Positions 1 to 64,000 of a stretch of 64,000 nt of DNA are shown here, piece by piece (the first letter of the stretch is position 1; each line of letters begins with the position of its first letter). The position numbers and the translations under genes are program-made. The DNA lies in IMG/VR virus record IMGVR_UViG_3300020578_000043, positions 1-64,000 of that record. The stretch is one strand, 5' to 3'. The notes under the pieces were generated by a model. The model saw nothing but the letters and a program-made list of their open reading frames with translations. It was not told where the DNA came from and did not search any database. The DNA comes from a virus.

Positions 1-490
1 CTTGATATGCAATGACAGGAGACTTGACAGAAGCTGCTCCAGGGAGAAGAACGTTTCCGTTCTGAGCCGTGACGGGTGACAGACCTTTCTTGATCTTATC
101 ATCTCCCTTTTGAAGCTCAGAAAAATCATTTGAAAATGATGATGGTAAACTGTCTGAGAATTTTTCAGAATTTCCTGTGGGGCTTGGGCCAACAGGAAAA
201 CCATTATCCGTCAGTGATGACGGTAGTGTCGCATCAGTCGATGGGTCGATCGTGTATGCATTAGGAACTGAAGTGTACGGTGAGACCTGGCCTTTCGTTG
301 CATTGCTGAGATACGTACCGAGCGTGATCTTGGCCTGAGGAGCAATATCCTTGACGGTCTTGTCGACGGTCATGTCGCCTGGATCATACGAATCTGCAAC
401 GACGACGGCGACACCATTTGGATCGATCGTGTAGACCTTGCCGTCAACCGGATTGACGAATCCCTTGTTTCCCGTCTTCGTGCCTGACAT
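1..490 (-). CDS. Tail-region protein of unknown function (3' end beyond left edge)
   Basis: An open frame starts at the ATG at 490-488 and stays open for 163 codons to the window edge, so the C-terminus is missing. It begins MSGTKTGNKGFVNPVDGK and continues with Val/Asp-rich, then Ser/Pro/Asn-rich sequence, with no membrane segment or catalytic motif that I recognise. The start lies 5 bases after the stop of the upstream 90-residue gene, so the two are probably translationally coupled. It follows the tape measure gene, where myophages usually place baseplate hub or tail-tip genes; that role is inferred from position only. Confidence 0.7.
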   Translation of the reverse strand, partial: MSGTKTGNKGFVNPVDGKVYTIDPNGVAVVVADSYDPGDMTVDKTVKDIAPQAKITLGTYLSNATKGQVSPYTSVPNAYTIDPSTDATLPSSLTDNGFPVGPSPTGNSEKFSDSLPSSFSNDFSELQKGDDKIKKGLSPVTAQNGNVLLPGAASVKSPVIAYQ

Positions 491-495
491 CTACA

Positions 496-768
496 TCACT
501 TCTCTTTCGGCGTGAGGGGTGCCCCGTCGCTTTCCTTAATTATGTTGCCGCCGCCTTTCAGGACCTCTGCAATTTCCTTTGCGACATCAGGATTTTCCTG
601 TGCCGTTGATGCCATGAACGTGAATGCATCCAACATCGAATTCATGAGAGTCTCAACCGTTCCGATGATCTTGCGGCGTTCATCAGGAGGTGCTGCCTTC
701 AACAAGGATTGGTAGTCTTTGTCAGATCGTAGCTTCTTGAAGTATTCTTCTTTTGTCGGTATTCGCAT
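496..768 (-). CDS. Small tail-region protein, unknown function
   Basis: 90 residues, starting at the ATG at 768. It is charged and mostly predicted helical (MRIPTKEEYFKKLRSD near the start, an acidic/Lys C-terminus), with no signal peptide or known motif. It sits 31 bases after the tape measure stop and 5 bases before the next gene, so it belongs to the tail transcript. Possible roles are a small baseplate component or tape-measure partner, but no family is recognised and this rests on position only. Confidence 0.65.
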   Translation of the reverse strand: MRIPTKEEYFKKLRSDKDYQSLLKAAPPDERRKIIGTVETLMNSMLDAFTFMASTAQENPDVAKEIAEVLKGGGNIIKESDGAPLTPKEK

Positions 769-799
769 GATACGGATGTTCTCTTATAAATTAGCGGAA

Positions 800-3700
800 T
801 TACCCCTGCGTTTTAGTAACGCTCAATGGATTAGCGTTAGTGGTCCAGTTTCCGCCGGCATTACCAGCGGTGTGGAATGCTTGGAAGATGACCGTTCCCG
901 GTGCTGAAACCGCTTCAGACATTTCTTTTCCGCTGACTTGAACGTTTATCTTAAATTCAAAATTAATAGGGCCTCGTGCGATTGCATATGATGCATCTTT
1001 CACGCCTATTCCGTTTGCAATGGATCCAAGCTTAACGTTGATAGCCTGAGCATCTGCGCCTACTCCCGCAGGTAGACCTGCGTTAAACTGTTGTAATGCA
1101 GTCGCCAGAGCCGCTACATTTGTTTTTACTGCGACGGCAACGTCAGATATCGTCCTTTCAGACAATATAGATAGTTGTTGATCAAATCCTTCGGTGACCT
1201 CATTAAACTTGATTAGATTCGCCTTGGCGGTGCCGATAGCCGCTATTTTGTCTGCGGGCAACGTTGTGTTCATCGCCGCGATGGCTTCGGACAATTTGCC
1301 CAACGGCGAATCCTTACCACCCTTAGTTCCACCGGTAATGGCGTCCATCTTTTTTGCCATTGTTTCAAATTTTTGCGCCATTGTCGCTTGATCTGATACT
1401 GCGGTGGAACTTTGAGGTTGGCCTGCCGCAGCCTCGAACTCGTCGAGCGCGTCGGGCATGACACTTTGGCCTGACGGCGCTGCTCGCTGTTCTGCGAGAG
1501 CTTTTGCGCCTAGACCTTGCCGCTCGTCGGCCGTCGTCATTGTATAAAATGCATCGTCCATAGCGCTCTTCATGTCCTTGAACCCAGTCATCAAATCTTT
1601 TAGAGCCGCGACCTTTTCGATGGTGCCTTTCTTAAATGAAGGCAACAAGTCTGCTGCAAGAGATATCCTCACCAAGGTTGAATTAATACCATCGCCTGGT
1701 TCAGTTATCTTTTCCAGTAAAACCGCCATCACGTCGAAAGATTTCTTTATGTTATCAGCTAAAACGTTAGGATTGTCAATATGAAAATATTTTTTGCCTC
1801 CTTCTTTTTCTCCTTGCTCTGAAACGCCTACAACATAACCCATTGTTGCATGCATCGTCGGCATCAATTCATTCACTGCCTTCATCAACTCAGAGATGAC
1901 CTTGAAGATCTCTGACATAGCCTTTGCAGTCTGTATGTCACTTGCGTTCAAGGGGTTCTTTTTAATGATGCCCATGACCCTCTCGAGCATTGCAGGAAGA
2001 CCAGTCGCTGGATTGGCAAGCGTCTCTATAACTTTAGAAATATCTGGTAGGATGACGTTGTTTATCATCCCGCTGAAATCAACAGTATTTTTTACTGCGG
2101 CTTCAGAGTTTTTTATGTTTACTGATTTGTCCTCTAACGAAGGTTTTACGCTGATGTTGACTCCTTGAGCGCCTGTGGTCAAGGATCCGATCAGCTGACT
2201 TGCTGCTGCGATGATGTCAATGACCGCCTTAACTCCCTGCATCTTCTCAGGAGTTATGCCTTTCGCAGCATCGATGGCTGCGCTTGACACACCTCCCATC
2301 AATTTGGCCATCGAGTCGCCTAACTTTGGAGCTAATTCGCCTAGCTTTAAAGAGAAATTTTCAAACGCTTTTGCATCGAATTCTTCCAACGTTTGAACAT
2401 CGGTCGGGCCGATGGTGTGTTTGATGTCTGTTTTTGTCTTCTTTCTAAAATGCTGAACAGGTCCAGTCAACGCAGATAGAGTGGCAGCCACACCGTTCAT
2501 GATTTGCCCCAATCCTTCACCCATCTTGCCTAGAGAGGCAGCGGCGCGGGCATCTTTACCAGAAAAACTTCTCGTGATTGTGGTAACGATCGTGTTTGCA
2601 CCTGTCATTAAGTTTTGTATGATAGGTGCAGCTTCTTTGAGAGAATTTCCAAAACCTTCGATGCTCCCAGAATGATCTATAAGACCCAACAGAGAACTTT
2701 TGGCTTCTGCTTTTGACTTCAAGGAAGATATAGCTTGAGATATAGCACCTATCGTGGAAGCAATTGCTGATATAACTGGGGCTATCTTTGCTGCGGCTTC
2801 GATGTTGACAGCAGGAAGCGATGCTAGCGTTTTTAATCCATCAATTATACCTGCTATTCCTGTGCTTCCCGACACGGCCGGCCCCAGGCCGCCGCTGCGG
2901 CCCAATAATATGTCTATAAAATCTTTTGCTGAATTGAATGTGCTTTCGACCTTTTTTGTATCAGAAAACATGTTCATTGGAAGAGACTTTAGCACATCAG
3001 AGACAGACGTCAATAATGATGCTAAAGCCTGTATGATTGAAGCCATCGCTTCTGCCTTAGATTTGATCTCATTGCCTGAACCTGGCATGTTGGCAGTATG
3101 GGTGATAAGATCCTTCGCAATAAGGATCATCTCACCTGCTGCAAGAGATATCGCGGCCATTCCTGCAATGATGCTTCCCCCTGTGATGAGTGATCCTATT
3201 CCGCCGCCGGCCAACAACCCCATGCCGACAACCATGGCGCTGCCGATGACAGGTATTGACTTTATGAACAGTGTTCCAACCGCATCAACGACGGCCGCTA
3301 CACCTTTCAATGCTTTTGGGTTTTTTATCCTTGTTGCGTCCTCGATTATGTCCGAAGCAAGCAAGCACATTGCCCCGACCACAAGGCCTATCGGCATGAG
3401 ACCAGCAAGCACTTGTCCGATCCCTCCTGTTGAAACTTTCCCAAAACGACCCATTAAGCTTGTTATACCTGAGACCAATTGAGACTTGACGAAAAAGTCA
3501 ATCAATGCATCTATGATGACTCGGGCAGCTTCCATCTGTTCTTTTGTGAAGTTTTTTTCCTTAATATAGTCTAGTATTTTCGCAGTCGCTTGGAACATGA
3601 TATAAGCTTTCGCAGCAAACTCGCCTACATTTGCTAGTGCGGGGCCAACAGAAGAAGCAAATCCTTGCGAAAATGTCTTTGCAAATGATTGGGCTGGGGG

Positions 3701-6019
3701 GCCTAAACCTCCTTCGACTTGAGTCAGTTGATTGCCGAGCCCCGCGGCCGGGCCTCCAGCTCCAGCTTGAGGCAGCCTTTGTTCGAGTGTGCCAGCAATG
3801 TTGCTTAGTTGTTTTGCAATTGGGCCTTGTACAAGACGCGTCGTGGCGTAGGACATTAATCCTGATCCCAATCCAGAGACTAGAGAAGGTCCGATCATGT
3901 ACAACATGATCTTGCCATAATGCTCTTTGAAAGCATTTCCTAATTTTTCACTGGCCCACGACATGAACTTGTCGAACAGCTTTCCTAGGGGGCCTTTAAC
4001 TTTTTCAAACAGTCCGCTAAAAGCAGAAGTAATCGGTGAAACTTCTTCTCCAACCTTGCCTAAAGCCCCGCTTACTTTACTGTTATATTTTCCGTCTATG
4101 AGATCGATCAGCATGTTGAATCCATCTCTAAGCATGTCGCCGAGGTACTCTATAGCTGATGCAATGACCAGCTTCGCTGCCTTCCAGAATTCTTGCAATC
4201 CTTGAAGGACTTTTTGCCCTCCAGGGCCTGACTTTGTCAGGTAATCCATGAAGTTTTTCTGTAAAGCTTCCATCAGGCCCTTGACGGTTCCTTGTCCTAA
4301 GGAGATGTCTTTAAAAAACTTTATGAATGTTTGTTTATAGGATTCAAACAAACCGCCTATCTTGCCTGGTGATAGGATGTCTGCTAGACCCTCGAACAGC
4401 TTTTTCACTCCTGGAAACATCTCGACGAATGCGCGACCGAGCTCACGGCCTTTCTCCATGACGACGACGAAGGCCATCCTCAAGTTTTTTAGGATCTGCA
4501 TGAAGCTCTTTGACGTCGTGATTCCTTGCATGAATCCCTCAAAGAACATTCCTAACAGCGAATTGGATTCTGGGCCGCCACCACCGCCGCCCTGGATCAC
4601 ATGTTCGATGTCTTTCTTTAGAGCAGTCGTGGCTTCGGACGCAGTCATCGTCTTCTTTGCAAGGTGATCAGTCGACGCCGCCAATCGATTCATCGATATC
4701 GCTTGATTCTTTGACGATAATCCTTGACGAACCGCTTCTTCACTCATGCTCACTGTAGATGCAATGAGTTGAAGCTCTTGGCGATTCATGTTTTCGACGG
4801 ACTTACCTGCAGAAGCGAAAGAATCTTTCAACATCTTTAATGCGTCATCGGGCGTCTTGGCCTCTACAAGCTTCATGACATCGATGTTGACGCCGAAAGC
4901 CTGAGACAGCTTTGACACGTTCTCTGCGGCCTGGTCGAACGTGTTGAATGCATCGAGGATTCCCGTTATGTCTTTCAACTCAAGGCCCAAGCTGTGAGCA
5001 TATGCAGTTGCCTTTGCGATTTCCTTAACGCTTGAGTTTGCAAAGTGCTTCACGTCCTTCATCGCGCGGGACATGTCACGAGACATCAACTTAGAGTTGA
5101 GACCAAACTCAGAAGACAGACCTTTCGCGAACTTGGTCATGTTTATCTCAATGGACTCCATGGACTCGCCGGTGGCCTTTGAGGCGCTCATCAATCCTTG
5201 GAATTCTTCTTCACCGATTCCAAGGCCTTTCGCCATGATGAACACGTTCTTGCCCGTCTTTTCAAACTGATCCTTCAAACTGCTGAACAAGACAGGAGCA
5301 GGACCTGCCAGCTTCATGACATATTCTATGGTATCCTTCAACGTACCGAACTGTCTGGATACCTTAAACAGACCCGGAGCCATGTCGCCCCACCCAGCAA
5401 GCCCGCGCGCTGTGTCGATTATTTCTTTTCCTATGCCTTGCTTTGGATCACCAAAGACTTCGCGGATCTTGTTGATCGCTTCCAACAGCCCGCCACCACC
5501 ACCCCCGCCACCCTTGGCCATGCCGATGAGACCTTCCCACAGCTTAAACGGTATCGACAATATTGCTGCAGACAAATCGAATATGGCTCCGATCATGCTC
5601 GTCACGCCGCTGAGAAAGCTCTTGGCAAGGTTCATGGACAGCTTGAACCCAGAAGACATACCCTTCAGCCCAGCGCCGACCGCGGCCAAGGCCGCCGCGG
5701 CTTTCTTTCCTTCAGCACCCATGTTTTTTAAGATGGTTTTCATCACACCCGCAGCATCGCTAAAACTCTCAATGCTGTCGATGCTTTTTTGCAGATTTTC
5801 TCTAAATTTTTCAGCTGATCGATCTGCACCTTGAAGGGCAGCTTGAGCAGCATCCATCGATGCACGAACTTGGTTTCCAGCAGTTGCTGCATTTCCAGCA
5901 GGTCCAGCGATTTGTCCAAATGCAGCTGCTAATGCTTGGGTTGCAGCGACCATCTGCTGCATTGCTGTGGCTTGCGCGCTTAGATCATTTGCCGATGGTC
6001 CTTGAGGAGGCGTTGCCAT
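800..6019 (-). CDS. Tail tape measure protein
   Basis: 1739 residues and the longest gene here, in the expected place after the tube and tail-assembly genes. Tape measure proteins lie inside the tail tube, set its length and take part in DNA delivery. The sequence is Ala/Gly/Met/Lys-rich with long helical stretches. A hydrophobic stretch near residues 138-168 is followed by eight glycines at about 170-177; a second Gly run lies near residue 480, and hydrophobic glycine-rich segments near 870-990 could insert in a membrane. At about 0.15 nm per residue, the family's usual ratio, the tail would be near 260 nm (inference). The ATG at 6019 has a good ribosome site (GAGGTG). No lysozyme or peptidase domain was noticed. 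Confidence 0.85.
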   Translation of the reverse strand: MATPPQGPSANDLSAQATAMQQMVAATQALAAAFGQIAGPAGNAATAGNQVRASMDAAQAALQGADRSAEKFRENLQKSIDSIESFSDAAGVMKTILKNMGAEGKKAAAALAAVGAGLKGMSSGFKLSMNLAKSFLSGVTSMIGAIFDLSAAILSIPFKLWEGLIGMAKGGGGGGGGLLEAINKIREVFGDPKQGIGKEIIDTARGLAGWGDMAPGLFKVSRQFGTLKDTIEYVMKLAGPAPVLFSSLKDQFEKTGKNVFIMAKGLGIGEEEFQGLMSASKATGESMESIEINMTKFAKGLSSEFGLNSKLMSRDMSRAMKDVKHFANSSVKEIAKATAYAHSLGLELKDITGILDAFNTFDQAAENVSKLSQAFGVNIDVMKLVEAKTPDDALKMLKDSFASAGKSVENMNRQELQLIASTVSMSEEAVRQGLSSKNQAISMNRLAASTDHLAKKTMTASEATTALKKDIEHVIQGGGGGGPESNSLLGMFFEGFMQGITTSKSFMQILKNLRMAFVVVMEKGRELGRAFVEMFPGVKKLFEGLADILSPGKIGGLFESYKQTFIKFFKDISLGQGTVKGLMEALQKNFMDYLTKSGPGGQKVLQGLQEFWKAAKLVIASAIEYLGDMLRDGFNMLIDLIDGKYNSKVSGALGKVGEEVSPITSAFSGLFEKVKGPLGKLFDKFMSWASEKLGNAFKEHYGKIMLYMIGPSLVSGLGSGLMSYATTRLVQGPIAKQLSNIAGTLEQRLPQAGAGGPAAGLGNQLTQVEGGLGPPAQSFAKTFSQGFASSVGPALANVGEFAAKAYIMFQATAKILDYIKEKNFTKEQMEAARVIIDALIDFFVKSQLVSGITSLMGRFGKVSTGGIGQVLAGLMPIGLVVGAMCLLASDIIEDATRIKNPKALKGVAAVVDAVGTLFIKSIPVIGSAMVVGMGLLAGGGIGSLITGGSIIAGMAAISLAAGEMILIAKDLITHTANMPGSGNEIKSKAEAMASIIQALASLLTSVSDVLKSLPMNMFSDTKKVESTFNSAKDFIDILLGRSGGLGPAVSGSTGIAGIIDGLKTLASLPAVNIEAAAKIAPVISAIASTIGAISQAISSLKSKAEAKSSLLGLIDHSGSIEGFGNSLKEAAPIIQNLMTGANTIVTTITRSFSGKDARAAASLGKMGEGLGQIMNGVAATLSALTGPVQHFRKKTKTDIKHTIGPTDVQTLEEFDAKAFENFSLKLGELAPKLGDSMAKLMGGVSSAAIDAAKGITPEKMQGVKAVIDIIAAASQLIGSLTTGAQGVNISVKPSLEDKSVNIKNSEAAVKNTVDFSGMINNVILPDISKVIETLANPATGLPAMLERVMGIIKKNPLNASDIQTAKAMSEIFKVISELMKAVNELMPTMHATMGYVVGVSEQGEKEGGKKYFHIDNPNVLADNIKKSFDVMAVLLEKITEPGDGINSTLVRISLAADLLPSFKKGTIEKVAALKDLMTGFKDMKSAMDDAFYTMTTADERQGLGAKALAEQRAAPSGQSVMPDALDEFEAAAGQPQSSTAVSDQATMAQKFETMAKKMDAITGGTKGGKDSPLGKLSEAIAAMNTTLPADKIAAIGTAKANLIKFNEVTEGFDQQLSILSERTISDVAVAVKTNVAALATALQQFNAGLPAGVGADAQAINVKLGSIANGIGVKDASYAIARGPINFEFKINVQVSGKEMSEAVSAPGTVIFQAFHTAGNAGGNWTTNANPLSVTKTQG

Positions 6020-6027
6020 GCTTCACC

Positions 6028-6321
6028 TCATAGCAACCAAGGCATGCCTAGTTTTGACTCAAATACTCTAGCTGCCATCGATTTGATTTGCAATTTCTCA
6101 GTTATGGTTTGCAGAGTCGCATCAGGATCATGCAACTCATTTTGAAAATCTTTCGATGCGAGCATCGCATCTTTTACAGCATTGATCTGTGCGGTAGTTC
6201 CTTCAACATACAGGTTGTCCAATTTTTCATCAATCAACCATGATGCAATTGAAGAAAAAAATGACTCACTCACCGATGTAACTTCTTCATCATAAGATGA
6301 ATATTCGCTCTTCGACACCAT
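6028..6321 (-). CDS. Small protein between tail chaperone region and tape measure
   Basis: 97 residues, starting at the ATG at 6321 with only a weak ribosome site. The N-terminus is Ser/Glu-rich and the remainder looks helical, ending in GMPWLL. It ends 8 bases before the tape measure start, so expression is likely coupled. I recognise no family. Its place, after the gp26-like/frameshift pair and before the tape measure, suggests tail assembly, perhaps a tape-measure chaperone or an initiator component (inference from position only). Confidence 0.65.
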   Translation of the reverse strand: MVSKSEYSSYDEEVTSVSESFFSSIASWLIDEKLDNLYVEGTTAQINAVKDAMLASKDFQNELHDPDATLQTITEKLQIKSMAARVFESKLGMPWLL

Positions 6322-6363
6322 GCATATATGTAGTTAGATTCAAAAAAAACATCCAAACAATAA

Positions 6364-6579
6364 TCAAGTAAATCTTCTTAACCTTGCTGGAGATTCAGAT
6401 CTAGACATGCCCATAAGGGCTCTAGCATCTGAGGGATTATGATGCAAAGCTCTAGAAGGAATTTGATTACTTCCTTCTTGGCTTCGAGTCATCTCCTTGT
6501 TTAATCGCTCGATGAACCATCGTTTATATGCAACGGGCATATTGTAAGTTTCCCTGTAAGAGAAACCACAATAATACAT
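6364..6579 (-). CDS. Probable T-frame of a frameshifted tail assembly chaperone
   Basis: As a separate gene this is 71 residues from the ATG at 6579 (a TTG lies one codon upstream), but no ribosome site precedes either codon. The frame stays open back to 6660, overlapping the last 47 bases of the gp26-like gene in the +1 frame. The extra codons read like real protein (KEAIILEPSFILMYYCG) and run smoothly into the core, which has a Tyr/Trp-rich motif (MPVAYKRWFIERLNKE) of the kind found in small tail-assembly proteins of myophages. I therefore infer that it is made mainly as a +1 (or -2) frameshift extension of the upstream protein, as in the lambda G/GT pair. A separate protein made by reinitiation is the alternative. 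Confidence 0.6.
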   Translation of the reverse strand: MYYCGFSYRETYNMPVAYKRWFIERLNKEMTRSQEGSNQIPSRALHHNPSDARALMGMSRSESPARLRRFT

Positions 6580-6613
6580 CAATATAAACGATGGCTCTAA
6601 GATAATAGCTTCT

Positions 6614-7489
6614 TTATCTTCCGAACGAAGGCCAAAGAAACGTGATTCCGAGCGGCATGTTCACCTCCTCGGAATGTCCGCAAGATGGACATGTGACGTC
6701 TTGTTTCATAGTCAATCCAGGTTCATTATCACGGATGTAATTTCTGAGAGCTAGAGAATCGCGGGCAGGCATCATCTTGATGAAGTTTGAAATCTTAAAT
6801 CTATCTTCAACACCATCGATTGATACGATTGATTGATGCAACGAAGTCGTGACGTTTGACTCAGTTTGAATACCCATCTTCTTTTGCTTCTCTTGAGTGA
6901 CCGTTTGTTCTTCCTCGTCACGACCGGTCGTAAACTTAAATCTTACCTTCTTCTTCGTGTGAGGTAGTAAAAACTCAAACAAATTTGATCCTTCCGAGAC
7001 GGGCTCAATATCCAATCGTTTAATCGGCAATTCTGCGAGGTTGAAGACTTGCTCATTCTTCGCCTGACAATCTCCGCATTGAATCTCAGCAGTATAATCT
7101 GGACCGTATCCAGTTATTCTGACTGCGACCATCAATGCGTTTCGATCACCAAGAAGTATATCAGAAACGTTGATCGAACGATCAATCACACAAGCTTTGA
7201 TCAATTCGTTGACAACGGTTCCTTTTTTTATAAGAGCCCTTGACGTCAAGATGTCTTCTTCACGAGCAGTCATCGGGCGAATCTCTACTGTTTCTTTTAA
7301 ATGCAATGCCGATCCAGGAGGGTAAACCCTCCCGCCTGACGGAAGAGGAACCATCTCACTTGGAATGTCTAGGCCGAAATCTGCCTTCAGCTTCTCTGCT
7401 GCAGAAATCGATGGCATTCTTGGGTCAACTCCGGCAGGTGCATTTGATGAAGTAAATACTGCGTTCTTGGTCTCTCTCTGGTCTGACAT
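6614..7489 (-). CDS. T4 gp26-family baseplate/tail assembly protein
   Basis: 291 residues. The order of motifs matches the T4 base plate protein family (PF12322; T4 gp26 type): TAREEDILTSRALIKKGTV, then GDRNALMVAVRITGYG, a CGDC pair, a central FEFLLPHTKKKVRFKFTTG strand region, KISNFIKMMPARDS, a second CPSCG pair and the C-terminal TFLWPSFGR. The two CxxC pairs could bind zinc (inference). The gene follows the tube gene and precedes the tape measure, the usual place for tail-assembly chaperones, and its end overlaps an open +1 frame. It starts at ATG 7489 behind AGGAGA and has its own candidate promoter at 7514-7542. It is longer than T4 gp26, which is about 200 residues. Confidence 0.75.
   Translation of the reverse strand: MSDQRETKNAVFTSSNAPAGVDPRMPSISAAEKLKADFGLDIPSEMVPLPSGGRVYPPGSALHLKETVEIRPMTAREEDILTSRALIKKGTVVNELIKACVIDRSINVSDILLGDRNALMVAVRITGYGPDYTAEIQCGDCQAKNEQVFNLAELPIKRLDIEPVSEGSNLFEFLLPHTKKKVRFKFTTGRDEEEQTVTQEKQKKMGIQTESNVTTSLHQSIVSIDGVEDRFKISNFIKMMPARDSLALRNYIRDNEPGLTMKQDVTCPSCGHSEEVNMPLGITFLWPSFGR
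6632..6669 (-). promoter_or_regulatory. Candidate programmed frameshift signal
   Basis: Near the 3' end of the gp26-like gene, the coding strand has a perfect internal Shine-Dalgarno sequence (AGGAGG, plus-strand 6664-6669) directly before the point where the +1 frame opens (TGA at 6661-6663). About 25 bases further on is TTT CTT TGG (6632-6640). A +1 slip from CTT to TTT there would resemble the CUU U slip of the RF2 gene. The zero-frame stop TAA follows at 6614-6616. An SD-like stimulator and a shift-prone codon within a 47-base overlap fit programmed frameshifting. The exact shift site is a guess. Confidence 0.4.
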
Positions 7490-7513
7490 ATATCTCCTAA
7501 AAGACTTTACTTC

Positions 7514-7542
7514 ATTATGTAATCAAGACTTAAAAAAGTAAA
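7514..7542 (-). promoter_or_regulatory. Candidate sigma70-like promoter
   Basis: On the minus strand, TTTACT (7537-7542) and CATAAT (7514-7519) are separated by exactly 17 bases. They match the -35 and -10 consensus at four and five of six bases. The site lies just after the tube-gene terminator and about 25 bases before the gp26-like start, where a new transcript would have to begin. Confidence 0.45.
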
Positions 7543-7551
7543 CCAAGACCA

Positions 7552-7585
7552 TAAAAAAACAAAAGGCCCAACAACGGGCCTTTTG
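7552..7585 (-). terminator. Intrinsic terminator after the tail tube gene
   Basis: A perfect 10-base-pair GC-rich stem (7560-7569 with 7576-7585, CAAAAGGCCC against its complement) encloses a six-base loop. On the minus strand it is followed by a run of seven T. It lies 22 bases after the tube stop codon. The plus strand has no T-run, so the direction is clear. Confidence 0.85.
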
Positions 7586-7607
7586 CTGTCATCATGCTGC
7601 TGATCAA

Positions 7608-8096
7608 TCAGTACTGCAATACACAGTTGTCATAGCGGAGAGTTAGAGCGATTTCAACCGGACCGCCGTCTTCATATGTGACTTCGTTGAAGTTTGCATC
7701 GGTGATGAATGCTCCCTTGATGTCCCACAGCTCGACGACCGTGCCGACAGGATCGAGCATCTTTAATTGGATGTCACGCTTATAAAAGTCTGCATAACCG
7801 GAACGACCAGAGACAGACTCGAAGTGAAGCCTGATCCATTCCATGACCTGTTGCGCACCTGATGGAGCGATTGGGTCATGAAGGGTCACGTTCATCGTGC
7901 TGAACGTCGTCTTACCTGCGAGGTACCGACGTGAGTTGATGAACGGAACTTCAACTTCTTCAGTTGTGATCTGAGGACGAGCTGCGGTTTTTAGAATGTA
8001 AGCGTCGATGCCTTCGATCATTAGAACCCAACGGTTTTTTCGTTTTGGTTCAAACTTGTTCGGAATCATTGACGTGACGTCAAGTGTTTCAGCCAT
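7608..8096 (-). CDS. 19: Tail tube protein (T4 gp19 family)
   Basis: 162 residues, close to the 163 of T4 gp19. Tube proteins stack as hexameric rings to form the inner DNA conduit inside the sheath. The N-terminus MAETLDVTSMIPNKFEPKRKN, the KNRWVLMIEGIDAYILKTAARP strand region, the PFINSRRYLAGKTTFSTMNVTLHDP segment and the C-terminal TLRYDNCVLQY fit the family. The start at ATG 8096 follows AGGAGA. The gene follows the last of three sheath genes and is closed by a strong terminator, so the tube message can be made in the large amount a long tail needs. It is the only tube gene seen. Confidence 0.88.
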   Translation of the reverse strand: MAETLDVTSMIPNKFEPKRKNRWVLMIEGIDAYILKTAARPQITTEEVEVPFINSRRYLAGKTTFSTMNVTLHDPIAPSGAQQVMEWIRLHFESVSGRSGYADFYKRDIQLKMLDPVGTVVELWDIKGAFITDANFNEVTYEDGGPVEIALTLRYDNCVLQY

Positions 8097-8167
8097 GATG
8101 GGTTTCTCCTGCTAATGAAGCTAGCATAATTATTCTTTATCGATGATTATTAAAAAAAAATTGAACT

Positions 8168-11100
8168 TTATATCTCTGACTCTAACCCGTTGGACACTAT
8201 GAAGTCCAACGATACGAATTCTTTGATCTTGGTGGGGCGTAGATAAATCTTGCCTCTGATCGTGTTATTATCTATATCTTTCTGCGTCGTTGTCGACAAA
8301 TCTACCTTGACATTGTATTCTCTCAATCCAAACAGGCCTTGGATCACAGACAGCCGACGACCCATTTCACTAGAAAATATTCCTAGCGTAGTTTGAAGAT
8401 TTTGACTGAAAAGTAGTCCCAAGGCAACTTCTCTTGCCTGACGGCGGATTTCGATTAATAACCTACGAACGTTGATTCTACTGAGCGACGATGTAGAGCT
8501 AGAAACAGTCTTCTGTCCCAATATGACGACGCCGGAGTCTTTGTTACTGGCATTCTTCGTGACGTATAGAGGATTTATGTTATTTGAATATAGGGAATTA
8601 AGGTCATTTTCTGAAACATTTCCTATCGTCAGCAGCGTCCTAGGAAGATTGCCTCTAGTCGCACCGGCCGGTGCGAACCACGGCTGACCTATGCTGTCAT
8701 TCAACGACATCGCACCCAGCACCACGACAGACGGTGGGACTTCAACTCTATCGATCCCATAGACGACAGACGGTATGCTCTGAACGACGTCTGGGAAGTA
8801 TGCTGCTGCAAAGCTTGAGTTCAACCCACGAGCGGTGAATTGCCTGATTGTGCTCGATACGTCTGCACGGTCATTATTAACATACGCAGCGTATCTAGAC
8901 ATGTCGAGCGTCTCTCCTGAAATGTTAGATTGTTCAACGTCCATCACATACATCGCGTCGAACCTAGACTCAACGACCGATATCGCCTCGTCGGTCACGA
9001 CGGGATGCCTGATTCCAGGTATGGCCAACAAGTTCATGTCGAAATCAGAAACATTACCTAGGATGTCCAGCGCCTTGTGGTATGCTCTGACGTTCGGACC
9101 TTGTTCACGTCCTCGTTCTGGGTAATCCATGTCTGCCCTGACTGCGGCATTTGTAAGGTTTTTTTCCTCAAAGTCGAAGATGTTGAGGCCGTCAGATCCT
9201 CCTTGAAAGATCGTGTAGAAAGACAGGTAGTTCCTGCTCTGAGCATCACGAAGATCGTTCACTCCTACGGGCCTAGTCTTGAAAAAGTCTTCAGCAGCAA
9301 ATCCTCCATCCCTTACGTAAGAGGCAAAGACCCAGTCTTCCGCTGGATCAACGAATCCGTTTGACCCTGTCTTGATTCTTATATTCTCTAAAGTGAATAG
9401 GTTGTTGCAGAACCTATCTGCATCGATGATTCCCAACTGAGCCGTGTCAGGCGTTCCTTCGTTGTTTGAGACAGAAAAGTTTGCATACGTCGTTGAGTGG
9501 TTTGGGAAATGACGAGTCATCGCTTCAAGAGATTCGTTGAACGTCTTGCTTGCATTTGGATCCGTAGGATCGGTCGTCATCTCAAACCTGACGCCCCACC
9601 GTCTGGAAGCTGATGATTTGAAGTTTCCGTTACCATCCAATGCATTGAGGTTTTCCATCAGAGGTAGCGGTAATGCCGTCGTGTTGCGCAAGAAATTAGA
9701 AACAGACAGCGCACTGGCGTCTGTGCCTCCTAAAGACGCAAGGGGAGATGATCCTGACGTGACGAGATGAGACACTCCTCTGAACCCCATTGGAATGACA
9801 ACGGCTGGCGCGGATTGGTCTGAGACACCAGGTGAGACTTCGACACGTAGGATCCTGGATCTTACGGGATAATTTCCTTCTATGACGAACTTTTGTTCGC
9901 CCGCCGTTCGATCAAAGTCGTAATAGGCATGAGTGTCTCCTATGATCTTTGAGATGTATCGCGGTGAAGCAGGATCAAGGTTCACGTCGATGTACGTTTC
10001 TAGGTCAGGTGATGAATCATCCAGATCCCTAAAACTTCGAATTGAAACCGTGAAAGAAGCGTATTGGTAATCATCTGTCACAGCAGCAGGAATGATGTCG
10101 TGTATCAATACCTTGTATTGATTGGACACGTTGGATCCTGCATCAAGAGCATGAAACCTAAACAAGTTGACGTATTTTCCGTGGATTTTTTGTGAGATGA
10201 TCCATGGAGTCACTGCATGAGAAAACCTGTCCCTAAAGTTTTCGTAGTTGGGAGCAGTAGACGATCCAGCATTCCATCCTGAAGATCCTGTCAACAAGAA
10301 AACGGATCTCTCTTTTCCTAGGACTTGGTTCGTAGAGTTTGGAACATCACATCCTGCAGAGACGACGCCTGTACCCGTCAGGAATGCAACGCTTGGATGG
10401 ATGTCCCAATACGTTGAAAGATAGTGACCGGCCTGTTGAATGAATGAAGCTGACTGATTTAAGACCCGCCCTATGTAGTTGTCTGACTGCATGTCCAACG
10501 ATGCGGTGATGACATTGGGATACTCATCTGTTCCCTTATGGCCGTTCAGCAAGAGGACAAACTGCTGCAATGAAGTTCCTATGCCGTCATACAACACGAC
10601 TGAACCCAATGACGTTCCGTTCGATGATGCATCAGTCGCAACGAGGGATGAAGCAGGAGGGTTCGAGTTCCTTCCGCCACCAGACGCAGACAATCTCAAG
10701 ACGACGCCTGAAGGAGCCATGAGTATCGCACGCACGAGCGGAATGGAAGATGCTCCAGAGTTGTTCACGCTTCCCGTGCCTTGAATCTTTGCAGAGCTGA
10801 AGATCGTCGAACCCGCTGACTCAGACATGAAACATCCTAGAAAGTATGTGCGACCAGGTATGCCACCTGAGTTTGCATATGGATTGGAGCCTAATGTACC
10901 TGAAGAGTTGACGTAATCTGGTAGCTTTTCACCCACCGTGAAGCCTGCGTTGGCCACGTCTCCTGACGTGGCACCAGAATCAACTCTCTTGTTACCATCA
11001 CCGACCCCGAGGACTCGCAGGTACGTCAATGCAGTTGAGTTCTGTAACCATTCTTCAGACGCCATCAATCCGTAGTTCGTCGACGTCTCAGGTACTCCCA

Positions 11101-11302
11101 CGGTGGATCCTGATATGTTCGTGGCACCGAATGTTGTGAACAGATCCGTGACCGTCCGCAACGTCACAGGAACAAATGCAGGACCCTTTAGAGCAGGACC
11201 AATGACCGCTGCAGGAATTCCTGACGGGGCTTGCTTGAACGGGCCAACGAACCCCAGATCGCTAGCAAGCAATCCGGCGCCCTTTATCTCTCGCTTTGAC
11301 AT
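8168..11302 (-). CDS. 18: Tail sheath protein, paralog 3
   Basis: 1044 residues, against 659 for T4 gp18. Sheath subunits surround the tube and contract to drive infection. The N-terminal block (GIPAAVIGPALKGPAFVPV) and the C-terminal block (NVRRLLIEIRRQAREVA through RGKIYLRPTKIKEFVSLDFIV) are the conserved sheath core (PF04984 type); the middle is an enlarged outer domain. It is much closer to paralog 2 than to paralog 1: both share SGGIPGRTYFLGCFMSES, NLFTLE-type segments and the SRGxL/FAPAG region. It is split from paralog 2 by a terminator and has only a weak ribosome site (GAGAA), which suggests that its expression is set separately. Confidence 0.88.
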   Translation of the reverse strand: MSKREIKGAGLLASDLGFVGPFKQAPSGIPAAVIGPALKGPAFVPVTLRTVTDLFTTFGATNISGSTVGVPETSTNYGLMASEEWLQNSTALTYLRVLGVGDGNKRVDSGATSGDVANAGFTVGEKLPDYVNSSGTLGSNPYANSGGIPGRTYFLGCFMSESAGSTIFSSAKIQGTGSVNNSGASSIPLVRAILMAPSGVVLRLSASGGGRNSNPPASSLVATDASSNGTSLGSVVLYDGIGTSLQQFVLLLNGHKGTDEYPNVITASLDMQSDNYIGRVLNQSASFIQQAGHYLSTYWDIHPSVAFLTGTGVVSAGCDVPNSTNQVLGKERSVFLLTGSSGWNAGSSTAPNYENFRDRFSHAVTPWIISQKIHGKYVNLFRFHALDAGSNVSNQYKVLIHDIIPAAVTDDYQYASFTVSIRSFRDLDDSSPDLETYIDVNLDPASPRYISKIIGDTHAYYDFDRTAGEQKFVIEGNYPVRSRILRVEVSPGVSDQSAPAVVIPMGFRGVSHLVTSGSSPLASLGGTDASALSVSNFLRNTTALPLPLMENLNALDGNGNFKSSASRRWGVRFEMTTDPTDPNASKTFNESLEAMTRHFPNHSTTYANFSVSNNEGTPDTAQLGIIDADRFCNNLFTLENIRIKTGSNGFVDPAEDWVFASYVRDGGFAAEDFFKTRPVGVNDLRDAQSRNYLSFYTIFQGGSDGLNIFDFEEKNLTNAAVRADMDYPERGREQGPNVRAYHKALDILGNVSDFDMNLLAIPGIRHPVVTDEAISVVESRFDAMYVMDVEQSNISGETLDMSRYAAYVNNDRADVSSTIRQFTARGLNSSFAAAYFPDVVQSIPSVVYGIDRVEVPPSVVVLGAMSLNDSIGQPWFAPAGATRGNLPRTLLTIGNVSENDLNSLYSNNINPLYVTKNASNKDSGVVILGQKTVSSSTSSLSRINVRRLLIEIRRQAREVALGLLFSQNLQTTLGIFSSEMGRRLSVIQGLFGLREYNVKVDLSTTTQKDIDNNTIRGKIYLRPTKIKEFVSLDFIVSNGLESEI

Positions 11303-11383
11303 TTATACGTTTCTCTACGCAACATAACTATGTCGACGGCAATCTATGCGACCATCCTCGCAACGATTGACGCCATAAAATAA

Positions 11384-11409
11384 TTAAGGGCCTCCGAGGA
11401 AGCCCTTAA
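11384..11409 (-). terminator. Intrinsic terminator between sheath genes 2 and 3
   Basis: TTAAGGGC (11384-11391) pairs with GCCCTTAA (11402-11409), with further pairing possible inside the ten-base interval. On the minus strand the hairpin leads into AT-rich sequence (TTAATTATTTTATG). It lies about 55 bases after the stop of sheath paralog 2 and 80 bases before the start of paralog 3. Confidence 0.65.
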
Positions 11410-11464
11410 AAATTAATTCAATATTTTGACACCTGAATTATTAGGTGCTTTTTTGTGATTTATT

Positions 11465-14400
11465 TCACTGGACTTGTTGAAGGTTGTTGGCCACAACGAA
11501 GTCCAAGGAGACGAACTCGATCGTCTTTGTTGGTTGCAAGAAGATCTTGCCTCTGACTGTGTTGTTTTCAATGTCCGCTTGTGTCGTCGTCGAAGAATCG
11601 ATGATGACGCGGAATCTCTCGAGACCAGCAAGGGCCTGGATTCTCTGGAGTCTTGGCGTGACTGCCGCAGTGAAGCGGGCGAGGGTCGCTTCACGGTTTG
11701 GCTCGAAGATGATCGTCTGTGCAATCTCACGAACCTGGCGGCGGACGTCGATGAGGAGGCGGCGGACGTTGATACGGTCGAGCGCTGACGCCGTCTGCAA
11801 CATCGTCTTCTGTCCCCAGACCACGACTCCACCCTTCGGATTCGTTCCTCCTCGTGTCGTCGTTGCCGGTGCATATATCGGATTGATGTCCTCATCGTAC
11901 AACGAGTCGAGATCCGCATCCTTCAACTGGATGCTCGTCTCTAGCGTCGTAGAAAGATCTCCTCTTGACAGACCCGCTGGTGCGAACCATGGATAACCTA
12001 TCGAATCATTTAGCGATAAGGCACCCATCACGACGACCGAAGGAGGAACCACGACTGTGTTCGTCGTCTTGACCGGATCTCTCATGAGGACGTCAGGGAA
12101 GTATGCCGCTGCGAAGGACGTGTTGATGTTACGTGCCTTGTGCTGATCGACTGTTTCCTTGACTGACGGCTTCGTTGCAGTAGCAATGTTGATCAGGTTT
12201 CCGTCCTTGTCGACCTGCTCAATGTCCATGATATAGAGGGCGTCAAACCTCTCTTCTGTGGACCTGATGGCCTCGTCAGTGATGACTGGAACTCTGATAC
12301 CAGGTATTGCAAGCAGCTGTATGTCGACGTTAGTTGTGTTCTTCATGACCTCGAGGGCCTTGAGGTATGCCGCAACGTTGGGTCCTGCAGAGCGACCACG
12401 ATTGACGTCGTTCATGTCTGCGACTGCGGCTGCATTGCTGATATCTGCTTCATCTTGGTTGAAGATGTTGACGCCGTCGAAGCCGCCTTGCATGATGAAT
12501 GAGAACTTTAAGAACTTGCGGTTCTGAGAGTTCGTGAGGTCGCTTGCTGCGACTGCCCTTGTCTTGGCTGCATTATCTGTAGTGATGTTGCCTTTCCTGA
12601 CATAATCGGCGTACTTCCAATCATCATTCTGTGCAACGGTACCGTTTGATCCCGTCAAGATCTTAATGTGCTCAAGTGAGAACAGGTTGTTGCAGAATCG
12701 ATCAGCATCAAGAATTCCGAGTTGTGCAGAATCGGCGACTCCGGAGTTGTCCCCGATGAGGACGTTCAGGTTCACTGTTGAGTGATTCGGGAAGTGCTTC
12801 GTGAAGCTGTGAATGGACTTGTCCTGAAGTATTGAGCTGTTCTGTTCTGATAGATCAGTTATGTGCTCGAACTTGACGCCCCAGTGGTAACGAGAGTTGA
12901 CCTGTGTCTGTTGACCCGTACCATCATTGAGGTGATTCCTGAATTGGAGCGGAGGCTCAACGACGTTGCGAAGTTCTGTTCCGCCGACTGAGACCAAAGA
13001 TCCTGAATCCAGACCACCGAGGGCAGCCAGTGGGGTCGATCCTGAAGTCACCAAGTGGTAGATGCCCCTGAAGCCCATCGGCACGGCTGTCGGATCGACC
13101 GATGCATCTGCGACTTCATTAGAGACCTCAACCCTTACGTAACGTGAGCGAAGCTCATAGTTACCTTCGATCACCAGCTTCTGCGCTGCATCGTCACGAT
13201 CGAAGTCATAGTATGCATTGATGTCACCGATCACCTTGGCGATGTAGCGATCTGATGAAGGATCGAGATTGATTCCTTCCCAACGTTCAAAGACCTTCTG
13301 GTCAATGTCGGTGTCAGTCAGGCTACGAATTGAAAGGCTGAAAGATCCGTACTTGTTCGTTGGGTCATTTGACGGCACGATGTTGTAGATTGAGACCTTG
13401 TACTTGTTTGAGATTCCTGCACCATCATCTAGAGCATGAAGCTTGAAGAGATTGACGGGTGATCCGCCGAACTTCTGAGAGATGACCCAAGGCGACTTTG
13501 CGCTTGAGAACCTATCGCGGTATCCTTCGTAATTCGGTGCAGTCGAAGATCCTACGTCACGAGCTCCAGATCCTGACAACAAGAATGCGCTGCGTTCTGC
13601 TCTGTATCCTGTATCAAAGATTGATCCTGAAGCGACGGCACCTGCGCCGGTGACGACCGCAAGAGCTGGATGGATATCCCAGTGTGCTGCAAGGTAGTGA
13701 CCTGCTTGTTCCATCTTGAAAGGATCTGTGTTCAGGACCTTGCTGATGTAGTTTGCTGCCGTGACGTCGAAAGACGCTGTCAACACGTTCGGATATGCTG
13801 CATCCGTTCCCTTGTGTCCGTTCAACAACAAGGTGAACTCTTGCTTCGATACATTGCTCGATGTCAAGATCATCATTCCCAGTGTCGTTCCTCTCGCTGA
13901 TGCATCGAGTGCAATCAGCGTTGAAGCAGGAGGAGCCGAATTGATTCCTACTGCAGAAGCCGACATGCGAAGAATGACTCCTGAAGGTGCCATCAACACG
14001 CCTCTCACGATCGGCACAGCAGCAGCAACGATGTTGTTGACGCTGCCGGTGCCTTGAAGACCTGCTGCGCTGAATGCGCTTGATCCTTGAGATTCTGACA
14101 TGAAGCAACCTAGGAAGTACGTACGACCAGGTATACCACCTGAGTTTGCATACGCGTTTGATGATAGAGCTCCATCAGTTGATGAAGGCTGCTTTTCACC
14201 TACTGTAAAGCCGGCGCTGGTCACGTCACCTGCCGTAGTACCGGAAGAGACTCTTTTCTTTCCATCACCGACTCCTAGAACCCTGAGATAAGTGACCGCC
14301 GTCGCTCGGCGCATCCACTCAGATACAGCAAGAGGACCAAACTTCTTCGCATCGCTCTCACCGAACTTTGCAAAGAAGTCCTTCAACGTTCCGTACGTCA

Positions 14401-14536
14401 GCGGAACGAAGGCTGGCCCCTTGACTGACGTTCCGACAACACCTGCCGGTACGCCCGCTGGACCAACCTCGACCGGTCCTGTTAGATCAATTTCTCTTGT
14501 CGTTACCCCTGCGCTTCCAAACTTGAGCTGTGCCAT
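11465..14536 (-). CDS. 18: Tail sheath protein, paralog 2
   Basis: 1023 residues. It has the conserved sheath N-terminus (GVPAGVVGTSVKGPAFVPL) and C-terminus (NVRRLLIDVRRQVREIA, then RGKIFLQPTKTIEFVSLDFVV). The middle carries long Ser/Thr/Gly-rich, probably surface-exposed, insertions. It is clearly homologous along its whole length to paralog 3 and less so to paralog 1. The ATG at 14536 follows a good ribosome site (TAGGAG). It is 57 bases behind paralog 1 with no terminator seen between them, so the two are probably on one message, ended by the hairpin at 11384-11409. All three copies are full-length with intact ends, so none looks like a decaying duplicate. Confidence 0.9.
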   Translation of the reverse strand: MAQLKFGSAGVTTREIDLTGPVEVGPAGVPAGVVGTSVKGPAFVPLTYGTLKDFFAKFGESDAKKFGPLAVSEWMRRATAVTYLRVLGVGDGKKRVSSGTTAGDVTSAGFTVGEKQPSSTDGALSSNAYANSGGIPGRTYFLGCFMSESQGSSAFSAAGLQGTGSVNNIVAAAVPIVRGVLMAPSGVILRMSASAVGINSAPPASTLIALDASARGTTLGMMILTSSNVSKQEFTLLLNGHKGTDAAYPNVLTASFDVTAANYISKVLNTDPFKMEQAGHYLAAHWDIHPALAVVTGAGAVASGSIFDTGYRAERSAFLLSGSGARDVGSSTAPNYEGYRDRFSSAKSPWVISQKFGGSPVNLFKLHALDDGAGISNKYKVSIYNIVPSNDPTNKYGSFSLSIRSLTDTDIDQKVFERWEGINLDPSSDRYIAKVIGDINAYYDFDRDDAAQKLVIEGNYELRSRYVRVEVSNEVADASVDPTAVPMGFRGIYHLVTSGSTPLAALGGLDSGSLVSVGGTELRNVVEPPLQFRNHLNDGTGQQTQVNSRYHWGVKFEHITDLSEQNSSILQDKSIHSFTKHFPNHSTVNLNVLIGDNSGVADSAQLGILDADRFCNNLFSLEHIKILTGSNGTVAQNDDWKYADYVRKGNITTDNAAKTRAVAASDLTNSQNRKFLKFSFIMQGGFDGVNIFNQDEADISNAAAVADMNDVNRGRSAGPNVAAYLKALEVMKNTTNVDIQLLAIPGIRVPVITDEAIRSTEERFDALYIMDIEQVDKDGNLINIATATKPSVKETVDQHKARNINTSFAAAYFPDVLMRDPVKTTNTVVVPPSVVVMGALSLNDSIGYPWFAPAGLSRGDLSTTLETSIQLKDADLDSLYDEDINPIYAPATTTRGGTNPKGGVVVWGQKTMLQTASALDRINVRRLLIDVRRQVREIAQTIIFEPNREATLARFTAAVTPRLQRIQALAGLERFRVIIDSSTTTQADIENNTVRGKIFLQPTKTIEFVSLDFVVANNLQQVQ

Positions 14537-14593
14537 TTATCTCGCTCCTACGCTTTGCTGATTAAGTATCAATTTATCTGCGAATTTTCAGTA

Positions 14594-17500
14594 TCAAACG
14601 AACTGAACGCCCGCATTTGTGACGATGAAGTCGATGGCGATGAATTCGATCGCTCTTGTCGGGACCACAACGATCCTTCCATTTAAACGATTGAGATCGA
14701 CATCTTCTTGTGTGTTGTTCGTTTCGTTCATCACGACCTGGAACGCTTCGATACCTGCCTGCGCTTGGATGAGGCTCAATTGAAGCGTAGAGTCAGCAAC
14801 GAACTTATTGCGAACCGCCGGCGTGTTCTGCTCGAACACGATCCTGTTTGCTATGTTTATGATCAATCTCTTCACCTCGAGGAGGAGGCGTCGAACGTTG
14901 ACTCTATCAAGAGCCGACTTCCTGATCTGCAGAGTCTTTTGACCGTATATCACGAATCCAAGACGTGGGAACGTCGCGATCGGATTGATGCGTGCATCGT
15001 AGAGTCGATCTCTATCTGACACATTCAATCTGACCTCTACGTTGTTGACGAAGTCAAGAGCTGCGCGGTTGAAACCGGCCGGCGCAAACCATGGGTATGC
15101 ATTCCTGTCGTTGAATCCTATCGCACCCAGTGCTGCGACAGAAGCCGGTACCTTGACATAGCGGTTGTTGACGGCATCATTAATGTAGACGTTAGGGAAG
15201 TATGTCGCAACGTAGTTGTTGTCGAATGTCCTGTCCTCAAACGTCGATGCAGTGTTCTCTATGTTTATCTTGGCAGTCGAGTCATCATAGATGCGATTGT
15301 TGTTGTCATCATAGTTCGGAAGATCCATAACATACATTGAGAGGCCGTAATCACGAACCTTCTTTGATGTGTAGTTGGTAATGTAATCTTCACGAATTCC
15401 AGGAAGCGCCAACAGGTTGACGTTGACCTGCAATGCATCTGTCATCACGTCGACGGCAGTGATGTAAGAGTTGACTGAGTTGTTATCAACTCCAACACCG
15501 GCTTGATTGGTCGTCAGCCCAGGAGAGACGTATGTCGTTGATGCTGCGCCTAGAGGAGTCTCAAATGAGGTTGCCTTGTCATTCATTCTTGCGGCTGCTG
15601 AATCAAGGATGTTTAGACCGTCGAAACCTCCTTGCATGAATGACGTGAATTTAGCAAATGAAGAATACTTGTTGAATTCATAAGGCTGCCCGTTCGACAA
15701 CAGAGATGCAAAGGTGATACGATTTCCTAGAACCGGATCATTGATCGTGTAGTTTGACGGATCGACATTCGCATTTCTGACGTATGCAGCTTCTCTCATG
15801 TGAGCTCTGATCGTTCCCGTCAGTGCTGATATCGCGGTCGCTGAGAATGCAACCTTGGACAATGAGAACTTGTTGTTGTTCAACACGTCAGCGCCAGATC
15901 CTGTGACGAGAACGTCAAGCTTCTTGATGCCAGAGAACTTGGTGAAGCTCTCGAGCAAAGGATTCTTGACTTCTGTCAAGTTCGCATTTAGAGGTACATC
16001 ATTTCTCTCAAACTTGACACCCCAATAGAACTGAGGTGATGCTGCCTCTTGAGGGCCGGGGCTTCCGTCCCAGCTTGTCGTTGAAGGAATCTCGCCCTTT
16101 GTGACCTTAAAACGGTAAGGAACAGGAGGAACGATGGATTGCGAAAGTATGCCTGACGATGGAACGTCAAACACACCTGCAAGCCTCTTTGCTCCTGTCA
16201 CACCATCTGATAGAGAATCATTCGTCTTTATGACCTCGTGACCTCTGAATCCGAAAGGTAGAGATTTTGCAGGAACCTTCTTGTCCTCGACCGCAGTCGG
16301 TATGATGACCCTAACGAGCTTGGAAACGTTGGCATATTTACCGCTTGTAATGACTCTACGTTCGCTGACAATGTCTTGATCAAAGTCGTACGTCACCTTG
16401 CGGTCGCCGATCAACTTACCGATGTAGTTGTCTGCATCAGGATTGAACGAACAGTTGACGAACTCCTCTAGAATCTGAGGGTTGATGTCTGTGTCATTCC
16501 AATCGCGGATCTGAACGTTGAACGTTCCGTATTCATCAGCTTCGTTCTCAGACACCTTAAGGTTTGCTATCGAAACCTTGTACAGGCTGTTGGCATATGC
16601 TCCATCATCAAGAGCCTCTAGGGCGAAAAGATCATACTCAGTCGTGCCGAAAGGCTGAGATATGAAGTGTGGAGTCTTCGGCGTGGTAAAGCGAGTGTCA
16701 AAACCTCCGAATGCATTTCTAAACACGGTTGAAGGCTCTCCAGATACGTTGCTGGTGTTTGTTGATCCCGACAGGACTGCGACGTAATCGTCATTGACGA
16801 CAGTGGCAATCTCGTCATCAACGGCAAAATCTGCATACAACAAGTGTTGGTACTGAGCAAATTTCTCTGGATCCCTGTTAAGAACCTTACCGAAGTAATC
16901 ATCGCTGCTGGGATTCATTGATGCAGTGTAGACCTTGACACCTGGAAGCTTGTCATCGAAAGCAAAGTTAGATCCCAACGTAGAGGATATGACTAGCTTA
17001 AACTTACCTAGTTTAACCAATGCAGCATCATCGAGCGTCGTGGCACCGACAAATGCCGAAGGAACCAATTGATTACCATCAAGCACCATCATTCTAGCAC
17101 CGGACGCCATCATGACGACACCACGGACGAGATTCATATTGCTTGACTGCGAACGTGAATCATTGTCCGTAAAGATCGGCATGCCGTATGCCTCACTAGC
17201 TTGCAGGGTGTGATCTGCAACGAGGTACTGCACTGATCCAACGTGACGGCCCAATGCATCATGGGACGCTACAGATCCTTCTATTTTGAATCCAGCGTTT
17301 CTAACTCGTCCTGTCGATACGGTCGTTGAGATGTCCGTTGTGCTCTTGTTTGCACCAGCTCCAAGAACTCTCATGAACGTCAACGCAGTACGATTCTTCA
17401 AGAACTCATTAACTGCATACGGACCAAACTTCTTCGGATCTAGATCTCCAAAGATGCTTGTGAATTCATTAAAACTCGCGACGGCGACGGGAACGAAAGC

Positions 17501-17623
17501 AGGACCCTTATTCGATGTACCTATCACTCCTGCAGGAACCCCAACGGGACCTGACGGTGGCGGGACCCTTAACTCAATCTCACGCTCAAAAAACCCAGGA
17601 GACCTAAAAACTTGCTCGGCCAT
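14594..17623 (-). CDS. 18: Tail sheath protein, paralog 1
   Basis: 1009 residues and the most divergent of the three sheath paralogs. The N-terminus (GVPAGVIGTSNKGPAFVPV) and the C-terminal block (NVRRLLLEVKRLIINIA, then GRIVVVPTRAIEFIAIDFIV) mark it as a sheath protein, while the middle aligns only in patches with the other two. The start at ATG 17623 follows AAGGAG. It comes directly after the gp15-like gene, as gene 18 follows the neck genes in T4-like layouts once 16/17 are moved away. It may be the ancestral sheath, with paralogs 2 and 3 forming specialised segments or decoration (inference). Confidence 0.88.
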   Translation of the reverse strand: MAEQVFRSPGFFEREIELRVPPPSGPVGVPAGVIGTSNKGPAFVPVAVASFNEFTSIFGDLDPKKFGPYAVNEFLKNRTALTFMRVLGAGANKSTTDISTTVSTGRVRNAGFKIEGSVASHDALGRHVGSVQYLVADHTLQASEAYGMPIFTDNDSRSQSSNMNLVRGVVMMASGARMMVLDGNQLVPSAFVGATTLDDAALVKLGKFKLVISSTLGSNFAFDDKLPGVKVYTASMNPSSDDYFGKVLNRDPEKFAQYQHLLYADFAVDDEIATVVNDDYVAVLSGSTNTSNVSGEPSTVFRNAFGGFDTRFTTPKTPHFISQPFGTTEYDLFALEALDDGAYANSLYKVSIANLKVSENEADEYGTFNVQIRDWNDTDINPQILEEFVNCSFNPDADNYIGKLIGDRKVTYDFDQDIVSERRVITSGKYANVSKLVRVIIPTAVEDKKVPAKSLPFGFRGHEVIKTNDSLSDGVTGAKRLAGVFDVPSSGILSQSIVPPVPYRFKVTKGEIPSTTSWDGSPGPQEAASPQFYWGVKFERNDVPLNANLTEVKNPLLESFTKFSGIKKLDVLVTGSGADVLNNNKFSLSKVAFSATAISALTGTIRAHMREAAYVRNANVDPSNYTINDPVLGNRITFASLLSNGQPYEFNKYSSFAKFTSFMQGGFDGLNILDSAAARMNDKATSFETPLGAASTTYVSPGLTTNQAGVGVDNNSVNSYITAVDVMTDALQVNVNLLALPGIREDYITNYTSKKVRDYGLSMYVMDLPNYDDNNNRIYDDSTAKINIENTASTFEDRTFDNNYVATYFPNVYINDAVNNRYVKVPASVAALGAIGFNDRNAYPWFAPAGFNRAALDFVNNVEVRLNVSDRDRLYDARINPIATFPRLGFVIYGQKTLQIRKSALDRVNVRRLLLEVKRLIINIANRIVFEQNTPAVRNKFVADSTLQLSLIQAQAGIEAFQVVMNETNNTQEDVDLNRLNGRIVVVPTRAIEFIAIDFIVTNAGVQFV

Positions 17624-17697
17624 TATCTTGCTCCTTCATGCAACAGACAAACTTTCCTTATAAGTATCTCAAGAAAACCAAAAAACATTTTTGAATA

Positions 17698-19047
17698 TCA
17701 AAAGTCTTTGGTCACGTGATAGGTAAGACCACCGAGCAACTCATCAGGAGTTAACGGCGCCTGATTTGATTTATTGGACCCTGGTTGTGTCACTGAACCT
17801 GGTTTTACAATGGACTCTCCAGACGACTTATTGACAGAGTATACTCTGACGTATCCAGTTTGAGATTTCCCGTCTAATCCGTTCGATGTTACTTTTAGGT
17901 ATTGAGGAAGATTTTGCCGTTGTGTTCTGTTGGACAATGCAGGATCGATCATTACGTTTGGATCCTTCGGGTCATAGTTTCCGATTCCTGTCCTTCGTTG
18001 ATCTGATCTCAGGTTTTTTTCTGCAGAAAGAGGTAACGTCGGATCGTCCGATCCAAGAAATGGATCATTGACGACGTTCGGTAGTTGATCTTGAACTGAA
18101 TTTGATGACGTTCCTACGTCAAAGCTTACAACAGGAGATGAAACGTATCTCTTGATCGGTATTCCTACACCAGGTTGCTGGGTCGCAAAGATGTACGCTT
18201 TAACATTGACGTTAAACTTATACTTGATGATTCTCTCTTCTTGACCCATCTCATCATAATTTCCTTCAGGGTTGTAGGAGTTACCTTCGACCATGGCAAG
18301 GAACCAGTATCCCTTAGATGTGTTTATTCTCCAAGAATTTCCTTGAGGTAAGAAAGAAGAGATCAACTGTTCGATCAACTGATTCATGTGTTGTGTGTAC
18401 TGAGTCCACATGCTGACTTCATAGTCTATCGTGCAGAACTGAGGCGCAGGTATGACTATCGTCTCATATATGTTGTTCTTCTTGATGTCTGCAAGCCAAG
18501 CTCCGTCCCTAAATGTGGGGTCTGTCTCATCCGCCCCGACCTCACGCTCAGTTAAGAGTTGGCCTTCGGCGTGGTCAGAATTAGGATCGACAGCAACGTT
18601 TTTCTGGTTCTTCAACAAGAACCTGTTGATCAGATTTTGATAACCCCTGTCGGACTTGTCTAACCTTCTGTGAATCACGATCTCATTTGTCTGCTGATTG
18701 ATGCCACGACCGACTATGTCTGACGTGGCATCTTGAGTTATGTTCGTCCGCGCGATCGTTACCAGGGGAAGTATCAAAGAATTGTTTCGATCCCTCAAGG
18801 CTCGTTTTTTCTTCAACAATGCCCACTTTTCACCTGATGCGAAGATGACAGGAACCTTCTTGGGCTCTGCATTATTTCCTTCAACTTGCAACTTAATCTC
18901 ATTTTCAAACAATTTAAATAGAGCAACGTCGACATCCTCTATGCCTACTGGTGCGATAGACAGATCAGGTATACCTTGATGCGTGTCGGCATTAATCCCG
19001 ATGACGCCGAAGGTAGACTGACTCTTTGAATTAAAACGTGTTGGCAT
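17698..19047 (-). CDS. 15: Tail sheath terminator / tail completion protein, gp15-like
   Basis: 449 residues from the ATG at 19047. An in-frame GTG at 19053 is possible, but it overlaps the upstream stop and has no better ribosome site. The pattern resembles T4 gp15, which caps the tail and joins it to the neck: a KVPVIFASGEKWALLKKK segment, ILPLVTIART, later APQFCTIDYEVSMWTQY, an IEQLISSFLPQGN helix and a final KYKFNVNVKAYI strand. T4 gp15 is 272 residues; the extra length here is a charged insert near residues 110-190 and a Ser/Asn/Pro-rich C-terminal extension. Gene order (gp13-like, gp14-like, this gene, sheath) matches T4 13-14-15 and supports the call. Confidence 0.7.
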   Translation of the reverse strand: MPTRFNSKSQSTFGVIGINADTHQGIPDLSIAPVGIEDVDVALFKLFENEIKLQVEGNNAEPKKVPVIFASGEKWALLKKKRALRDRNNSLILPLVTIARTNITQDATSDIVGRGINQQTNEIVIHRRLDKSDRGYQNLINRFLLKNQKNVAVDPNSDHAEGQLLTEREVGADETDPTFRDGAWLADIKKNNIYETIVIPAPQFCTIDYEVSMWTQYTQHMNQLIEQLISSFLPQGNSWRINTSKGYWFLAMVEGNSYNPEGNYDEMGQEERIIKYKFNVNVKAYIFATQQPGVGIPIKRYVSSPVVSFDVGTSSNSVQDQLPNVVNDPFLGSDDPTLPLSAEKNLRSDQRRTGIGNYDPKDPNVMIDPALSNRTQRQNLPQYLKVTSNGLDGKSQTGYVRVYSVNKSSGESIVKPGSVTQPGSNKSNQAPLTPDELLGGLTYHVTKDF

Positions 19048-19049
19048 AA

Positions 19050-19715
19050 TCACTCATCATAGAAAGAACTTCCAGTTCCTGTAGAATCTCCCAATCCAGA
19101 AACCTCCCTAGGTCCTGACAACGGAGGATCAAGGACACCGTTCTTGACCAAGTCTCTAACGTCTGCAGTTGGGCCATCCTTGTTCTCAGCGACTCCTCTT
19201 TGTTGCACAAATGTCTCTTGAACGGCATCTGGATCTGCGTACTTGATATCCGTCGGTCCATTTGTGATGGCCTTAAACTGGCTCTCACGTACTCTAGTTC
19301 CCATCAATGAAACTCCATCGATGTTCTCTGCCTGGCCATAAATCGTGCGCATGTACTTGTATTCTGTGATCTCGTAGAAGATCGATCCGAATGAGAAGTA
19401 ATCGCCTATCGACGGATTCAACCCCTTCTCGACCATATCTCTGTGTTGTATGTAAACTTCCAACGTAAATTGAGAATCAATACCAAACTTCGTTATCTTC
19501 GTCTCGTTCTGAAACTGTGCGTTTACAAGAGCCTCTACGACGATCGGATTGTCAAACACTTTCTGTAGAGCCTCGTCATAGACCTCATGAGACTGAGTCT
19601 TCGTCTCTGAGATGGGATAGTAATAGATCTTTTGACCGATGACGTCCTTGACGATCTCTTTTGTGAGATCTGAAATGAAGTTGATCTCTCTGGGTGTGAT
19701 GAATAATCTTGCCAT
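19050..19715 (-). CDS. 14: Neck protein, gp14-like
   Basis: 221 residues. The segment KITKFGIDSQFTLEVYIQ followed by PSIGDYFSFGSIFYEITEY resembles the core of phage neck protein gp14 (PF11649 type), which forms the connector between head and tail. The C-terminal 60 residues are Gly/Pro/Asp-rich and probably disordered. It sits between gp13-like and gp15-like genes with gaps of 6 and 2 bases, as in T4. The family call rests on this core plus gene order; alone the similarity would be modest. Confidence 0.58.
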   Translation of the reverse strand: MARLFITPREINFISDLTKEIVKDVIGQKIYYYPISETKTQSHEVYDEALQKVFDNPIVVEALVNAQFQNETKITKFGIDSQFTLEVYIQHRDMVEKGLNPSIGDYFSFGSIFYEITEYKYMRTIYGQAENIDGVSLMGTRVRESQFKAITNGPTDIKYADPDAVQETFVQQRGVAENKDGPTADVRDLVKNGVLDPPLSGPREVSGLGDSTGTGSSFYDE

Positions 19716-19721
19716 GGCCTA

Positions 19722-20909
19722 TCAACCTATCACGATTCCCTTGCCTAGAGGCATGGGTATGTATCTCAACTGTTTCTGCATGTTTTCTGCTGCAAGAGCG
19801 TCAGCTTCCAATAGCTTCTGATGGGTCAGGTTAGCCAAGAACTCTTTCATTTGAGTCGTCAACTTTTCTTTATCTTCACGAGACTGGGTCAACAAGTCAG
19901 AGCCGTTTAGTTGTAGATCTGCATTTGGAATAGGAATCGTTTGAAATTTTGATCGTATGAGTCCTAATAGCTCTTTGCATAGAGCCAGGGTGTACTGACG
20001 AATCCATTGTTTTCCAGGTTGATTTATTGTGGTGAAGGGAATGTTGCCAAAGGGTATGTTGCTTGGTCCTGATATTCCGTATATCGTGTCATCTTCATAT
20101 GATGTTGGATTCAAGGGATCATGAGGTTCCATCACCTTTACGAACATCTTACCCATCTGAAGATCTGATGAAGGTATGGGATAAATCCTTAGATTGCTTC
20201 CTATGACATCATAACTGTATTGAGATCTTCTGACTCTGAACGCAGTCTCAAGCATTCCTCTTCGCAGAACGTCTTCAAACACAGGCAACACATAAAACAC
20301 AGTTGAGTTAACGTATGATTCATAGTTAAAGTTTGTGGCAAGAAAATTTGTGATGTTCGATGCATTGAGAAGGAACTGCTGCGCTGCAAGAGGCTCAAAG
20401 TGAAATATCTCGACTATCTTTAATTTTCCTTTTCTTCCAGCTGGCAACGTACTGTAGATAGAGCTACCTGACAGGCTTCCAGAAGCGACCTTAAGATCTT
20501 CATACAGGTTATAATCCTGTTTATCCTTGATCAGGTCGATGTAACCTAACGTGGCGTCAAAAGATCCTCCTACATATGCTTCCGTCGCATATGGCTCTGC
20601 CATTCTTAGCAGGTATTCTACTGTTCTCTTGGCATATCTGTTCGTTAGGTCATTCGAACCTGTAGGAAGACCCATGACGTTCGTCAGATCTGACGTTATC
20701 TTCATTTCATGTATCAAACGTGAATATTCACAACATGCTTCTTCGAAACATGCCCAAATCTCTTTCTTTGTCAACTCTACTGACAGGACATCGTCACCTA
20801 GCTTTCGTTTGACGAACGTCACCATACCATCGGCTTCAGTCTGAAAAGCTGAATCAGAATCAAAGAAACCGAACGGCGTGGGGCTTATTGTTGAGGCGAA
20901 TGTTGTCAT
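19722..20909 (-). CDS. 13: Neck protein, gp13-like
   Basis: 395 residues (T4 gp13 is 309). The C-terminal half carries the pattern typical of gp13-like neck proteins in marine T4-like phages: QWIRQYTLALCKELLGLIRSK, then PIPNADLQLNG and a charged helix. The N-terminal half has KRKLGDDVLSVELTKKEIW and a Tyr/Glu-rich region of the kind seen in head-tail connectors. The start at ATG 20909 follows GGTGA. It is first in a tight run of gp13-, gp14- and gp15-like genes. The exact gp13 assignment is inferred; a generic connector protein is the fallback. Confidence 0.55.
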   Translation of the reverse strand: MTTFASTISPTPFGFFDSDSAFQTEADGMVTFVKRKLGDDVLSVELTKKEIWACFEEACCEYSRLIHEMKITSDLTNVMGLPTGSNDLTNRYAKRTVEYLLRMAEPYATEAYVGGSFDATLGYIDLIKDKQDYNLYEDLKVASGSLSGSSIYSTLPAGRKGKLKIVEIFHFEPLAAQQFLLNASNITNFLATNFNYESYVNSTVFYVLPVFEDVLRRGMLETAFRVRRSQYSYDVIGSNLRIYPIPSSDLQMGKMFVKVMEPHDPLNPTSYEDDTIYGISGPSNIPFGNIPFTTINQPGKQWIRQYTLALCKELLGLIRSKFQTIPIPNADLQLNGSDLLTQSREDKEKLTTQMKEFLANLTHQKLLEADALAAENMQKQLRYIPMPLGKGIVIG

Positions 20910-20992
20910 ATACGTACGTCACCTAACACTCAAATTCTTAGATAAAAATATGGATGAGCGGCAAAAAAAAATCTTACTAAATAGAATCGTAG

Positions 20993-21322
20993 TCAAACTA
21001 CTCTAGAGTACGTGACACTTATCTTGTCGCCTGTCTTTGGAGCCGTGTTAAAAATCAACAGCCTGTCAGACAACGAATAATCAACCCCAGATGATATTTG
21101 CAGGACATCATTTAAGAACACCAACGTCTTATCAGGATTCGGTTGGTATGAGATGACAAAAGTGCTGTTGTTTCCATCTACCTCACCTGTGGGAGTTTCA
21201 TTCCACACCATCACATCGTACGAATCATACGAGTTGTTGTCAACGACTTGCTGGACTGGACGAGGTCTGTAGTAGGAATAGACCTTCCTAGATCTAGATG
21301 CATCTCTTCTTGTGATCGACAT
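20993..21322 (-). CDS. Small beta-rich virion protein
   Basis: 109 residues. The N-terminal 30 are Arg/Ser/Tyr-rich (SITRRDASRSRKVYSYYRPRP). The remainder, from about residue 42, is a compact beta domain (FVISYQPNPDKTLVFLNDV then DYSLSDRLLIFNTAPKTGDKI), like small modules that recur in phage fibre and baseplate proteins. It has no clear ribosome site. It lies between the endolysin and the neck genes. Function is unknown; a fibre or neck-whisker accessory is possible. Confidence 0.6.
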   Translation of the reverse strand: MSITRRDASRSRKVYSYYRPRPVQQVVDNNSYDSYDVMVWNETPTGEVDGNNSTFVISYQPNPDKTLVFLNDVLQISSGVDYSLSDRLLIFNTAPKTGDKISVTYSRVV

Positions 21323-21363
21323 ATCAATGATTAACTATTGACATGACAAAGACGTTCGACTGA

Positions 21364-22152
21364 TCAAAGCATCTTATAGGCTTCAAAATGCATTCCATCA
21401 GGTCTATTTGGAAACCATCCGCCCCAATAGAATCCATGGTCATAAGCTATGCCGACCAATTCTCTCACTGAGCCAGTGGCTCCCCGTAAAGCAGGTTGAA
21501 CGCCGAGTTGATTCCATTGAACGTTGATGTCAAACGCCGTTCCCCAGGCATGGTTTGATAAAGCTGTCCTTGACCCTCGAATGAATCTAGGAGCCCATGT
21601 TCCTCCCCATGTCATGATCAAGTATGTCAATCCTGCAGAGTGCCATGCGTCAAATAGATCAAGGAACTGTTTGGACAGCGCTGAATGAATCGTCACGTTG
21701 CCTGATTTTGAGAATCCAGGAATGCTCGTCAAACGTGGGATGTTGACTGTCGTGATGTTCTTCTTTGCCCAATCGCCGATGATCGATATTCCTTCTGGGT
21801 TCGACGTCGTCGGGGCAGGCGTGAAAGAGAACTTTCCAAACATCTTCTCTCTATCAATCGGATTTAGAGATCCATGATTTGGAGGCTGAGGCCAGTTAGG
21901 TCCATTTATGTCCGCCGTTGGATCATCCATCAAGGGAAAGCCACACTGAAGAGCAGCAGAGATCGTTTTTGAACCGACAACGCCATCAGGGGTGAGACCT
22001 TTCCTGTTTTGAAAGTACTTGGTCTCTGTTTCAGTAAATGCATCAAAATCGCCATTGACGATGATGTGGCTGTCTGCAACCAAACCCCTAAGGAAATTTT
22101 GCCACTTTTCGACCTGAAGGCCTGTCGAACCCCTGCGTAAGATCTGCATCAT
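21364..22152 (-). CDS. Endolysin: peptidoglycan-binding domain plus M15 peptidase
   Basis: 262 residues. Residues about 5-70 form a PG_binding_1-like domain (LRRGSTGLQVEKWQNFL, DGVVGSKTISAAL). Residues about 150-262 form a D-Ala-D-Ala carboxypeptidase / L-Ala-D-Glu endopeptidase domain of family M15, with the zinc motif SNHAWGTAFDIN (H201, D208) and the C-terminal GMHFEAY (H255). It should cut peptide stems or cross-links of peptidoglycan. No signal peptide or membrane anchor is seen, so export would need a holin, not found here. A place among neck genes also allows a virion-associated lysin. The ATG at 22152 follows GAGGT. Confidence 0.85.
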   Translation of the reverse strand: MMQILRRGSTGLQVEKWQNFLRGLVADSHIIVNGDFDAFTETETKYFQNRKGLTPDGVVGSKTISAALQCGFPLMDDPTADINGPNWPQPPNHGSLNPIDREKMFGKFSFTPAPTTSNPEGISIIGDWAKKNITTVNIPRLTSIPGFSKSGNVTIHSALSKQFLDLFDAWHSAGLTYLIMTWGGTWAPRFIRGSRTALSNHAWGTAFDINVQWNQLGVQPALRGATGSVRELVGIAYDHGFYWGGWFPNRPDGMHFEAYKML

Positions 22153-22160
22153 GTGCTACC

Positions 22161-22382
22161 TCAGAATGTCGACAATGCCCTGATCGCAATCTTCACTCGT
22201 TCTCGAAGCTCTTCGGGTAGAGCAGACAACAAGACATATGTCTCAGGACGAACTGCGCTCTCTACCAAGCCACCAACGGTCTCTTGATTGCTGCGAGACA
22301 CCCCAACGTTGATCGCAAGAGGAGGAGCTCCGACTCTAACATGAAGCATCGGTTGATATAGATCTACTTTTTGCATGTTCAT
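22161..22382 (-). CDS. Small protein before the endolysin, unknown function
   Basis: 73 residues, starting at ATG 22382 (a second ATG two codons later is possible). The N-terminal half is beta-like (KVDLYQPMLHVRVGAPPLAINVG); the C-terminal half is a helix (PEELRERVKIAIRALSTF). Its ATG overlaps the stop of the 59-residue gene (ATGA) and its stop lies 8 bases before the endolysin, so the three are coupled. No hydrophobic segment long enough for a holin is seen. Confidence 0.55.
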   Translation of the reverse strand: MNMQKVDLYQPMLHVRVGAPPLAINVGVSRSNQETVGGLVESAVRPETYVLLSALPEELRERVKIAIRALSTF

Positions 22383-22558
22383 CCCTTTAAGACGCCTTGA
22401 GGTTTATTTAGAGCTTCATTCAATGTCGCAAACTGTGTCTTCAATGACAACAATACTTCTTCTAGTTGAAACGTGTTCTCTCCCCTAGAACGAGCATCAT
22501 TGATCCTACCTTCAAGATCGACTATCTGTAATAACAGGTTTTCTGTTGCGGCTGACAT
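22379..22558 (-). CDS. 59-residue coiled-coil protein
   Basis: A short frame from ATG 22558 to TGA 22379-22381 encodes 59 residues: MSAATENLLLQIVDLEGRIN, then a helical Gln/Leu/Glu-rich stretch ending NKPQGVLKG. The heptad-like leucine pattern suggests a coiled coil. Support comes from its stop overlapping the next start as ATGA and from filling an otherwise empty 230-base interval. No strong ribosome site precedes it. Function is unknown. Confidence 0.55.
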   Translation of the reverse strand: MSAATENLLLQIVDLEGRINDARSRGENTFQLEEVLLSLKTQFATLNEALNKPQGVLKG

Positions 22559-22612
22559 GTTCGAATATTATTCTAATGTGGAATAAAATAAACTTCACCC
22601 TGACGGGGGAGC

Positions 22613-23011
22613 TTATTGTTTTGCAAAATCTGATGCTTGTGTTTTTAAATCAGCCAAAATTGTTGTTAGCGTAGTAGGCACAATTTCACCAGTCAGAATT
22701 TTTACAGCAAAACGAGCTAATGCCCCTTGATCTGTCGTGCTTAATGCTTGTTGTATTGCTGCTTTGTCAGCACCTGATTCTAGCCCCTTAACGTCTTTTA
22801 GTGCTGAAGCAAGTTGAGATGCAAGCTGATCATCTTTTAAAGCCGGTTTAAGCTTAGTTAAGATTTTATCTAACATTTGATCTCGTTTTTTATCCGCTTG
22901 AGAATCTTGTCCCATCCCAGGAAGAGACAATTGTTCTCCTGCTTCTGTCAATCTCTTGACTTGCGAATAGACCAACTTACGTAATTGAGCCTCAGTGATA
23001 CGATGCTTCAT
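22613..23011 (-). CDS. Putative internal head protein with cleavable N-terminal helix
   Basis: 132 residues. The N-terminus MKHRITEAQLRKLVYSQVKRLTEAGE is an amphipathic basic helix ending in L-T-E-A, a match to the T4 gp21 protease site ([L/I]-x-E before a small residue). The rest is helical, Ala/Leu/Lys/Asp-rich and without a known domain. The same type of N-terminus occurs in four other small proteins here, so I infer that it is a prohead-targeting propeptide. It starts at ATG 23011 behind GGAG, after the terminator at 23070-23099. It is far from the main head module, which may reflect movement of an internal-protein gene. Confidence 0.6.
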   Translation of the reverse strand: MKHRITEAQLRKLVYSQVKRLTEAGEQLSLPGMGQDSQADKKRDQMLDKILTKLKPALKDDQLASQLASALKDVKGLESGADKAAIQQALSTTDQGALARFAVKILTGEIVPTTLTTILADLKTQASDFAKQ

Positions 23012-23051
23012 GATTAATCTCCGAAATGTCTACACATAAATACACGGAAAA

Positions 23052-23099
23052 ATAAAAAACATAAAAACAAAAGGCCCTGGAGATAAATCCAGAGCCTTT
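23052..23099 (-). terminator. Intrinsic terminator after the beta-rich 147-residue gene
   Basis: AAAGGCCCTGGA (23070-23081) pairs with TCCAGAGCCTTT (23088-23099) with one mismatch, around a six-base loop. On the minus strand the hairpin is followed by two T-rich runs (23052-23068). It lies 22 bases after the stop codon. Confidence 0.8.
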
Positions 23100-23120
23100 G
23101 TGATCAATGGGTCTGTGACA

Positions 23121-23564
23121 TCATAGACCGCTAATGACGCATGATCCGGATGCTGCCATCACCAAAAAGCTCTTTCCGTCGCTGACAAGAGCCACAGAGG
23201 AACCTTCTGCCGAAGCCAGTGCGATCTTGCTTCCCTGTTCGTCAGGTGTCGCACCGGCTTGACCTGCGAACACCTTAACACCGGCTGTCTCTAGAGACCC
23301 TGTCAAAGCATGAGCATGGGCAGATGTCGAACGAAAGACGAAGACGCCTCCAGGAACCGATTCTGCAGTAGGCATCACCATTGTGATCGCGGCTACTGAA
23401 GACGAAAGAGTATAAACTCCAGGCGATCCGATCGTCTCAGCCGCAGACTTTGCAACGACTGACGTCGTCGGCAACGAAGATAAAGAAAGCGAAGTGCTGA
23501 CTTCAAATCCGGAACCTGCCTGTTGAACCAAACCTTGTGAATCATTAACAACAACTTTAGGCAT
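23121..23564 (-). CDS. Beta-rich virion protein, possible head decoration
   Basis: 147 residues, rich in Ser, Ala, Val and Gly, with regular short strands (VVVNDSQGLVQQAGSG, GVYTLSSSVAAITMVMP, GVFVFRSTSAHAHALTGS, SSVALVSDGKSFLVMAASG) and no helix-rich part. Such composition is usual for trimeric capsid-decoration or fibre proteins that bind the outside of the shell. It has a strong ribosome site (GGGGAG) at ATG 23564 and its own terminator, which fits high-level expression of a decoration protein. No named family is recognised; the role is inferred. Confidence 0.6.
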   Translation of the reverse strand: MPKVVVNDSQGLVQQAGSGFEVSTSLSLSSLPTTSVVAKSAAETIGSPGVYTLSSSVAAITMVMPTAESVPGGVFVFRSTSAHAHALTGSLETAGVKVFAGQAGATPDEQGSKIALASAEGSSVALVSDGKSFLVMAASGSCVISGL

Positions 23565-23644
23565 CTTGCAATCTCCCCTGATACACCTTAATTATTCAGG
23601 GATCAGCTATTTTTTTAATCTTAAAAGATTTTTAAGAAAATCGA

Positions 23645-23860
23645 TCACAGCATTGATGCAACTTTAATCATCTCTTCAATGTCGTTGATAGATTTTTTTA
23701 ATTTTTCTTCAATGGGCAAAATGGCGAACGGTATGACACCCCTTCCGTCAACGCCGTTCTTCTTCCATGTAGAGACAGTGACCAGCAGACTCTCAAGGTC
23801 TTTTTTTGCCTTGAGAAGTGAAGCTATGACGACATGAGACTTGCTGACTATCTTTGCCAC
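23645..23860 (-). CDS. Small helical protein, unknown function
   Basis: 71 residues from a GTG at 23860; no ATG is available in frame near the start and no good ribosome site is seen. The sequence is Lys/Leu/Ile-rich helix with a short turn (VDGRGVIPFAILPIEEKLKK). A TATAAT box lies at 23887-23892 (minus strand), just downstream of a terminator. No membrane segment or family is recognised. Confidence 0.5.
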   Translation of the reverse strand: MAKIVSKSHVVIASLLKAKKDLESLLVTVSTWKKNGVDGRGVIPFAILPIEEKLKKSINDIEEMIKVASML

Positions 23861-23886
23861 TGTTTCATTGCATAGGTATGCAAGCC

Positions 23887-23892
23887 ATTATA
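23887..23892 (-). promoter_or_regulatory. Candidate -10 box (TATAAT)
   Basis: A perfect TATAAT reads on the minus strand 26 bases before the GTG of the 71-residue gene and just after the terminator at 23905-23932. No convincing -35 lies 16-18 bases upstream, which is T-rich sequence overlapping the terminator's T-run. A near-palindrome (GCATAGGTATGC, 23871-23882) overlaps the expected start of transcription and could be an operator. Confidence 0.3.
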
Positions 23893-23932
23893 TAAAACAA
23901 AAAAGAAAAGGAGATCGTATGATCTCCTTTTC
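23893..23932 (-). terminator. Intrinsic terminator after the 88-residue gene
   Basis: A perfect 12-base-pair stem, GAAAAGGAGATC (23905-23916) with its complement at 23921-23932, encloses the four-base loop GTAT. On the minus strand it is followed by TTTTTTGTTTTATA. It lies 25 bases after the stop codon at 23958. Confidence 0.85.
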
Positions 23933-23957
23933 AAGGAAGACTAAGTAAGTCTTGTGT

Positions 23958-24224
23958 TCAACGACGCGGCTTGCCAGTGAATTCGTAATGATTGCGAAGC
24001 AGGCGATACAACGTTCGTGCCTCGCGGCCTGTGAACTCAACCGTCTGTTGCTCAAGATCGATAAAGAATCGAGTTGAGTCGTTACGAGAATCTGTCGTCA
24101 CTGCAGCATTGAAACCATCATCACGACGAGCAGTCTCGGTTCGAAGCTTGCCAGTGCGATCAACACGGCTACGGATGATTGCATTCTTGTTCGTTGAAGT
24201 GTAGTTTTTCTTATTCCTTGGCAT
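23958..24224 (-). CDS. 88-residue basic protein in its own transcription unit
   Basis: 88 residues, starting at ATG 24224 behind GGAGAGA. The N-terminal half is Lys/Arg/Asn/Thr-rich and probably disordered. The C-terminal half has a short strand and a helix (TRFFIDLEQQTVEFTGREA, then RTLYRLLRNHYEF). It has its own sigma70-like promoter (24278-24306) and a perfect terminator (23905-23932), so it is monocistronic, which is unusual in this window. A small nucleic-acid- or protein-binding regulator is possible, but no family is recognised. Confidence 0.7.
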   Translation of the reverse strand: MPRNKKNYTSTNKNAIIRSRVDRTGKLRTETARRDDGFNAAVTTDSRNDSTRFFIDLEQQTVEFTGREARTLYRLLRNHYEFTGKPRR

Positions 24225-24277
24225 ATAGTCTCTCCAATTTTTGGTTTTTTACGATCGGCTCATTTGATGCTTGCCGA

Positions 24278-24306
24278 ATGATAGAAGGATACTTTTACTG
24301 CATCAA
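24278..24306 (-). promoter_or_regulatory. Candidate sigma70-like promoter of the 88-residue gene
   Basis: TTGATG (24301-24306) and TATCAT (24278-24283) on the minus strand are 17 bases apart and match the -35 and -10 consensus at four and five of six bases. The start codon follows about 54 bases after the -10 box, behind a strong ribosome site. The site lies in the 123-base gap after the DUF1501-like gene. Confidence 0.5.
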
Positions 24307-24347
24307 CATGTACACGATGAGAAATTTGCCTTAAATCGTGAAAGAGA

Positions 24348-25949
24348 TCATTTGCTGTTGATCAATCCTGTGATCATCGACACGGAGTTTCCATACTCTG
24401 AAGTCTTGTTTGAATCCCCACGCGCGGTGGCATATACCGCTGCAGTGGATGAGAATGATGACATTTGATCCGACGTCTTTGATGAATCATCCAATCCCGA
24501 AGCGGGATTGTATCCGACTGCATTCTTTCCTGACATTTTGTTTGCATAGACGTGACCGAACCATCCGTTCTTGATGTAACCCTTTGGATCCATCACGTAT
24601 GTCCAATTACAGGCATCAGGAGTCGCATCAGGCCATGTCGATCCTTGAAGCGGAGTATGGGGTGTGTCGCCGTATGCAACGAACACCGTACTCTGATCGA
24701 GTCGTTCCGTGGGATTCTCAGGATCAACCTGTTGAGACAGGTAGTTGTAGAATCCATTCAACACCTTGCCTAAGTGCTTCGTGGTATTTCTACCTTGGTT
24801 CATCAAGGTCATAGAATCAAAAGTAACGTGTGGATCAGTGAAGGTCGTGTCGCTCGTCGGACCAGGAGATAGAGCTACGATGGCTGTCTTGGACAGACCG
24901 AGCGTGAATGCCTTTGCAACGACGATCAAGGTTCTACCAAATTCTTCAATGCCCTTACGTTGCGCAGGAGTCATGTACGAAGAAGATGAGTTTAGACCGT
25001 CAATCATCTCTTGAACTCCAAAATCGATTAGATCTTGACTGGTCGGAGTCAACTGAGATGCAAAATTGAGACCGATGATCCTTGCAGCATTCTTTGTGAC
25101 TTGCATCTGCGGTGCCCACGAAGTTCTATTCGATGACTTACGAAGTCCTAGTAACGCCTTGTAATATACCTCAAACAGCTCTTGATCTGCCTTGGATGCT
25201 AATGCAAACTGACTTGCGGCGCTGTTGAACAGATCAATCATTCCTGTTGAACTTGGAACAGTTGCGACCTCAGGAGCACCAGGGGCTCGGCCATATTTCA
25301 CGGGATCGATACCTAAAACTGGAACTATAGCTGATGATCCAACTGCACCTAAAGATGCCAATGCAGCCTGCATTGAAGAATTTCCTGAAAGGGCAACCTG
25401 CGAGGCAGGAAATTCCGTATGGGTCTCATCCTTACCTGACATGAAAGCAGAGACAGGATACTTTGGAATTCCTGTTGCATGATCAAACCATGGAGCATCT
25501 GGACCGTAGAAGAATGACCTATCTCCTCCTGACCATCCTTTCACGCCGTTAGGAAGCGTTGGCATTACATTTCCCTTGCCCCATGTATAAGTTCCTCTGT
25601 ATCCGTTAGCCGGATTGTATCCATATTGTTGTGTGTACAGGTAGGAAGAGAATCCACCGAAGTTAGAAGTCAATCCTGAGACGTTGGCATTTTGACATGC
25701 CTTGAAACCAACATCTGCGACAGGCCATAACTCTTGAAACCAAGCTTGTGAACCGTTCGGGGCAGGTACGAGCAATGATCGTCCGTATGTCGATCCTGCA
25801 GCTTCTGCTAGACCTGTGCCTCCCTCATCAGAAAGAAAATTCAGCAAATCTGACCTTGATATTCCCACTGCTGCGGCCATCACACCGCACATCTTTAAAA
25901 AGCTTCTTCTGCGGTCGTTGCGTAGGTCCTTTAGCTTCCAATTGGTCAT
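24348..25949 (-). CDS. Tat-exported DUF1501-like protein
   Basis: 533 residues. The N-terminus carries a twin-arginine motif (RRRSFLKM, residues 13-20) before a short hydrophobic stretch, so export by the host Tat system in folded form is likely. The C-terminal part has strand-loop patterns like DUF1501 / alkaline-phosphatase-fold proteins (TVFVAYGDTPHTPLQG, TWPDATPDACNW, NGWFGHVYANKMSGKNAVG), usually found in bacteria rather than phages. No complete catalytic metal set can be named. It is last of a three-gene cassette, 12 bases after a lipoprotein gene, with a good ribosome site (GGAGAG) at ATG 25949. It looks acquired from a bacterial host; the substrate is unknown. Confidence 0.6.
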   Translation of the reverse strand: MTNWKLKDLRNDRRRSFLKMCGVMAAAVGISRSDLLNFLSDEGGTGLAEAAGSTYGRSLLVPAPNGSQAWFQELWPVADVGFKACQNANVSGLTSNFGGFSSYLYTQQYGYNPANGYRGTYTWGKGNVMPTLPNGVKGWSGGDRSFFYGPDAPWFDHATGIPKYPVSAFMSGKDETHTEFPASQVALSGNSSMQAALASLGAVGSSAIVPVLGIDPVKYGRAPGAPEVATVPSSTGMIDLFNSAASQFALASKADQELFEVYYKALLGLRKSSNRTSWAPQMQVTKNAARIIGLNFASQLTPTSQDLIDFGVQEMIDGLNSSSSYMTPAQRKGIEEFGRTLIVVAKAFTLGLSKTAIVALSPGPTSDTTFTDPHVTFDSMTLMNQGRNTTKHLGKVLNGFYNYLSQQVDPENPTERLDQSTVFVAYGDTPHTPLQGSTWPDATPDACNWTYVMDPKGYIKNGWFGHVYANKMSGKNAVGYNPASGLDDSSKTSDQMSSFSSTAAVYATARGDSNKTSEYGNSVSMITGLINSK

Positions 25950-25961
25950 TTGTTCTCTCCG

Positions 25962-26993
25962 TTATTGACAAGAATGAGCAGCGCTTAACAGCGTTGCGAC
26001 GGCAATGACTCGTTTCTTTGTTAGATCAGATGAGTCACCCACCTTCGCCTTTTGAACGATCAAGTTGCATAACAACATGTGATCATCAGTCGCCGGGATA
26101 CCTATGAGGCAGCTTACTGTCTCTTCGACGCATGATCCGTCAGCAGGATCGAACATGGGTCTATTCTTTCCACCCAACGTGCATGCTGGTGCTTTAGAAG
26201 GATCACCAATGTTTGCAATGATCTGCGGAGCGGATTGAATGAACACGTCCATCATTTTCATTGCAGATGCAGTTGAATGCTCTTCTTTTTCTCCAAGACG
26301 AGAATCAAGCTTGGGATATCCCAATGCATCCTTAGCTGTGAAGTACAAGTAGCCTGCCGTTGACGGTTTAGATACACAATACCCATCGGCTGCATCTGGT
26401 GAGTTGTTTCCGACATCGAGGCAACCTCTGTTGTTCTGATTGAGCTTGTCGTCTTGGTTGCAGAAGCAAGACTCATTTGCTGGGCAAAGCGGATCATTTG
26501 TGCCGTTGGCGTCAGTCACAGCCATCTCGCATGCCGCGCCGCTACCACCGAAGATGCTACCTAACGTCATCGTCTGACCAAAGACGCTGACTTGCGTCGT
26601 ACGAACATCTGAGACATTTCCAGGAGGAATGCTGACCCCTCTGCTTCTCAAGAACGTTCCGAGCTGGGCATAAGAGGGTTTACGACATCCATGCAATCTT
26701 GACATGATCTCATCAGCAGCAGGAACTTCAAATTGAGGAAGAGGATCACTCATCCCAGTTCCTGTTGAGACCGTCGCCTGAGGGGTTTCTGAAGATCCTC
26801 CCATTCCGCTTGTAGTGGACGACGAAGTGACTGCTATGACAGTCGAGTCAGTCACATGTTGAGGGTCTTCAACGCTTGGACAGTCATTTGCTCCAACGTC
26901 AGGTGCCGTTGATCCGCAAGAATTGACCCATAAAAATGTTGCAAATACTCCAAGCAGTGACCATAACAGGTTTTTTGTACGTTTTTTTTGCAT
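25962..26993 (-). CDS. Cys-rich predicted lipoprotein
   Basis: 343 residues. A basic start (MQKKRTKN), a hydrophobic core (LLWSLLGVFATFLWV) and NSC at residues 24-26 form a lipoprotein signal with Cys26 as the lipid site. A Ser/Thr/Gly linker follows (about residues 48-85), then a Cys-rich domain with many paired cysteines (CEM, CPANESCFCN, CVEETVSC), suggesting disulfides in the periplasm or on the surface. It starts one base after the stop of the upstream lipoprotein region (stop 26997, ATG 26993) with a GAGG ribosome site. No catalytic motif is recognised. The shared linker style with its neighbour suggests a common site of action. Confidence 0.65.
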   Translation of the reverse strand: MQKKRTKNLLWSLLGVFATFLWVNSCGSTAPDVGANDCPSVEDPQHVTDSTVIAVTSSSTTSGMGGSSETPQATVSTGTGMSDPLPQFEVPAADEIMSRLHGCRKPSYAQLGTFLRSRGVSIPPGNVSDVRTTQVSVFGQTMTLGSIFGGSGAACEMAVTDANGTNDPLCPANESCFCNQDDKLNQNNRGCLDVGNNSPDAADGYCVSKPSTAGYLYFTAKDALGYPKLDSRLGEKEEHSTASAMKMMDVFIQSAPQIIANIGDPSKAPACTLGGKNRPMFDPADGSCVEETVSCLIGIPATDDHMLLCNLIVQKAKVGDSSDLTKKRVIAVATLLSAAHSCQ

Positions 26994-26996
26994 GGC

Positions 26997-28475
26997 TTAG
27001 AACCTCGTGAAGTCATCTGAAATCAGGACCGTGCGTAGTACCTGTTTTAAGTTATATCCGTTACCCTTAAATTGTGCAACTAGCTTGGACAACGTCACAA
27101 TCTCAGGATTCGGATCCTTCCTATCAGGTAGACTCACCCAGGATCGACCACCCACCTCGGTGATGTCAGGTCGTCCCATTGCATAGTTCCACGCTCGTTT
27201 CACCGCACATTCGATGACCTCATCGTCTTTAGACATCCGTTGACCTAACTCTGTAAGGTTTGACGCAGATCCAGACGTCTCAATGCCGTCGACCCTCATC
27301 ATCTTCTTCCATGCAGTTCCGTTCTGGCCACCGTTTGGGCATTTTGAAGGTTCGATGCACAACCAATCGGACAACTTTGCTCGAGGTGAACCGTTCACCG
27401 GAACGAACACCGAGTATTCCCCTGCTGGTGTCAACATCTGGAAGATTCCCTTTGAGTCAAATTGGCTGAACAAGGGCGCTCTGTGATTCCACGTTGAGTG
27501 ACAGTTGGCGCAGACGTTGCTAGAATTGTAATCATGAAAATCTACCCGACCTCCGTTACACTTACCAGCAATCTCGTTAACGGGCCACTTATTGTTGTAC
27601 CCAGGAATGGATTTTTGATCTCCGCACGGTGGATCAACCGGAGGTTGATCGGTCGGCTCACCGCCTGATTGTTCATTACCGTTTTTGCACAGGAATGTCT
27701 CATGAAAGAAACGATTCCTCCTGAAGGACAGGTTGCCGTAGTACAGGCTTTGAGCACCAGGATCTGTCAAGATTCCTGAATGATTCATCCCGGCAGGAAG
27801 ATTGCTACAAGACCCATCAACAAAGGTGTTGCTTGCAGGATTAAAAGTAGGACATGTATTAGACTGTTGAGTGAGGATGTTACGCCAATCTTTTCCTTCA
27901 TAGACGACCTTTGCCGCAAATGATGGAGCAGTGTCACGAGTCGGTTCACCTGCCGTCGTCGATGCACCGCCCATCTTGAACGTATATTTGAAGAACTCGA
28001 CCAGAGTCGCAGCGAACCGCGGATCGGCAAGCTTCTTATCGATCAATTCCTCATACTTCGCAGCCTGCACGTCGGGAGGAAGATCACCGAGTTCATAGAT
28101 CTCTGACAACGTCGGGACATCTCCAACTAGAAGAATGCTAGCCGTACGAAGAGCTTCTGAGTAGTCGGTTTCCCTTTCGTCTAGTTCTGTCATCTCTTGC
28201 TTCTGTTCTTGACTCGAACCTGTCGAAACCGTCGTCGTCGAGGGTGAGGTCGTGACGCCTGACACTGTCTCTGCAGAAGTTGAAGCGACGGTCGTCTGGG
28301 ATGAGACGTCAGACGTCGAAGGGACATGCGGGGTGGGACAATCTTCAAAGACAGCCGACGTGTCGCCGGCCAGCTTGTAAGGATTCTGACGTTCACAACC
28401 GTAGATCGACAAGGTACTTGCAAGACCAACCGAGATCAATCCATGCTTGATGATATCTTTCTTTTCCATAGCCAT
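26997..28475 (-). CDS. CXXCH-containing predicted lipoprotein (bacterial DUF1585/DUF1549-like)
   Basis: 492 residues. A lipoprotein signal ends at Cys27 (STLSIYGC). A Ser/Thr-rich linker spans about 52-95. Then comes a helical domain (ALRTASILLVGDVPTLSEIY...KYEELIDKKLADPRF) like the DUF1549/PSCyt2-type proteins of Planctomycetes and delta-type bacteria. A single CANCH motif (residues 322-326) could bind heme c, and the C-terminus (KGNGYNLKQVLRTVLISDDFTR) resembles DUF1585. Redox-type periplasmic lipoproteins like this are bacterial; a phage copy is odd. No clear ribosome site is seen at ATG 28475, and a 136-base gap precedes it. First gene of the exported cassette. Confidence 0.6.
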   Translation of the reverse strand: MAMEKKDIIKHGLISVGLASTLSIYGCERQNPYKLAGDTSAVFEDCPTPHVPSTSDVSSQTTVASTSAETVSGVTTSPSTTTVSTGSSQEQKQEMTELDERETDYSEALRTASILLVGDVPTLSEIYELGDLPPDVQAAKYEELIDKKLADPRFAATLVEFFKYTFKMGGASTTAGEPTRDTAPSFAAKVVYEGKDWRNILTQQSNTCPTFNPASNTFVDGSCSNLPAGMNHSGILTDPGAQSLYYGNLSFRRNRFFHETFLCKNGNEQSGGEPTDQPPVDPPCGDQKSIPGYNNKWPVNEIAGKCNGGRVDFHDYNSSNVCANCHSTWNHRAPLFSQFDSKGIFQMLTPAGEYSVFVPVNGSPRAKLSDWLCIEPSKCPNGGQNGTAWKKMMRVDGIETSGSASNLTELGQRMSKDDEVIECAVKRAWNYAMGRPDITEVGGRSWVSLPDRKDPNPEIVTLSKLVAQFKGNGYNLKQVLRTVLISDDFTRF

Positions 28476-28611
28476 ATAGACATAGGTACCACAAGAATTA
28501 AAAAAGTATAAATCTGATGTAAACCACGGCGGATTTTATCCGATTTTTCTAGAAAGATCGTCACGTCATCTTAGCAGAAGATGATGAGCAGTGTCGGCCA
28601 CATGCGACACA

Positions 28612-29031
28612 TTATTTCTGCGCGCGGAAGGCGATCGCCTTGACTTCGTCGAGCCACTTCAGAAATAGTTCGCCCGGGCCAACAGGTACATCTGGACCAC
28701 CAGGTTTACTTTGGACCTTCGGGCTGTTTCTATTGACGGCAGCTTCTAAAGCCGCGATATAATTTTCTTTATAATTTTTAATCTCATTTTCATCTTTGTT
28801 TTCATCTTTGGCCATGGTCTCGATGTCTTCGAGCGTCTCGTTGATGCTGTTGGTAAGATAATTGGAAAGGTCTTCATCACTCAAGTCGGGTGAGTACATG
28901 TCAAAGAAGCTTCGCCATAGTTCATTTGCGTCTTTATCCAACAATTGATTGATTGGATCGATACGATCTTCACCTTCATTAACAAACCTTCGCCAGCCCT
29001 CAAATAGAACTTTCATGTCTGCGTTTTTCAT
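28612..29031 (-). CDS. Putative internal head protein with cleavable N-terminus
   Basis: 139 residues. The N-terminus MKNADMKVLFEGWRRFVNEGED is a short basic helix ending in V-N-E-G, which fits the relaxed gp21 cleavage pattern seen in four other small proteins here. The rest is acidic and helical (LSDEDLSNYLTNSINETLEDIETMAKDENKDENE), ending in a GPGELFLKWLDEVKA helix. It is placed between the homing endonuclease and the exported cassette, downstream of the capsid gene. Packaging into the prohead is inferred from the N-terminus only. Confidence 0.55.
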   Translation of the reverse strand: MKNADMKVLFEGWRRFVNEGEDRIDPINQLLDKDANELWRSFFDMYSPDLSDEDLSNYLTNSINETLEDIETMAKDENKDENEIKNYKENYIAALEAAVNRNSPKVQSKPGGPDVPVGPGELFLKWLDEVKAIAFRAQK

Positions 29032-29064
29032 ATTGATTATATATACTCACCCCAGGAGACAACA

Positions 29065-30492
29065 TCACGATAAATCGATGACGTATATGTGTGATCCACA
29101 TCCATAAATCCTTGAGACTCTCGCCTCAATTTCAATCTGACGTTCTGACTTACCACCTTTTGCTCTAAACTTGAACCTATCGTAACGAAGTTGGTTATCA
29201 GTGTACCAATAATCTATAGTCGTTGATCCTAGAAAAGAAAACCCTACAGATTTATATCCGCCCCCTTCTCCCACACGTCTATCGACGTACGTCATGATTC
29301 CGCGGTATCCGTTTTTTGCACACCACTCTTTGGCGCGTTTCACCAGCTTAGACAAGCCTCCAGGAACAGAGGTCGCTATAGCCGTGCTGTACCGAGCAAT
29401 TTCTAGGTAACCTTCGTACTTCTTACCGTTCCTCGGAGCACGAAGCGACAGGGCAGCAACGACGATACCGTTCTTATCTCTCAAGCCCCACGTTACCTTG
29501 GACGGGACGTATCCTGCGATGTGCGTAGAATCGAAGAAAGACCTTTGTTCTTGCGTGTTTAATTCGACGACTCTTGTTGACCACGTCTTACACCTGTGAC
29601 GATCCATGACGAGGCGGTGGCGGATCATTGACTCGCATATCGTTCGCTTGTCTCGCCACTCGTCCTCAAAGATCTGCAGCAATTTTATGCCGTTCTTCGC
29701 AGCGAGGACGGATTTTTCTAGATGCTTGTTCTTATCAAAAACCTCTTGTTTAGAACCTTCGCTGTGCCAGTACAACCCATGACACTCTATCCCAAATTTT
29801 TTGGAAGGAACATACACGTCGATTTCCTTCGGAGACATCGCCTTCTTATCACCTGATATCACATCAGGTGCTAGCGATTGGACGAATGTGAACACCTCTA
29901 GTTCCCAATTGGACTTGCTGAATGGGTGGCACTTATAACACCTGCTTCCTCTTTCAAATGCCTGCAGGGTCTTTGGCTGAACTTCTCCACATCGATTACA
30001 TTGAAACTTAAGGTACTGCTCTTGCCGAGAGATGTATTCTTCTAACGGAGTAATGAGGATGAACTCAGATTGCCTCTCCAATAATCTTTCTTTTAGCGTA
30101 GATGTTTCCAACATCTTACTTAAGCTAAGTTTTTCTAGGGTCTCTCGTGTATGGCGGCGACCATAGAATGGGTTACCTTCGCCTGTCATTGATTCAGACT
30201 GGCGCTTTATCCTCGGATCTGTATCCTTAGTTTGCCCCTTATTCCAAGCTTCGGCCTTTCCGCCACGGGCTCCGCCTTCTTTCATAGCGAGACGGGAATG
30301 GTCTTTGCAGAATCTTTTAAAAGAAAAAGAAACGTATCTGACGGAGGATGAACACACTTCGCAAACAGGTTTTTTACCTCCGTGGTATACTTCAACAGTG
30401 TAATCCTCTGATGACAGACCGTGAATTGACCTGATGTGGTTTGTCAGTTTCTTTGCATCATCATGTCGAAAGTCACATAGCCTACAGTCCAT
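29065..30492 (-). CDS. Free-standing homing endonuclease (Vsr/EDxHD-like) with zinc fingers
   Basis: 475 residues. In order: a C2H2-like finger (C3, C6, H19, H24), a second Cys/His cluster (44-65), a NUMOD3-type DNA-binding motif (GEGNPFYGRRHTRETLEKL, about 104-122), a CxxC...CxxC ribbon (165-188), and a PD-(D/E)XK/Vsr-like nuclease core (EIDVYVPSKKFGIECHGLYW with D225, E236, H238; IFEDEW at 274-279). The C-terminal half (GYLEIARYSTAIATSVPGGL, TYVDRRVGEGGGYKSVGF) resembles the GNAT-like part of Hef-type phage homing enzymes. Such enzymes cut related phage genomes and spread their own gene. It lies just after the capsid terminator with its own promoter. Confidence 0.8.
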   Translation of the reverse strand: MDCRLCDFRHDDAKKLTNHIRSIHGLSSEDYTVEVYHGGKKPVCEVCSSSVRYVSFSFKRFCKDHSRLAMKEGGARGGKAEAWNKGQTKDTDPRIKRQSESMTGEGNPFYGRRHTRETLEKLSLSKMLETSTLKERLLERQSEFILITPLEEYISRQEQYLKFQCNRCGEVQPKTLQAFERGSRCYKCHPFSKSNWELEVFTFVQSLAPDVISGDKKAMSPKEIDVYVPSKKFGIECHGLYWHSEGSKQEVFDKNKHLEKSVLAAKNGIKLLQIFEDEWRDKRTICESMIRHRLVMDRHRCKTWSTRVVELNTQEQRSFFDSTHIAGYVPSKVTWGLRDKNGIVVAALSLRAPRNGKKYEGYLEIARYSTAIATSVPGGLSKLVKRAKEWCAKNGYRGIMTYVDRRVGEGGGYKSVGFSFLGSTTIDYWYTDNQLRYDRFKFRAKGGKSERQIEIEARVSRIYGCGSHIYVIDLS

Positions 30493-30519
30493 GTCATTAC
30501 ACCCTTATATGGACTATAT

Positions 30520-30548
30520 AGTATACAGTTGGTTGGATTTTGTTACAA
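30520..30548 (-). promoter_or_regulatory. Candidate sigma70-like promoter of the homing endonuclease
   Basis: TTGTAA (30543-30548) and TATACT (30520-30525) on the minus strand are separated by exactly 17 bases. They match the consensus boxes at four and five of six bases. The -35 box abuts the T-run of the capsid terminator and the endonuclease ATG follows 28 bases after the -10 box. Confidence 0.5.
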
Positions 30549-30585
30549 ATAAAAAAGAAGAAAGGCCACCTTTCGGCGGCCTTTC
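30549..30585 (-). terminator. Intrinsic terminator after the major capsid gene
   Basis: GAAAGGCC (30560-30567) pairs with GGCCTTTC (30578-30585), with partial pairing inside the ten-base interval. On the minus strand it is followed by TTCTTTTTTATTTG. It lies 26 bases after the capsid stop codon. Confidence 0.85.
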
Positions 30586-30611
30586 ATATCAAAGATGGTC
30601 GTTTCCGACTA

Positions 30612-32507
30612 TCAGATGATGTTCATGTCGAGACACGTCACTGTTCCGAAGAAATCGCTGCGAACCATTTTCTTACCGTAGCGAGTCATCACACCCTTAC
30701 GCGGTGTGAAATCTTCCGGTGCGAAGATGGTCGGAGTGACGATGAGCGGAACGTACGGGGCGTAGACGTAGCCGGTCTCGAGGTAGCTGCCGCCCTTGTA
30801 GCCGACGAGGATCTTGTTTCTGACGAAGTAAGGATCCTTGTAGACTGTGAAGCGGTTGCTGAGAGAGCCGATTGCCTCTGCTCCGATTGTGAACGGAGAC
30901 GCGACTTGACCTTCACCGTCGATGGAGAACTTCGGCTTGTAGAGCACCGAAGACTCGAGGACCGTGGCGACGTCCGGGCCGCAAACGAGGAAGTTTGCAG
31001 AGCCGCGGAGTGTCTTGCGGTGGATGGTGTTGGCGACGTCGATGATCGTCTCGACGAGGGTCTCGTACCACTCACGAACTGTACCTGTGAAGGCCGGTCC
31101 GATTGAGAGGGATGAGGCAAGTGTGACCGGTGAACCGGTTGTCTTGTTAACGAACCTGCCTGGAGCACGGCTCCAGTAGTAGTTCGCGCCGTTTGCTTGT
31201 GTGACGAGGTCATTGAGGATCTCGCGGTCGATCTCAAGAGCAATCTGCTCAGAGAGGATCGAGGTGAGCTCGACCTCTGCATCCATTGAGTGGTATGCAT
31301 TGAGGTCTTGTGCGAGTTCCGGTGACCAACGAGCACGTAGCTTGCGGGTCGCCGCGGTGATCGCGAGAGACTCGATCTTGATGTCGATCTCCGGGATTGC
31401 CGGGGACGGTGTTGCACCGAAATCGGACTCGAACGACGGTACCGTGAGGGTCGCACCGGTTCCACCTGAATCAGCGCCGAGGGCAACGACTGAATCAGCC
31501 TTGGCAAAAGTAACGCGACCTGCACCGGCTGTCAATCCCGCCGAGCTGAGACCGTTTGCGCCCTTGACGACGAACTGAACGTGTGTGCCGTTCAATGCAT
31601 CAGGAGTGAAGTATGGAGCAACTGAGTTGCTGAAGTTTCCACGCTTGTTGAGGCGACGAAGGTTAAGAACGCCGCTTCCTCCTTGATATGTTTGACCCCA
31701 TGCCGTTGCATTTCCTCCTAAGCCGCTGAACATTGCGATTTGATCAACTGCGAGAAGATCTGCACCAGACAAAGCACTCGTCGGAACGTAAACGAAGAGA
31801 GCATCGAGAGCGTTGTTTGTGAGATCAGTCTCAACTTGGCTGTCGTAGTCAGCAAAACGACCGTTCGAACCCGAGAACATGCCACCCGAAGAAACGATAA
31901 GACCTGATGTCCATGTATCTCCATTGGTTCCGCCGTAAGCACCAGAATGAACTGTTGCTGCAGAGAAGTCTAGAGCTTGGAGGGAACCGGTAACCTTGGA
32001 ATAACCTGTTCCGACGAGGTCGTACATACCACCAGCTGCAAGAGATCCGGATTGGACTCCACGACCTGTGGGGTTGTTGTAGATAGAGGTACCACGTGAG
32101 TAGGTTGCCTCAGATGACTGACCTGCGGCCTGACCGACGTTGGTTCCGTAGGTGTAATCAAGATAGAAGATGAGGCCAGAGGGGAGACTCATCGGTTGGA
32201 TCGAGACGAGCTCATTGGCGACGAGGCCACCGAACACGCGGCGGACGATTGGGAAGGCGATGTTGCTAAAGCCTTGGATCTGTCCACCGTTGGCAACGTT
32301 GCCGCCGCCTGTTGAGAGAGCTGAGCTCTCCTTCAGGACCTGGGCAGCTTGGTTCTCGAGAAGTTGTGACATCATCTCGCGGCGTTGACCGTCGAGACCA
32401 CGGAGGAGACCGGTGCGGCTCCACTTCTCTGTCAAACGAGCACGCTCAGCACCGACGTGGCGTTCACGGATGCCTTGTGCTAACTGATCAATCGTAAAAG
32501 TCTTCAT
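30612..32507 (-). CDS. 23: Major capsid protein (T4 gp23 family)
   Basis: 631 residues from ATG 32507, which has an ideal ribosome site (AGGAGA); a longer frame upstream lacks one. The N-terminal 60 residues are a charged helix, and L-K-E-S at 58-61 matches the prohead protease site, so maturation after E60 is predicted, as T4 gp23 is cut after E65. After it come segments typical of the family (SNIAFPIVRRVFGGLVANELVSIQPM split over 76-101) and the C-terminal TRYGKKMVRSDFFGTV. The mature protein builds the HK97-fold shell. It is about 110 residues longer than T4 gp23, with Gly/Ser/Asn-rich inserts. A strong terminator follows. Confidence 0.92.
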   Translation of the reverse strand: MKTFTIDQLAQGIRERHVGAERARLTEKWSRTGLLRGLDGQRREMMSQLLENQAAQVLKESSALSTGGGNVANGGQIQGFSNIAFPIVRRVFGGLVANELVSIQPMSLPSGLIFYLDYTYGTNVGQAAGQSSEATYSRGTSIYNNPTGRGVQSGSLAAGGMYDLVGTGYSKVTGSLQALDFSAATVHSGAYGGTNGDTWTSGLIVSSGGMFSGSNGRFADYDSQVETDLTNNALDALFVYVPTSALSGADLLAVDQIAMFSGLGGNATAWGQTYQGGSGVLNLRRLNKRGNFSNSVAPYFTPDALNGTHVQFVVKGANGLSSAGLTAGAGRVTFAKADSVVALGADSGGTGATLTVPSFESDFGATPSPAIPEIDIKIESLAITAATRKLRARWSPELAQDLNAYHSMDAEVELTSILSEQIALEIDREILNDLVTQANGANYYWSRAPGRFVNKTTGSPVTLASSLSIGPAFTGTVREWYETLVETIIDVANTIHRKTLRGSANFLVCGPDVATVLESSVLYKPKFSIDGEGQVASPFTIGAEAIGSLSNRFTVYKDPYFVRNKILVGYKGGSYLETGYVYAPYVPLIVTPTIFAPEDFTPRKGVMTRYGKKMVRSDFFGTVTCLDMNII

Positions 32508-32553
32508 TGTTTTTCTCCTGTTGCGTATCAAAAAGTTGTTAGAAAGTTGTTGC

Positions 32554-34503
32554 TCACTTGCTGATGCCAGCGAGCTTTGCCCAACGCTCTGCCTCAACTC
32601 CCTCTGACAAGGTCTGTGTTGAAGCGGGGCGAGTTGCCTGTGAAGATGATCCGAACACGCGACCCTCTGTCACAGTCCTACGAGGCTTCACCAATGTCTT
32701 GGAGAGGCTCTCGTAAACGAGCTTCGCTTCGCGAATCGTCTCAGCCGCATCGAGTTGCTCAATTACCTGTGCCTTTTGGCGAGCAGTGAGCGACTCTGTC
32801 TGAAGAAGCTTATTCGTGAAGAGGAGCTTCGCGTTGAGCAGATTCGTTTCTGCCAACTTCTTGCTTAGCGTGTTGTCTGTGCTAGCACCAGGTTTGACGC
32901 GGCTATTTGAGCGAGCGTTGACTCCCTCCTTGAGGGATTGTGAAAGGTTATTGAAGCGAACGACTGAGCGATTGTAACGTTCGGCTGCTTCAGCGTATGC
33001 AGCCTTTAATTGAGCCGCACGGGAAGCTGCTTGTCTTGCTTCAACCAAAGTTGTAGCATCTTTTGTGGCAGCATAAAGCTTCTTTAATTGAGAAGCACGA
33101 AGACGTAATGATTCTTGAAGCTTGAGCTCTTTAGCCATTTGTAGACGAACTGACTCATTGGCAGGTTGTCTTTTCTGGACATTCTTGTCCTTGGTATTGT
33201 GCTCGTCGTTGTCTTTTGCTTGACCCATAGAAACTATTTCGTCCACATCAACTTCTAATAAGTCGTCTTCATCGAGGCATTGTTTAGCTTCCATCTTCTT
33301 TTTAGGTGCTTTAGCAGCAGCGGCTGAAGTTCCTTCATCACCACCGGCCTTATCTGTCTCATCCGTCATAGTAAGCTCGTCGAGATAAGCTTCAACTTTT
33401 GCCATGGCATCAATTTCATCCATGCCATACATTTCCTCGTCCATACCGCATGATGCTTCGGTAAGATCCATGTCTAAAGGTTCACCTTCTTCTTCGGCGC
33501 CGCCGAAGTCATCGAACTCTTCAGGACCAGGACGTTCGCCTACTTCAAGTGCGCCTGATTCTGATTCGTCAGCTTCACGAAGAAGCTTCATGAAAGCGAT
33601 TTCACGACGAAGCATGTTTTCATCGATTTCAACGACGGCATCGTCATCAAGGCCCAGTACTTCAAGAAGACCTTCTTCTTTTTCTGGTTCACCTTCTTCA
33701 CCTGGAACTGCTCCAGCTTTAGAGGCTTCTTCTTCGCCTTCTTCGCCTTCATCAGGTTCTTCGCCTTCAGCGCCTTCTTCTTCTTCGCCCTCACCATCGA
33801 GGACGAGATCTACTGATGCATCATCAAGAACTTCTCCTAGGTCAACACCAGGAAGATCCAGTTCGATGGTAACCTTATCTTCATTTAGTCTTCTTTTCAT
33901 TGTTGTCTCCTGAAGCTTTTCTAGCTTTTCTAAACATTTTCTAACTTTCAAACCGTATCCTAACCTGGTGGTAGGATCATCAATCTTCTTGTCTATGAAC
34001 TCATAGATCACGTCGATCATGTCTCCCAAGTGAGACACATTAGAATCAAACTCTGCTGATTCAGTGATTCGTGAGTCCACCTTCGCCAACGCCTCAACCA
34101 TTTTTTCGACGTAGCGTAGCTTTTGTTCCATTTGGCCGGTGGATGACGGCATCTTGGCAGAGACGAGGTTTTTTACGGAAGCATCGAAAGACTCAACCTT
34201 CGCTGAAGGTGCTAGTTGAGCAAGGTCGACGACTAGTTTTTTTGTTGTACGTCTTTTAACTTCTTCGACGTCTTTACCATTGGGTTCAACTATAAGTTTT
34301 TCGCCTTTATCACCACAGCGATTGACGACTTCTTCTTCTTCCACTTCAAGATCTTCGACCGCTTCTGCCAAAAGTTCTTTTTCAATCAGCTCCCGAATGC
34401 GAGGAGCGACCGCCTCGACGACAGCACGTTTCGCATTGTCTTCGGCGATTTCCTTGACCTTCTTCAAATCCGCAATTGCTTCTTCATAGAGCTGCTTTGA
34501 CAT
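32554..34503 (-). CDS. 22: Acidic prohead scaffold/core protein (gp22 position)
   Basis: 649 residues, against 269 for T4 gp22. It sits directly before the capsid gene and after the protease cluster, as gene 22 does. The N-terminal 220 residues are charged helix (SKQLYEEAIADLKKVKEIAE). The middle (about 220-420) is extremely Glu/Asp-rich, and the C-terminal third is basic, Gln/Ala/Leu-rich coiled coil ending in RWAKLAGISK. Several [L/V]-x-E-[A/S/G] sites (LTEA, LQES, LKEG, VTEG, LSEG) would let gp21 degrade it to peptides after assembly. No catalytic motif is seen. The scaffold role is inferred from position, composition and cleavage sites. Confidence 0.7.
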   Translation of the reverse strand: MSKQLYEEAIADLKKVKEIAEDNAKRAVVEAVAPRIRELIEKELLAEAVEDLEVEEEEVVNRCGDKGEKLIVEPNGKDVEEVKRRTTKKLVVDLAQLAPSAKVESFDASVKNLVSAKMPSSTGQMEQKLRYVEKMVEALAKVDSRITESAEFDSNVSHLGDMIDVIYEFIDKKIDDPTTRLGYGLKVRKCLEKLEKLQETTMKRRLNEDKVTIELDLPGVDLGEVLDDASVDLVLDGEGEEEEGAEGEEPDEGEEGEEEASKAGAVPGEEGEPEKEEGLLEVLGLDDDAVVEIDENMLRREIAFMKLLREADESESGALEVGERPGPEEFDDFGGAEEEGEPLDMDLTEASCGMDEEMYGMDEIDAMAKVEAYLDELTMTDETDKAGGDEGTSAAAAKAPKKKMEAKQCLDEDDLLEVDVDEIVSMGQAKDNDEHNTKDKNVQKRQPANESVRLQMAKELKLQESLRLRASQLKKLYAATKDATTLVEARQAASRAAQLKAAYAEAAERYNRSVVRFNNLSQSLKEGVNARSNSRVKPGASTDNTLSKKLAETNLLNAKLLFTNKLLQTESLTARQKAQVIEQLDAAETIREAKLVYESLSKTLVKPRRTVTEGRVFGSSSQATRPASTQTLSEGVEAERWAKLAGISK

Positions 34504-34526
34504 GATCTTTTATTACTCCGTATAAA

Positions 34527-35024
34527 TCAACCGCCGCTGGAATCAGATGATCCCATCTTTCCTTGGACGCCCAAGACCTGTGCGGCAACTTTCTTAGCAT
34601 ATGCAGCAGGTGACTTGGTGCCTGTGTTCGGGCCGCCAGGAACGTACGACGGCTTGATGTCGCTTGCGGCAATCTTTGGATCTGAATTCTTGTCAACACC
34701 CTCTGTCTTGCCCGGCCCAGGAGACGATTGATCGGGAGAAAAAGAGTTTGCAGGATCACCGGCTTGCTTCCAAGCGCCTTCAGCTCCAGCCAAAATGTCA
34801 GGAGCATCTGCAAAGTCCAGGTTCACTCCGTTACCGAAATAAGAATCTCCAACTTGAGATGCCGGCTTTAGGCTTGTGTTACCTGAACTTACGACCGCCG
34901 TACGATAACCTACTTCATTACCAACGAAGGCGCTGGTCGGACCTGCTGGGAACAGTTTACTCAATAAAATGTTCTTTGCATTGCTTTCAGGAGCATAAAT
35001 TGTGTATTTTCCTTGACCAGACAT
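34527..35024 (-). CDS. Head-module protein, unknown function
   Basis: 165 residues with a very good ribosome site (GGAGG) at ATG 35024. The N-terminus is beta-like (GKYTIYAPESNAKNILLSK). From about residue 50 it is Ser/Gly/Pro/Asn-rich and likely disordered, with a short Ala/Lys helix near the end (PAAYAKKVAAQVLGVQGK) and a Ser/Gly tail. It lies between the Lys-rich internal protein and the scaffold, so a prohead or minor capsid role is likely. No family is recognised. Confidence 0.6.
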   Translation of the reverse strand: MSGQGKYTIYAPESNAKNILLSKLFPAGPTSAFVGNEVGYRTAVVSSGNTSLKPASQVGDSYFGNGVNLDFADAPDILAGAEGAWKQAGDPANSFSPDQSSPGPGKTEGVDKNSDPKIAASDIKPSYVPGGPNTGTKSPAAYAKKVAAQVLGVQGKMGSSDSSGG

Positions 35025-35066
35025 ATCATCCTCCGCTTCTACGAATGAATCTCATACAGCACAGAT

Positions 35067-35417
35067 TCACTTTCCGTGTTTTGCTGCCGCCTTCTTGTCT
35101 GCCATCTTCTTTGCAGCAGCCTTCTTGTTTGCCATCTCCTTGTCTGCCATCTTCTTTGCGGCAGCCTTCTTTGCGGCACTCTTCTTGGCCTCATGGATCT
35201 GTGCAAGACGATGGATCAGGCGAGTCTCCTCGAGGCCTAGGGCCTTGTAGTGATCGATGGGATTTTCAAGAGCATTGTCGGTTCCGAACTCATCAGCATC
35301 GAGCTCGTCGGCATCGACGTCTTCGGGCTGTCTCATGTCGCCGAACAGCTTGGACTCATTGAATCTTGAAAGTTCTTCTGCAATGATCTTCTTTAAAACG
35401 GTCGTTGTTAGTTTCAT
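35067..35417 (-). CDS. Lys/Ala-rich internal head protein with cleavable N-terminus
   Basis: 116 residues. The N-terminus MKLTTTVLKKIIAEELSRFNESK is an amphipathic helix ending in F-N-E-S, a likely gp21 cut. A short acidic middle (DVDADELDADEFG) is followed by a C-terminal tail of about 40 residues made of KKAAAKKMADK-type units, very like histone H1 tails. After cleavage the product would be a small basic DNA-binding protein inside the capsid (inference). The tail is encoded by a 45-base repeat. The ribosome site is GAGG before ATG 35417. It neighbours the protease and the scaffold. Confidence 0.65.
   Translation of the reverse strand: MKLTTTVLKKIIAEELSRFNESKLFGDMRQPEDVDADELDADEFGTDNALENPIDHYKALGLEETRLIHRLAQIHEAKKSAAKKAAAKKMADKEMANKKAAAKKMADKKAAAKHGK
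35080..35190 (-). repeat. Imperfect 45-base tandem repeat coding a Lys/Ala tail
   Basis: A 20-base word (TTGTCTGCCATCTTCTTTGC on the plus strand) occurs identically at 35095-35114 and 35140-35159, exactly 45 bases or 15 codons apart, within a longer imperfect repeat. It encodes the KKMADK-type units of the internal protein. Unequal exchange here could change tail length. Confidence 0.75.
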
Positions 35418-35472
35418 AATGGCAAACCTCGTGCAAATATATATTGTTTAATTATTATAGCTTAGAAAAAAA

Positions 35473-35904
35473 TTAAAATTTCTTTGGCGTTTCCATGAAA
35501 GCGAGTTGAGCCCACTTCGAAGAAGCATCATCGCCAAACAGATCTTCAGGCGCTGTTGCCGCAACAATGCTTTCTATCGAGCCTGCAGGTGGAGGAGGCT
35601 GCTGTCTCGTGTTCTCGTTCATCATTGACGGTAACGTGTTCATCGCTGTGTCGGCAAGGATGGACGCCATCACGGGATTTCCTTTAGACTCCCTTTTTAT
35701 CGTCTCGGCCATCGTTTGTCCGTATTTCACGTGATCTCCTCGGCGAGGAGTATGAGATTGCTGTTTGATCTGAGGAACCTGCTTCCTGGATCTCATTGCA
35801 GCCTCTTGAAGCGGTGTTGCTGATGAAGACCCTATTCCCTCAGAGAGGATCTCTACAAGGCATTCTTTTACAACGTTTTTTAATTGTTGCTTTGTAATTC
35901 CCAT
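35473..35904 (-). CDS. Prohead protein with cleavable N-terminal helix
   Basis: 143 residues from ATG 35904, one base after the stop of the upstream gene; a longer in-frame start at 35937 would overlap that gene by 32 bases. The N-terminus MGITKQQLKNVVKECLVEILSEGIG is a typical prohead-targeting helix ending in L-S-E-G. The remainder is Gln/Pro/Ser/Met-rich and probably disordered, ending in SSKWAQLAFMETPKKF. Predicted gp21 cleavage would free a 120-residue product inside the capsid. Function is unknown. Confidence 0.6.
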   Translation of the reverse strand: MGITKQQLKNVVKECLVEILSEGIGSSSATPLQEAAMRSRKQVPQIKQQSHTPRRGDHVKYGQTMAETIKRESKGNPVMASILADTAMNTLPSMMNENTRQQPPPPAGSIESIVAATAPEDLFGDDASSKWAQLAFMETPKKF

Positions 35905-35905
35905 A

Positions 35906-36310
35906 TCAACCAATACCTTCCCAAAAGGTATCTCCATTTAAAGATCCAGTTAAAACCGGCATCATCGAAGCATCTATTCCTACTAATTCTGCAAATATGC
36001 TAACAGGATGAGATTGGCTAGAGTCAGAACGCAAAAACAAATCTTTTATTCTACAATCAAATTCAAATTGTTCTCCGCCGTCTATTTTAAAATAGTTTGC
36101 ATTTTCTACACCATTTTTTGTAAAACCCACACGGACGTGGTCGTTGCTTCCAGTGTAGTGATTCCATACAAAAACGCTTTTAGTAATTTTTTTGAAGCTG
36201 TATTGATATGTAACACCTGGTAAAATTACTGATGATGTAACCCACGGCAGTCCGGATCCCATGAACTCTGTGACGGAGTTAAACCCACTTCTTGGATCAT
36301 TCATTCCCAT
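35906..36310 (-). CDS. Beta-rich head-module protein, unknown function
   Basis: 134 residues. After about 20 Gly/Asn/Ser-rich residues the sequence is a compact beta domain with aromatic strands (GVTYQYSFKKITKSVFVWNH, HVRVGFTKNGVENANYFKI, GEQFEFDCRIKDLFLRS, VSIFAELVGI), like a jelly-roll or Ig-type fold. A decoration or minor head protein is plausible. It starts 3 bases after the protease stop and ends one base before the next start, so it is tightly coupled. No family is recognised. Confidence 0.6.
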   Translation of the reverse strand: MGMNDPRSGFNSVTEFMGSGLPWVTSSVILPGVTYQYSFKKITKSVFVWNHYTGSNDHVRVGFTKNGVENANYFKIDGGEQFEFDCRIKDLFLRSDSSQSHPVSIFAELVGIDASMMPVLTGSLNGDTFWEGIG

Positions 36311-36313
36311 GGT

Positions 36314-36925
36314 TCATTTACCTTTCGACGACAATATGTCGTTTATGATTCTATCAATTCTATCTGATTTTGTGAACAGTTTTTGTAATTCTTCTGGATT
36401 TATTTGACGACCTTCAGCCATCATAAAAGCTCCGGGTGTCGAAGGTTCTGAGACAAAGTCCCAGCATATCAGCTGAAAATCATCCTGCACTATCTGATAA
36501 TCACCTTGCTTCTTGGTCGTTCCGACTCCACGAGAAGAGATGCCAAGCTTCACGCCTGACTCAACTAGAGACTGAAGGATCTTTCCAGAAGGTGTGTCAA
36601 GTATCTCAACAGTTCCATAGACGACGTCACCATCAACATGAGCCTCACGAACGATGTGAGACACGTTCTTCAAGTTAACGACAGAGGAATCAGGATGATC
36701 CAACTCGCCTAGGGCCCTATTCTCAATAATGAACTTTTGATAATTTCTAACTTCACGTTCAAGAACGTTACGAGGATAGATTCTTCCATTCTGATTCAAG
36801 GTGTCTGATTTTTGCAAGACACCTTTCATCATGATCTTTCCGTTGTTGGTCTCGCGCATCTCCTTGATCATGTCAGGAGTGTAATCAAAAACTTGGTAGG
36901 AATTTAACAATCTTAAATCAGACAT
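36314..36925 (-). CDS. 21: Prohead core protease (T4 gp21 family)
   Basis: 203 residues from ATG 36925, chosen because AGGAGGAG lies 5 bases before it; an upstream ATG at 36949 lacks such a site. The family motifs are clear: NQNGRIYPRNVLEREV, then ELDHPDSSVVNLKNVSH with the likely catalytic His77, and KLGISSRGVGT with the catalytic Ser at 130 or 131, then FVSEPSTPGAFM. This serine protease of the herpesvirus-assemblin type cleaves scaffold, capsid and internal proteins after x-x-E. It overlaps the upstream gene by 8 bases. Its probable substrates are encoded nearby and further downstream. Confidence 0.9.
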   Translation of the reverse strand: MSDLRLLNSYQVFDYTPDMIKEMRETNNGKIMMKGVLQKSDTLNQNGRIYPRNVLEREVRNYQKFIIENRALGELDHPDSSVVNLKNVSHIVREAHVDGDVVYGTVEILDTPSGKILQSLVESGVKLGISSRGVGTTKKQGDYQIVQDDFQLICWDFVSEPSTPGAFMMAEGRQINPEELQKLFTKSDRIDRIINDILSSKGK

Positions 36926-37778
36926 TTTCTCCTCCTGACAGCTCATCAATCAATTTTATGTACAACATATATTCAGCGACGGTGTTATCATCGGGAGCAG
37001 ATACTTCATTTAAAAGTTGTTCCTTGACTTCCGTCAGTTTGTTAGATAGGTATTTTTCTTTGTTGTCGTTGTCATCAACATACTTGTCAATTGCGGTCAA
37101 CAGATTCTCTCTAATCTCTTTTAGTTTTAGAAGGACGGTCTTGTTATCATCACCATTTGCGGCAGAAAATGCATATGCTTTGATCAATGACTTCTGTTCA
37201 GCCGTCAATGTGCCGTCATACTTTTCGCTGAGCTTGTTCATCATGATCTTCATCAACAACCTGCTTGAACCCGCTGACGACTCAGCGACAATCTGTTCAT
37301 TTGGTTCTTGCTTCGCAAAAGTAAGCCACTTGACGACCTGATCTTCATACTCAGCCAACCTGGAAAGATCAGGAGAAGAGGATCTCCAATCGTTGATCAA
37401 GTTTTGCACAGTGGCAAACGTCCTGTACTCTCTTATGTGTTGATCATAAAAATGATCATCATTCAATTGATGATTGATTGATCTTATTAAGAGAGATTTT
37501 TCCCTATCTAATTCTGCGGTATCGTGCGTCCGGGCAGCAGCCTTTGCTTCACCTAAGATTGATGCAGCAACTGCATCAGAACTGACCGTGGTCTTCATGA
37601 TTGAATTAATCAATCTAAATTCCTTATACAGTTCAGATCCAGGTCTAAAGTGCGCTTTGACGATCTTCAGCGCCTTGGACGATTTCTTCTTATCATCGTC
37701 AACAAGAGCCTGTGATATCGTACGAACCAAGAACTCGTATAACAATCCTGTGTTTCTTTTCTTATTGTGAGCCGACAT
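36918..37778 (-). CDS. Head-module helical protein, unknown function
   Basis: 286 residues, almost all helix and charged: NKKRNTGLLYEFLVRTISQAL at the start, a Lys-rich helix near 32-45, and several long helices (MMNKLSEKYDGTLTAEQKSLI; LLKLKEIRENLLTAIDKYVD). No catalytic motif, signal or membrane segment is visible. It lies between portal and protease, where T4 has the small core genes 67 and 68, but it is longer than either. A prohead core or portal-associated role is inferred from position. AAGGA lies 12 bases before ATG 37778. Confidence 0.6.
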   Translation of the reverse strand: MSAHNKKRNTGLLYEFLVRTISQALVDDDKKKSSKALKIVKAHFRPGSELYKEFRLINSIMKTTVSSDAVAASILGEAKAAARTHDTAELDREKSLLIRSINHQLNDDHFYDQHIREYRTFATVQNLINDWRSSSPDLSRLAEYEDQVVKWLTFAKQEPNEQIVAESSAGSSRLLMKIMMNKLSEKYDGTLTAEQKSLIKAYAFSAANGDDNKTVLLKLKEIRENLLTAIDKYVDDNDNKEKYLSNKLTEVKEQLLNEVSAPDDNTVAEYMLYIKLIDELSGGENV

Positions 37779-37868
37779 TTAGGTCAGATCCTTTCAAAAA
37801 CCAATCTAAATAATCCGGTGATTAACAACGGATAGCAAATATGGCATAAATATCGAGAATTTTCTATT

Positions 37869-40800
37869 TTATTCCTCGACATTCAGGTCAATTTCTTCTT
37901 GAGCCTCAGTCAACAGACCATCTGTCTTTTGTTGAGTTTTGCTCATGCCGAGAGACGTAGACATTTTCTTCAATGTAGACACCATATTGGGAGACAACGC
38001 TGGAGCAGGCAAATGTGATGAACCTCTAGACGTTGACTCTGAGAAAGGATCATTTAAGCTCTTAAAGAACGACTTATCATGAGGGTCTTTTAATGATACG
38101 TTCTTTGAGCTCAACATGCTTCCAAAGTCAGGCATGTGTAGAGTTCGACGTTTGCGTTTCCTGTTATACATGTACCTCTTTGCATATGCTCCAGGTTTGA
38201 CAGGAAGACCATCCTTTTCGTCAAGTTGGGGGAGCGTCTCATCCTCATCTATGTCACCTGACATCAGAAGTTGAGCATCATCATCAGCATCATCTGCAAT
38301 GTCATCAGATGCAAATAAGCTCTCACCTTCTCCGCCTTCTTTTCCTCCTTCTTCACCTTCAGGAGGCTTCTCTTCTGCTTGTGCTTCTTCTGCTCCTCCT
38401 GTCGCTGCAGGCATGGCAGCCTCTCCGGCGGCTGGTGTACCTGCAGCTTGAGCTCCTTCAATCGCGAGATCCATGGACTTTTCTTCGTACCTTTGCTCGT
38501 TGATCTCCTCGACTTGGTCATCATTCAAGCCCCAGATCTCCTTCTGAACGAAGGTTCTGCTGCCCATTCCTTCAGGAAGAGCTCCTGCGATCTCAAACTT
38601 GGCCTTCCAAAGTTCCAGCTTCTGTGATTGAGCGATCGTAGACGGATTAGAGAGTCGCAGAGTAAAGTTTTGAAGTTCTTCTCCGTCGTATCCATTTGAG
38701 TATAGATGAATTATCGCAAGCTTATTAAGCTCAGATATCAACGTCTTTTGAATGACGCTGATCGTTCTAGAGAACCTGATGTCTTCTTGCGCTAGAGTCG
38801 CCTTGGAAGACAACATTTCATCATATCCTAGGTAAGCTCGTGGCACCTTTAACGCAGCAAACAACTTTTTCTGCATGTACTGCACGTCTTCTACTGAGGC
38901 TGCATTCTGTCCACCTGACAGAGTGTCGATCTTAGTTCCAGATTCTCCGCCTCTGACTGCGATGAAGTAATCGTCCTCAACGCTCAATGGAGAATACCTT
39001 AGATCGACTCTGCCTGTGTTGCGATCGATGACTTGATTCGTGCGAAGATTCTTACGTTGTTCCTCGACGTACATCGGTACGTTTTCAGGAGGAATGTTTG
39101 CAACATCGATGTAAAACACACGGCGTTCGGGCGCGCGGACGAGGCGATACACCAACATCGCATCTTCCAAAAGAATCAATTGTCTCCATATACGGCGAGC
39201 AGGTTCTATCAGAGAAGAACCGTATGGCAAGAACATATCATTTCCTAAGAGACGAAAGTGCGTTACCTCCCAATTCTCTAAAGTTCTATTTCCTAACGTG
39301 GACCACCGATATCGAACTGCAAACGGATCTTCTCTATCGTAGTTCTCTTCGCGCTCGATCTCATTGACTGGTATTGGAAACGCATGAACTACGCCTTGTG
39401 TGGGAGAAACATCGTTATATAAAAAGAAATCACCATACTTGACGAGGTTTCTTGCCCACGACCTAAGGTTAAATTCTACGTTAAGGATGTTGTAGAACAA
39501 ATCTTCAAGTATGTCTCTTGTCTTTTCATCATCTGAATAAATGTGAAGAATTCGACCTTTATCATCCTGAGCAACAGTTTCATCAGCATAAATGTCCATT
39601 GCAGCTGCAATTTCGGCAGTGTTATGGGATATCACTGAATCTGTTGCAAAATTTTTATAACCGTCAACTGTCAGGTCGTACAAGGGAATGATTTCACCCG
39701 GCTCTATGGAAACAACCTTCATGTTTTCATAAGAACTTGAAAAATCAGTATAGTTTTTGTATCCAGCTTGCTTTATTCTCTTGTCTAAGATCGTCGCTGT
39801 GGTAGAAACTTCTTCTGCTAACTTCGCCTTTGACATGCCTTTAGAGAATTTTGAGCATATCAAATCAAAAGTTACCCCGTGCTCATAACGAGGATTTTTT
39901 TCACCTCTGTTATCCCAAGCATGGTTTCTCCAATCTGGATTATAGGCCTTTGCAAACGTCTCAAAGTTTTGATAACCATGCCTGCGCAATCTTCTTTTAA
40001 TTACGTTAGGATCTGTACCAAAAACTTCACACACCCTGTAAAGATTAAAGTCGACACTTTCACTTATTTCAAGTATCCTACCGAAAGTTATGTCTCTTCT
40101 TTCAGCAGGATTGTTCTCAGTCATAAACCTTGAATGATTGACCTTAAACTGCTCAATCCACCCTGAATTTTGCTCTGACCATTTCACTCCGTTGATAATC
40201 TTTGAGTGAAGATTTCGATGCTCTAGATCAGTCATAACCCGAAGGTTCTCTAATCGATTATCATTTTTTTTGAAGTTGACGTGGTGCACTACTTCATTTT
40301 CTTCAAGCGAGGATCCTTTTAGCATTTCACCGAGTATTCGGTGTTCTGCAACCCATCCGTTCATCTTGGATCTACGGTCCATTGAATAGATCCAACGATA
40401 TCCTTCACCTTCTTCTTTACACCCATTGAACAAGTCCCTTCTGTAAAAGGGCATCATTGCGTCGCCGGGTTTGAGGTTTTCAATCATGCAATAAATGCCG
40501 TCTCGTTTCATGAGACGATGATTCGAAGATCCGGTGATTTTTTGACCGTTATCAAAAGTAACAACGTATGATTGATCAACCGTCGTTTGCCTAGCCTGCT
40601 TTGCCAGTGCTGGAACTATTCTTCCTAAATTATGATCATAAGAATAGACCACAAATTTATAGTCAGGGTTCTTAGAACATTCTTCTGAAAGTTCTTTAAT
40701 CGTTCTATAGCCTCCAGGAACGGCTATTAACGTATCTCCGTGTAGGCAGTATTCCATTTCCTGGAAATCTTGATACCTCATCAAACGTTCTGAGAGGTTG

Positions 40801-40991
40801 TAAGAGTTTGCAGTTATTACAGAATATGACGGCGACGTAGAGCGCTGAAATAGCAATGCACCAGAAGATTTCACCTTGTCAGCGATTGCTATTGTAGTAT
40901 CAACTCTTTTTATCTTACGCTTCACCACAGGGCCGCTTTTAAACAGCCTTGTTAAACGTTGAAACAAGTTTTTATTATCGTTCTTTGCCAC
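37869..40991 (-). CDS. 20: Portal protein (T4 gp20 family) interrupted by an intein
   Basis: 1040 residues from GTG 40991, which has no strong ribosome site. Residues 1-81 and 458-1040 form the portal, 664 residues after splicing (T4 gp20: 524). Family features are the N-terminal SYNLSERLMRYQDFQEMEY, which continues across the intein into TAEIAAAMDIYADE, then the stem region (YVEEQRKNLRTNQVIDRNTGRVD, AALKVPRAYLGYDE). The C-terminal 200 residues are Glu/Asp/Ala-rich with a basic KRYMYNRKRKRR patch and end in an L-T-E-A site. The dodecameric portal occupies one capsid vertex, and the terminase docks on it. The intein (82-457) is described separately. Confidence 0.9.
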   Translation of the reverse strand: MAKNDNKNLFQRLTRLFKSGPVVKRKIKRVDTTIAIADKVKSSGALLFQRSTSPSYSVITANSYNLSERLMRYQDFQEMEYCLHGDTLIAVPGGYRTIKELSEECSKNPDYKFVVYSYDHNLGRIVPALAKQARQTTVDQSYVVTFDNGQKITGSSNHRLMKRDGIYCMIENLKPGDAMMPFYRRDLFNGCKEEGEGYRWIYSMDRRSKMNGWVAEHRILGEMLKGSSLEENEVVHHVNFKKNDNRLENLRVMTDLEHRNLHSKIINGVKWSEQNSGWIEQFKVNHSRFMTENNPAERRDITFGRILEISESVDFNLYRVCEVFGTDPNVIKRRLRRHGYQNFETFAKAYNPDWRNHAWDNRGEKNPRYEHGVTFDLICSKFSKGMSKAKLAEEVSTTATILDKRIKQAGYKNYTDFSSSYENMKVVSIEPGEIIPLYDLTVDGYKNFATDSVISHNTAEIAAAMDIYADETVAQDDKGRILHIYSDDEKTRDILEDLFYNILNVEFNLRSWARNLVKYGDFFLYNDVSPTQGVVHAFPIPVNEIEREENYDREDPFAVRYRWSTLGNRTLENWEVTHFRLLGNDMFLPYGSSLIEPARRIWRQLILLEDAMLVYRLVRAPERRVFYIDVANIPPENVPMYVEEQRKNLRTNQVIDRNTGRVDLRYSPLSVEDDYFIAVRGGESGTKIDTLSGGQNAASVEDVQYMQKKLFAALKVPRAYLGYDEMLSSKATLAQEDIRFSRTISVIQKTLISELNKLAIIHLYSNGYDGEELQNFTLRLSNPSTIAQSQKLELWKAKFEIAGALPEGMGSRTFVQKEIWGLNDDQVEEINEQRYEEKSMDLAIEGAQAAGTPAAGEAAMPAATGGAEEAQAEEKPPEGEEGGKEGGEGESLFASDDIADDADDDAQLLMSGDIDEDETLPQLDEKDGLPVKPGAYAKRYMYNRKRKRRTLHMPDFGSMLSSKNVSLKDPHDKSFFKSLNDPFSESTSRGSSHLPAPALSPNMVSTLKKMSTSLGMSKTQQKTDGLLTEAQEEIDLNVEE
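39621..40748 (-). mobile_element. Intein with HNH homing endonuclease in the portal gene
   Basis: Codons 82-457 of the portal gene. It begins with Cys82 (CLHGDTLIAVPGG, block A), has block B (GSSNHRL), and ends with block F (PLYDLTVDGYKNFAT) and VISHN, with Thr458 as the first residue of the C-extein: all residues needed for splicing. In between is an HNH nuclease (VVHHVNFKKNDNRLENLRVM, residues 234-253, plus H257/H262), a NUMOD3-like GEKNPRY and two helix-turn-helix-like repeats (about 303-350 and 373-420). The HNH class is less common in inteins than LAGLIDADG. The insertion splits a conserved portal segment, typical for inteins. Confidence 0.9.
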
Positions 40992-41041
40992 AGGACGCTT
41001 TCAGGATTAAACAGATAATATAACGTTAAGAAGACAATTGA

Positions 41042-41392
41042 TTAAGCTCTGCCAATTTCTTCTTCATCTTCTTCAGAATCTACGTCCATATCCATGTCCA
41101 TTTCATCCTCATCAGAAGATTCAAACTCTTCAGATTCTTCATCTTCTGCACGAGAGACGTAGTTCAACGGCTCACGAAGCATGTTTTCAAGCATGCTTTG
41201 AACTTGTTGAAGATGAGGAGACAGTGCATTTAATGCAGCAGGAGGAGCTTCCTTTTCAAATGCGTTGATTTCCTCGTATAGATCGACGACAAGAACGTAT
41301 AGGCTCTTTGCCTCGGCCGTGTTGAGAGACTCGTAGATGACTTGCGCATTCTTGTTGATGCTTTCCTGCAACTTCTTAAGATCGATTTTCAT
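41042..41392 (-). CDS. Acidic head protein with cleavable N-terminus
   Basis: 116 residues. The N-terminus MKIDLKKLQESINKNAQVIYESLN is a helix ending in I-Y-E-S, another possible gp21 site. A helical middle (LYVLVVDLYEEINAFEKEA) leads to an extremely acidic C-terminus (SSDEDEMDMDMDVDSEEDEEE). T4 has small acidic core proteins (gp67, gp68) beside the portal gene, and this gene lies directly before the portal; a prohead core component is the best guess. Ribosome site AAGGA before ATG 41392. Confidence 0.6.
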   Translation of the reverse strand: MKIDLKKLQESINKNAQVIYESLNTAEAKSLYVLVVDLYEEINAFEKEAPPAALNALSPHLQQVQSMLENMLREPLNYVSRAEDEESEEFESSDEDEMDMDMDVDSEEDEEEIGRA

Positions 41393-41422
41393 GTCCTTTT
41401 ACCTCTGCGTATATCTATACAC

Positions 41423-43057
41423 TCACTTGTACAACCAAGACATATCATCCATACCGTGATTAAATTTAGGATCAAGGTGTTTGACCTGTGAAGGTTCTCT
41501 TAATTTATAAACGTTCGTTTGATTGATTTGATTCGACCCCTTAGAATTCGCTCCTAACGTATATGTAGGATTGTTTGGAATAGCTCTAGCGTCGATGCTT
41601 GACACTCCGGTCGCTTTTAACATCGCCATCGCCATGGCATATCCAGAATCATTGTTTCCTTGAGCACCTTCCGTCAACCAGCTTCCTATTGCAAGACTCA
41701 TTATCAAATCGTCATGGCTATCCTTAGAAGCCATCGGCTTGTTACCATTCCATATAAAGGCCTGTAGTTGATCATATAGCCTTTGAGAATAACTTTTTAA
41801 AGTCTTATTACGGATCAATTCCTCTAATTTCGTAAGAATTTGTACTCTTGTTTTCTGGTTGGTAGGAAACCCAGGCAATTCATCTTGATTCAGCGGCGTG
41901 TAGTTCATTATGTCACCGCGATTGTTGTAATAGTACATCCTCGGATACCCGGTATCTCGAAGCTTAACGTTCACGAAATACCCAAACGTATTGTTCTCAG
42001 GACAGATCAATGCACCGTTGTATTTCTTGCCCCATTCTGCAAGTAGATCTGCAAACTTTTCTGGAGGTATCTTACCCATGTACTCAGCAACGACTTCTGA
42101 CGTTTTGTAATCTAAAACATGAAAAGTAGAATAATCTGAAGCATCGCCTCGGGCGACGTCTGCTGACAAAACGTAGGTTTTTGCTGGATCTGGCTGCTCC
42201 CAAATCCAAACATTTCTATCAAATCCAGACTTTTCAAGAGGGGGTCTTATCATAGACCTTAAATCCTCTAGGTCTTCTGATTGCAAAAATGTGTCACCCG
42301 ACGTGATGAAGTCACAAAGGTACTCTTGACTTACTTTTCTCTTTGGAAGATTACGAGTCTCTTTTACGAACCACGCCTCATCATGTTCAGGATGAACGGT
42401 CCACGGCAGTCTTATCGGATTGAACTCATTCGTTCCAGCTTCCGCCTCAACCCATAATCTGTAGTACAATCCACCGACACCATTTGGAGATGAAATAAGT
42501 ATTGCATTACCACCTGTCGTCAGCGTGGGATACAAGCCTGTCCAGATCGTATCAAAGTCTCTAATGAATGCACACTCATCGACGATGAGAAGCGATAGAG
42601 ACTCAGAACGACCTGCATCTTCTGACGTAGGAACTGCTTTTATTTGAGAACCATTGCTGAATGATATCTGCTGTTTGGACGGTTCAAAACGAGGCATCAA
42701 CAACCACTTTGGAAGAGATTGAAGCATGACGTGAACCTTCTTAATGAAGTTCTGCGCAGTGGCCAGTTTTGTTGCGATGATAAGGATGTTCTTGTCCTTG
42801 TAGAAGATCGCAAGCCATGTCGCATACGCAGCAGATATTGTAGACAGGCCTAATTGACGAGACTTTAGGACTATGTTAAAGCGTTGCTCTTGAAATGCTT
42901 TTACACAATCGTTCTGAAAGTCATACGTATTAAAAGGAATCGTGCCTTTCAGCGGATGCTGGATCTTAGCATAGTTCTTAATGAAATAGATTGGGTCTTT
43001 ACCGCAAGCGACAATCTCATTGACCTGCTGCTGTTTCGTTAATGGTTTTTCTTGCAT
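41423..43057 (-). CDS. 17: Terminase large subunit (gp17-like)
   Basis: 544 residues. N-terminal ATPase: KSRQLGLST (65-73), in which the usual Lys of T4 gp17 (SRQLGKTT) is replaced and Lys65 precedes the motif, like the deviant P-loop of lambda gpA. Walker B is LLIVDE (156-161), and the coupling motif is ILISSPNG. C-terminal RNase H-like nuclease: D300 (LSADVARGD), E354 (CPENNTFG) and D450 (SHDDLIMSLA). It pumps DNA into the prohead through the portal and cuts the concatemer. It is a little shorter than T4 gp17 (610). It lies just before an acidic protein and the portal. No small subunit is recognised; the 126-residue gene upstream is a weak candidate. Confidence 0.92.
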   Translation of the reverse strand: MQEKPLTKQQQVNEIVACGKDPIYFIKNYAKIQHPLKGTIPFNTYDFQNDCVKAFQEQRFNIVLKSRQLGLSTISAAYATWLAIFYKDKNILIIATKLATAQNFIKKVHVMLQSLPKWLLMPRFEPSKQQISFSNGSQIKAVPTSEDAGRSESLSLLIVDECAFIRDFDTIWTGLYPTLTTGGNAILISSPNGVGGLYYRLWVEAEAGTNEFNPIRLPWTVHPEHDEAWFVKETRNLPKRKVSQEYLCDFITSGDTFLQSEDLEDLRSMIRPPLEKSGFDRNVWIWEQPDPAKTYVLSADVARGDASDYSTFHVLDYKTSEVVAEYMGKIPPEKFADLLAEWGKKYNGALICPENNTFGYFVNVKLRDTGYPRMYYYNNRGDIMNYTPLNQDELPGFPTNQKTRVQILTKLEELIRNKTLKSYSQRLYDQLQAFIWNGNKPMASKDSHDDLIMSLAIGSWLTEGAQGNNDSGYAMAMAMLKATGVSSIDARAIPNNPTYTLGANSKGSNQINQTNVYKLREPSQVKHLDPKFNHGMDDMSWLYK

Positions 43058-43061
43058 TCAA

Positions 43062-43442
43062 TCAACCTACCTCAAAGACAACTTGCTTTCTATAGATTGC
43101 AGTTCTCTTGGGGTTATGAACTCCAAAACCAACAATTTCCACTGAATCTGATGATGATACTTCTTTCAGCTTTAGAGCCTTGGAGGTCTTTTCTTTGTAA
43201 GAGTTCTTGACTGCATCAAGCACAGCTTTAATGTTATGAGAAGAAGCTTCAACCTCGCGTAACTTGACCTGTAACATCTGTCTTTCAGAGGCAAAGTTAA
43301 CGATTGTTTGATATGAGACAGACAACATGTCAGGTCCGATCATTCTCATCTTCACGGAAAATGAATTGACGATCGGCGCGGCTGATCTTCCCCAGGAAGT
43401 ATCGATGGCTTGGCCTAAAGCATTATAATCTAATTCTGGCAT
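43062..43442 (-). CDS. Protein upstream of the terminase, unknown function
   Basis: 126 residues, starting at ATG 43442. The N-terminal half (YNALGQAIDTSWGRSAAPIV, FSVKMRMIGPDMLSVSYQTIV) mixes short helix and strand. A helix (ASSHNIKAVLDAVKNSYKEK) and a strand-rich C-terminus (VEIVGFGVHNPKRTAIYRKQVVFEV) follow. It ends 4 bases before the terminase start. Small terminase subunits often occupy this place, but no coiled-coil oligomerisation core like T4 gp16 is evident, so I leave the function open. Confidence 0.6.
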   Translation of the reverse strand: MPELDYNALGQAIDTSWGRSAAPIVNSFSVKMRMIGPDMLSVSYQTIVNFASERQMLQVKLREVEASSHNIKAVLDAVKNSYKEKTSKALKLKEVSSSDSVEIVGFGVHNPKRTAIYRKQVVFEVG

Positions 43443-43481
43443 GATAGACAGTAATCCTCAGTAACTAAATATTGAGATGGT

Positions 43482-43778
43482 CTAAAACAACATATTGACG
43501 GTCATCTTTTTTCCACCCTTTAACTTTTCGTTGACTTGTTCCTTCGTTGGGCGCCATCCTTCTTTCCATGCAGGTTGATTTGGACGGGCCCAAAAAGTCT
43601 CACAATGTTCGCAACATTTAAATTGGTGGTACGACTTTTCATCTGCGGCTGTGCGTAACAGGTATTCACATACTGGACAAGCCAGCGGGATCGTTTCTTT
43701 TTCTTGCTCTGGTTTGATGACAAAGAAGCCATCACAATCTTTTATCAACCTATTGTTTAGGTAAGGACGCCACATCAT
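43482..43778 (-). CDS. Zinc-ribbon protein
   Basis: 98 residues. Two pairs, CPVC and CEHC, spaced by about 24 residues (CPVCEYLLR... FKCCEHCETFW) form a likely zinc ribbon. The C-terminus is basic (KLKGGKKMTVNMLF). Its ATG overlaps the stop of the SbcDC-like gene (ATGA), so the two are translationally coupled. Zinc ribbons of this size bind nucleic acid or protein partners; a cofactor of the recombination nuclease is a fair guess from coupling, but no family is recognised. Confidence 0.6.
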   Translation of the reverse strand: MMWRPYLNNRLIKDCDGFFVIKPEQEKETIPLACPVCEYLLRTAADEKSYHQFKCCEHCETFWARPNQPAWKEGWRPTKEQVNEKLKGGKKMTVNMLF

Positions 43779-46700
43779 ACGTACACCATCTTAGAATCCT
43801 TCTCGTTCTTAGTGATTTCTAGAATTTGGTCTGCAACGTCTTTGATTCCGTCGACATGAGTTATGACCAGTATGATCCTAAAAAATTTCTTTAAGCTTAT
43901 CAATAGACGATTGCAAGCCTCGACTCCAGCATCATCCAACGTTCCGAATCCTTCATCTATGATGAACATATCAGGCTTTGACAATGAAGATATGTTGATC
44001 AATGCGACCCTTAGCGCAATTGATGCAATGGTCTTCTCCATTCCTGAACACAACTCGATGATTCGTCTCGAATCTCCATAGTTGATGTAGATCTCTGATG
44101 CATCTGACTCATCATCATTCTCGAGCTCAACAGAAAAATCGACGATACCATGTAGAATCTTTGCTATCTCTGCATTGATCAATGGCAATTGTGACCTTGT
44201 GATGATCAGCGGGATTCCTTTCTTCGAAAAAGCATTGCTGATTATCTCATAGATTTTCATCTCTTTTAAAAGCTTGTCTCGAGATGCTCTTTCAGAATCT
44301 AACTTCTCAATCTCTGACAACAGACGTCCTCGTTGCGTGGCCAGCGTGATCTTTGCCTCATCCCATTCCTTGGTTGATCTAGACAATGATTCTATTTTTG
44401 ACCTAAGAGAAACAACCTCTGAATTTTCGTCATTTTTTAAAGCATCCTGGAGGTCGATTAGTTTTTGCTCTGCATCTTTGACTGATTGAGTCAAAGAATC
44501 ACAAGACGACCTGTTTTTCTCAATCTCTGTTTCTTTCTTTGAGATCTCTAGTTTCAACTTTGATGATAGTGAGGTTGCCTTCTCAAGTCTAGACAACTTT
44601 GCCACCAACGAATCCTTGTTTAACTTCTCTAAAGAAGCCTTTAGATCGTTTAACTTCTTCAACGTTAATGAAACCTTTTCTAATTGAGAACCAACCTTTG
44701 ACTTATCTATGTGAGCATCCTTAATGAACTTGCATGCTGGATACTCATCCCCACACGGCACGTCATCAAGGATTTTCAAAGACTTTTGCTGAGACTTCAG
44801 CAGAGTCGATTCTTTGTCATACAGGTGTTGTAGATCAACGACGGATTTTTCAAGAGCATCAATGGCAGAGAGCTTGCTCTTTAGTTCTTCGGCATCATCA
44901 GATGATTCAATGTCTTCAACAGTGACTAATTTGTCTCTTAGAGACTTTATCTCCACGTTCAAAGACTCGATCTTAGAGCAACAGTCAGAACACTGAAGTC
45001 TCAATGTCATGATCTTTTGTTCTTGAGTTTTGACGTCTGATGGAGTCACTGCCTTGTGGCTTTGATGAGACGACAACTGAGACCTTAGGTCAGAAGATTG
45101 CGTTTGGGCATCTGAGATTTTTGATGCCAGATCATCAATCTGATCTGATAGGTCTAGGACTTTTTGACCGTGAGTCAACAACATGTCATCCCAGTTTCTA
45201 TCAGGAAAGTTCTTCAACTGAGATTTGTACCCGCTTAAGTCTTTGCTCGCGGTATCACACATCTTATCAAAGACGTCTAGGCCTAGAAACCTGGATAGTA
45301 TTGCCCTACGCTTTGTTGATCCTTGATTGATGAACGCGTTGATGTCACCTTGAGATGATAGAGCAGTCATCGAAAAATCTTCATGAGATCCGACCAATCC
45401 TCTGATTGCCTTTTCGGTTCCTGTCCTCAGATCATCGCACAGGTCATCGAGATCTCCTTCTTCATTCATTCTAAAGAAATTCAAAGAAGTAGAAGCAGTC
45501 GTCACGCCACGTTTGTTGATCGACTTAGTTGTTTGTCTCTCTGCGATGTAGACTTTGCTATTGTGGTTAAACACGGCGCGAGCATAGCAGTGATGTTTTC
45601 TAATGTTGCAAACGTGTAGATTTTTTAAAGAACCCCTGTCCGTCGTGTTGAATAGAGCATATGCCAGAGTACCGACAATGGAAGACTTTCCTGTTCGGTT
45701 TGGACCGAATATTCCTACGATACCATTCAGCTTAGTAAAATCAATCTCATTGTCTTCACCATAGGAAAAAGTATTGTCCCATTTGAGATGTCTCAACGAC
45801 CACTTGGATCCCTTGACGTAATCTTCTGATGATGTGACTGCAAACATGTACTTCTTGATTTGATTCGTCATGACGTCCCAATCGACGTCAACATTCCCAT
45901 TCTCTTTGCAGTATGTCTGTATTAGGCTCAAGATGACGTCATGAGATCCTAGGTCTGATTTTGCTATCGTTGTTGATCCTGCCTTAATCTTCTCACTTTC
46001 GGCACGATACTCAGATTTGAATGTCACTTCAGTTGCAGAGAATGTCGACTTTAGCGTCTCATTCAAAAAGCTGACATCATCCTGGTTTAATTCTAATTGT
46101 GATTTGATCCTAAACCTAGATTGCTTGGGATAGTTCCTTGCTTCCTTTAAGAAATCTTCTTGCGATCCTGTCCACTGTAACGTCACATAAGGTTTTGGAT
46201 TTGGAAGCTTATTGAATGCTACGTTCCACGTTGACTCATCAACAATATCCCATAGCAGGTATCCATGATCCAACTCTTCTGCATAGTTTTGTTGAATGGG
46301 AGTTCCTGGGTATGATATCCACGGTTTCTTTTCTCCAGATGAAGTCTCTCTATATCCTAGATGCTGCATCTGATGAATATCGCCTAAGAAAACAAAGGGA
46401 TAGTCTTTAAAAAACTCTACCTTCGTTTGCGCATCATCAAGCTCCCAGCCAGACTCTGTCACGGATCCGTACATCGCACCGTGATAACATGCAATGTTGA
46501 GTTTTCCTGCTACAGGTTTGACGTTCTTCCAGCCATCTTCATCAAAGAGGCTGTAGACACACCAGTTATATCCAGGATGAAACTCATACACTCCACTTTT
46601 TTTATATAAGTGAATCCTTGGATTATTCAACGCAGTCACAATGGGAGAGACTGCGTCTTGACGAGTTAGATTGACTAGGTTACCATCATGGTTGCCTAAC

Positions 46701-46933
46701 GTCATGTGAACATGAGCAACCTCAGCCATTGACTCAAGCCACCACGTCAAAAAATCTATGTACTCAGGAGAGATACCTGTAGTCTTCGTGTGAAAGATAT
46801 CACCACCGATGAAGATGTGATCAACGTTTTTCTTCTTACAATCGTTAATGAACGCAGTGAACACTTCGCGGTATTCATCATGACGCGAAAGAGAGCGAAT
46901 GTGAACGTCTGCAGTATGTGCAATTCGAACCAT
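43775..46933 (-). CDS. Single-chain SbcD-SbcC (gp47-gp46) recombination nuclease
   Basis: 1052 residues. Residues 1-300 are an Mre11/SbcD phosphoesterase (HTADVHIRS, GGDIFHTK, LGNHDGN, YHGAM, GDIHQMQ give the metal ligands). Residues 380-1052 are Rad50/SbcC: Walker A GPNRTGKSS (410-418), two long coiled coils, a hook region CGDEYPAC instead of the usual CxxC, the ABC signature LCSGMEKT and Walker B MFIIDEGFGTLD. T4 and most bacteria encode these as two proteins. The complex resects DNA ends for recombination-dependent replication. The predicted ABC and nuclease residues are all present. The start at ATG 46933 lacks a good ribosome site. Confidence 0.9.
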   Translation of the reverse strand: MVRIAHTADVHIRSLSRHDEYREVFTAFINDCKKKNVDHIFIGGDIFHTKTTGISPEYIDFLTWWLESMAEVAHVHMTLGNHDGNLVNLTRQDAVSPIVTALNNPRIHLYKKSGVYEFHPGYNWCVYSLFDEDGWKNVKPVAGKLNIACYHGAMYGSVTESGWELDDAQTKVEFFKDYPFVFLGDIHQMQHLGYRETSSGEKKPWISYPGTPIQQNYAEELDHGYLLWDIVDESTWNVAFNKLPNPKPYVTLQWTGSQEDFLKEARNYPKQSRFRIKSQLELNQDDVSFLNETLKSTFSATEVTFKSEYRAESEKIKAGSTTIAKSDLGSHDVILSLIQTYCKENGNVDVDWDVMTNQIKKYMFAVTSSEDYVKGSKWSLRHLKWDNTFSYGEDNEIDFTKLNGIVGIFGPNRTGKSSIVGTLAYALFNTTDRGSLKNLHVCNIRKHHCYARAVFNHNSKVYIAERQTTKSINKRGVTTASTSLNFFRMNEEGDLDDLCDDLRTGTEKAIRGLVGSHEDFSMTALSSQGDINAFINQGSTKRRAILSRFLGLDVFDKMCDTASKDLSGYKSQLKNFPDRNWDDMLLTHGQKVLDLSDQIDDLASKISDAQTQSSDLRSQLSSHQSHKAVTPSDVKTQEQKIMTLRLQCSDCCSKIESLNVEIKSLRDKLVTVEDIESSDDAEELKSKLSAIDALEKSVVDLQHLYDKESTLLKSQQKSLKILDDVPCGDEYPACKFIKDAHIDKSKVGSQLEKVSLTLKKLNDLKASLEKLNKDSLVAKLSRLEKATSLSSKLKLEISKKETEIEKNRSSCDSLTQSVKDAEQKLIDLQDALKNDENSEVVSLRSKIESLSRSTKEWDEAKITLATQRGRLLSEIEKLDSERASRDKLLKEMKIYEIISNAFSKKGIPLIITRSQLPLINAEIAKILHGIVDFSVELENDDESDASEIYINYGDSRRIIELCSGMEKTIASIALRVALINISSLSKPDMFIIDEGFGTLDDAGVEACNRLLISLKKFFRIILVITHVDGIKDVADQILEITKNEKDSKMVYV

Positions 46934-46978
46934 TAAACAACCAATCTACAACAATTGAACGCAGTGTTCAATGACTAA

Positions 46979-47956
46979 TCAAAACCTGAAACTTGATGAA
47001 ACGAACTTATCAAGTTTGGTCAAAAACCTATCTTCCCAATACAACGGCTTTGCCTCAGACAAGGCTTTTTCAAACTCGGCCTTCGACATGCTTCCTGGAT
47101 CACCCCAAGGTCTAACGTCGACGACAACTACGTCTATGTCGTATTCTTGAAGCTTTTTTACTATCTTAGGGGTTTTCTTACTCCACATGTCACCATCAAG
47201 CGCTAACGCTACAGGCGTGTTGTGAAGCAAGATCTTGTTGAAGATCTCATGACGTTCATCTAGATCAGAACCTAAAAGTGCAGTAGAATTTTCAGGACAC
47301 TTTACCATATCAAAAGGACCTTCGCACAAGGTCATTCGTTTGGTCCAATCTAAATTTATCTCATTAAACACGATGGGATTCTTGTCGACATCTGGGTTGT
47401 CATATTTTGGTTTTCTATCCTTATCGATTGCTCTTGCAACAAAGTAATTCAATTCACCTGACGCATCAAAGGACGGCATGATGACTCTACGTTTCCACCG
47501 CGGTTCATCAGAAATTCCAAATTTGTAATACCACGCATCACGGTCGAACAACCCCCTAGAGTAGACATACCTCCATGCAGCCTTGACGTCAGGATCCATG
47601 TCATTTGCTAAGGTCAATAACCTAAAATCGTTAGGGAGCTGGGCCTTTTGTTCTTTTTCGACTTGTACTGTGATGAGAGATGTTTTGCCGTCCAGCCCCA
47701 TCATTTGACGATACGCATCTAGGTGTTCTTGCGTACCGTACTTTCGTAACAGCGGAACAAGGCTTCTTGCTTTCCATCCGCATACCCAACAATGGTTTGC
47801 GTCGTCTGTTGTGCGAATTGCCAGCTTCTTTTTTGAAGCGTCAGAGGGGGCACATATAGGGCATCTGACGTCGAAATTGATACCGTTGCCAGATATCCTA
47901 CCACGACCGAAAATCGACTCGTAAAACTTTATCTTATCGGTCAGTGAATGGACCAC
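46979..47956 (-). CDS. DnaG-type DNA primase (gp61-like)
   Basis: 325 residues from GTG 47956; no in-frame ATG lies near. Zinc-binding domain with C32, C35, C56 and C59 (RCPIC, CWVCGW). The RNA polymerase core has RVIMPSFDASGELNYFVARA and KPKYDNP, and the Toprim domain has CEGPFDMVKC (E212, D216), LALDGD (D254, D256) and a downstream DVRPWGDPG. It makes RNA primers for lagging-strand synthesis. No helicase domain is fused. It is flanked by recombination genes (RuvC-like upstream, SbcDC downstream), which forms a replication-recombination block. Confidence 0.85.
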   Translation of the reverse strand: MVHSLTDKIKFYESIFGRGRISGNGINFDVRCPICAPSDASKKKLAIRTTDDANHCWVCGWKARSLVPLLRKYGTQEHLDAYRQMMGLDGKTSLITVQVEKEQKAQLPNDFRLLTLANDMDPDVKAAWRYVYSRGLFDRDAWYYKFGISDEPRWKRRVIMPSFDASGELNYFVARAIDKDRKPKYDNPDVDKNPIVFNEINLDWTKRMTLCEGPFDMVKCPENSTALLGSDLDERHEIFNKILLHNTPVALALDGDMWSKKTPKIVKKLQEYDIDVVVVDVRPWGDPGSMSKAEFEKALSEAKPLYWEDRFLTKLDKFVSSSFRF

Positions 47957-47977
47957 GAGACGATTGTAACGTATGAA

Positions 47978-48550
47978 TCACACGTTTTTCAAGGGTCCGT
48001 CAATACACGCTGCTTTAGAGATCACGTATGCATCAGTCGCATCCCGACTCCACTCAACTGCGCAACCATTTTTCTTTACAGGCCATTTGACATGCTTTAA
48101 GTCATGCTCTGACATGTACTTGAAAACCTGTTCTTTTCCGCTCATCCCGGCAATGGAAGTTCTTTGCATCTTGATGCCGCACAATTTTCTTGCGTGGGAT
48201 GATGAGATGTATTCCGGATCGACCTTGAATATTTCCCTAGAGATGTAGGAGACAATTCCGTTGAACCTCATCAACGTCGTTATCGTCGAAGCCGAAGACA
48301 TTCCTGTTCGAAATCCCATCAACGGTTCCTCTAAGGCAACCCTGTACTCACCGGGAATTTTTTTCAACAGTTCGGCCAACTCAAAAGCGACCACGTCCGC
48401 CTTTTCCCACAGGGTCTTACATTTCTTAAATTCGATTCTATCAAGGTGAAGGATGTGAGACCCGGACGCATCAGGTTGTAACGCCGGATCGACAACACAA
48501 ACACCTGTCACCGACGTACTCACGTCCAACCCCAATACCAACGGTCTCAT
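47978..48550 (-). CDS. RuvC-like Holliday junction resolvase
   Basis: 190 residues with an RNase H fold pattern: first strand VLGLDVSTSVTGVCVVD (Asp9), the second acidic site VALEEP (E74/E75), an MSSASTITTLMRFNGIVSYI helix and the C-terminal RDATDAYVISKAA (D170/D173). These match the four-acid catalytic set of RuvC resolvases. It should resolve branched DNA before packaging, in place of T4 endonuclease VII. The ATG at 48550 is 3 bases after a hairpin (48554-48576) with no clear ribosome site. Confidence 0.82.
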   Translation of the reverse strand: MRPLVLGLDVSTSVTGVCVVDPALQPDASGSHILHLDRIEFKKCKTLWEKADVVAFELAELLKKIPGEYRVALEEPLMGFRTGMSSASTITTLMRFNGIVSYISREIFKVDPEYISSSHARKLCGIKMQRTSIAGMSGKEQVFKYMSEHDLKHVKWPVKKNGCAVEWSRDATDAYVISKAACIDGPLKNV

Positions 48551-48553
48551 GCA

Positions 48554-48576
48554 GTCATTCTTTAATCCAGAATGAC
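48554..48576 (-). promoter_or_regulatory. Hairpin at the start of the RuvC-like gene
   Basis: GTCATTC (48554-48560) pairs perfectly with GAATGAC (48570-48576) around a nine-base AT-rich loop, ending 3 bases before the ATG. It occupies the place where a ribosome site should be. It could limit or tune translation; a protein-binding site or chance is equally possible. Confidence 0.35.
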
Positions 48577-48591
48577 ATTAGTAAAATCGAG

Positions 48592-48996
48592 CTATAGCAG
48601 ACCCATATCTTTTAGTTCTATTTCCGTGAGTATTTTGTAGGTCAAATCGTGGGCCGTGCACCACTCCATTGCCGCGCGGATCTTCTTGATGACCGTGGAT
48701 TGATCCAGTTTTCTAGATGGTTTGATTTCTATGATGAACTTAGCGCCGTCCTTATACTCAACCTGAAAATCTGGATAGTATTTTCTTATCTTTTTGGTCC
48801 TTTGGTTGGAGACATATTCAATGATGAGCTTTTCGTATGACCACGTCTGGACGTTTGGATTTGAGTCCAAATGTTCCATGTACTTCTGTTCCCACCCCGA
48901 TCGATACTTACACTCACCTGCAATCGGCGAAATATGTGTGCCGCGATGATAGCGACTTTTTTTCTTCCTGCGTCGACGAGGTTTTTTTTGTGCCAT
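48592..48996 (-). CDS. 4: Head completion nuclease, gp4-like (PD-(D/E)XK)
   Basis: 134 residues. After a basic tail (PRRRRKKKSRYHRG) it has YRSGWEQKYMEHLDSNPNV, closely like T4 gp4 (YRSNWE... LDKNPE), then IIEYVSNQRTKKIRKYYPDF and IIEIKPS. E36, D76, E90 and K92 form a PD-(D/E)XK-type site, as in TnsA-like nucleases. In T4 gp4 helps finish filled heads so that tails can join. The ATG at 48996 follows the upstream stop by one base. T4 gp4 is 150 residues. Confidence 0.82.
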   Translation of the reverse strand: MAQKKPRRRRKKKSRYHRGTHISPIAGECKYRSGWEQKYMEHLDSNPNVQTWSYEKLIIEYVSNQRTKKIRKYYPDFQVEYKDGAKFIIEIKPSRKLDQSTVIKKIRAAMEWCTAHDLTYKILTEIELKDMGLL

Positions 48997-48997
48997 G

Positions 48998-51496
48998 TTA
49001 AAAATCGTACTTGACCTTGAACATGATCTTTTCAGAATGTCGCTTCATGATTGGTTGGGCTAATTGGGTCTTCATGATGACGTTTAAGTTATCATCATGG
49101 AAATTTATTCCTGTTACATACACGAAGTTAGGATCAGGATCATTTGGTTTCGTTGAAGCAGGTAATGATCTATACGTAGGATTTGAAGATGAATTTAGGT
49201 GATTGACAGGAGCCACGGCTTCAACTCTTAGAACGTGAAGATTTTGCTCACCCTTGAACGACATCTCATATTGATGCTGTCCAAAGAAGTACAGATGAGG
49301 ACTCTTTATTGCAATGATTCCTTCGTTGTAGAATATCGTTCCAACTGAATTCCACGTCGATGCAGGAGAATCAGAGTCAGCCCTGTATAACGTTCCGTTG
49401 CCGTCATCCTTGATCGTCATCTTTACTACTCCACCAGATCCAGACAAAGATGAATCAGACATGACGAAGCTACGCGGAAGAATCCTCAACCCATAATACA
49501 TGTTGCTGATGTCAAAGAACGTCACCTGATTTGAAGATGAGTCTTGCGTCCTTTGATATATCGCAAGAGGAGCGTTTTCTTGTAATCCTTGGCTGAAATT
49601 GCCATCCGCTATTGCCTTATTGATGGAATTTCTATAATTTGAATATGCCGGCCCGACAGGAGCAGCAGGAGACTCAGGAGTGAAACCTATGCTTTGGTTT
49701 GCAAAAAAGTTCGCTTGATCTTGCGTCTTGTTAACGTCATCAAAAGTCGTCTTAAACAGCAATGATGACGTTGATAGCATGTCATTCAAACTTATGAATC
49801 CTATCGTAGGACTTCCTAAATCATCAACGTACAGGTTTTGTAGCGGTTCAAACTTCAACAAATCATAGTTGGGATAAAAGTTTCCATCATCGCATGGCAA
49901 TATTGTAAGATTTCTCTTTCTAACGAACGGTTGATTATACAGAAAGTCATTCGCCGATTGAGCTGTCGTCGTGATGTCTATTGCTACACCAGTCAGGTGG
50001 TGTTGTCGAGGATCGTGACCTGATGCAAAATCTTTTAAAAAGTTTTCTGTGTTTATGTAGTGGCCACCGACTCCAAAAGATAGAGCAACGTTGAATGGAT
50101 CTGCTGTCGTTCCGTCGATCTCTAAGAATGGAGTCTGTAAGATTCCACCATGGTCTCCAACAAATCTACGAATTGAAGAAGACTCTATAAAGAAAGGAGG
50201 AACATAGAAACAAACCCCTGTGTCGTTACCAACGAAAGATATTCCAGTTGAACTTGACGCCGATATATCAACGTCAGTCATGTAATATTGTTTGATTGCG
50301 ACGTCATGCAGCTCTGCCTGAAGAGGATGCCTAAATTTGTATACGTCTGGATCATTTATCGACGTGGCATTCTTTAGAGTTATCAGACCATCACGAGTAG
50401 CTGGGTCTGTTGCGAAGAACATCTTTAGCTCGTTGTTTCCAGAGTTGCTACCTTCGTAATAATTGCCTAGGCACAGTACATCAGGATTAGTAGGAGACAT
50501 TCCAGTATCAGGATATACCAGCGGAGCGACTGTTCCTGAGTATATCAAGAACGTTCCTCGGTCAGCTCCGTTTATGTTGAATGAACCCGTTCCATGATTG
50601 ACGAGACTGGTACCCCACCGAACTACAACGTGGTGCCACTTGTTCCACTCTAAAGAATTGTCGTCAGATAAGAACACTAAGTTCTTTGGATAAGCTCCGT
50701 ATGAAGCCAGCGATGGAGAGATGTCTGCGCTGTGACTCAGTTGCAGTTGAAGCCTAAACGCTGCAGGGCGGCCGTTCTCATCCTTTAAAGAACCGCTAAC
50801 TAGAGACAGAGCATAACTTGAAGATAGGTGGAATATAGTTCCTGCAGCAAAGTGTCCAGATGAGTCAAGCTGTTTGTATCGAGGGTTGATGTAAAAATCA
50901 AAACTGAACGCTCCGCTGAGTGCGTACCTTCCAAAAGAATATCCTTCATGTAGGACATCATTATCATCATTTGGATACAACAACACCGAAGACGTAGGAA
51001 CTGTAGAAGAAGAGAAGAAATTCAAACAATTATAGTTTGAATATGCCCAGTGTGATGACGGATACGCGGTTCTATAATACTCAGAAAGGTTATCCTTAAT
51101 GATAAGTTTTCTTACGGTATTTGAAGTAAAGTTGAAAGAAGGCGTGAACCTGATGATGTCAAGCACCTTTTGCTTTTTTGCAGATACGCTTTGGGCATTG
51201 ACTGCTTTCAAATAGTCATTCAACTGATTAAAAATCGTACCATCTGACTGTGAGTTGTTGTTCTTGCTTTTTGCGATGTTCTTTATGTTATCTAAGGTCG
51301 CGGCAAGATCAGAGTCGTTGTGAGTTGCCTCAACGAATGATGACAGAGGCGTCATCTCTTTCTCTATATCAGATCTTCTTGCAAAAACATAGACAGAACC
51401 CGTGACTCCGCTTGAGCTTGAAGAATAGTGTCTCGACGGATTTGTCGCGATTGTCACGCTCTGAAAATCAGTTGAGTTTACCTTGTAGATGGACAT
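48998..51496 (-). CDS. Large virion protein with LamG-like domain
   Basis: 832 residues. The N-terminal 150 are Ser/Asn-rich and helical. Residues about 195-350 resemble a LamG/concanavalin-like lectin domain (GAFSFDFYINPRYKQL, AGTIFHLSSSYALSLVSG, LEWNKWHHVVVRWG). The C-terminal part (about 690-832) has a module shared with the next gene upstream: VGTIFYNEGIIAI, then SSNPTYRS, VYVTGINFHDDNLNVI and the end KIMFKVKYDF. A carbohydrate-binding fibre or baseplate protein is the best reading. It ends one base before the gp4-like start. The start at ATG 51496 has only a weak ribosome site. Confidence 0.65.
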   Translation of the reverse strand: MSIYKVNSTDFQSVTIATNPSRHYSSSSSGVTGSVYVFARRSDIEKEMTPLSSFVEATHNDSDLAATLDNIKNIAKSKNNNSQSDGTIFNQLNDYLKAVNAQSVSAKKQKVLDIIRFTPSFNFTSNTVRKLIIKDNLSEYYRTAYPSSHWAYSNYNCLNFFSSSTVPTSSVLLYPNDDNDVLHEGYSFGRYALSGAFSFDFYINPRYKQLDSSGHFAAGTIFHLSSSYALSLVSGSLKDENGRPAAFRLQLQLSHSADISPSLASYGAYPKNLVFLSDDNSLEWNKWHHVVVRWGTSLVNHGTGSFNINGADRGTFLIYSGTVAPLVYPDTGMSPTNPDVLCLGNYYEGSNSGNNELKMFFATDPATRDGLITLKNATSINDPDVYKFRHPLQAELHDVAIKQYYMTDVDISASSSTGISFVGNDTGVCFYVPPFFIESSSIRRFVGDHGGILQTPFLEIDGTTADPFNVALSFGVGGHYINTENFLKDFASGHDPRQHHLTGVAIDITTTAQSANDFLYNQPFVRKRNLTILPCDDGNFYPNYDLLKFEPLQNLYVDDLGSPTIGFISLNDMLSTSSLLFKTTFDDVNKTQDQANFFANQSIGFTPESPAAPVGPAYSNYRNSINKAIADGNFSQGLQENAPLAIYQRTQDSSSNQVTFFDISNMYYGLRILPRSFVMSDSSLSGSGGVVKMTIKDDGNGTLYRADSDSPASTWNSVGTIFYNEGIIAIKSPHLYFFGQHQYEMSFKGEQNLHVLRVEAVAPVNHLNSSSNPTYRSLPASTKPNDPDPNFVYVTGINFHDDNLNVIMKTQLAQPIMKRHSEKIMFKVKYDF

Positions 51497-51590
51497 CTAA
51501 TTCTCAAGTAATTATACAACATTACAAATATGATGACATCGACCACACTCTAAAACAAGCATAGTCGATGAAATCGATTCCTTGAGACCG

Positions 51591-52814
51591 TCAGAAGTCC
51601 AATCTAACCCTGAATGTCAAGTCTCTTTCAGGACTCTTTTCAACTGGTCTGCTTAACTTTGCGACGGCCAACAAGTTATCGTTTGCGTCGTAAAGGCCGA
51701 CTGACGTTACGAATGTAAACGTTTGTTGCACGTCTTCTTGTCCTGAATCAATCACAACGATCCTGTTGTTTGAATCCGTGAATGTCGGATTTGATGAGTA
51801 ATTGAACTCATCAGCTGAAGCTCTACAGAATATCAACGTGCTATTGATATTCGTCGTGTTCTGGAATGCTATGGCCGTCTGCGATCCTGAGCTAAAACGA
51901 GTTGAGCAGATGTTGTCAAGGATGTTGTCAATTGAAGCAGAAACCATGAAGTCAGGTATGAACTTTGACGTCTTTGCTGATTCTGTGCCTGTGGCACCTA
52001 AAACAGTTAACCCAGTCGGAGTCATTGCATCGATGACCCCTGACACGAACTGGCTTGCTGAAGTTATCTTTTCTAGATCCAGGATCGCAATCCCTCTGTC
52101 ATAGAACAGAAGACCGACTGTGCGACTAGTGTCGGATGCATCAACTATGTTACCAAGCTGGCCTCCGAATTCGGTTAGCTTCGTTGTTGACGCACCGATG
52201 TCAGTATAGATCGAAACACCTGTCTCTGAAGTCCTGTATAGGTTAGGTATCTGTTGTGCTGGCGTCGGAGCTGCAAGCGTTGGATCTTGAATTGACGCAG
52301 ATTGGTAGAATCTTAATGCAAAAGACTCACGCTTGATTTGATCTCTTGCAAATAATCTCTTAAATGCAACGAAGAAAGCTGCATCAATCTTATCATTTTC
52401 GGTCACTGATCCATACGGGGCGTTGAATTGAGAATCAGCATCGCCTAATAACATTTGCGCGAACTGTCTGTAGTTGTCCATCTTCTCTCTCATCATCAAC
52501 GATGATGAAGGAAAAATCTCTTTGCCGACTGAATCTACTGATGAAAGTGAAGATGAAACGACGTCAGAATTCTGAAACAATCCGACGGTACAATCGAATA
52601 TTGGATTAGCGGTCTGAAGAGTAAAATCTTGATCATACACTGTCTGGAACAGAGAAGACGTTATTCCAGGTCCTATACCACCCGTGACGAATACCTGATA
52701 CTTTCGCCTTGACGTTGACCCGCTGATGTCTTCTTGTATAACATCAATCAGCTGACTCAAGAAAGAACGAGCGGTTTTTATGTCTGATGGTTCTAGGTTC
52801 TTAAACGTTGCCAT
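51591..52814 (-). CDS. Virion protein sharing a C-terminal module with its neighbour
   Basis: 407 residues. The N-terminal 190 are mostly helical (SDIKTARSFLSQLIDVIQED; FFVAFKRLFARDQIKRESF). The C-terminal half is beta-rich and carries the module found in the 832-residue protein: VGLLFYDRGIAIL, YSSNPTFTD, TFVTSVGLYDANDNLLAVAKLS and the end DLTFRVRLDF. The module may attach both proteins to the same structure. No enzyme motif is seen. It sits in the large tail-fibre/baseplate block, 8 bases after its upstream neighbour. Confidence 0.62.
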   Translation of the reverse strand: MATFKNLEPSDIKTARSFLSQLIDVIQEDISGSTSRRKYQVFVTGGIGPGITSSLFQTVYDQDFTLQTANPIFDCTVGLFQNSDVVSSSLSSVDSVGKEIFPSSSLMMREKMDNYRQFAQMLLGDADSQFNAPYGSVTENDKIDAAFFVAFKRLFARDQIKRESFALRFYQSASIQDPTLAAPTPAQQIPNLYRTSETGVSIYTDIGASTTKLTEFGGQLGNIVDASDTSRTVGLLFYDRGIAILDLEKITSASQFVSGVIDAMTPTGLTVLGATGTESAKTSKFIPDFMVSASIDNILDNICSTRFSSGSQTAIAFQNTTNINSTLIFCRASADEFNYSSNPTFTDSNNRIVVIDSGQEDVQQTFTFVTSVGLYDANDNLLAVAKLSRPVEKSPERDLTFRVRLDF

Positions 52815-52821
52815 GTAGATT

Positions 52822-53541
52822 TCACTTCTTGATGTTAATTGCTATGTCCTTGACTGCGCCAGATTGCATTCCAGTGACTCTAACGTAGGTCTTGATAGTA
52901 TCTTTTGAAGTGCCTGTTCCATATACATCGAACACAGTCTGTGTCAAAGACTTTGCGTTAATTATAAAGCTTAGAGATGATCCTAACGTGCTTGTCGTAC
53001 CTGACTTTGTCAATGTATAATATGCTCTTTGTTGATTGTCAATGTTATTGGGAGTCTTGCTCGCATTGTCAACAACTAAGAATAGATTAGGAACGTCCAC
53101 TAGGAAAGTCTGATCTCTTAGCTCAACGTCTATCGACGTTTCATTCAGCAACGTCTGTTCGAATCGTAGAGTTGCAGAAGTCTGTCGGCCGGTTCCTGTT
53201 GTCGTGTAGATCGTCACTGTTTCGTTAGATGTCGTGGAATCTCCAGTAAAATTGAAACTCGGCAATCTGATTAGGCTGGGGTTTGAAACGCTGATTAACT
53301 TAAATTTTTGAGAATGAGCCTGATTTGTCAGCGCTTCGAAGATGGGAGTGTTTTTCTCAATCTTCTCTCTACCTACAGACCTACCATACTTTATGATTAT
53401 GTTGTAGTTCACTTCGTCATCGCCGAGAGCGAACTTAAACAGAGTAAAATCTCCGTTGTTTCTAGATAAAAACTGCCGGCCGGTATCTGTCAATACCGCA
53501 TCTAGGATTATGTTGTTGGTGCTGTGGTCTAAAAATCCCAT
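52822..53541 (-). CDS. Baseplate/fibre-type protein with conserved N-terminus
   Basis: 239 residues with a GAGA ribosome site at ATG 53541. The N-terminus (FLDHSTNNIILDAVLTDTGRQFLSRNNGDF, split motif) followed by LFKFALGDDEVNY is a recurrent start of tail or baseplate proteins in large myophages, and a related start occurs in the 327-residue protein at 62117-63100. The rest is Thr/Ser/Asn-rich beta structure. Probable baseplate or fibre attachment protein; the exact role is unknown. Confidence 0.62.
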   Translation of the reverse strand: MGFLDHSTNNIILDAVLTDTGRQFLSRNNGDFTLFKFALGDDEVNYNIIIKYGRSVGREKIEKNTPIFEALTNQAHSQKFKLISVSNPSLIRLPSFNFTGDSTTSNETVTIYTTTGTGRQTSATLRFEQTLLNETSIDVELRDQTFLVDVPNLFLVVDNASKTPNNIDNQQRAYYTLTKSGTTSTLGSSLSFIINAKSLTQTVFDVYGTGTSKDTIKTYVRVTGMQSGAVKDIAINIKK

Positions 53542-53590
53542 AATATCTCGACTAAAAAATCTTACATGTAACTATTGACCAAGTAAATTT

Positions 53591-55483
53591 TTAAGGTTGA
53601 CTTTTTAAGCTAAAGTTGTTGGAGGACACTTTTTGAACTGGTTTTTTGGAGCGAAGATCTGAGATTGAAATCTCAAGTTGTGAGCTTAACTGATTTTCTA
53701 TATTGATAAAATTGATCTTATACTTCGAACCTTTATTCGAAGAGTTTATCACGTTCGTTGTTTGACCTTCACCGTTAATCACGTCATAACAGTCAGGAGT
53801 CATGTACACGTGTAGAGTCATCTTATCAGACGTCTTGATCGAGTCAATAAATAAATCGTTTTGTATGTATAAGTTAGGATATTGTTTAGGGGCTCCAGCC
53901 ACGGAAACAAGAGTTTTCTTTAGTTGGTTCTTACTAGAATCAAAACTAACCATGAATTGCTCTGAATAATTTGAGGTTAATCCGTGAGCGTCGATCGTCG
54001 CAACTGCATAGATGTATTCTGAAGTTTTATAAAAATCATCGTCAAAATAGCTAGACTCTATCTTTTGCTTCTCTATTAGTTTTTCGTTCATTGAGTCTTC
54101 TAAGTCAGGAAACACTAGCTGCGCATCATTAAAATCATACACTTTTATGAGTTCAAATGGATCTGATACCTTCGATCTTCTGAACACTTGAAACTTTTTT
54201 ATGTCCATTTGAGAGTTGACTGGGAATGACCAATAGATCATCAGCGATCCTCTCATTCCTGTGTTCGGATACGGCCTGTTACTGATAGGATCAAACGTTG
54301 CTGTTGAGGGATTAACCCTGTCATAATCCCAAACAAAGTGAAGTCCTGTAGGAGGAGGAGGAGCAACGTTTTCAGTCGTCTCAACCAATGTCGTCACTGG
54401 TTTTGAGCTTATCAACGAACTTATCAAAGACGTGTTTCCTGTCGCGTTATCGACAGCAGGAATCGTAACATCCATGATCGTTCTAACTTTGTAAACGTAC
54501 ACTGTTCCGTATCTTACGTTTGAATCCAACAATGCAGTAGAACCGGGATTTTCTATGATTATAGGATCAAATGCTCGCTGAGTTCCATCCTCAAATAATT
54601 CATACTTTTCTACAACGTATCCTATCAACGATGACTTTGAGGGAGCTGAAATGTCGATATTTGTTGTTGATATTTTGTAATATGGTATGCTAGGTTTAAA
54701 TTCATCATCGCTTAGGTCAAAATTGTTGTTTGAACGAGAAACATTCCTTGCTGTCTTTACTGCCTTACGCAGAGCAACTTTTCTTTCGTTTAGTTCCTGA
54801 ATTGAAGCAGTCGCAGTCAGATCCAACAATAGGTTGTTGCTAACTTGAGAATATGAAGTTAGTTTCTTCATTCCTTCAAAATATGTGTTGATTCTCTTCT
54901 TTCCGCTACCACTCTTGTATATCGTACCTCTAGTGTAGTCTTGTTGGTTCAAGATGTTGGATACGACATTCATATTTGAAGACCCTATTGTCGATTTAGC
55001 CAAGAGGTAACTCGTGAAGGTCTTACCTCTCTTTACGGTAGAAGAATTTCTAGTCACCTTCAAAGACTGTTCAAAAACATCGACGGCATTTTTATCAACT
55101 TTTCCATTGTCAAACGTAAGCGACGTATAGTAGCTGGAAGAAAACTTTTCTTCATCAACTATGTTTCGTAGATTGTTTTTTATCAGATCCTTCGTCGGTT
55201 GTCCATACGGCACGGACGTTGGCCTTGTGAATCTTATTTTCACAAATCTTGGGAATTTTCTTTCAGCATAATCGAGATACTTTTCTGCTATCTCTATGCT
55301 GTTTTTACTGATGATGTTTTGAGATATGTTCATCTTTTTCAATGAATCATCAGTTAAGACGTCCTTATCTCTTAGGCTCTCGTTTGGAATGTAGTAATTG
55401 TATTGAAATTCTGATGTCAGCTCCGTTACTTCAGGTACGTCGACTGAAAAAATTACTTTTGATGGAATTGATTTAATGCCCAT
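53591..55483 (-). CDS. Large virion protein with FN3-like domains
   Basis: 630 residues. The N-terminal third is helical and charged. The middle and the end have fibronectin-III-like patterns: VVEKYELFEDGTQRAFDPII with TVYVYKVRTIM, then a Pro run (APPPPTGLHFVW), MIYWSFPVNSQMDIKKFQVF and EYIYAVATIDAHGLTSNYS. FN3 modules in phage tails are common in fibres and baseplate wedges and often bind sugars or bridge proteins. It ends 49 bases before the next gene. No enzyme motif. Confidence 0.62.
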   Translation of the reverse strand: MGIKSIPSKVIFSVDVPEVTELTSEFQYNYYIPNESLRDKDVLTDDSLKKMNISQNIISKNSIEIAEKYLDYAERKFPRFVKIRFTRPTSVPYGQPTKDLIKNNLRNIVDEEKFSSSYYTSLTFDNGKVDKNAVDVFEQSLKVTRNSSTVKRGKTFTSYLLAKSTIGSSNMNVVSNILNQQDYTRGTIYKSGSGKKRINTYFEGMKKLTSYSQVSNNLLLDLTATASIQELNERKVALRKAVKTARNVSRSNNNFDLSDDEFKPSIPYYKISTTNIDISAPSKSSLIGYVVEKYELFEDGTQRAFDPIIIENPGSTALLDSNVRYGTVYVYKVRTIMDVTIPAVDNATGNTSLISSLISSKPVTTLVETTENVAPPPPTGLHFVWDYDRVNPSTATFDPISNRPYPNTGMRGSLMIYWSFPVNSQMDIKKFQVFRRSKVSDPFELIKVYDFNDAQLVFPDLEDSMNEKLIEKQKIESSYFDDDFYKTSEYIYAVATIDAHGLTSNYSEQFMVSFDSSKNQLKKTLVSVAGAPKQYPNLYIQNDLFIDSIKTSDKMTLHVYMTPDCYDVINGEGQTTNVINSSNKGSKYKINFINIENQLSSQLEISISDLRSKKPVQKVSSNNFSLKSQP

Positions 55484-55489
55484 ACTGAT

Positions 55490-58400
55490 CTACTTTTTGT
55501 ATACGTTTTTCACGTTGTTTTTTGCTGCAGAATTTTTTAAGCTGTTACCTAACAAAGAATTAGATTGTAATGCCTTGTTCTTATCCGCCAGACCTCTTGA
55601 TGCAGCAACAATCTCAAACTGATTTGCATGAGTCTCTATGACGACAAAGTAGTTGTCTAGAGTGACGTTTTGAGGAGACTTATCTGCGTCAACATACTCA
55701 TTAACGTTAGGTCTCTTTTGCATGATCTTTCTTTCTTGGATCAGCAGCTTCAACTTTTCAGCTCCTAGCGATGTAGCGACAGTCTTTTCATAATCAATCT
55801 CAAACTCAGGGTCGAATACGACGTTAAACACCCTGTCAAACTTCTTCGGTTGAACTAGCTTAGTTATATAAGCGGATGGGCTGAACTTGTAATAAGGTAT
55901 CGCTTTTAGCGCTCTACCTACGGGGCTACTAGATAATTGCCTGATCTGTTGACTTGCTGATTTAAAGTTTTTTAAGCTTATTCCAGCTGCAATCTCGCCA
56001 GATCCTGCAGGCTTGAAAAACGTGCTTAGGTTTTTACCCCCTGATCCCAATCCACTTAAAGACGTGTTTGAAAACTTGATGCTTCTTGAACTAGAAGTCT
56101 CGCTAGAAGATTTTGCGAATAACGTATTATAAGATTTTTGAGCTTCTTGAAAGACTACAGGATCAGGATCTAGTTTGACCAACGCTTCGATCTCTCTTGA
56201 ATCCAATGAAAACGTCAATTCGTCGAAAGACAATCCTGTGATTATCTTCATGTAGTTTTCTAAGATGTAGCTAGTAACGTGATTCTCTATTATTTCTCTC
56301 TTTTCATCGCTTGACAAAAATGAGTACTCGTTTCCAAAAGCATTACTCTTATCATCCCAATACGTAGGGTTTCCTGACTCTGTAGCCTTTCCGTTAACAA
56401 ACATTGAATAGTTTCTAGTAGAGATTGCTCTAAAAATCTTCCTATAGTCAGACTTGGTCGTGTTCTTTATATCAGAGTACACTCTGACGGGGTATCTTGA
56501 TGCCTCAAATAAGAACACCTTGGGACGATAGATTATCTCACCGTTCAGTACGTCTGTCTTATACACAGAAATTTTGAAAATATCATTGTGCTTGCTATTA
56601 TTAGAATTTAGAGAAGATTTTTTTAAGAGCTTGTCAAACATCCCCTGAGGCACTCCAACAGTCAGTATCTTCTTGTTGTAACCCTTCCTTGAAGTATACT
56701 CTTGATTGTCCTTGAACAACAATTCATAGATGTCAGTCAACTTAGGATAATAATGAATGTTCTCAGAGTAATTTGTGAACATGTTGTTCTCTTCTCCAGG
56801 CTGCTTATCATCATCGTTGAAATCGTTGAATGACTGATAAATGTCCTCGACGGTCGAGAGAGCAAGCATCAGCTGAGGTTCTCTTAAAAATAAACTAAGT
56901 TTTCTAGGATCGTTATTGAGATATCGTAACAAAGTTCCCATTGAATTAGAATTGAACTTCTTTAAGACTGCCGCGATACTTTTTACGTTTGAATTCAAAA
57001 CGTCTAATGTGTTTAAAATGCACATTAACAATTTTGCAGTTGAGGTAAGCTCTTTTTGAACGTATGAACTTATCTCATTTTTTTTCATAGTACGAGGAAC
57101 GTACTCAGTGTTGACGTACAACACTAGTTCATAATTGTGAATTCCTAAAAAGTTTAGAGACTCAGACTTATCATCATCACCATCATATTGGTCAAAGATA
57201 TGTCGAAAAGCACCGCTAGTGTCCTTTGCTTCTCCGTATCTGCTGCTAGACAGCGATTTATAATCGACTGGATAATCATCTTTTGCTATAGAAACTATTC
57301 TGTTGTCTGAGAACTGTGATATCATCTTGCACATTGATGTGAAGAACAACAGCGCAATATTGTCCAAGCTTATGCCAGAAAACACACTCTTAGTTCCTCC
57401 TTTTGCTGCATATCTTGAGTATGTTATCTTTAGCTCTTTAAAGATACCTACAAGTTCAAGCACAAAAGGATTTGACCTTAACGCCTTACTGAAGTTGACA
57501 ACATTGAAAAATTTGCAAGGAACGTACTTATAAGCAGAAGACGTATTTCCTTTAGCATTGTCATAGATGTTTGCAAGGTCTGACTTAGTATATTGAACAG
57601 TATAGCTGTTGCCGTCGACATCGCCAAAGTCTTGAGGCGATTTGTTAAAGTTTTTTTCTAACGTTTTTGACAACCAATTTGACAACGTTATCTTTTGCTG
57701 CGTGATAACGTTCTCAACATCAATGACTCTAGGGAATGATTGAGCAATGAGCCCTTTCAATGAAGCAAAAAACATTGAATCAATCTCTGTGTTGTTCGAT
57801 GATTGTGCCATGTCATCCATCAACAAGAACAAATAAGATCTTACTGTTCGACCCATTTCATTTTCTTGCGCAGCCATGGCAAACAGAGAAGAAATTCCTC
57901 TATCCATCTGCAAAAACTTCCAACCCTCGCTCGTAAAACCCAACGCCTCAGCAGAAGTAATCTTGAACGTTTTTGAAAGTCCGTTTTCATCGACCATCAT
58001 TGATAGAACATTTTCAATGAATGTGTAGGGATTTGATGAAAGAGTAGAGGGTTTTTGAGGCTCTAAATTTCCTCCTTGGTCATCGTTTGGATTCTTTATT
58101 GATACATCGAATATAGAGTCATCTGCCGGCAACAATCCAAAGTTTCCAGCAATTTCAAAAAAGTTGTTATCAAGCCTGTTCAGCGTGCTTTGTAAGAACT
58201 CTATTCTGTCTAAGTTGAGCCTTGCCCCGACTATGTTAGTGAATATGTCTTCAATGTCAAAGAAGTATTTTGATCCAACCGTTAAATCAGTAGAAATATT
58301 GCTTCTTTCTTTTTCTTCAAGAACAAGGACTGCTTTGTTTTGATTTGAAAAATCCCTAGAATAAGCTAGATCAGATAACCCTAGATTCACTGTCGTGAAA

Positions 58401-59596
58401 TCAGGCGATTTCTTATAGACGTCGTATCCGTAAACATCCATTCCAAAGATGCTGTCAAAGAAGTTTTTCGAATTTATTGCTTGGGTTCCTGGTCCTCTGA
58501 AAGACTTCAATGCCTGAGAATCTTGATCGAAGCATGTAGAATATCGTAGCTCTTTCGCCAATAGATCGAACACAACTGCAATCTTAGCTTCGTCGTTTTT
58601 TACGACTTTTAACAGCGTGTCTATTTTTGAAAAAGCATTAGTAATCGTCTTTGTTGCATCAGCGATTGATGCAACGCTGGCTACGGAGGGAAGGCCAAGA
58701 TAGTTTAGCGCGGCGGGCTGAACAACTGTTACAACGCTAATGTTATTGTCTCCTACGCTGGCTTGGAAAGCCTGCAAAGACAAACGTAGGGTCTTGTCTA
58801 TCGGCAATAGAGAAGGAGATTCATCAACGTTTTGCTTCATTATAGGCGGTAACATGTGCCTGGAATGAGACGTCATTAATCTTTTTAATTCAGTTATAGC
58901 CAACAACCAAAGCTTTGTTGAAGAATATTTTGATGATGCATTAGGAGGCAAACCCAATAAATCAGAAACAGTTGAATCTAGATTTATGTTATTCGGTAGC
59001 TTGCTGATTATAGGCGCTAGATTAGACTTTTTTGTCTTCTTTGAATCATCATCGTCGAACGATTTTTCTAAGAACTCATTTGGAGAAAAGTCATAGATCT
59101 TGTTATGCAAGTTCAAGTTGCTGCTTGCTAATGAAACAGACTTTATCAGCGCGTTGAACTCTGATAGTTTTTGTCTAATCTGGGTTATCTCAGACTTAAA
59201 CTGATCATTCTTGCTTTTTAGATAGTTTTTATCCTGTATTTCACTATACAACTTTTGTGTTGTTGCGTCTATCTGTCGCAGAGTCTCAACATAGACGTCA
59301 AGAAGCTTACCATTCTCTGTTTTGTTTCCAAACTCATCATATAAGGGACTGAACGATGATAAAGATATGATCTCCGGTCTTTCTTCTGAAACGTTTGAAA
59401 GTTCTTCAAACTCAGTTATCTTACGCTTATTTGCAATTTTTGACTTTATTGACGTATCGACTTTTGGCCTTGTTTCTGAGTCATTTGAGATAGGTGATGC
59501 AGCAACATTCTTTTCATGCACCATTTTATTAGGTTGAGACTGGACATCTCCTGATTTAAACTTAGAGCCGTTGTTTGCTTTTGGAAATTTGAACAT
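55490..59596 (-). CDS. Very large virion protein, unknown function
   Basis: 1368 residues. The N-terminal 180 are disordered, then coiled (VETLRQIDATTQKLYSEIQD; FKSEITQIRQKLSEFNAL). The rest is mixed helix and loop, rich in Asn, Ser, Lys and Asp. No enzymatic motif, membrane segment or repeat that I recognise. Size and position (between FN3-type proteins, gaps of 6-10 bases) suggest a baseplate scaffold or wedge protein or an injected protein. It is the second-longest gene in the window and should be conserved in related phages if structural. Confidence 0.6.
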   Translation of the reverse strand: MFKFPKANNGSKFKSGDVQSQPNKMVHEKNVAASPISNDSETRPKVDTSIKSKIANKRKITEFEELSNVSEERPEIISLSSFSPLYDEFGNKTENGKLLDVYVETLRQIDATTQKLYSEIQDKNYLKSKNDQFKSEITQIRQKLSEFNALIKSVSLASSNLNLHNKIYDFSPNEFLEKSFDDDDSKKTKKSNLAPIISKLPNNINLDSTVSDLLGLPPNASSKYSSTKLWLLAITELKRLMTSHSRHMLPPIMKQNVDESPSLLPIDKTLRLSLQAFQASVGDNNISVVTVVQPAALNYLGLPSVASVASIADATKTITNAFSKIDTLLKVVKNDEAKIAVVFDLLAKELRYSTCFDQDSQALKSFRGPGTQAINSKNFFDSIFGMDVYGYDVYKKSPDFTTVNLGLSDLAYSRDFSNQNKAVLVLEEKERSNISTDLTVGSKYFFDIEDIFTNIVGARLNLDRIEFLQSTLNRLDNNFFEIAGNFGLLPADDSIFDVSIKNPNDDQGGNLEPQKPSTLSSNPYTFIENVLSMMVDENGLSKTFKITSAEALGFTSEGWKFLQMDRGISSLFAMAAQENEMGRTVRSYLFLLMDDMAQSSNNTEIDSMFFASLKGLIAQSFPRVIDVENVITQQKITLSNWLSKTLEKNFNKSPQDFGDVDGNSYTVQYTKSDLANIYDNAKGNTSSAYKYVPCKFFNVVNFSKALRSNPFVLELVGIFKELKITYSRYAAKGGTKSVFSGISLDNIALLFFTSMCKMISQFSDNRIVSIAKDDYPVDYKSLSSSRYGEAKDTSGAFRHIFDQYDGDDDKSESLNFLGIHNYELVLYVNTEYVPRTMKKNEISSYVQKELTSTAKLLMCILNTLDVLNSNVKSIAAVLKKFNSNSMGTLLRYLNNDPRKLSLFLREPQLMLALSTVEDIYQSFNDFNDDDKQPGEENNMFTNYSENIHYYPKLTDIYELLFKDNQEYTSRKGYNKKILTVGVPQGMFDKLLKKSSLNSNNSKHNDIFKISVYKTDVLNGEIIYRPKVFLFEASRYPVRVYSDIKNTTKSDYRKIFRAISTRNYSMFVNGKATESGNPTYWDDKSNAFGNEYSFLSSDEKREIIENHVTSYILENYMKIITGLSFDELTFSLDSREIEALVKLDPDPVVFQEAQKSYNTLFAKSSSETSSSRSIKFSNTSLSGLGSGGKNLSTFFKPAGSGEIAAGISLKNFKSASQQIRQLSSSPVGRALKAIPYYKFSPSAYITKLVQPKKFDRVFNVVFDPEFEIDYEKTVATSLGAEKLKLLIQERKIMQKRPNVNEYVDADKSPQNVTLDNYFVVIETHANQFEIVAASRGLADKNKALQSNSLLGNSLKNSAAKNNVKNVYKK

Positions 59597-59606
59597 GTCT
59601 AAATCT

Positions 59607-62108
59607 CTAACCTTCTACTTGGGTAATTAACAGTGGGTTTGAAACCGAAGCCTGTCCTGAAGAAAAATCGCTAAAGATAGGTATCAATATGAATCTTGTG
59701 TATCCCACATCATGTTTTGACACCTTATAGGAAAACGTTGCTTGTTCTCTTGACAATGCATGACACTTTCCAATGATCCTTCTAACTCCATCTATCTCTG
59801 TCAAAATCACTAAATGATCTATTAAGTTTTGGTCTCCCCTTATTGACCATGTCAAGTATGCATTATCATCGTTCAGCATAGATGCATTAAAATTGCTTAT
59901 TGATGGCTTCTGCGCAGTTAAAGATAGATTTGTTTGATAAGAAGTTCCTATAAATCCGTACAAATTGTCATTCTTTGGATCAGACTCTTGTTCTATGACT
60001 CTCTTTGAAACGACGCTGCCTCTATTTAGCGTAAGAGGATGCAGGTGCTTTCTTGGATTCACGTTGTACTTTTTTCTAGTCTCTGAGTCTCTTAACTCTT
60101 TCTTTTGAGAAATTACAGTTTCAGGGTCACGAACAAGAGGATATATCATGTACGTGTACTGATTGTTATAAGCTAGATGTTTTGCAGAATACAAAGCACT
60201 TCTGTTTGAGTCAACGAAGGTTGCTCCGTTCGGAATTATACCTAGATCTTCAACTTCACCAGTGCTTATGTTGTACCTTACTATGCTAAAAGATATGAAT
60301 TTATCATAATTTGCTTTTCTAGATGTAAGCTGTCTTTCATCATACGTTGCATCGACTTGATTCAATAGAGCCTTAAACACCCCTATTTGATCTTGAATTA
60401 ATTCCGCAGTCACAGAAAACTGCATGTCATTTCCAGAATTAATAGAATTTGATATGTTCACCGAGAATGGATTTCCGATATAAGGAACGTATTCAAAAAA
60501 TGTAGAGTAAGATGACATCGTCTCAACTCCATTTTTTTCTATGATCATAGTAGTCAATTCATACAAGTGATATGGTATTAAATTACTGTCTAAAAGTAGA
60601 GATGATTCAGAGTCTGGATTTTGAAAGTAAAAAACATCATTTATCTTAGTATATTTGGTTTGACGCTTTGTAATGTTTCTTATCAATAGACGAGCAGCGG
60701 CTATATTGAAATAACCACCATATGCTGTCACAACTATCCCTTTATTTGTGTGTTGAGGAATGATGACAAGCTTCTTGTTCGTGCTAGTCGTGTGTTTGTT
60801 ATTAATGAGGACGTCTGAAAAAACAGGCGGCAAAAAATCAGGAGAAAACTTGTTGTATGGAATGACTCTGTAGATGACGTTCTCTTCATTTAGATTCGTA
60901 TACGTGAAGCTCATTAAGCCGTTCTCTTTGCTCAAGCTCGCTGTATCAATCAAGTTATATGAAGTCATAACGTTACGATCACTGATTGAAAAAGCTTTTT
61001 TATAGATTCTCAACCCGTTTGACCTATCATCGTTTTGCTTTATCTGTAACGTAACATTTGAACCTGATCTAGATGCAACTGCAGTCGGGGGTAACGAAGG
61101 GGTGAAGTAATTCCTAAGATGCTCTTCTATGTTTAGTTCTTTTTCAATGACTTCTATTGGAAAGACTTGTCTCGTTCCTGATTCATTAGACGTCTGAAGC
61201 AATTCAAACTTGACGTTAACCAACGAAGAAAATTGGTTTCGTATCGTCTTGACTATGTCGTTCTTTATGGACACTCTAGTCTTTATCGTTATCGTATCAT
61301 CGAATGTTTGGCCAACTGAAGTGACGTACTCTGATACTTGACGAGTTCCTTGTCCTTGAAAAATGTAAGAATTCACCAATTTTGTAAGAGGGTTTCCAAC
61401 ATACTCAGGGTATGTGTTCTTTCTAATCAATCCGTTCAAGTGATTGTGAGTGCTCAATGATCTGTCTGAAGTCACAGTTACGACAGAAGGCGGAAGAGAT
61501 TTTTTTTGAATCAAGTCTATGATCGCTTCCCTGCTGTCGATCAACGAATCACTGTTGATGTTTAATCCTGTTCCGCTTGTCGCTGCATGACCCACGTTTC
61601 TTTTGATTATTCCAGATACCTGAGTTTCTTCTGAATCTTTTTCTTCTATCTTAGTGACGATTATCTTGTTTTTTTGCAGCCCAACGCCCTCAAGAGGAAA
61701 CTTGTTTTTTAACAAAGGAAGAATTTGATTGTTGATCTTTGCAGTGATGTCGCTTTCCTTATATGCAAGAATGACGCTTCTTTCATTCTGCCTGATGTTG
61801 TTCATCTTAGCTTTGTGACCAAGAATGTTATCAAGAAGCTTGTCAGTGTCAATATCACCTAACTTCCTAGACGTCACGATGACCGGCCGGGGAGGCATCC
61901 TAGTCCTCAACGTTATTGCGACAGAAAAAGAATTTTGCTCTATTGCTTTTAACTGTGATAACTTATAAGAGAACTCAAACTGTAATTCATTTTCAGAAAA
62001 TTGAGCTCGTGGGTGAGGGGAGCTTGTGGTAACGTTGACCAACGTGGCAAAATTATCATCTATTTGTAATATGCCATTGCTCGTTTTTGTTTTATTGTTA
62101 AAATACAC
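59607..62108 (-). CDS. Large virion protein with FN3-like domains
   Basis: 833 residues from GTG 62108, which follows a good ribosome site (AGGTGA). After a beta-rich start and a charged helical region come FN3-like modules: one near residues 340-430 (PPTAVASRSGSNVTLQIKQN, ENVIYRVIPYNKFSPD) and one at the end (NAYLTWSIRGDQNLIDHLVI, GYTRFILIPIFSDFSSGQ). The style is close to the FN3 part of the 630-residue protein, so they may be distant paralogs. Likely fibre or baseplate component. Confidence 0.62.
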   Translation of the reverse strand: MYFNNKTKTSNGILQIDDNFATLVNVTTSSPHPRAQFSENELQFEFSYKLSQLKAIEQNSFSVAITLRTRMPPRPVIVTSRKLGDIDTDKLLDNILGHKAKMNNIRQNERSVILAYKESDITAKINNQILPLLKNKFPLEGVGLQKNKIIVTKIEEKDSEETQVSGIIKRNVGHAATSGTGLNINSDSLIDSREAIIDLIQKKSLPPSVVTVTSDRSLSTHNHLNGLIRKNTYPEYVGNPLTKLVNSYIFQGQGTRQVSEYVTSVGQTFDDTITIKTRVSIKNDIVKTIRNQFSSLVNVKFELLQTSNESGTRQVFPIEVIEKELNIEEHLRNYFTPSLPPTAVASRSGSNVTLQIKQNDDRSNGLRIYKKAFSISDRNVMTSYNLIDTASLSKENGLMSFTYTNLNEENVIYRVIPYNKFSPDFLPPVFSDVLINNKHTTSTNKKLVIIPQHTNKGIVVTAYGGYFNIAAARLLIRNITKRQTKYTKINDVFYFQNPDSESSLLLDSNLIPYHLYELTTMIIEKNGVETMSSYSTFFEYVPYIGNPFSVNISNSINSGNDMQFSVTAELIQDQIGVFKALLNQVDATYDERQLTSRKANYDKFISFSIVRYNISTGEVEDLGIIPNGATFVDSNRSALYSAKHLAYNNQYTYMIYPLVRDPETVISQKKELRDSETRKKYNVNPRKHLHPLTLNRGSVVSKRVIEQESDPKNDNLYGFIGTSYQTNLSLTAQKPSISNFNASMLNDDNAYLTWSIRGDQNLIDHLVILTEIDGVRRIIGKCHALSREQATFSYKVSKHDVGYTRFILIPIFSDFSSGQASVSNPLLITQVEG

Positions 62109-62116
62109 CTGATCAC

Positions 62117-63100
62117 CTATTCAAAAACTAGAGTAAACATCCTGACAAAAGTTTGAGTTCCATTGTCATCTATGAACACCTTGCCTGCAAAATAAACGCT
62201 CTTTGTGACGTCATTATACCTGTATGTACCGTACTCAACGACGTCAAGTTTTTTCATATCCGAATCATTTATCTCAAAGATCTGCGACACCAACTTGTTG
62301 TTCAAAGAAGTTGGATCAAATATGATCGTCTTTTTATATCCTATGTCTTCAAGCTCTTTTAGATCATCTTCTATCTCTACGCTGGTATATTCGTCATACT
62401 CTCCGAACCTAGAATAATCTCCTATCTTATTTTCTTCTATTATCGCTGGATCTGATTTGGTGACAAGAGGGTTATCAAGCCTGTTGATGGGAGGCAAATA
62501 TTTAAAGTTTATAGATTTGCTGAATACTTTATCGTCAAAAATGCTTGGTAAGTCATTTATGAGCCTGGAATGGAATTCATTATCCTTTATAGGATTTTCA
62601 TCCGTCACCTTAAACTCTATTGATGAAACGCCAGTTCCAAATCCTTCATCTTCAAAGACATAATCTCTAGTTCCAAGAACGTATAGGTTCTTAAAGTTAT
62701 CGATAGAAGATGCAAGCAAATCAGCTGCAGTTGAGGCAAACTGTGATCCAGACAGGTAACTTACTGTTTCTCTTGCAGAACCTGAATATTCATCTTTAAA
62801 TTTGTAGCTAGATATCTTTCCGCTAGAAAGATTAATGTTCTTATTATTCTTGAATGGTTTTAGCTTTCCAGAGTCATCTGCTTCAAAAGTTATCTGATCT
62901 TGCGGAAGGTGACACTGTTCAAAGTATAATCTAGCTGTTGCATCTGCGGATCCGCTAACGACGCTTGGGTCATAGAAAGAAGTTGCGTCTGTGAAGCTTA
63001 CGTATTCTATCTTAAGCTTTCCATCTGCCATCTGTCGTCGACCTTCAAGGGTGACGATGGTATCCATTATTCTAGTTCTGTTGTCTAGGATCCCACTCAT
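62117..63100 (-). CDS. Baseplate/fibre-type protein with conserved N-terminus
   Basis: 327 residues. The start, SGILDNRTRIMDTIVTLEGR followed by RQMADGKLKIEYVSFTDAT, is a signature of tail or baseplate proteins in large myophages and is related to the start of the 239-residue protein at 52822. The remainder is beta-rich and acidic with many Ser/Asp, ending in strand-rich sequence (GTYRYNDVTKSVYFAGKVFI). It is first in the block of large tail genes, 49 bases after the PhoH-like gene. No enzyme motif. Confidence 0.62.
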   Translation of the reverse strand: MSGILDNRTRIMDTIVTLEGRRQMADGKLKIEYVSFTDATSFYDPSVVSGSADATARLYFEQCHLPQDQITFEADDSGKLKPFKNNKNINLSSGKISSYKFKDEYSGSARETVSYLSGSQFASTAADLLASSIDNFKNLYVLGTRDYVFEDEGFGTGVSSIEFKVTDENPIKDNEFHSRLINDLPSIFDDKVFSKSINFKYLPPINRLDNPLVTKSDPAIIEENKIGDYSRFGEYDEYTSVEIEDDLKELEDIGYKKTIIFDPTSLNNKLVSQIFEINDSDMKKLDVVEYGTYRYNDVTKSVYFAGKVFIDDNGTQTFVRMFTLVFE

Positions 63101-63149
63101 TGCAATATCAATTATGCGTCAACGGCAATAATTGGCCCCTCATCGATCA

Positions 63150-64000
63150 TCATAAAATCTTTGAAGCAAGCGTCGCCAATGGGCTTCTTTCTCCCTTAAG
63201 AAGTGTAACGTGTGCTGCTATTGGATACTCTTTAAACTTTTCAATTGCGTACGTTAAGCCGTTTGTATAAGCATCAACATCAACGTTATCGATTTGTTCG
63301 ATGTCTCCCGTCAAAACGATCTTCGTTCCTTCTCCAACTCTTGTGACGATCGTCTTTAGCTCATGTATCGTGAGGTTTTGAGCTTCATCGATGACGATAA
63401 ATGCGTTGGGTATTGATCTTCCTCTTATGAACGAGATCGCTTCTATCTCTATCAATCCACGTTGTTGCATCAGCTCCATGTAAGGATCAGATGACATTAG
63501 ATTATCTTTCGATTTTCTTCCTATTTTCTTACCACTGATACCTAAGAGAAAATCTAGATTGTCTTTGACAGGCGCGATCCATGGTTCCATCTTCTCTTCT
63601 AGAGTTCCAGGAAGGTAGCCTATGTCTTTACCTACAGGTTGTACTGGACGTGAGACTATCAGCTTATGATACTTCGGCTGCGATCCTATCGTATTGAGTT
63701 GTTCTAATCCTGCCGCAAGAGCAAGAAGGGTTTTACCACAACCAGCTTTTCCGACCATCGATAGAAGTTTGACGTTATCGTCCATCAACAAGTCAAGAGA
63801 AAATTGTTGCTCTTTGTTGCGAGGTCTTAAGCCAAAGACGCTCTCAATCTTTGCAAGAGACTTAAGCATTCCATCATCATGAGCTCTTGACATTCCAGAC
63901 TTTATGGTGTTTCCATTTGTGTCTATAGACTTTAAAATCACTATTTGGTTTGGAAAGATAGGTTCTTTTGTCGCTTCATCTATCTTGACGTTTCCATTCT
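63150..64000 (-). CDS. phoH: PhoH-like ATPase (5' end beyond right edge; possible PIN-PhoH)
   Basis: The frame is open to the edge. Although a GTG at 63941 could start it, upstream codons still look coding (NGNVKIDEATKEPIFPNQI), a linker usual between PIN and PhoH domains of the PhoH2/YlaK type, so the true start probably lies outside. The visible part is the PhoH ATPase: RNKEQQFSLDLLMD, Walker A VGKAGCGKT, SRPVQPVGKDIGYLPGTLEEK, Walker B FIVIDEAQN and LTGDIEQID. Family members are RNA-linked ATPases, very common in marine phages as auxiliary genes of unclear benefit. It precedes the large tail-gene block. Confidence 0.88.
   Translation of the reverse strand, partial: NGNVKIDEATKEPIFPNQIVILKSIDTNGNTIKSGMSRAHDDGMLKSLAKIESVFGLRPRNKEQQFSLDLLMDDNVKLLSMVGKAGCGKTLLALAAGLEQLNTIGSQPKYHKLIVSRPVQPVGKDIGYLPGTLEEKMEPWIAPVKDNLDFLLGISGKKIGRKSKDNLMSSDPYMELMQQRGLIEIEAISFIRGRSIPNAFIVIDEAQNLTIHELKTIVTRVGEGTKIVLTGDIEQIDNVDVDAYTNGLTYAIEKFKEYPIAAHVTLLKGERSPLATLASKIL

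Follow-up and report, generated by a model that had tools for sequence, protein, structure and literature searches.

A three-gene Polyangiales operon encoding a predicted heme c lipoprotein lies between the capsid and neck genes of large T4-like lake phages

The DNA analysed here (the window) comprises positions 1 to 64,000 of a 78,727-base IMG/VR virus record (IMGVR_UViG_3300020578_000043). Judged by its genes, the record is that of a T4-like phage with a contractile tail: PHROGs recognised terminase, portal, protease, capsid, neck, sheath stabilizer, sheath and baseplate hub genes, and the mapped genes are all on the minus strand. Three ORFs, which we call p3, p2 and p1 in their order on that strand, occupy 24348-28475 with intergenic gaps of 3 and 12 bases (Table 1), as expected from an earlier note, made from the letters alone, that had described a three-gene cassette with 1-12-base spacing. 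The trio sits between the genes for the major capsid protein and the neck (head-tail adaptor) protein, and the PHROGs matches of these two genes bear out the capsid-side and neck-side placement given in that note. Promoter scans at the locus gave matches at chance level and did not find a T4-like late promoter motif; terminators were also scanned.

Table 1. Features of the trio, its slot and related loci. Positions are those of the window unless a locus (L number) is given.
Feature	Position	Strand	Evidence
p1, 533 aa, Tat-exported, remote relative of DUF1501 (alkaline-phosphatase-like)	24348..25949	-	TAT_signal_seq, hhalign
Twin-arginine motif RRRSFLK of p1	25893..25913	-	RRxFL[K/R] in 39/40 p1 sequences
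p2, 343 aa, Cys-rich probable lipoprotein with Ser/Thr-rich linker	25962..26993	-	conserved Cys pattern, cellular orthologs in same operon
p3, 492 aa, lipoprotein	26997..28475	-	Pfam PSD2 over cut-off, lipobox, conserved in phage and cellular relatives
CANCH heme c attachment motif, p3 residues 322-326	27498..27512	-	one CXXCH per p3, 34/34
Lipobox Cys27 of p3	28395..28397	-	PS51257-type pattern
Major capsid (head) protein; one slot border	30612..32597	-	PHROG 138, E 6e-74
Neck / head-tail adaptor protein; other slot border	19722..20909	-	PHROG 211, E 2e-11
NUMOD3-containing probable homing endonuclease, capsid side of slot	29065..30492	-	Pfam NUMOD3 27.2 bits, cut-off 20.4
Sheath stabilizer	17698-19053	-	PHROGs
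Tail sheath	14594-17623	-	PHROGs
Fourth operon gene, upstream of p3, for a lipoprotein with CXXCH in most copies	L095, L096, L097, L099, L101, L105, L106, L107, L109, L110		
Collagen-like GPT-repeat protein	L216 17306-18262; L218 11688-12662; L220 11794-12768		

The p3 protein has the layout of a lipoprotein in which a Ser/Thr-rich linker is followed by a PSCyt2-like (DUF1549) region, a PSCyt3-like heme c motif and a PSD2 (DUF1585) end. It scored 29.0 bits against PSD2 (PF07624; Pfam gathering score 25.8) but stayed below the gathering scores of PSCyt2 (PF07583; 19.7 vs 29.8 bits) and PSCyt3 (DUF1588, PF07627; 14.3 vs 27 bits). The earlier description of a lipoprotein with a CANCH motif and DUF1585- and DUF1549-like ends therefore holds, with the DUF1549 part below cut-off in this copy. 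The PSCyt2 cut-off was reached by the p3 of three cellular relatives (L098, L101 and L110), and a second type of phage trio (type II, described below) has a p3 over the cut-offs of both PSCyt2 (29.9 bits) and PSCyt3 (28.8 bits), with PSD2 not among its matches at E 0.1. At the C-terminal end, cellular and type-II relatives also match DUF1800 weakly. The single CXXCH is kept in every p3 sequence examined, phage and cellular, and its surroundings (CxNCHxTxNHxxPLF in the window copy) stay close to CxNCHxxxNHxxPLF across homologs. A CXXCH in an exported protein is the sequence mark of a c-type cytochrome, and p3 carries it as a predicted heme site. The window copy passes the PS51257 lipobox pattern, as do 12 of 14 phage copies in its strict form and 14/14 when Asn or His is allowed at -2. 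A PDB sequence search with the p1 and p3 profiles returned nothing usable.

The second protein, p2, matched no family in Pfam, PHROGs or NCBIfam. It contains 14 Cys residues in a pattern conserved among its homologs. Its lipobox-like Cys26 has Asn at -2 in the window copy, which consequently fails the strict PS51257 pattern; among phage p2 sequences 10/15 passed the strict and 14/15 a relaxed form. Of the earlier proposal of a Cys-rich second lipoprotein, the Cys content and the lipobox-like signal are thus upheld, while the strict pattern is not found in the window copy. The Ser/Thr-rich linkers that had been described as of one style are indeed alike, with 51% Ser plus Thr in p3 (residues 46-92) and 40% in p2 (residues 39-85), vs 14-15% elsewhere, and cellular operon copies have similar linkers.

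The p1 protein carries a predicted Tat signal (NCBIfam TAT_signal_seq, TIGR01409; 18.9 bits, cut-off 16.7), and its twin-arginine motif is kept in all but one of the phage and cellular p1 sequences taken together. The Pfam DUF1501 model (PF07394, gathering score 27) gave no match at E 1 for the window p1 or for four cellular relatives. Aligned by hhalign with true DUF1501 proteins of the same order, p1 gave 97.6% probability (E 1.4e-11) over 411 aligned, co-linear columns, that is, nearly its whole length, and the Tat motif, a DxH motif and a GDTP motif line up. The formal label of DUF1501 member was therefore dropped in favour of remote homolog; the Tat-exported, DUF1501-like protein of the earlier note survives in that form, although not as a direct Pfam match. 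The AlphaFold model of p1 had a pLDDT of 33 from phage sequences alone and 49 after homologs from metagenome-assembled genomes (MAGs) were added. A Foldseek search with this low-confidence model (pLDDT 49) gave only non-significant matches (best E 0.04, range 0.04-1), topped by sulfatase- and alkaline-phosphatase-like structures (sulfatase, sulfamidase, autotaxin, YejM and LtaS), which agree with a DUF1501 relationship and may lend it weak support.

Searches of IMG/VR with p1 and p3 showed that at least 25 distinct loci, on contigs of up to 211 kb, carry a trio like that of the window (type I), so that the same trio does recur in other phage genomes, as the earlier note had suggested looking for. 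Identity across these loci is 80-100% for p1 and about 70-100% for p3, and the order p3-p2-p1 between capsid and neck genes is found in every contig of sufficient length. No match to p1 or p3 was found among the 50,697 annotated phage records of INPHARED. Reading frames are intact in the aligned phage copies of all three genes, and median dN/dS is 0.060 for p1, 0.123 for p2 and 0.076 for p3, these medians being taken over pairs with a finite estimate, with most synonymous distances saturated. Such values indicate that the phage trio is under purifying selection. The three-gene cassette is also beyond chance: dozens of homologs, from phages and cells alike, keep the gene order, the export signals and the heme motif. 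The neck protein served as the query for relatives with and without the trio. One relative (L196) has homologous capsid and neck genes and no trio, and two further large relatives (213 and 278 kb) gave no p1. Given these relatives that lack p1, this type of virion can do without the cassette.

Where does the trio come from? GTDB genomes scanned with p1 yielded ten loci at 49-76% identity. All ten are in MAGs whose titles read Polyangiaceae, Polyangia, Myxococcales or Deltaproteobacteria, most of them of lake origin. There are several p1 loci per genome in Polyangiales MAGs, and a p1 homolog was present in 29/145 sampled genomes of the order. Among the loci read in these p1-positive genomes, p2 was found in all and p3 in nearly all, and the order p3-p2-p1 is kept wherever the contig includes p3. 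In one cellular copy (L043) the trio lies between a clpA-like ATPase gene and a beta-galactosidase-like gene followed by nuoN, nuoM and nuoL (names read from the sequences rather than from a family scan); L111 agrees with L043 on the right, next to the nuo genes, and L112 on the left, next to the clpA-like gene. We considered whether the MAG copies could be binned phage or prophage DNA. This was ruled out, since L043 stands beside clpA-like and nuoNML genes and the phage neck protein had no match in the MAGs searched. Deeper Polyangiales operons have a fourth gene upstream of p3, for a lipoprotein of about 400 aa that weakly matches cytochrome models and in most cases has one CXXCH motif or two; this ties the operon to heme c chemistry. 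This gene is missing from the phages and from the freshwater operons nearest the phage copies. GC content is 47-50% in the trio, 44% in the phage and 63-71% at the host loci. The trio is thus, by gene order and phylogeny, best described as a myxobacterial (Polyangiales) operon taken up by phages, and the earlier reading of bacterial-type, exported genes of families known from Planctomycetes and delta-type bacteria found its counterpart in a cellular operon with up to 76% p1 identity.

In phylogenetic trees the type-I phage p1 sequences form one clade nested among cellular p1 (support 98/98), and the type-I p3 sequences likewise form one clade among cellular sequences (support 99); in the p2 tree the phage copies also fall among cellular ones, with type-I phage monophyly weakly supported (51). 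The type-II trio was found in a related 200-kb phage (IMGVR_UViG_3300034101_006325, L215), directly after capsid and homing-endonuclease genes and ahead of the neck gene, and on two more contigs. Its p1 is 34% identical to that of type I, and its p1, p2 and p3 all fall in a cellular branch distinct from that of type I. A single phage origin of p1 with later divergence was rejected (AU test for one phage clade, p = 1.85e-6), and therefore at least two captures took place. In the phylogeny of the neck protein, the type-II phage falls together with type-I phages and the trio-less L196. The simplest account of the slot, leaving aside the order of events, would be capture, in-place exchange and loss. 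The NUMOD3 endonuclease beside the slot is matched by homologs in that position, at 75-95% identity in several type-I phages and at 63% in a type-II phage, and could drive cassette exchange. With intact frames, purifying selection and a place inside the cellular diversity, the genes have the features of auxiliary host-derived virus genes. From gene ancestry and habitat, the phages probably infect freshwater Polyangiaceae (myxobacteria); a comparison of 20 kb of phage DNA with seven genomes found no CRISPR spacer or prophage link to the host MAGs.

The trio resembles several known systems in part. Like the 'Planctomycete-specific' cytochrome proteins with PSCyt2, PSCyt3 and PSD2 domains (DUF1549, DUF1588, DUF1585) and a DUF1501 neighbour, it has a p3 that passes PSD2 (and, in cellular and type-II relatives, PSCyt2, with PSCyt3 too in type II), a CXXCH at the PSCyt3-like position and a DUF1501-like Tat protein as partner. 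It differs from them in that the window p3 is under the PSCyt2 and PSCyt3 cut-offs, and in being phage-borne with an extra Cys-rich p2. In freshwater Verrucomicrobia, PSCyt genes adjoin sulfatase genes, and some of the PSCyt genes include carbohydrate-binding domains (PMC5615132). DUF1501 proteins carry Tat signals and form operons with DUF1800, and such pairs are accompanied by chitin synthase (PMC5122149). The Tat protein p1 similarly adjoins p3, whose cellular and type-II relatives give a weak DUF1800 match, although p1 is not detected by the DUF1501 model, p3 is a lipoprotein with a heme motif, and no chitin synthase was noticed adjoining the trio loci read.

Among phages, the nearest parallel in habitat is that of the pmoC phages of freshwater lakes, large lytic phages with auxiliary metabolic genes (PMC7674155). 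In both cases host-derived genes thought to aid a host membrane or envelope activity are carried by large freshwater phages, but here a whole exported three-gene operon with no known enzyme function was captured at least twice and lies among head and neck genes. Ltp exclusion lipoproteins (PMC3952083) are also lipoproteins encoded by phage, and the trio's would likewise presumably sit on the host surface; the likeness is by description only, Ltp belonging to temperate phages of Gram-positive hosts, whereas the trio is enzyme-like with a heme motif. A Pseudomonas phage paper lists a weak DUF1501 match in a 61-aa protein (PMC5418858). We found no report of PSCyt, PSD or DUF1501 genes as a functional phage system, which, given incomplete literature coverage, is weak evidence; together with the lack of p1 and p3 homologs in INPHARED it agrees with the earlier statement that no phage system of this kind has been described. 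Large freshwater phages are already known to carry auxiliary genes taken from hosts, and what appears to be new is a recurrently captured, exported heme-protein cassette in an unusual location.

We consider it probable that a complete Polyangiales operon, captured at least twice by large T4-like lake phages, is redeployed as an envelope heme-c/DUF1501-type module late in infection. The sequences show a cellular origin, transfer as a three-gene unit, two captures in one slot and purifying selection, with the Tat signal and heme c motif conserved and lipoboxes in most copies. From its position, the trio would be read late, together with the structural genes. The products of p3 and p2 would mature into lipoproteins, the host cytochrome c maturation system would attach heme to p3, and host Tat would export p1 in a folded state. 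Together p1-p3 may form or top up an envelope-bound heme-c redox/alkaline-phosphatase-like (DUF1501-type) module, of a kind already present in the host in one to several copies. The activity of this module is a guess, as we know of no biochemical function for DUF1501, PSCyt or PSD proteins. The module's substrate might belong to the envelope or be extracellular, and may be a carbohydrate; the infected cell, with host genes being shut down, would thereby retain an envelope activity or surface state that it needs. A carbohydrate substrate of this kind is a fair guess from the sulfatase neighbourhood and carbohydrate-binding domains at PSCyt genes (PMC5615132) and from the company of DUF1501-DUF1800 with chitin synthase (PMC5122149).

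Three other explanations were weighed. The exported lipoproteins and p1 could, late in infection, cover or alter a surface receptor, and so block superinfection or keep progeny from sticking to debris. Phage-encoded exported lipoproteins are a known exclusion class (Ltp, Streptococcus phages; PMC3952083), two whole cassettes alternate in one slot among related phages as if matching host types, and p2 has the highest dN/dS of the trio. We nevertheless think this unlikely: the conserved part consists of two enzyme-like proteins and strictly retains the heme motif; a blocker would be expected to diverge fast, yet dN/dS is 0.06-0.12 and identity to the copies in hosts reaches 76%; those copies would, on this reading, shut the phage out of every cell; and PADLOC models gave no match for the trio at E 0.1.

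Placement of p1-p3 on the virion, where they would decorate capsid or neck and act on the surface of the next host, had also been suggested in the earlier note, and the position of the trio between capsid and neck genes in every trio phage with enough flank speaks for it. T4-like virions assemble in the cytoplasm, with which the retained Tat signal, lipoboxes (of p3 especially) and periplasmic heme motif clash; moreover, PHROGs gave no phage family match for the trio, and L196 does without it despite homologous capsid and neck genes. This explanation is accordingly highly improbable to us. There is also little chance that the cassette is a passenger that the adjoining homing endonuclease spreads and from which the phage gains little. 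A NUMOD3 protein does adjoin both trio types, and cassettes are swapped or lost in place, but the frames are intact, the same three genes were captured twice, GC has moved to 47-50% from the 63-71% of the hosts, and median dN/dS is low, though with synonymous distances largely saturated. Of the three roles first proposed from the letters (remodelling of the envelope or its redox chemistry, a block on other phages, a place on the virion), envelope or periplasmic redox chemistry appears most likely on these sequences.

The redeployed envelope module that we favour may be put more specifically, if tentatively: a heme-c redox/DUF1501 complex on the infected-cell envelope might be an exchangeable, host-matched cassette, with the capsid-neck slot as a landing site where host paralogs are swapped, but we hold this to be somewhat doubtful. 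Repeated capture and maintenance suggest that the operon does something the virus needs in the infected cell. Exported heme-protein modules would join central metabolism among the things that lytic phages take from their hosts, and the trio makes Polyangiaceae likely hosts of large lake phages that are uncultured. DUF1501 proteins and 'Planctomycete' cytochromes are widespread exported families, and the trio offers a compact three-gene form for testing.

Several other genes of the record and its relatives deserve mention. The tail sheath ORF and the one in tandem with it (11465-14536), each of about 1000 aa, resemble each other N-terminally in relatives, so that the latter may be a second sheath-like gene. 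The portal ORF (37869-40991, 1040 aa) shows HNH-endonuclease similarity at about residues 188-275, ahead of portal homology at 457-856, and possibly carries an intein or inserted endonuclease. A single ORF of 1052 aa (43775-46933) matches SbcD-like phage families at its N-terminal end and SbcC-like ones as well, in the manner of a fusion of the two nuclease subunits. The endolysin-like gene at 21364-22152 combines a peptidoglycan-binding part with an M15 peptidase, and has the reverse orientation in some of the type-I relatives (L005, 6657-7439; L006; L012). In trio-less relatives, a gene for a collagen-like GPT-repeat protein lies near the neck gene, past the endolysin-like gene (Table 1).
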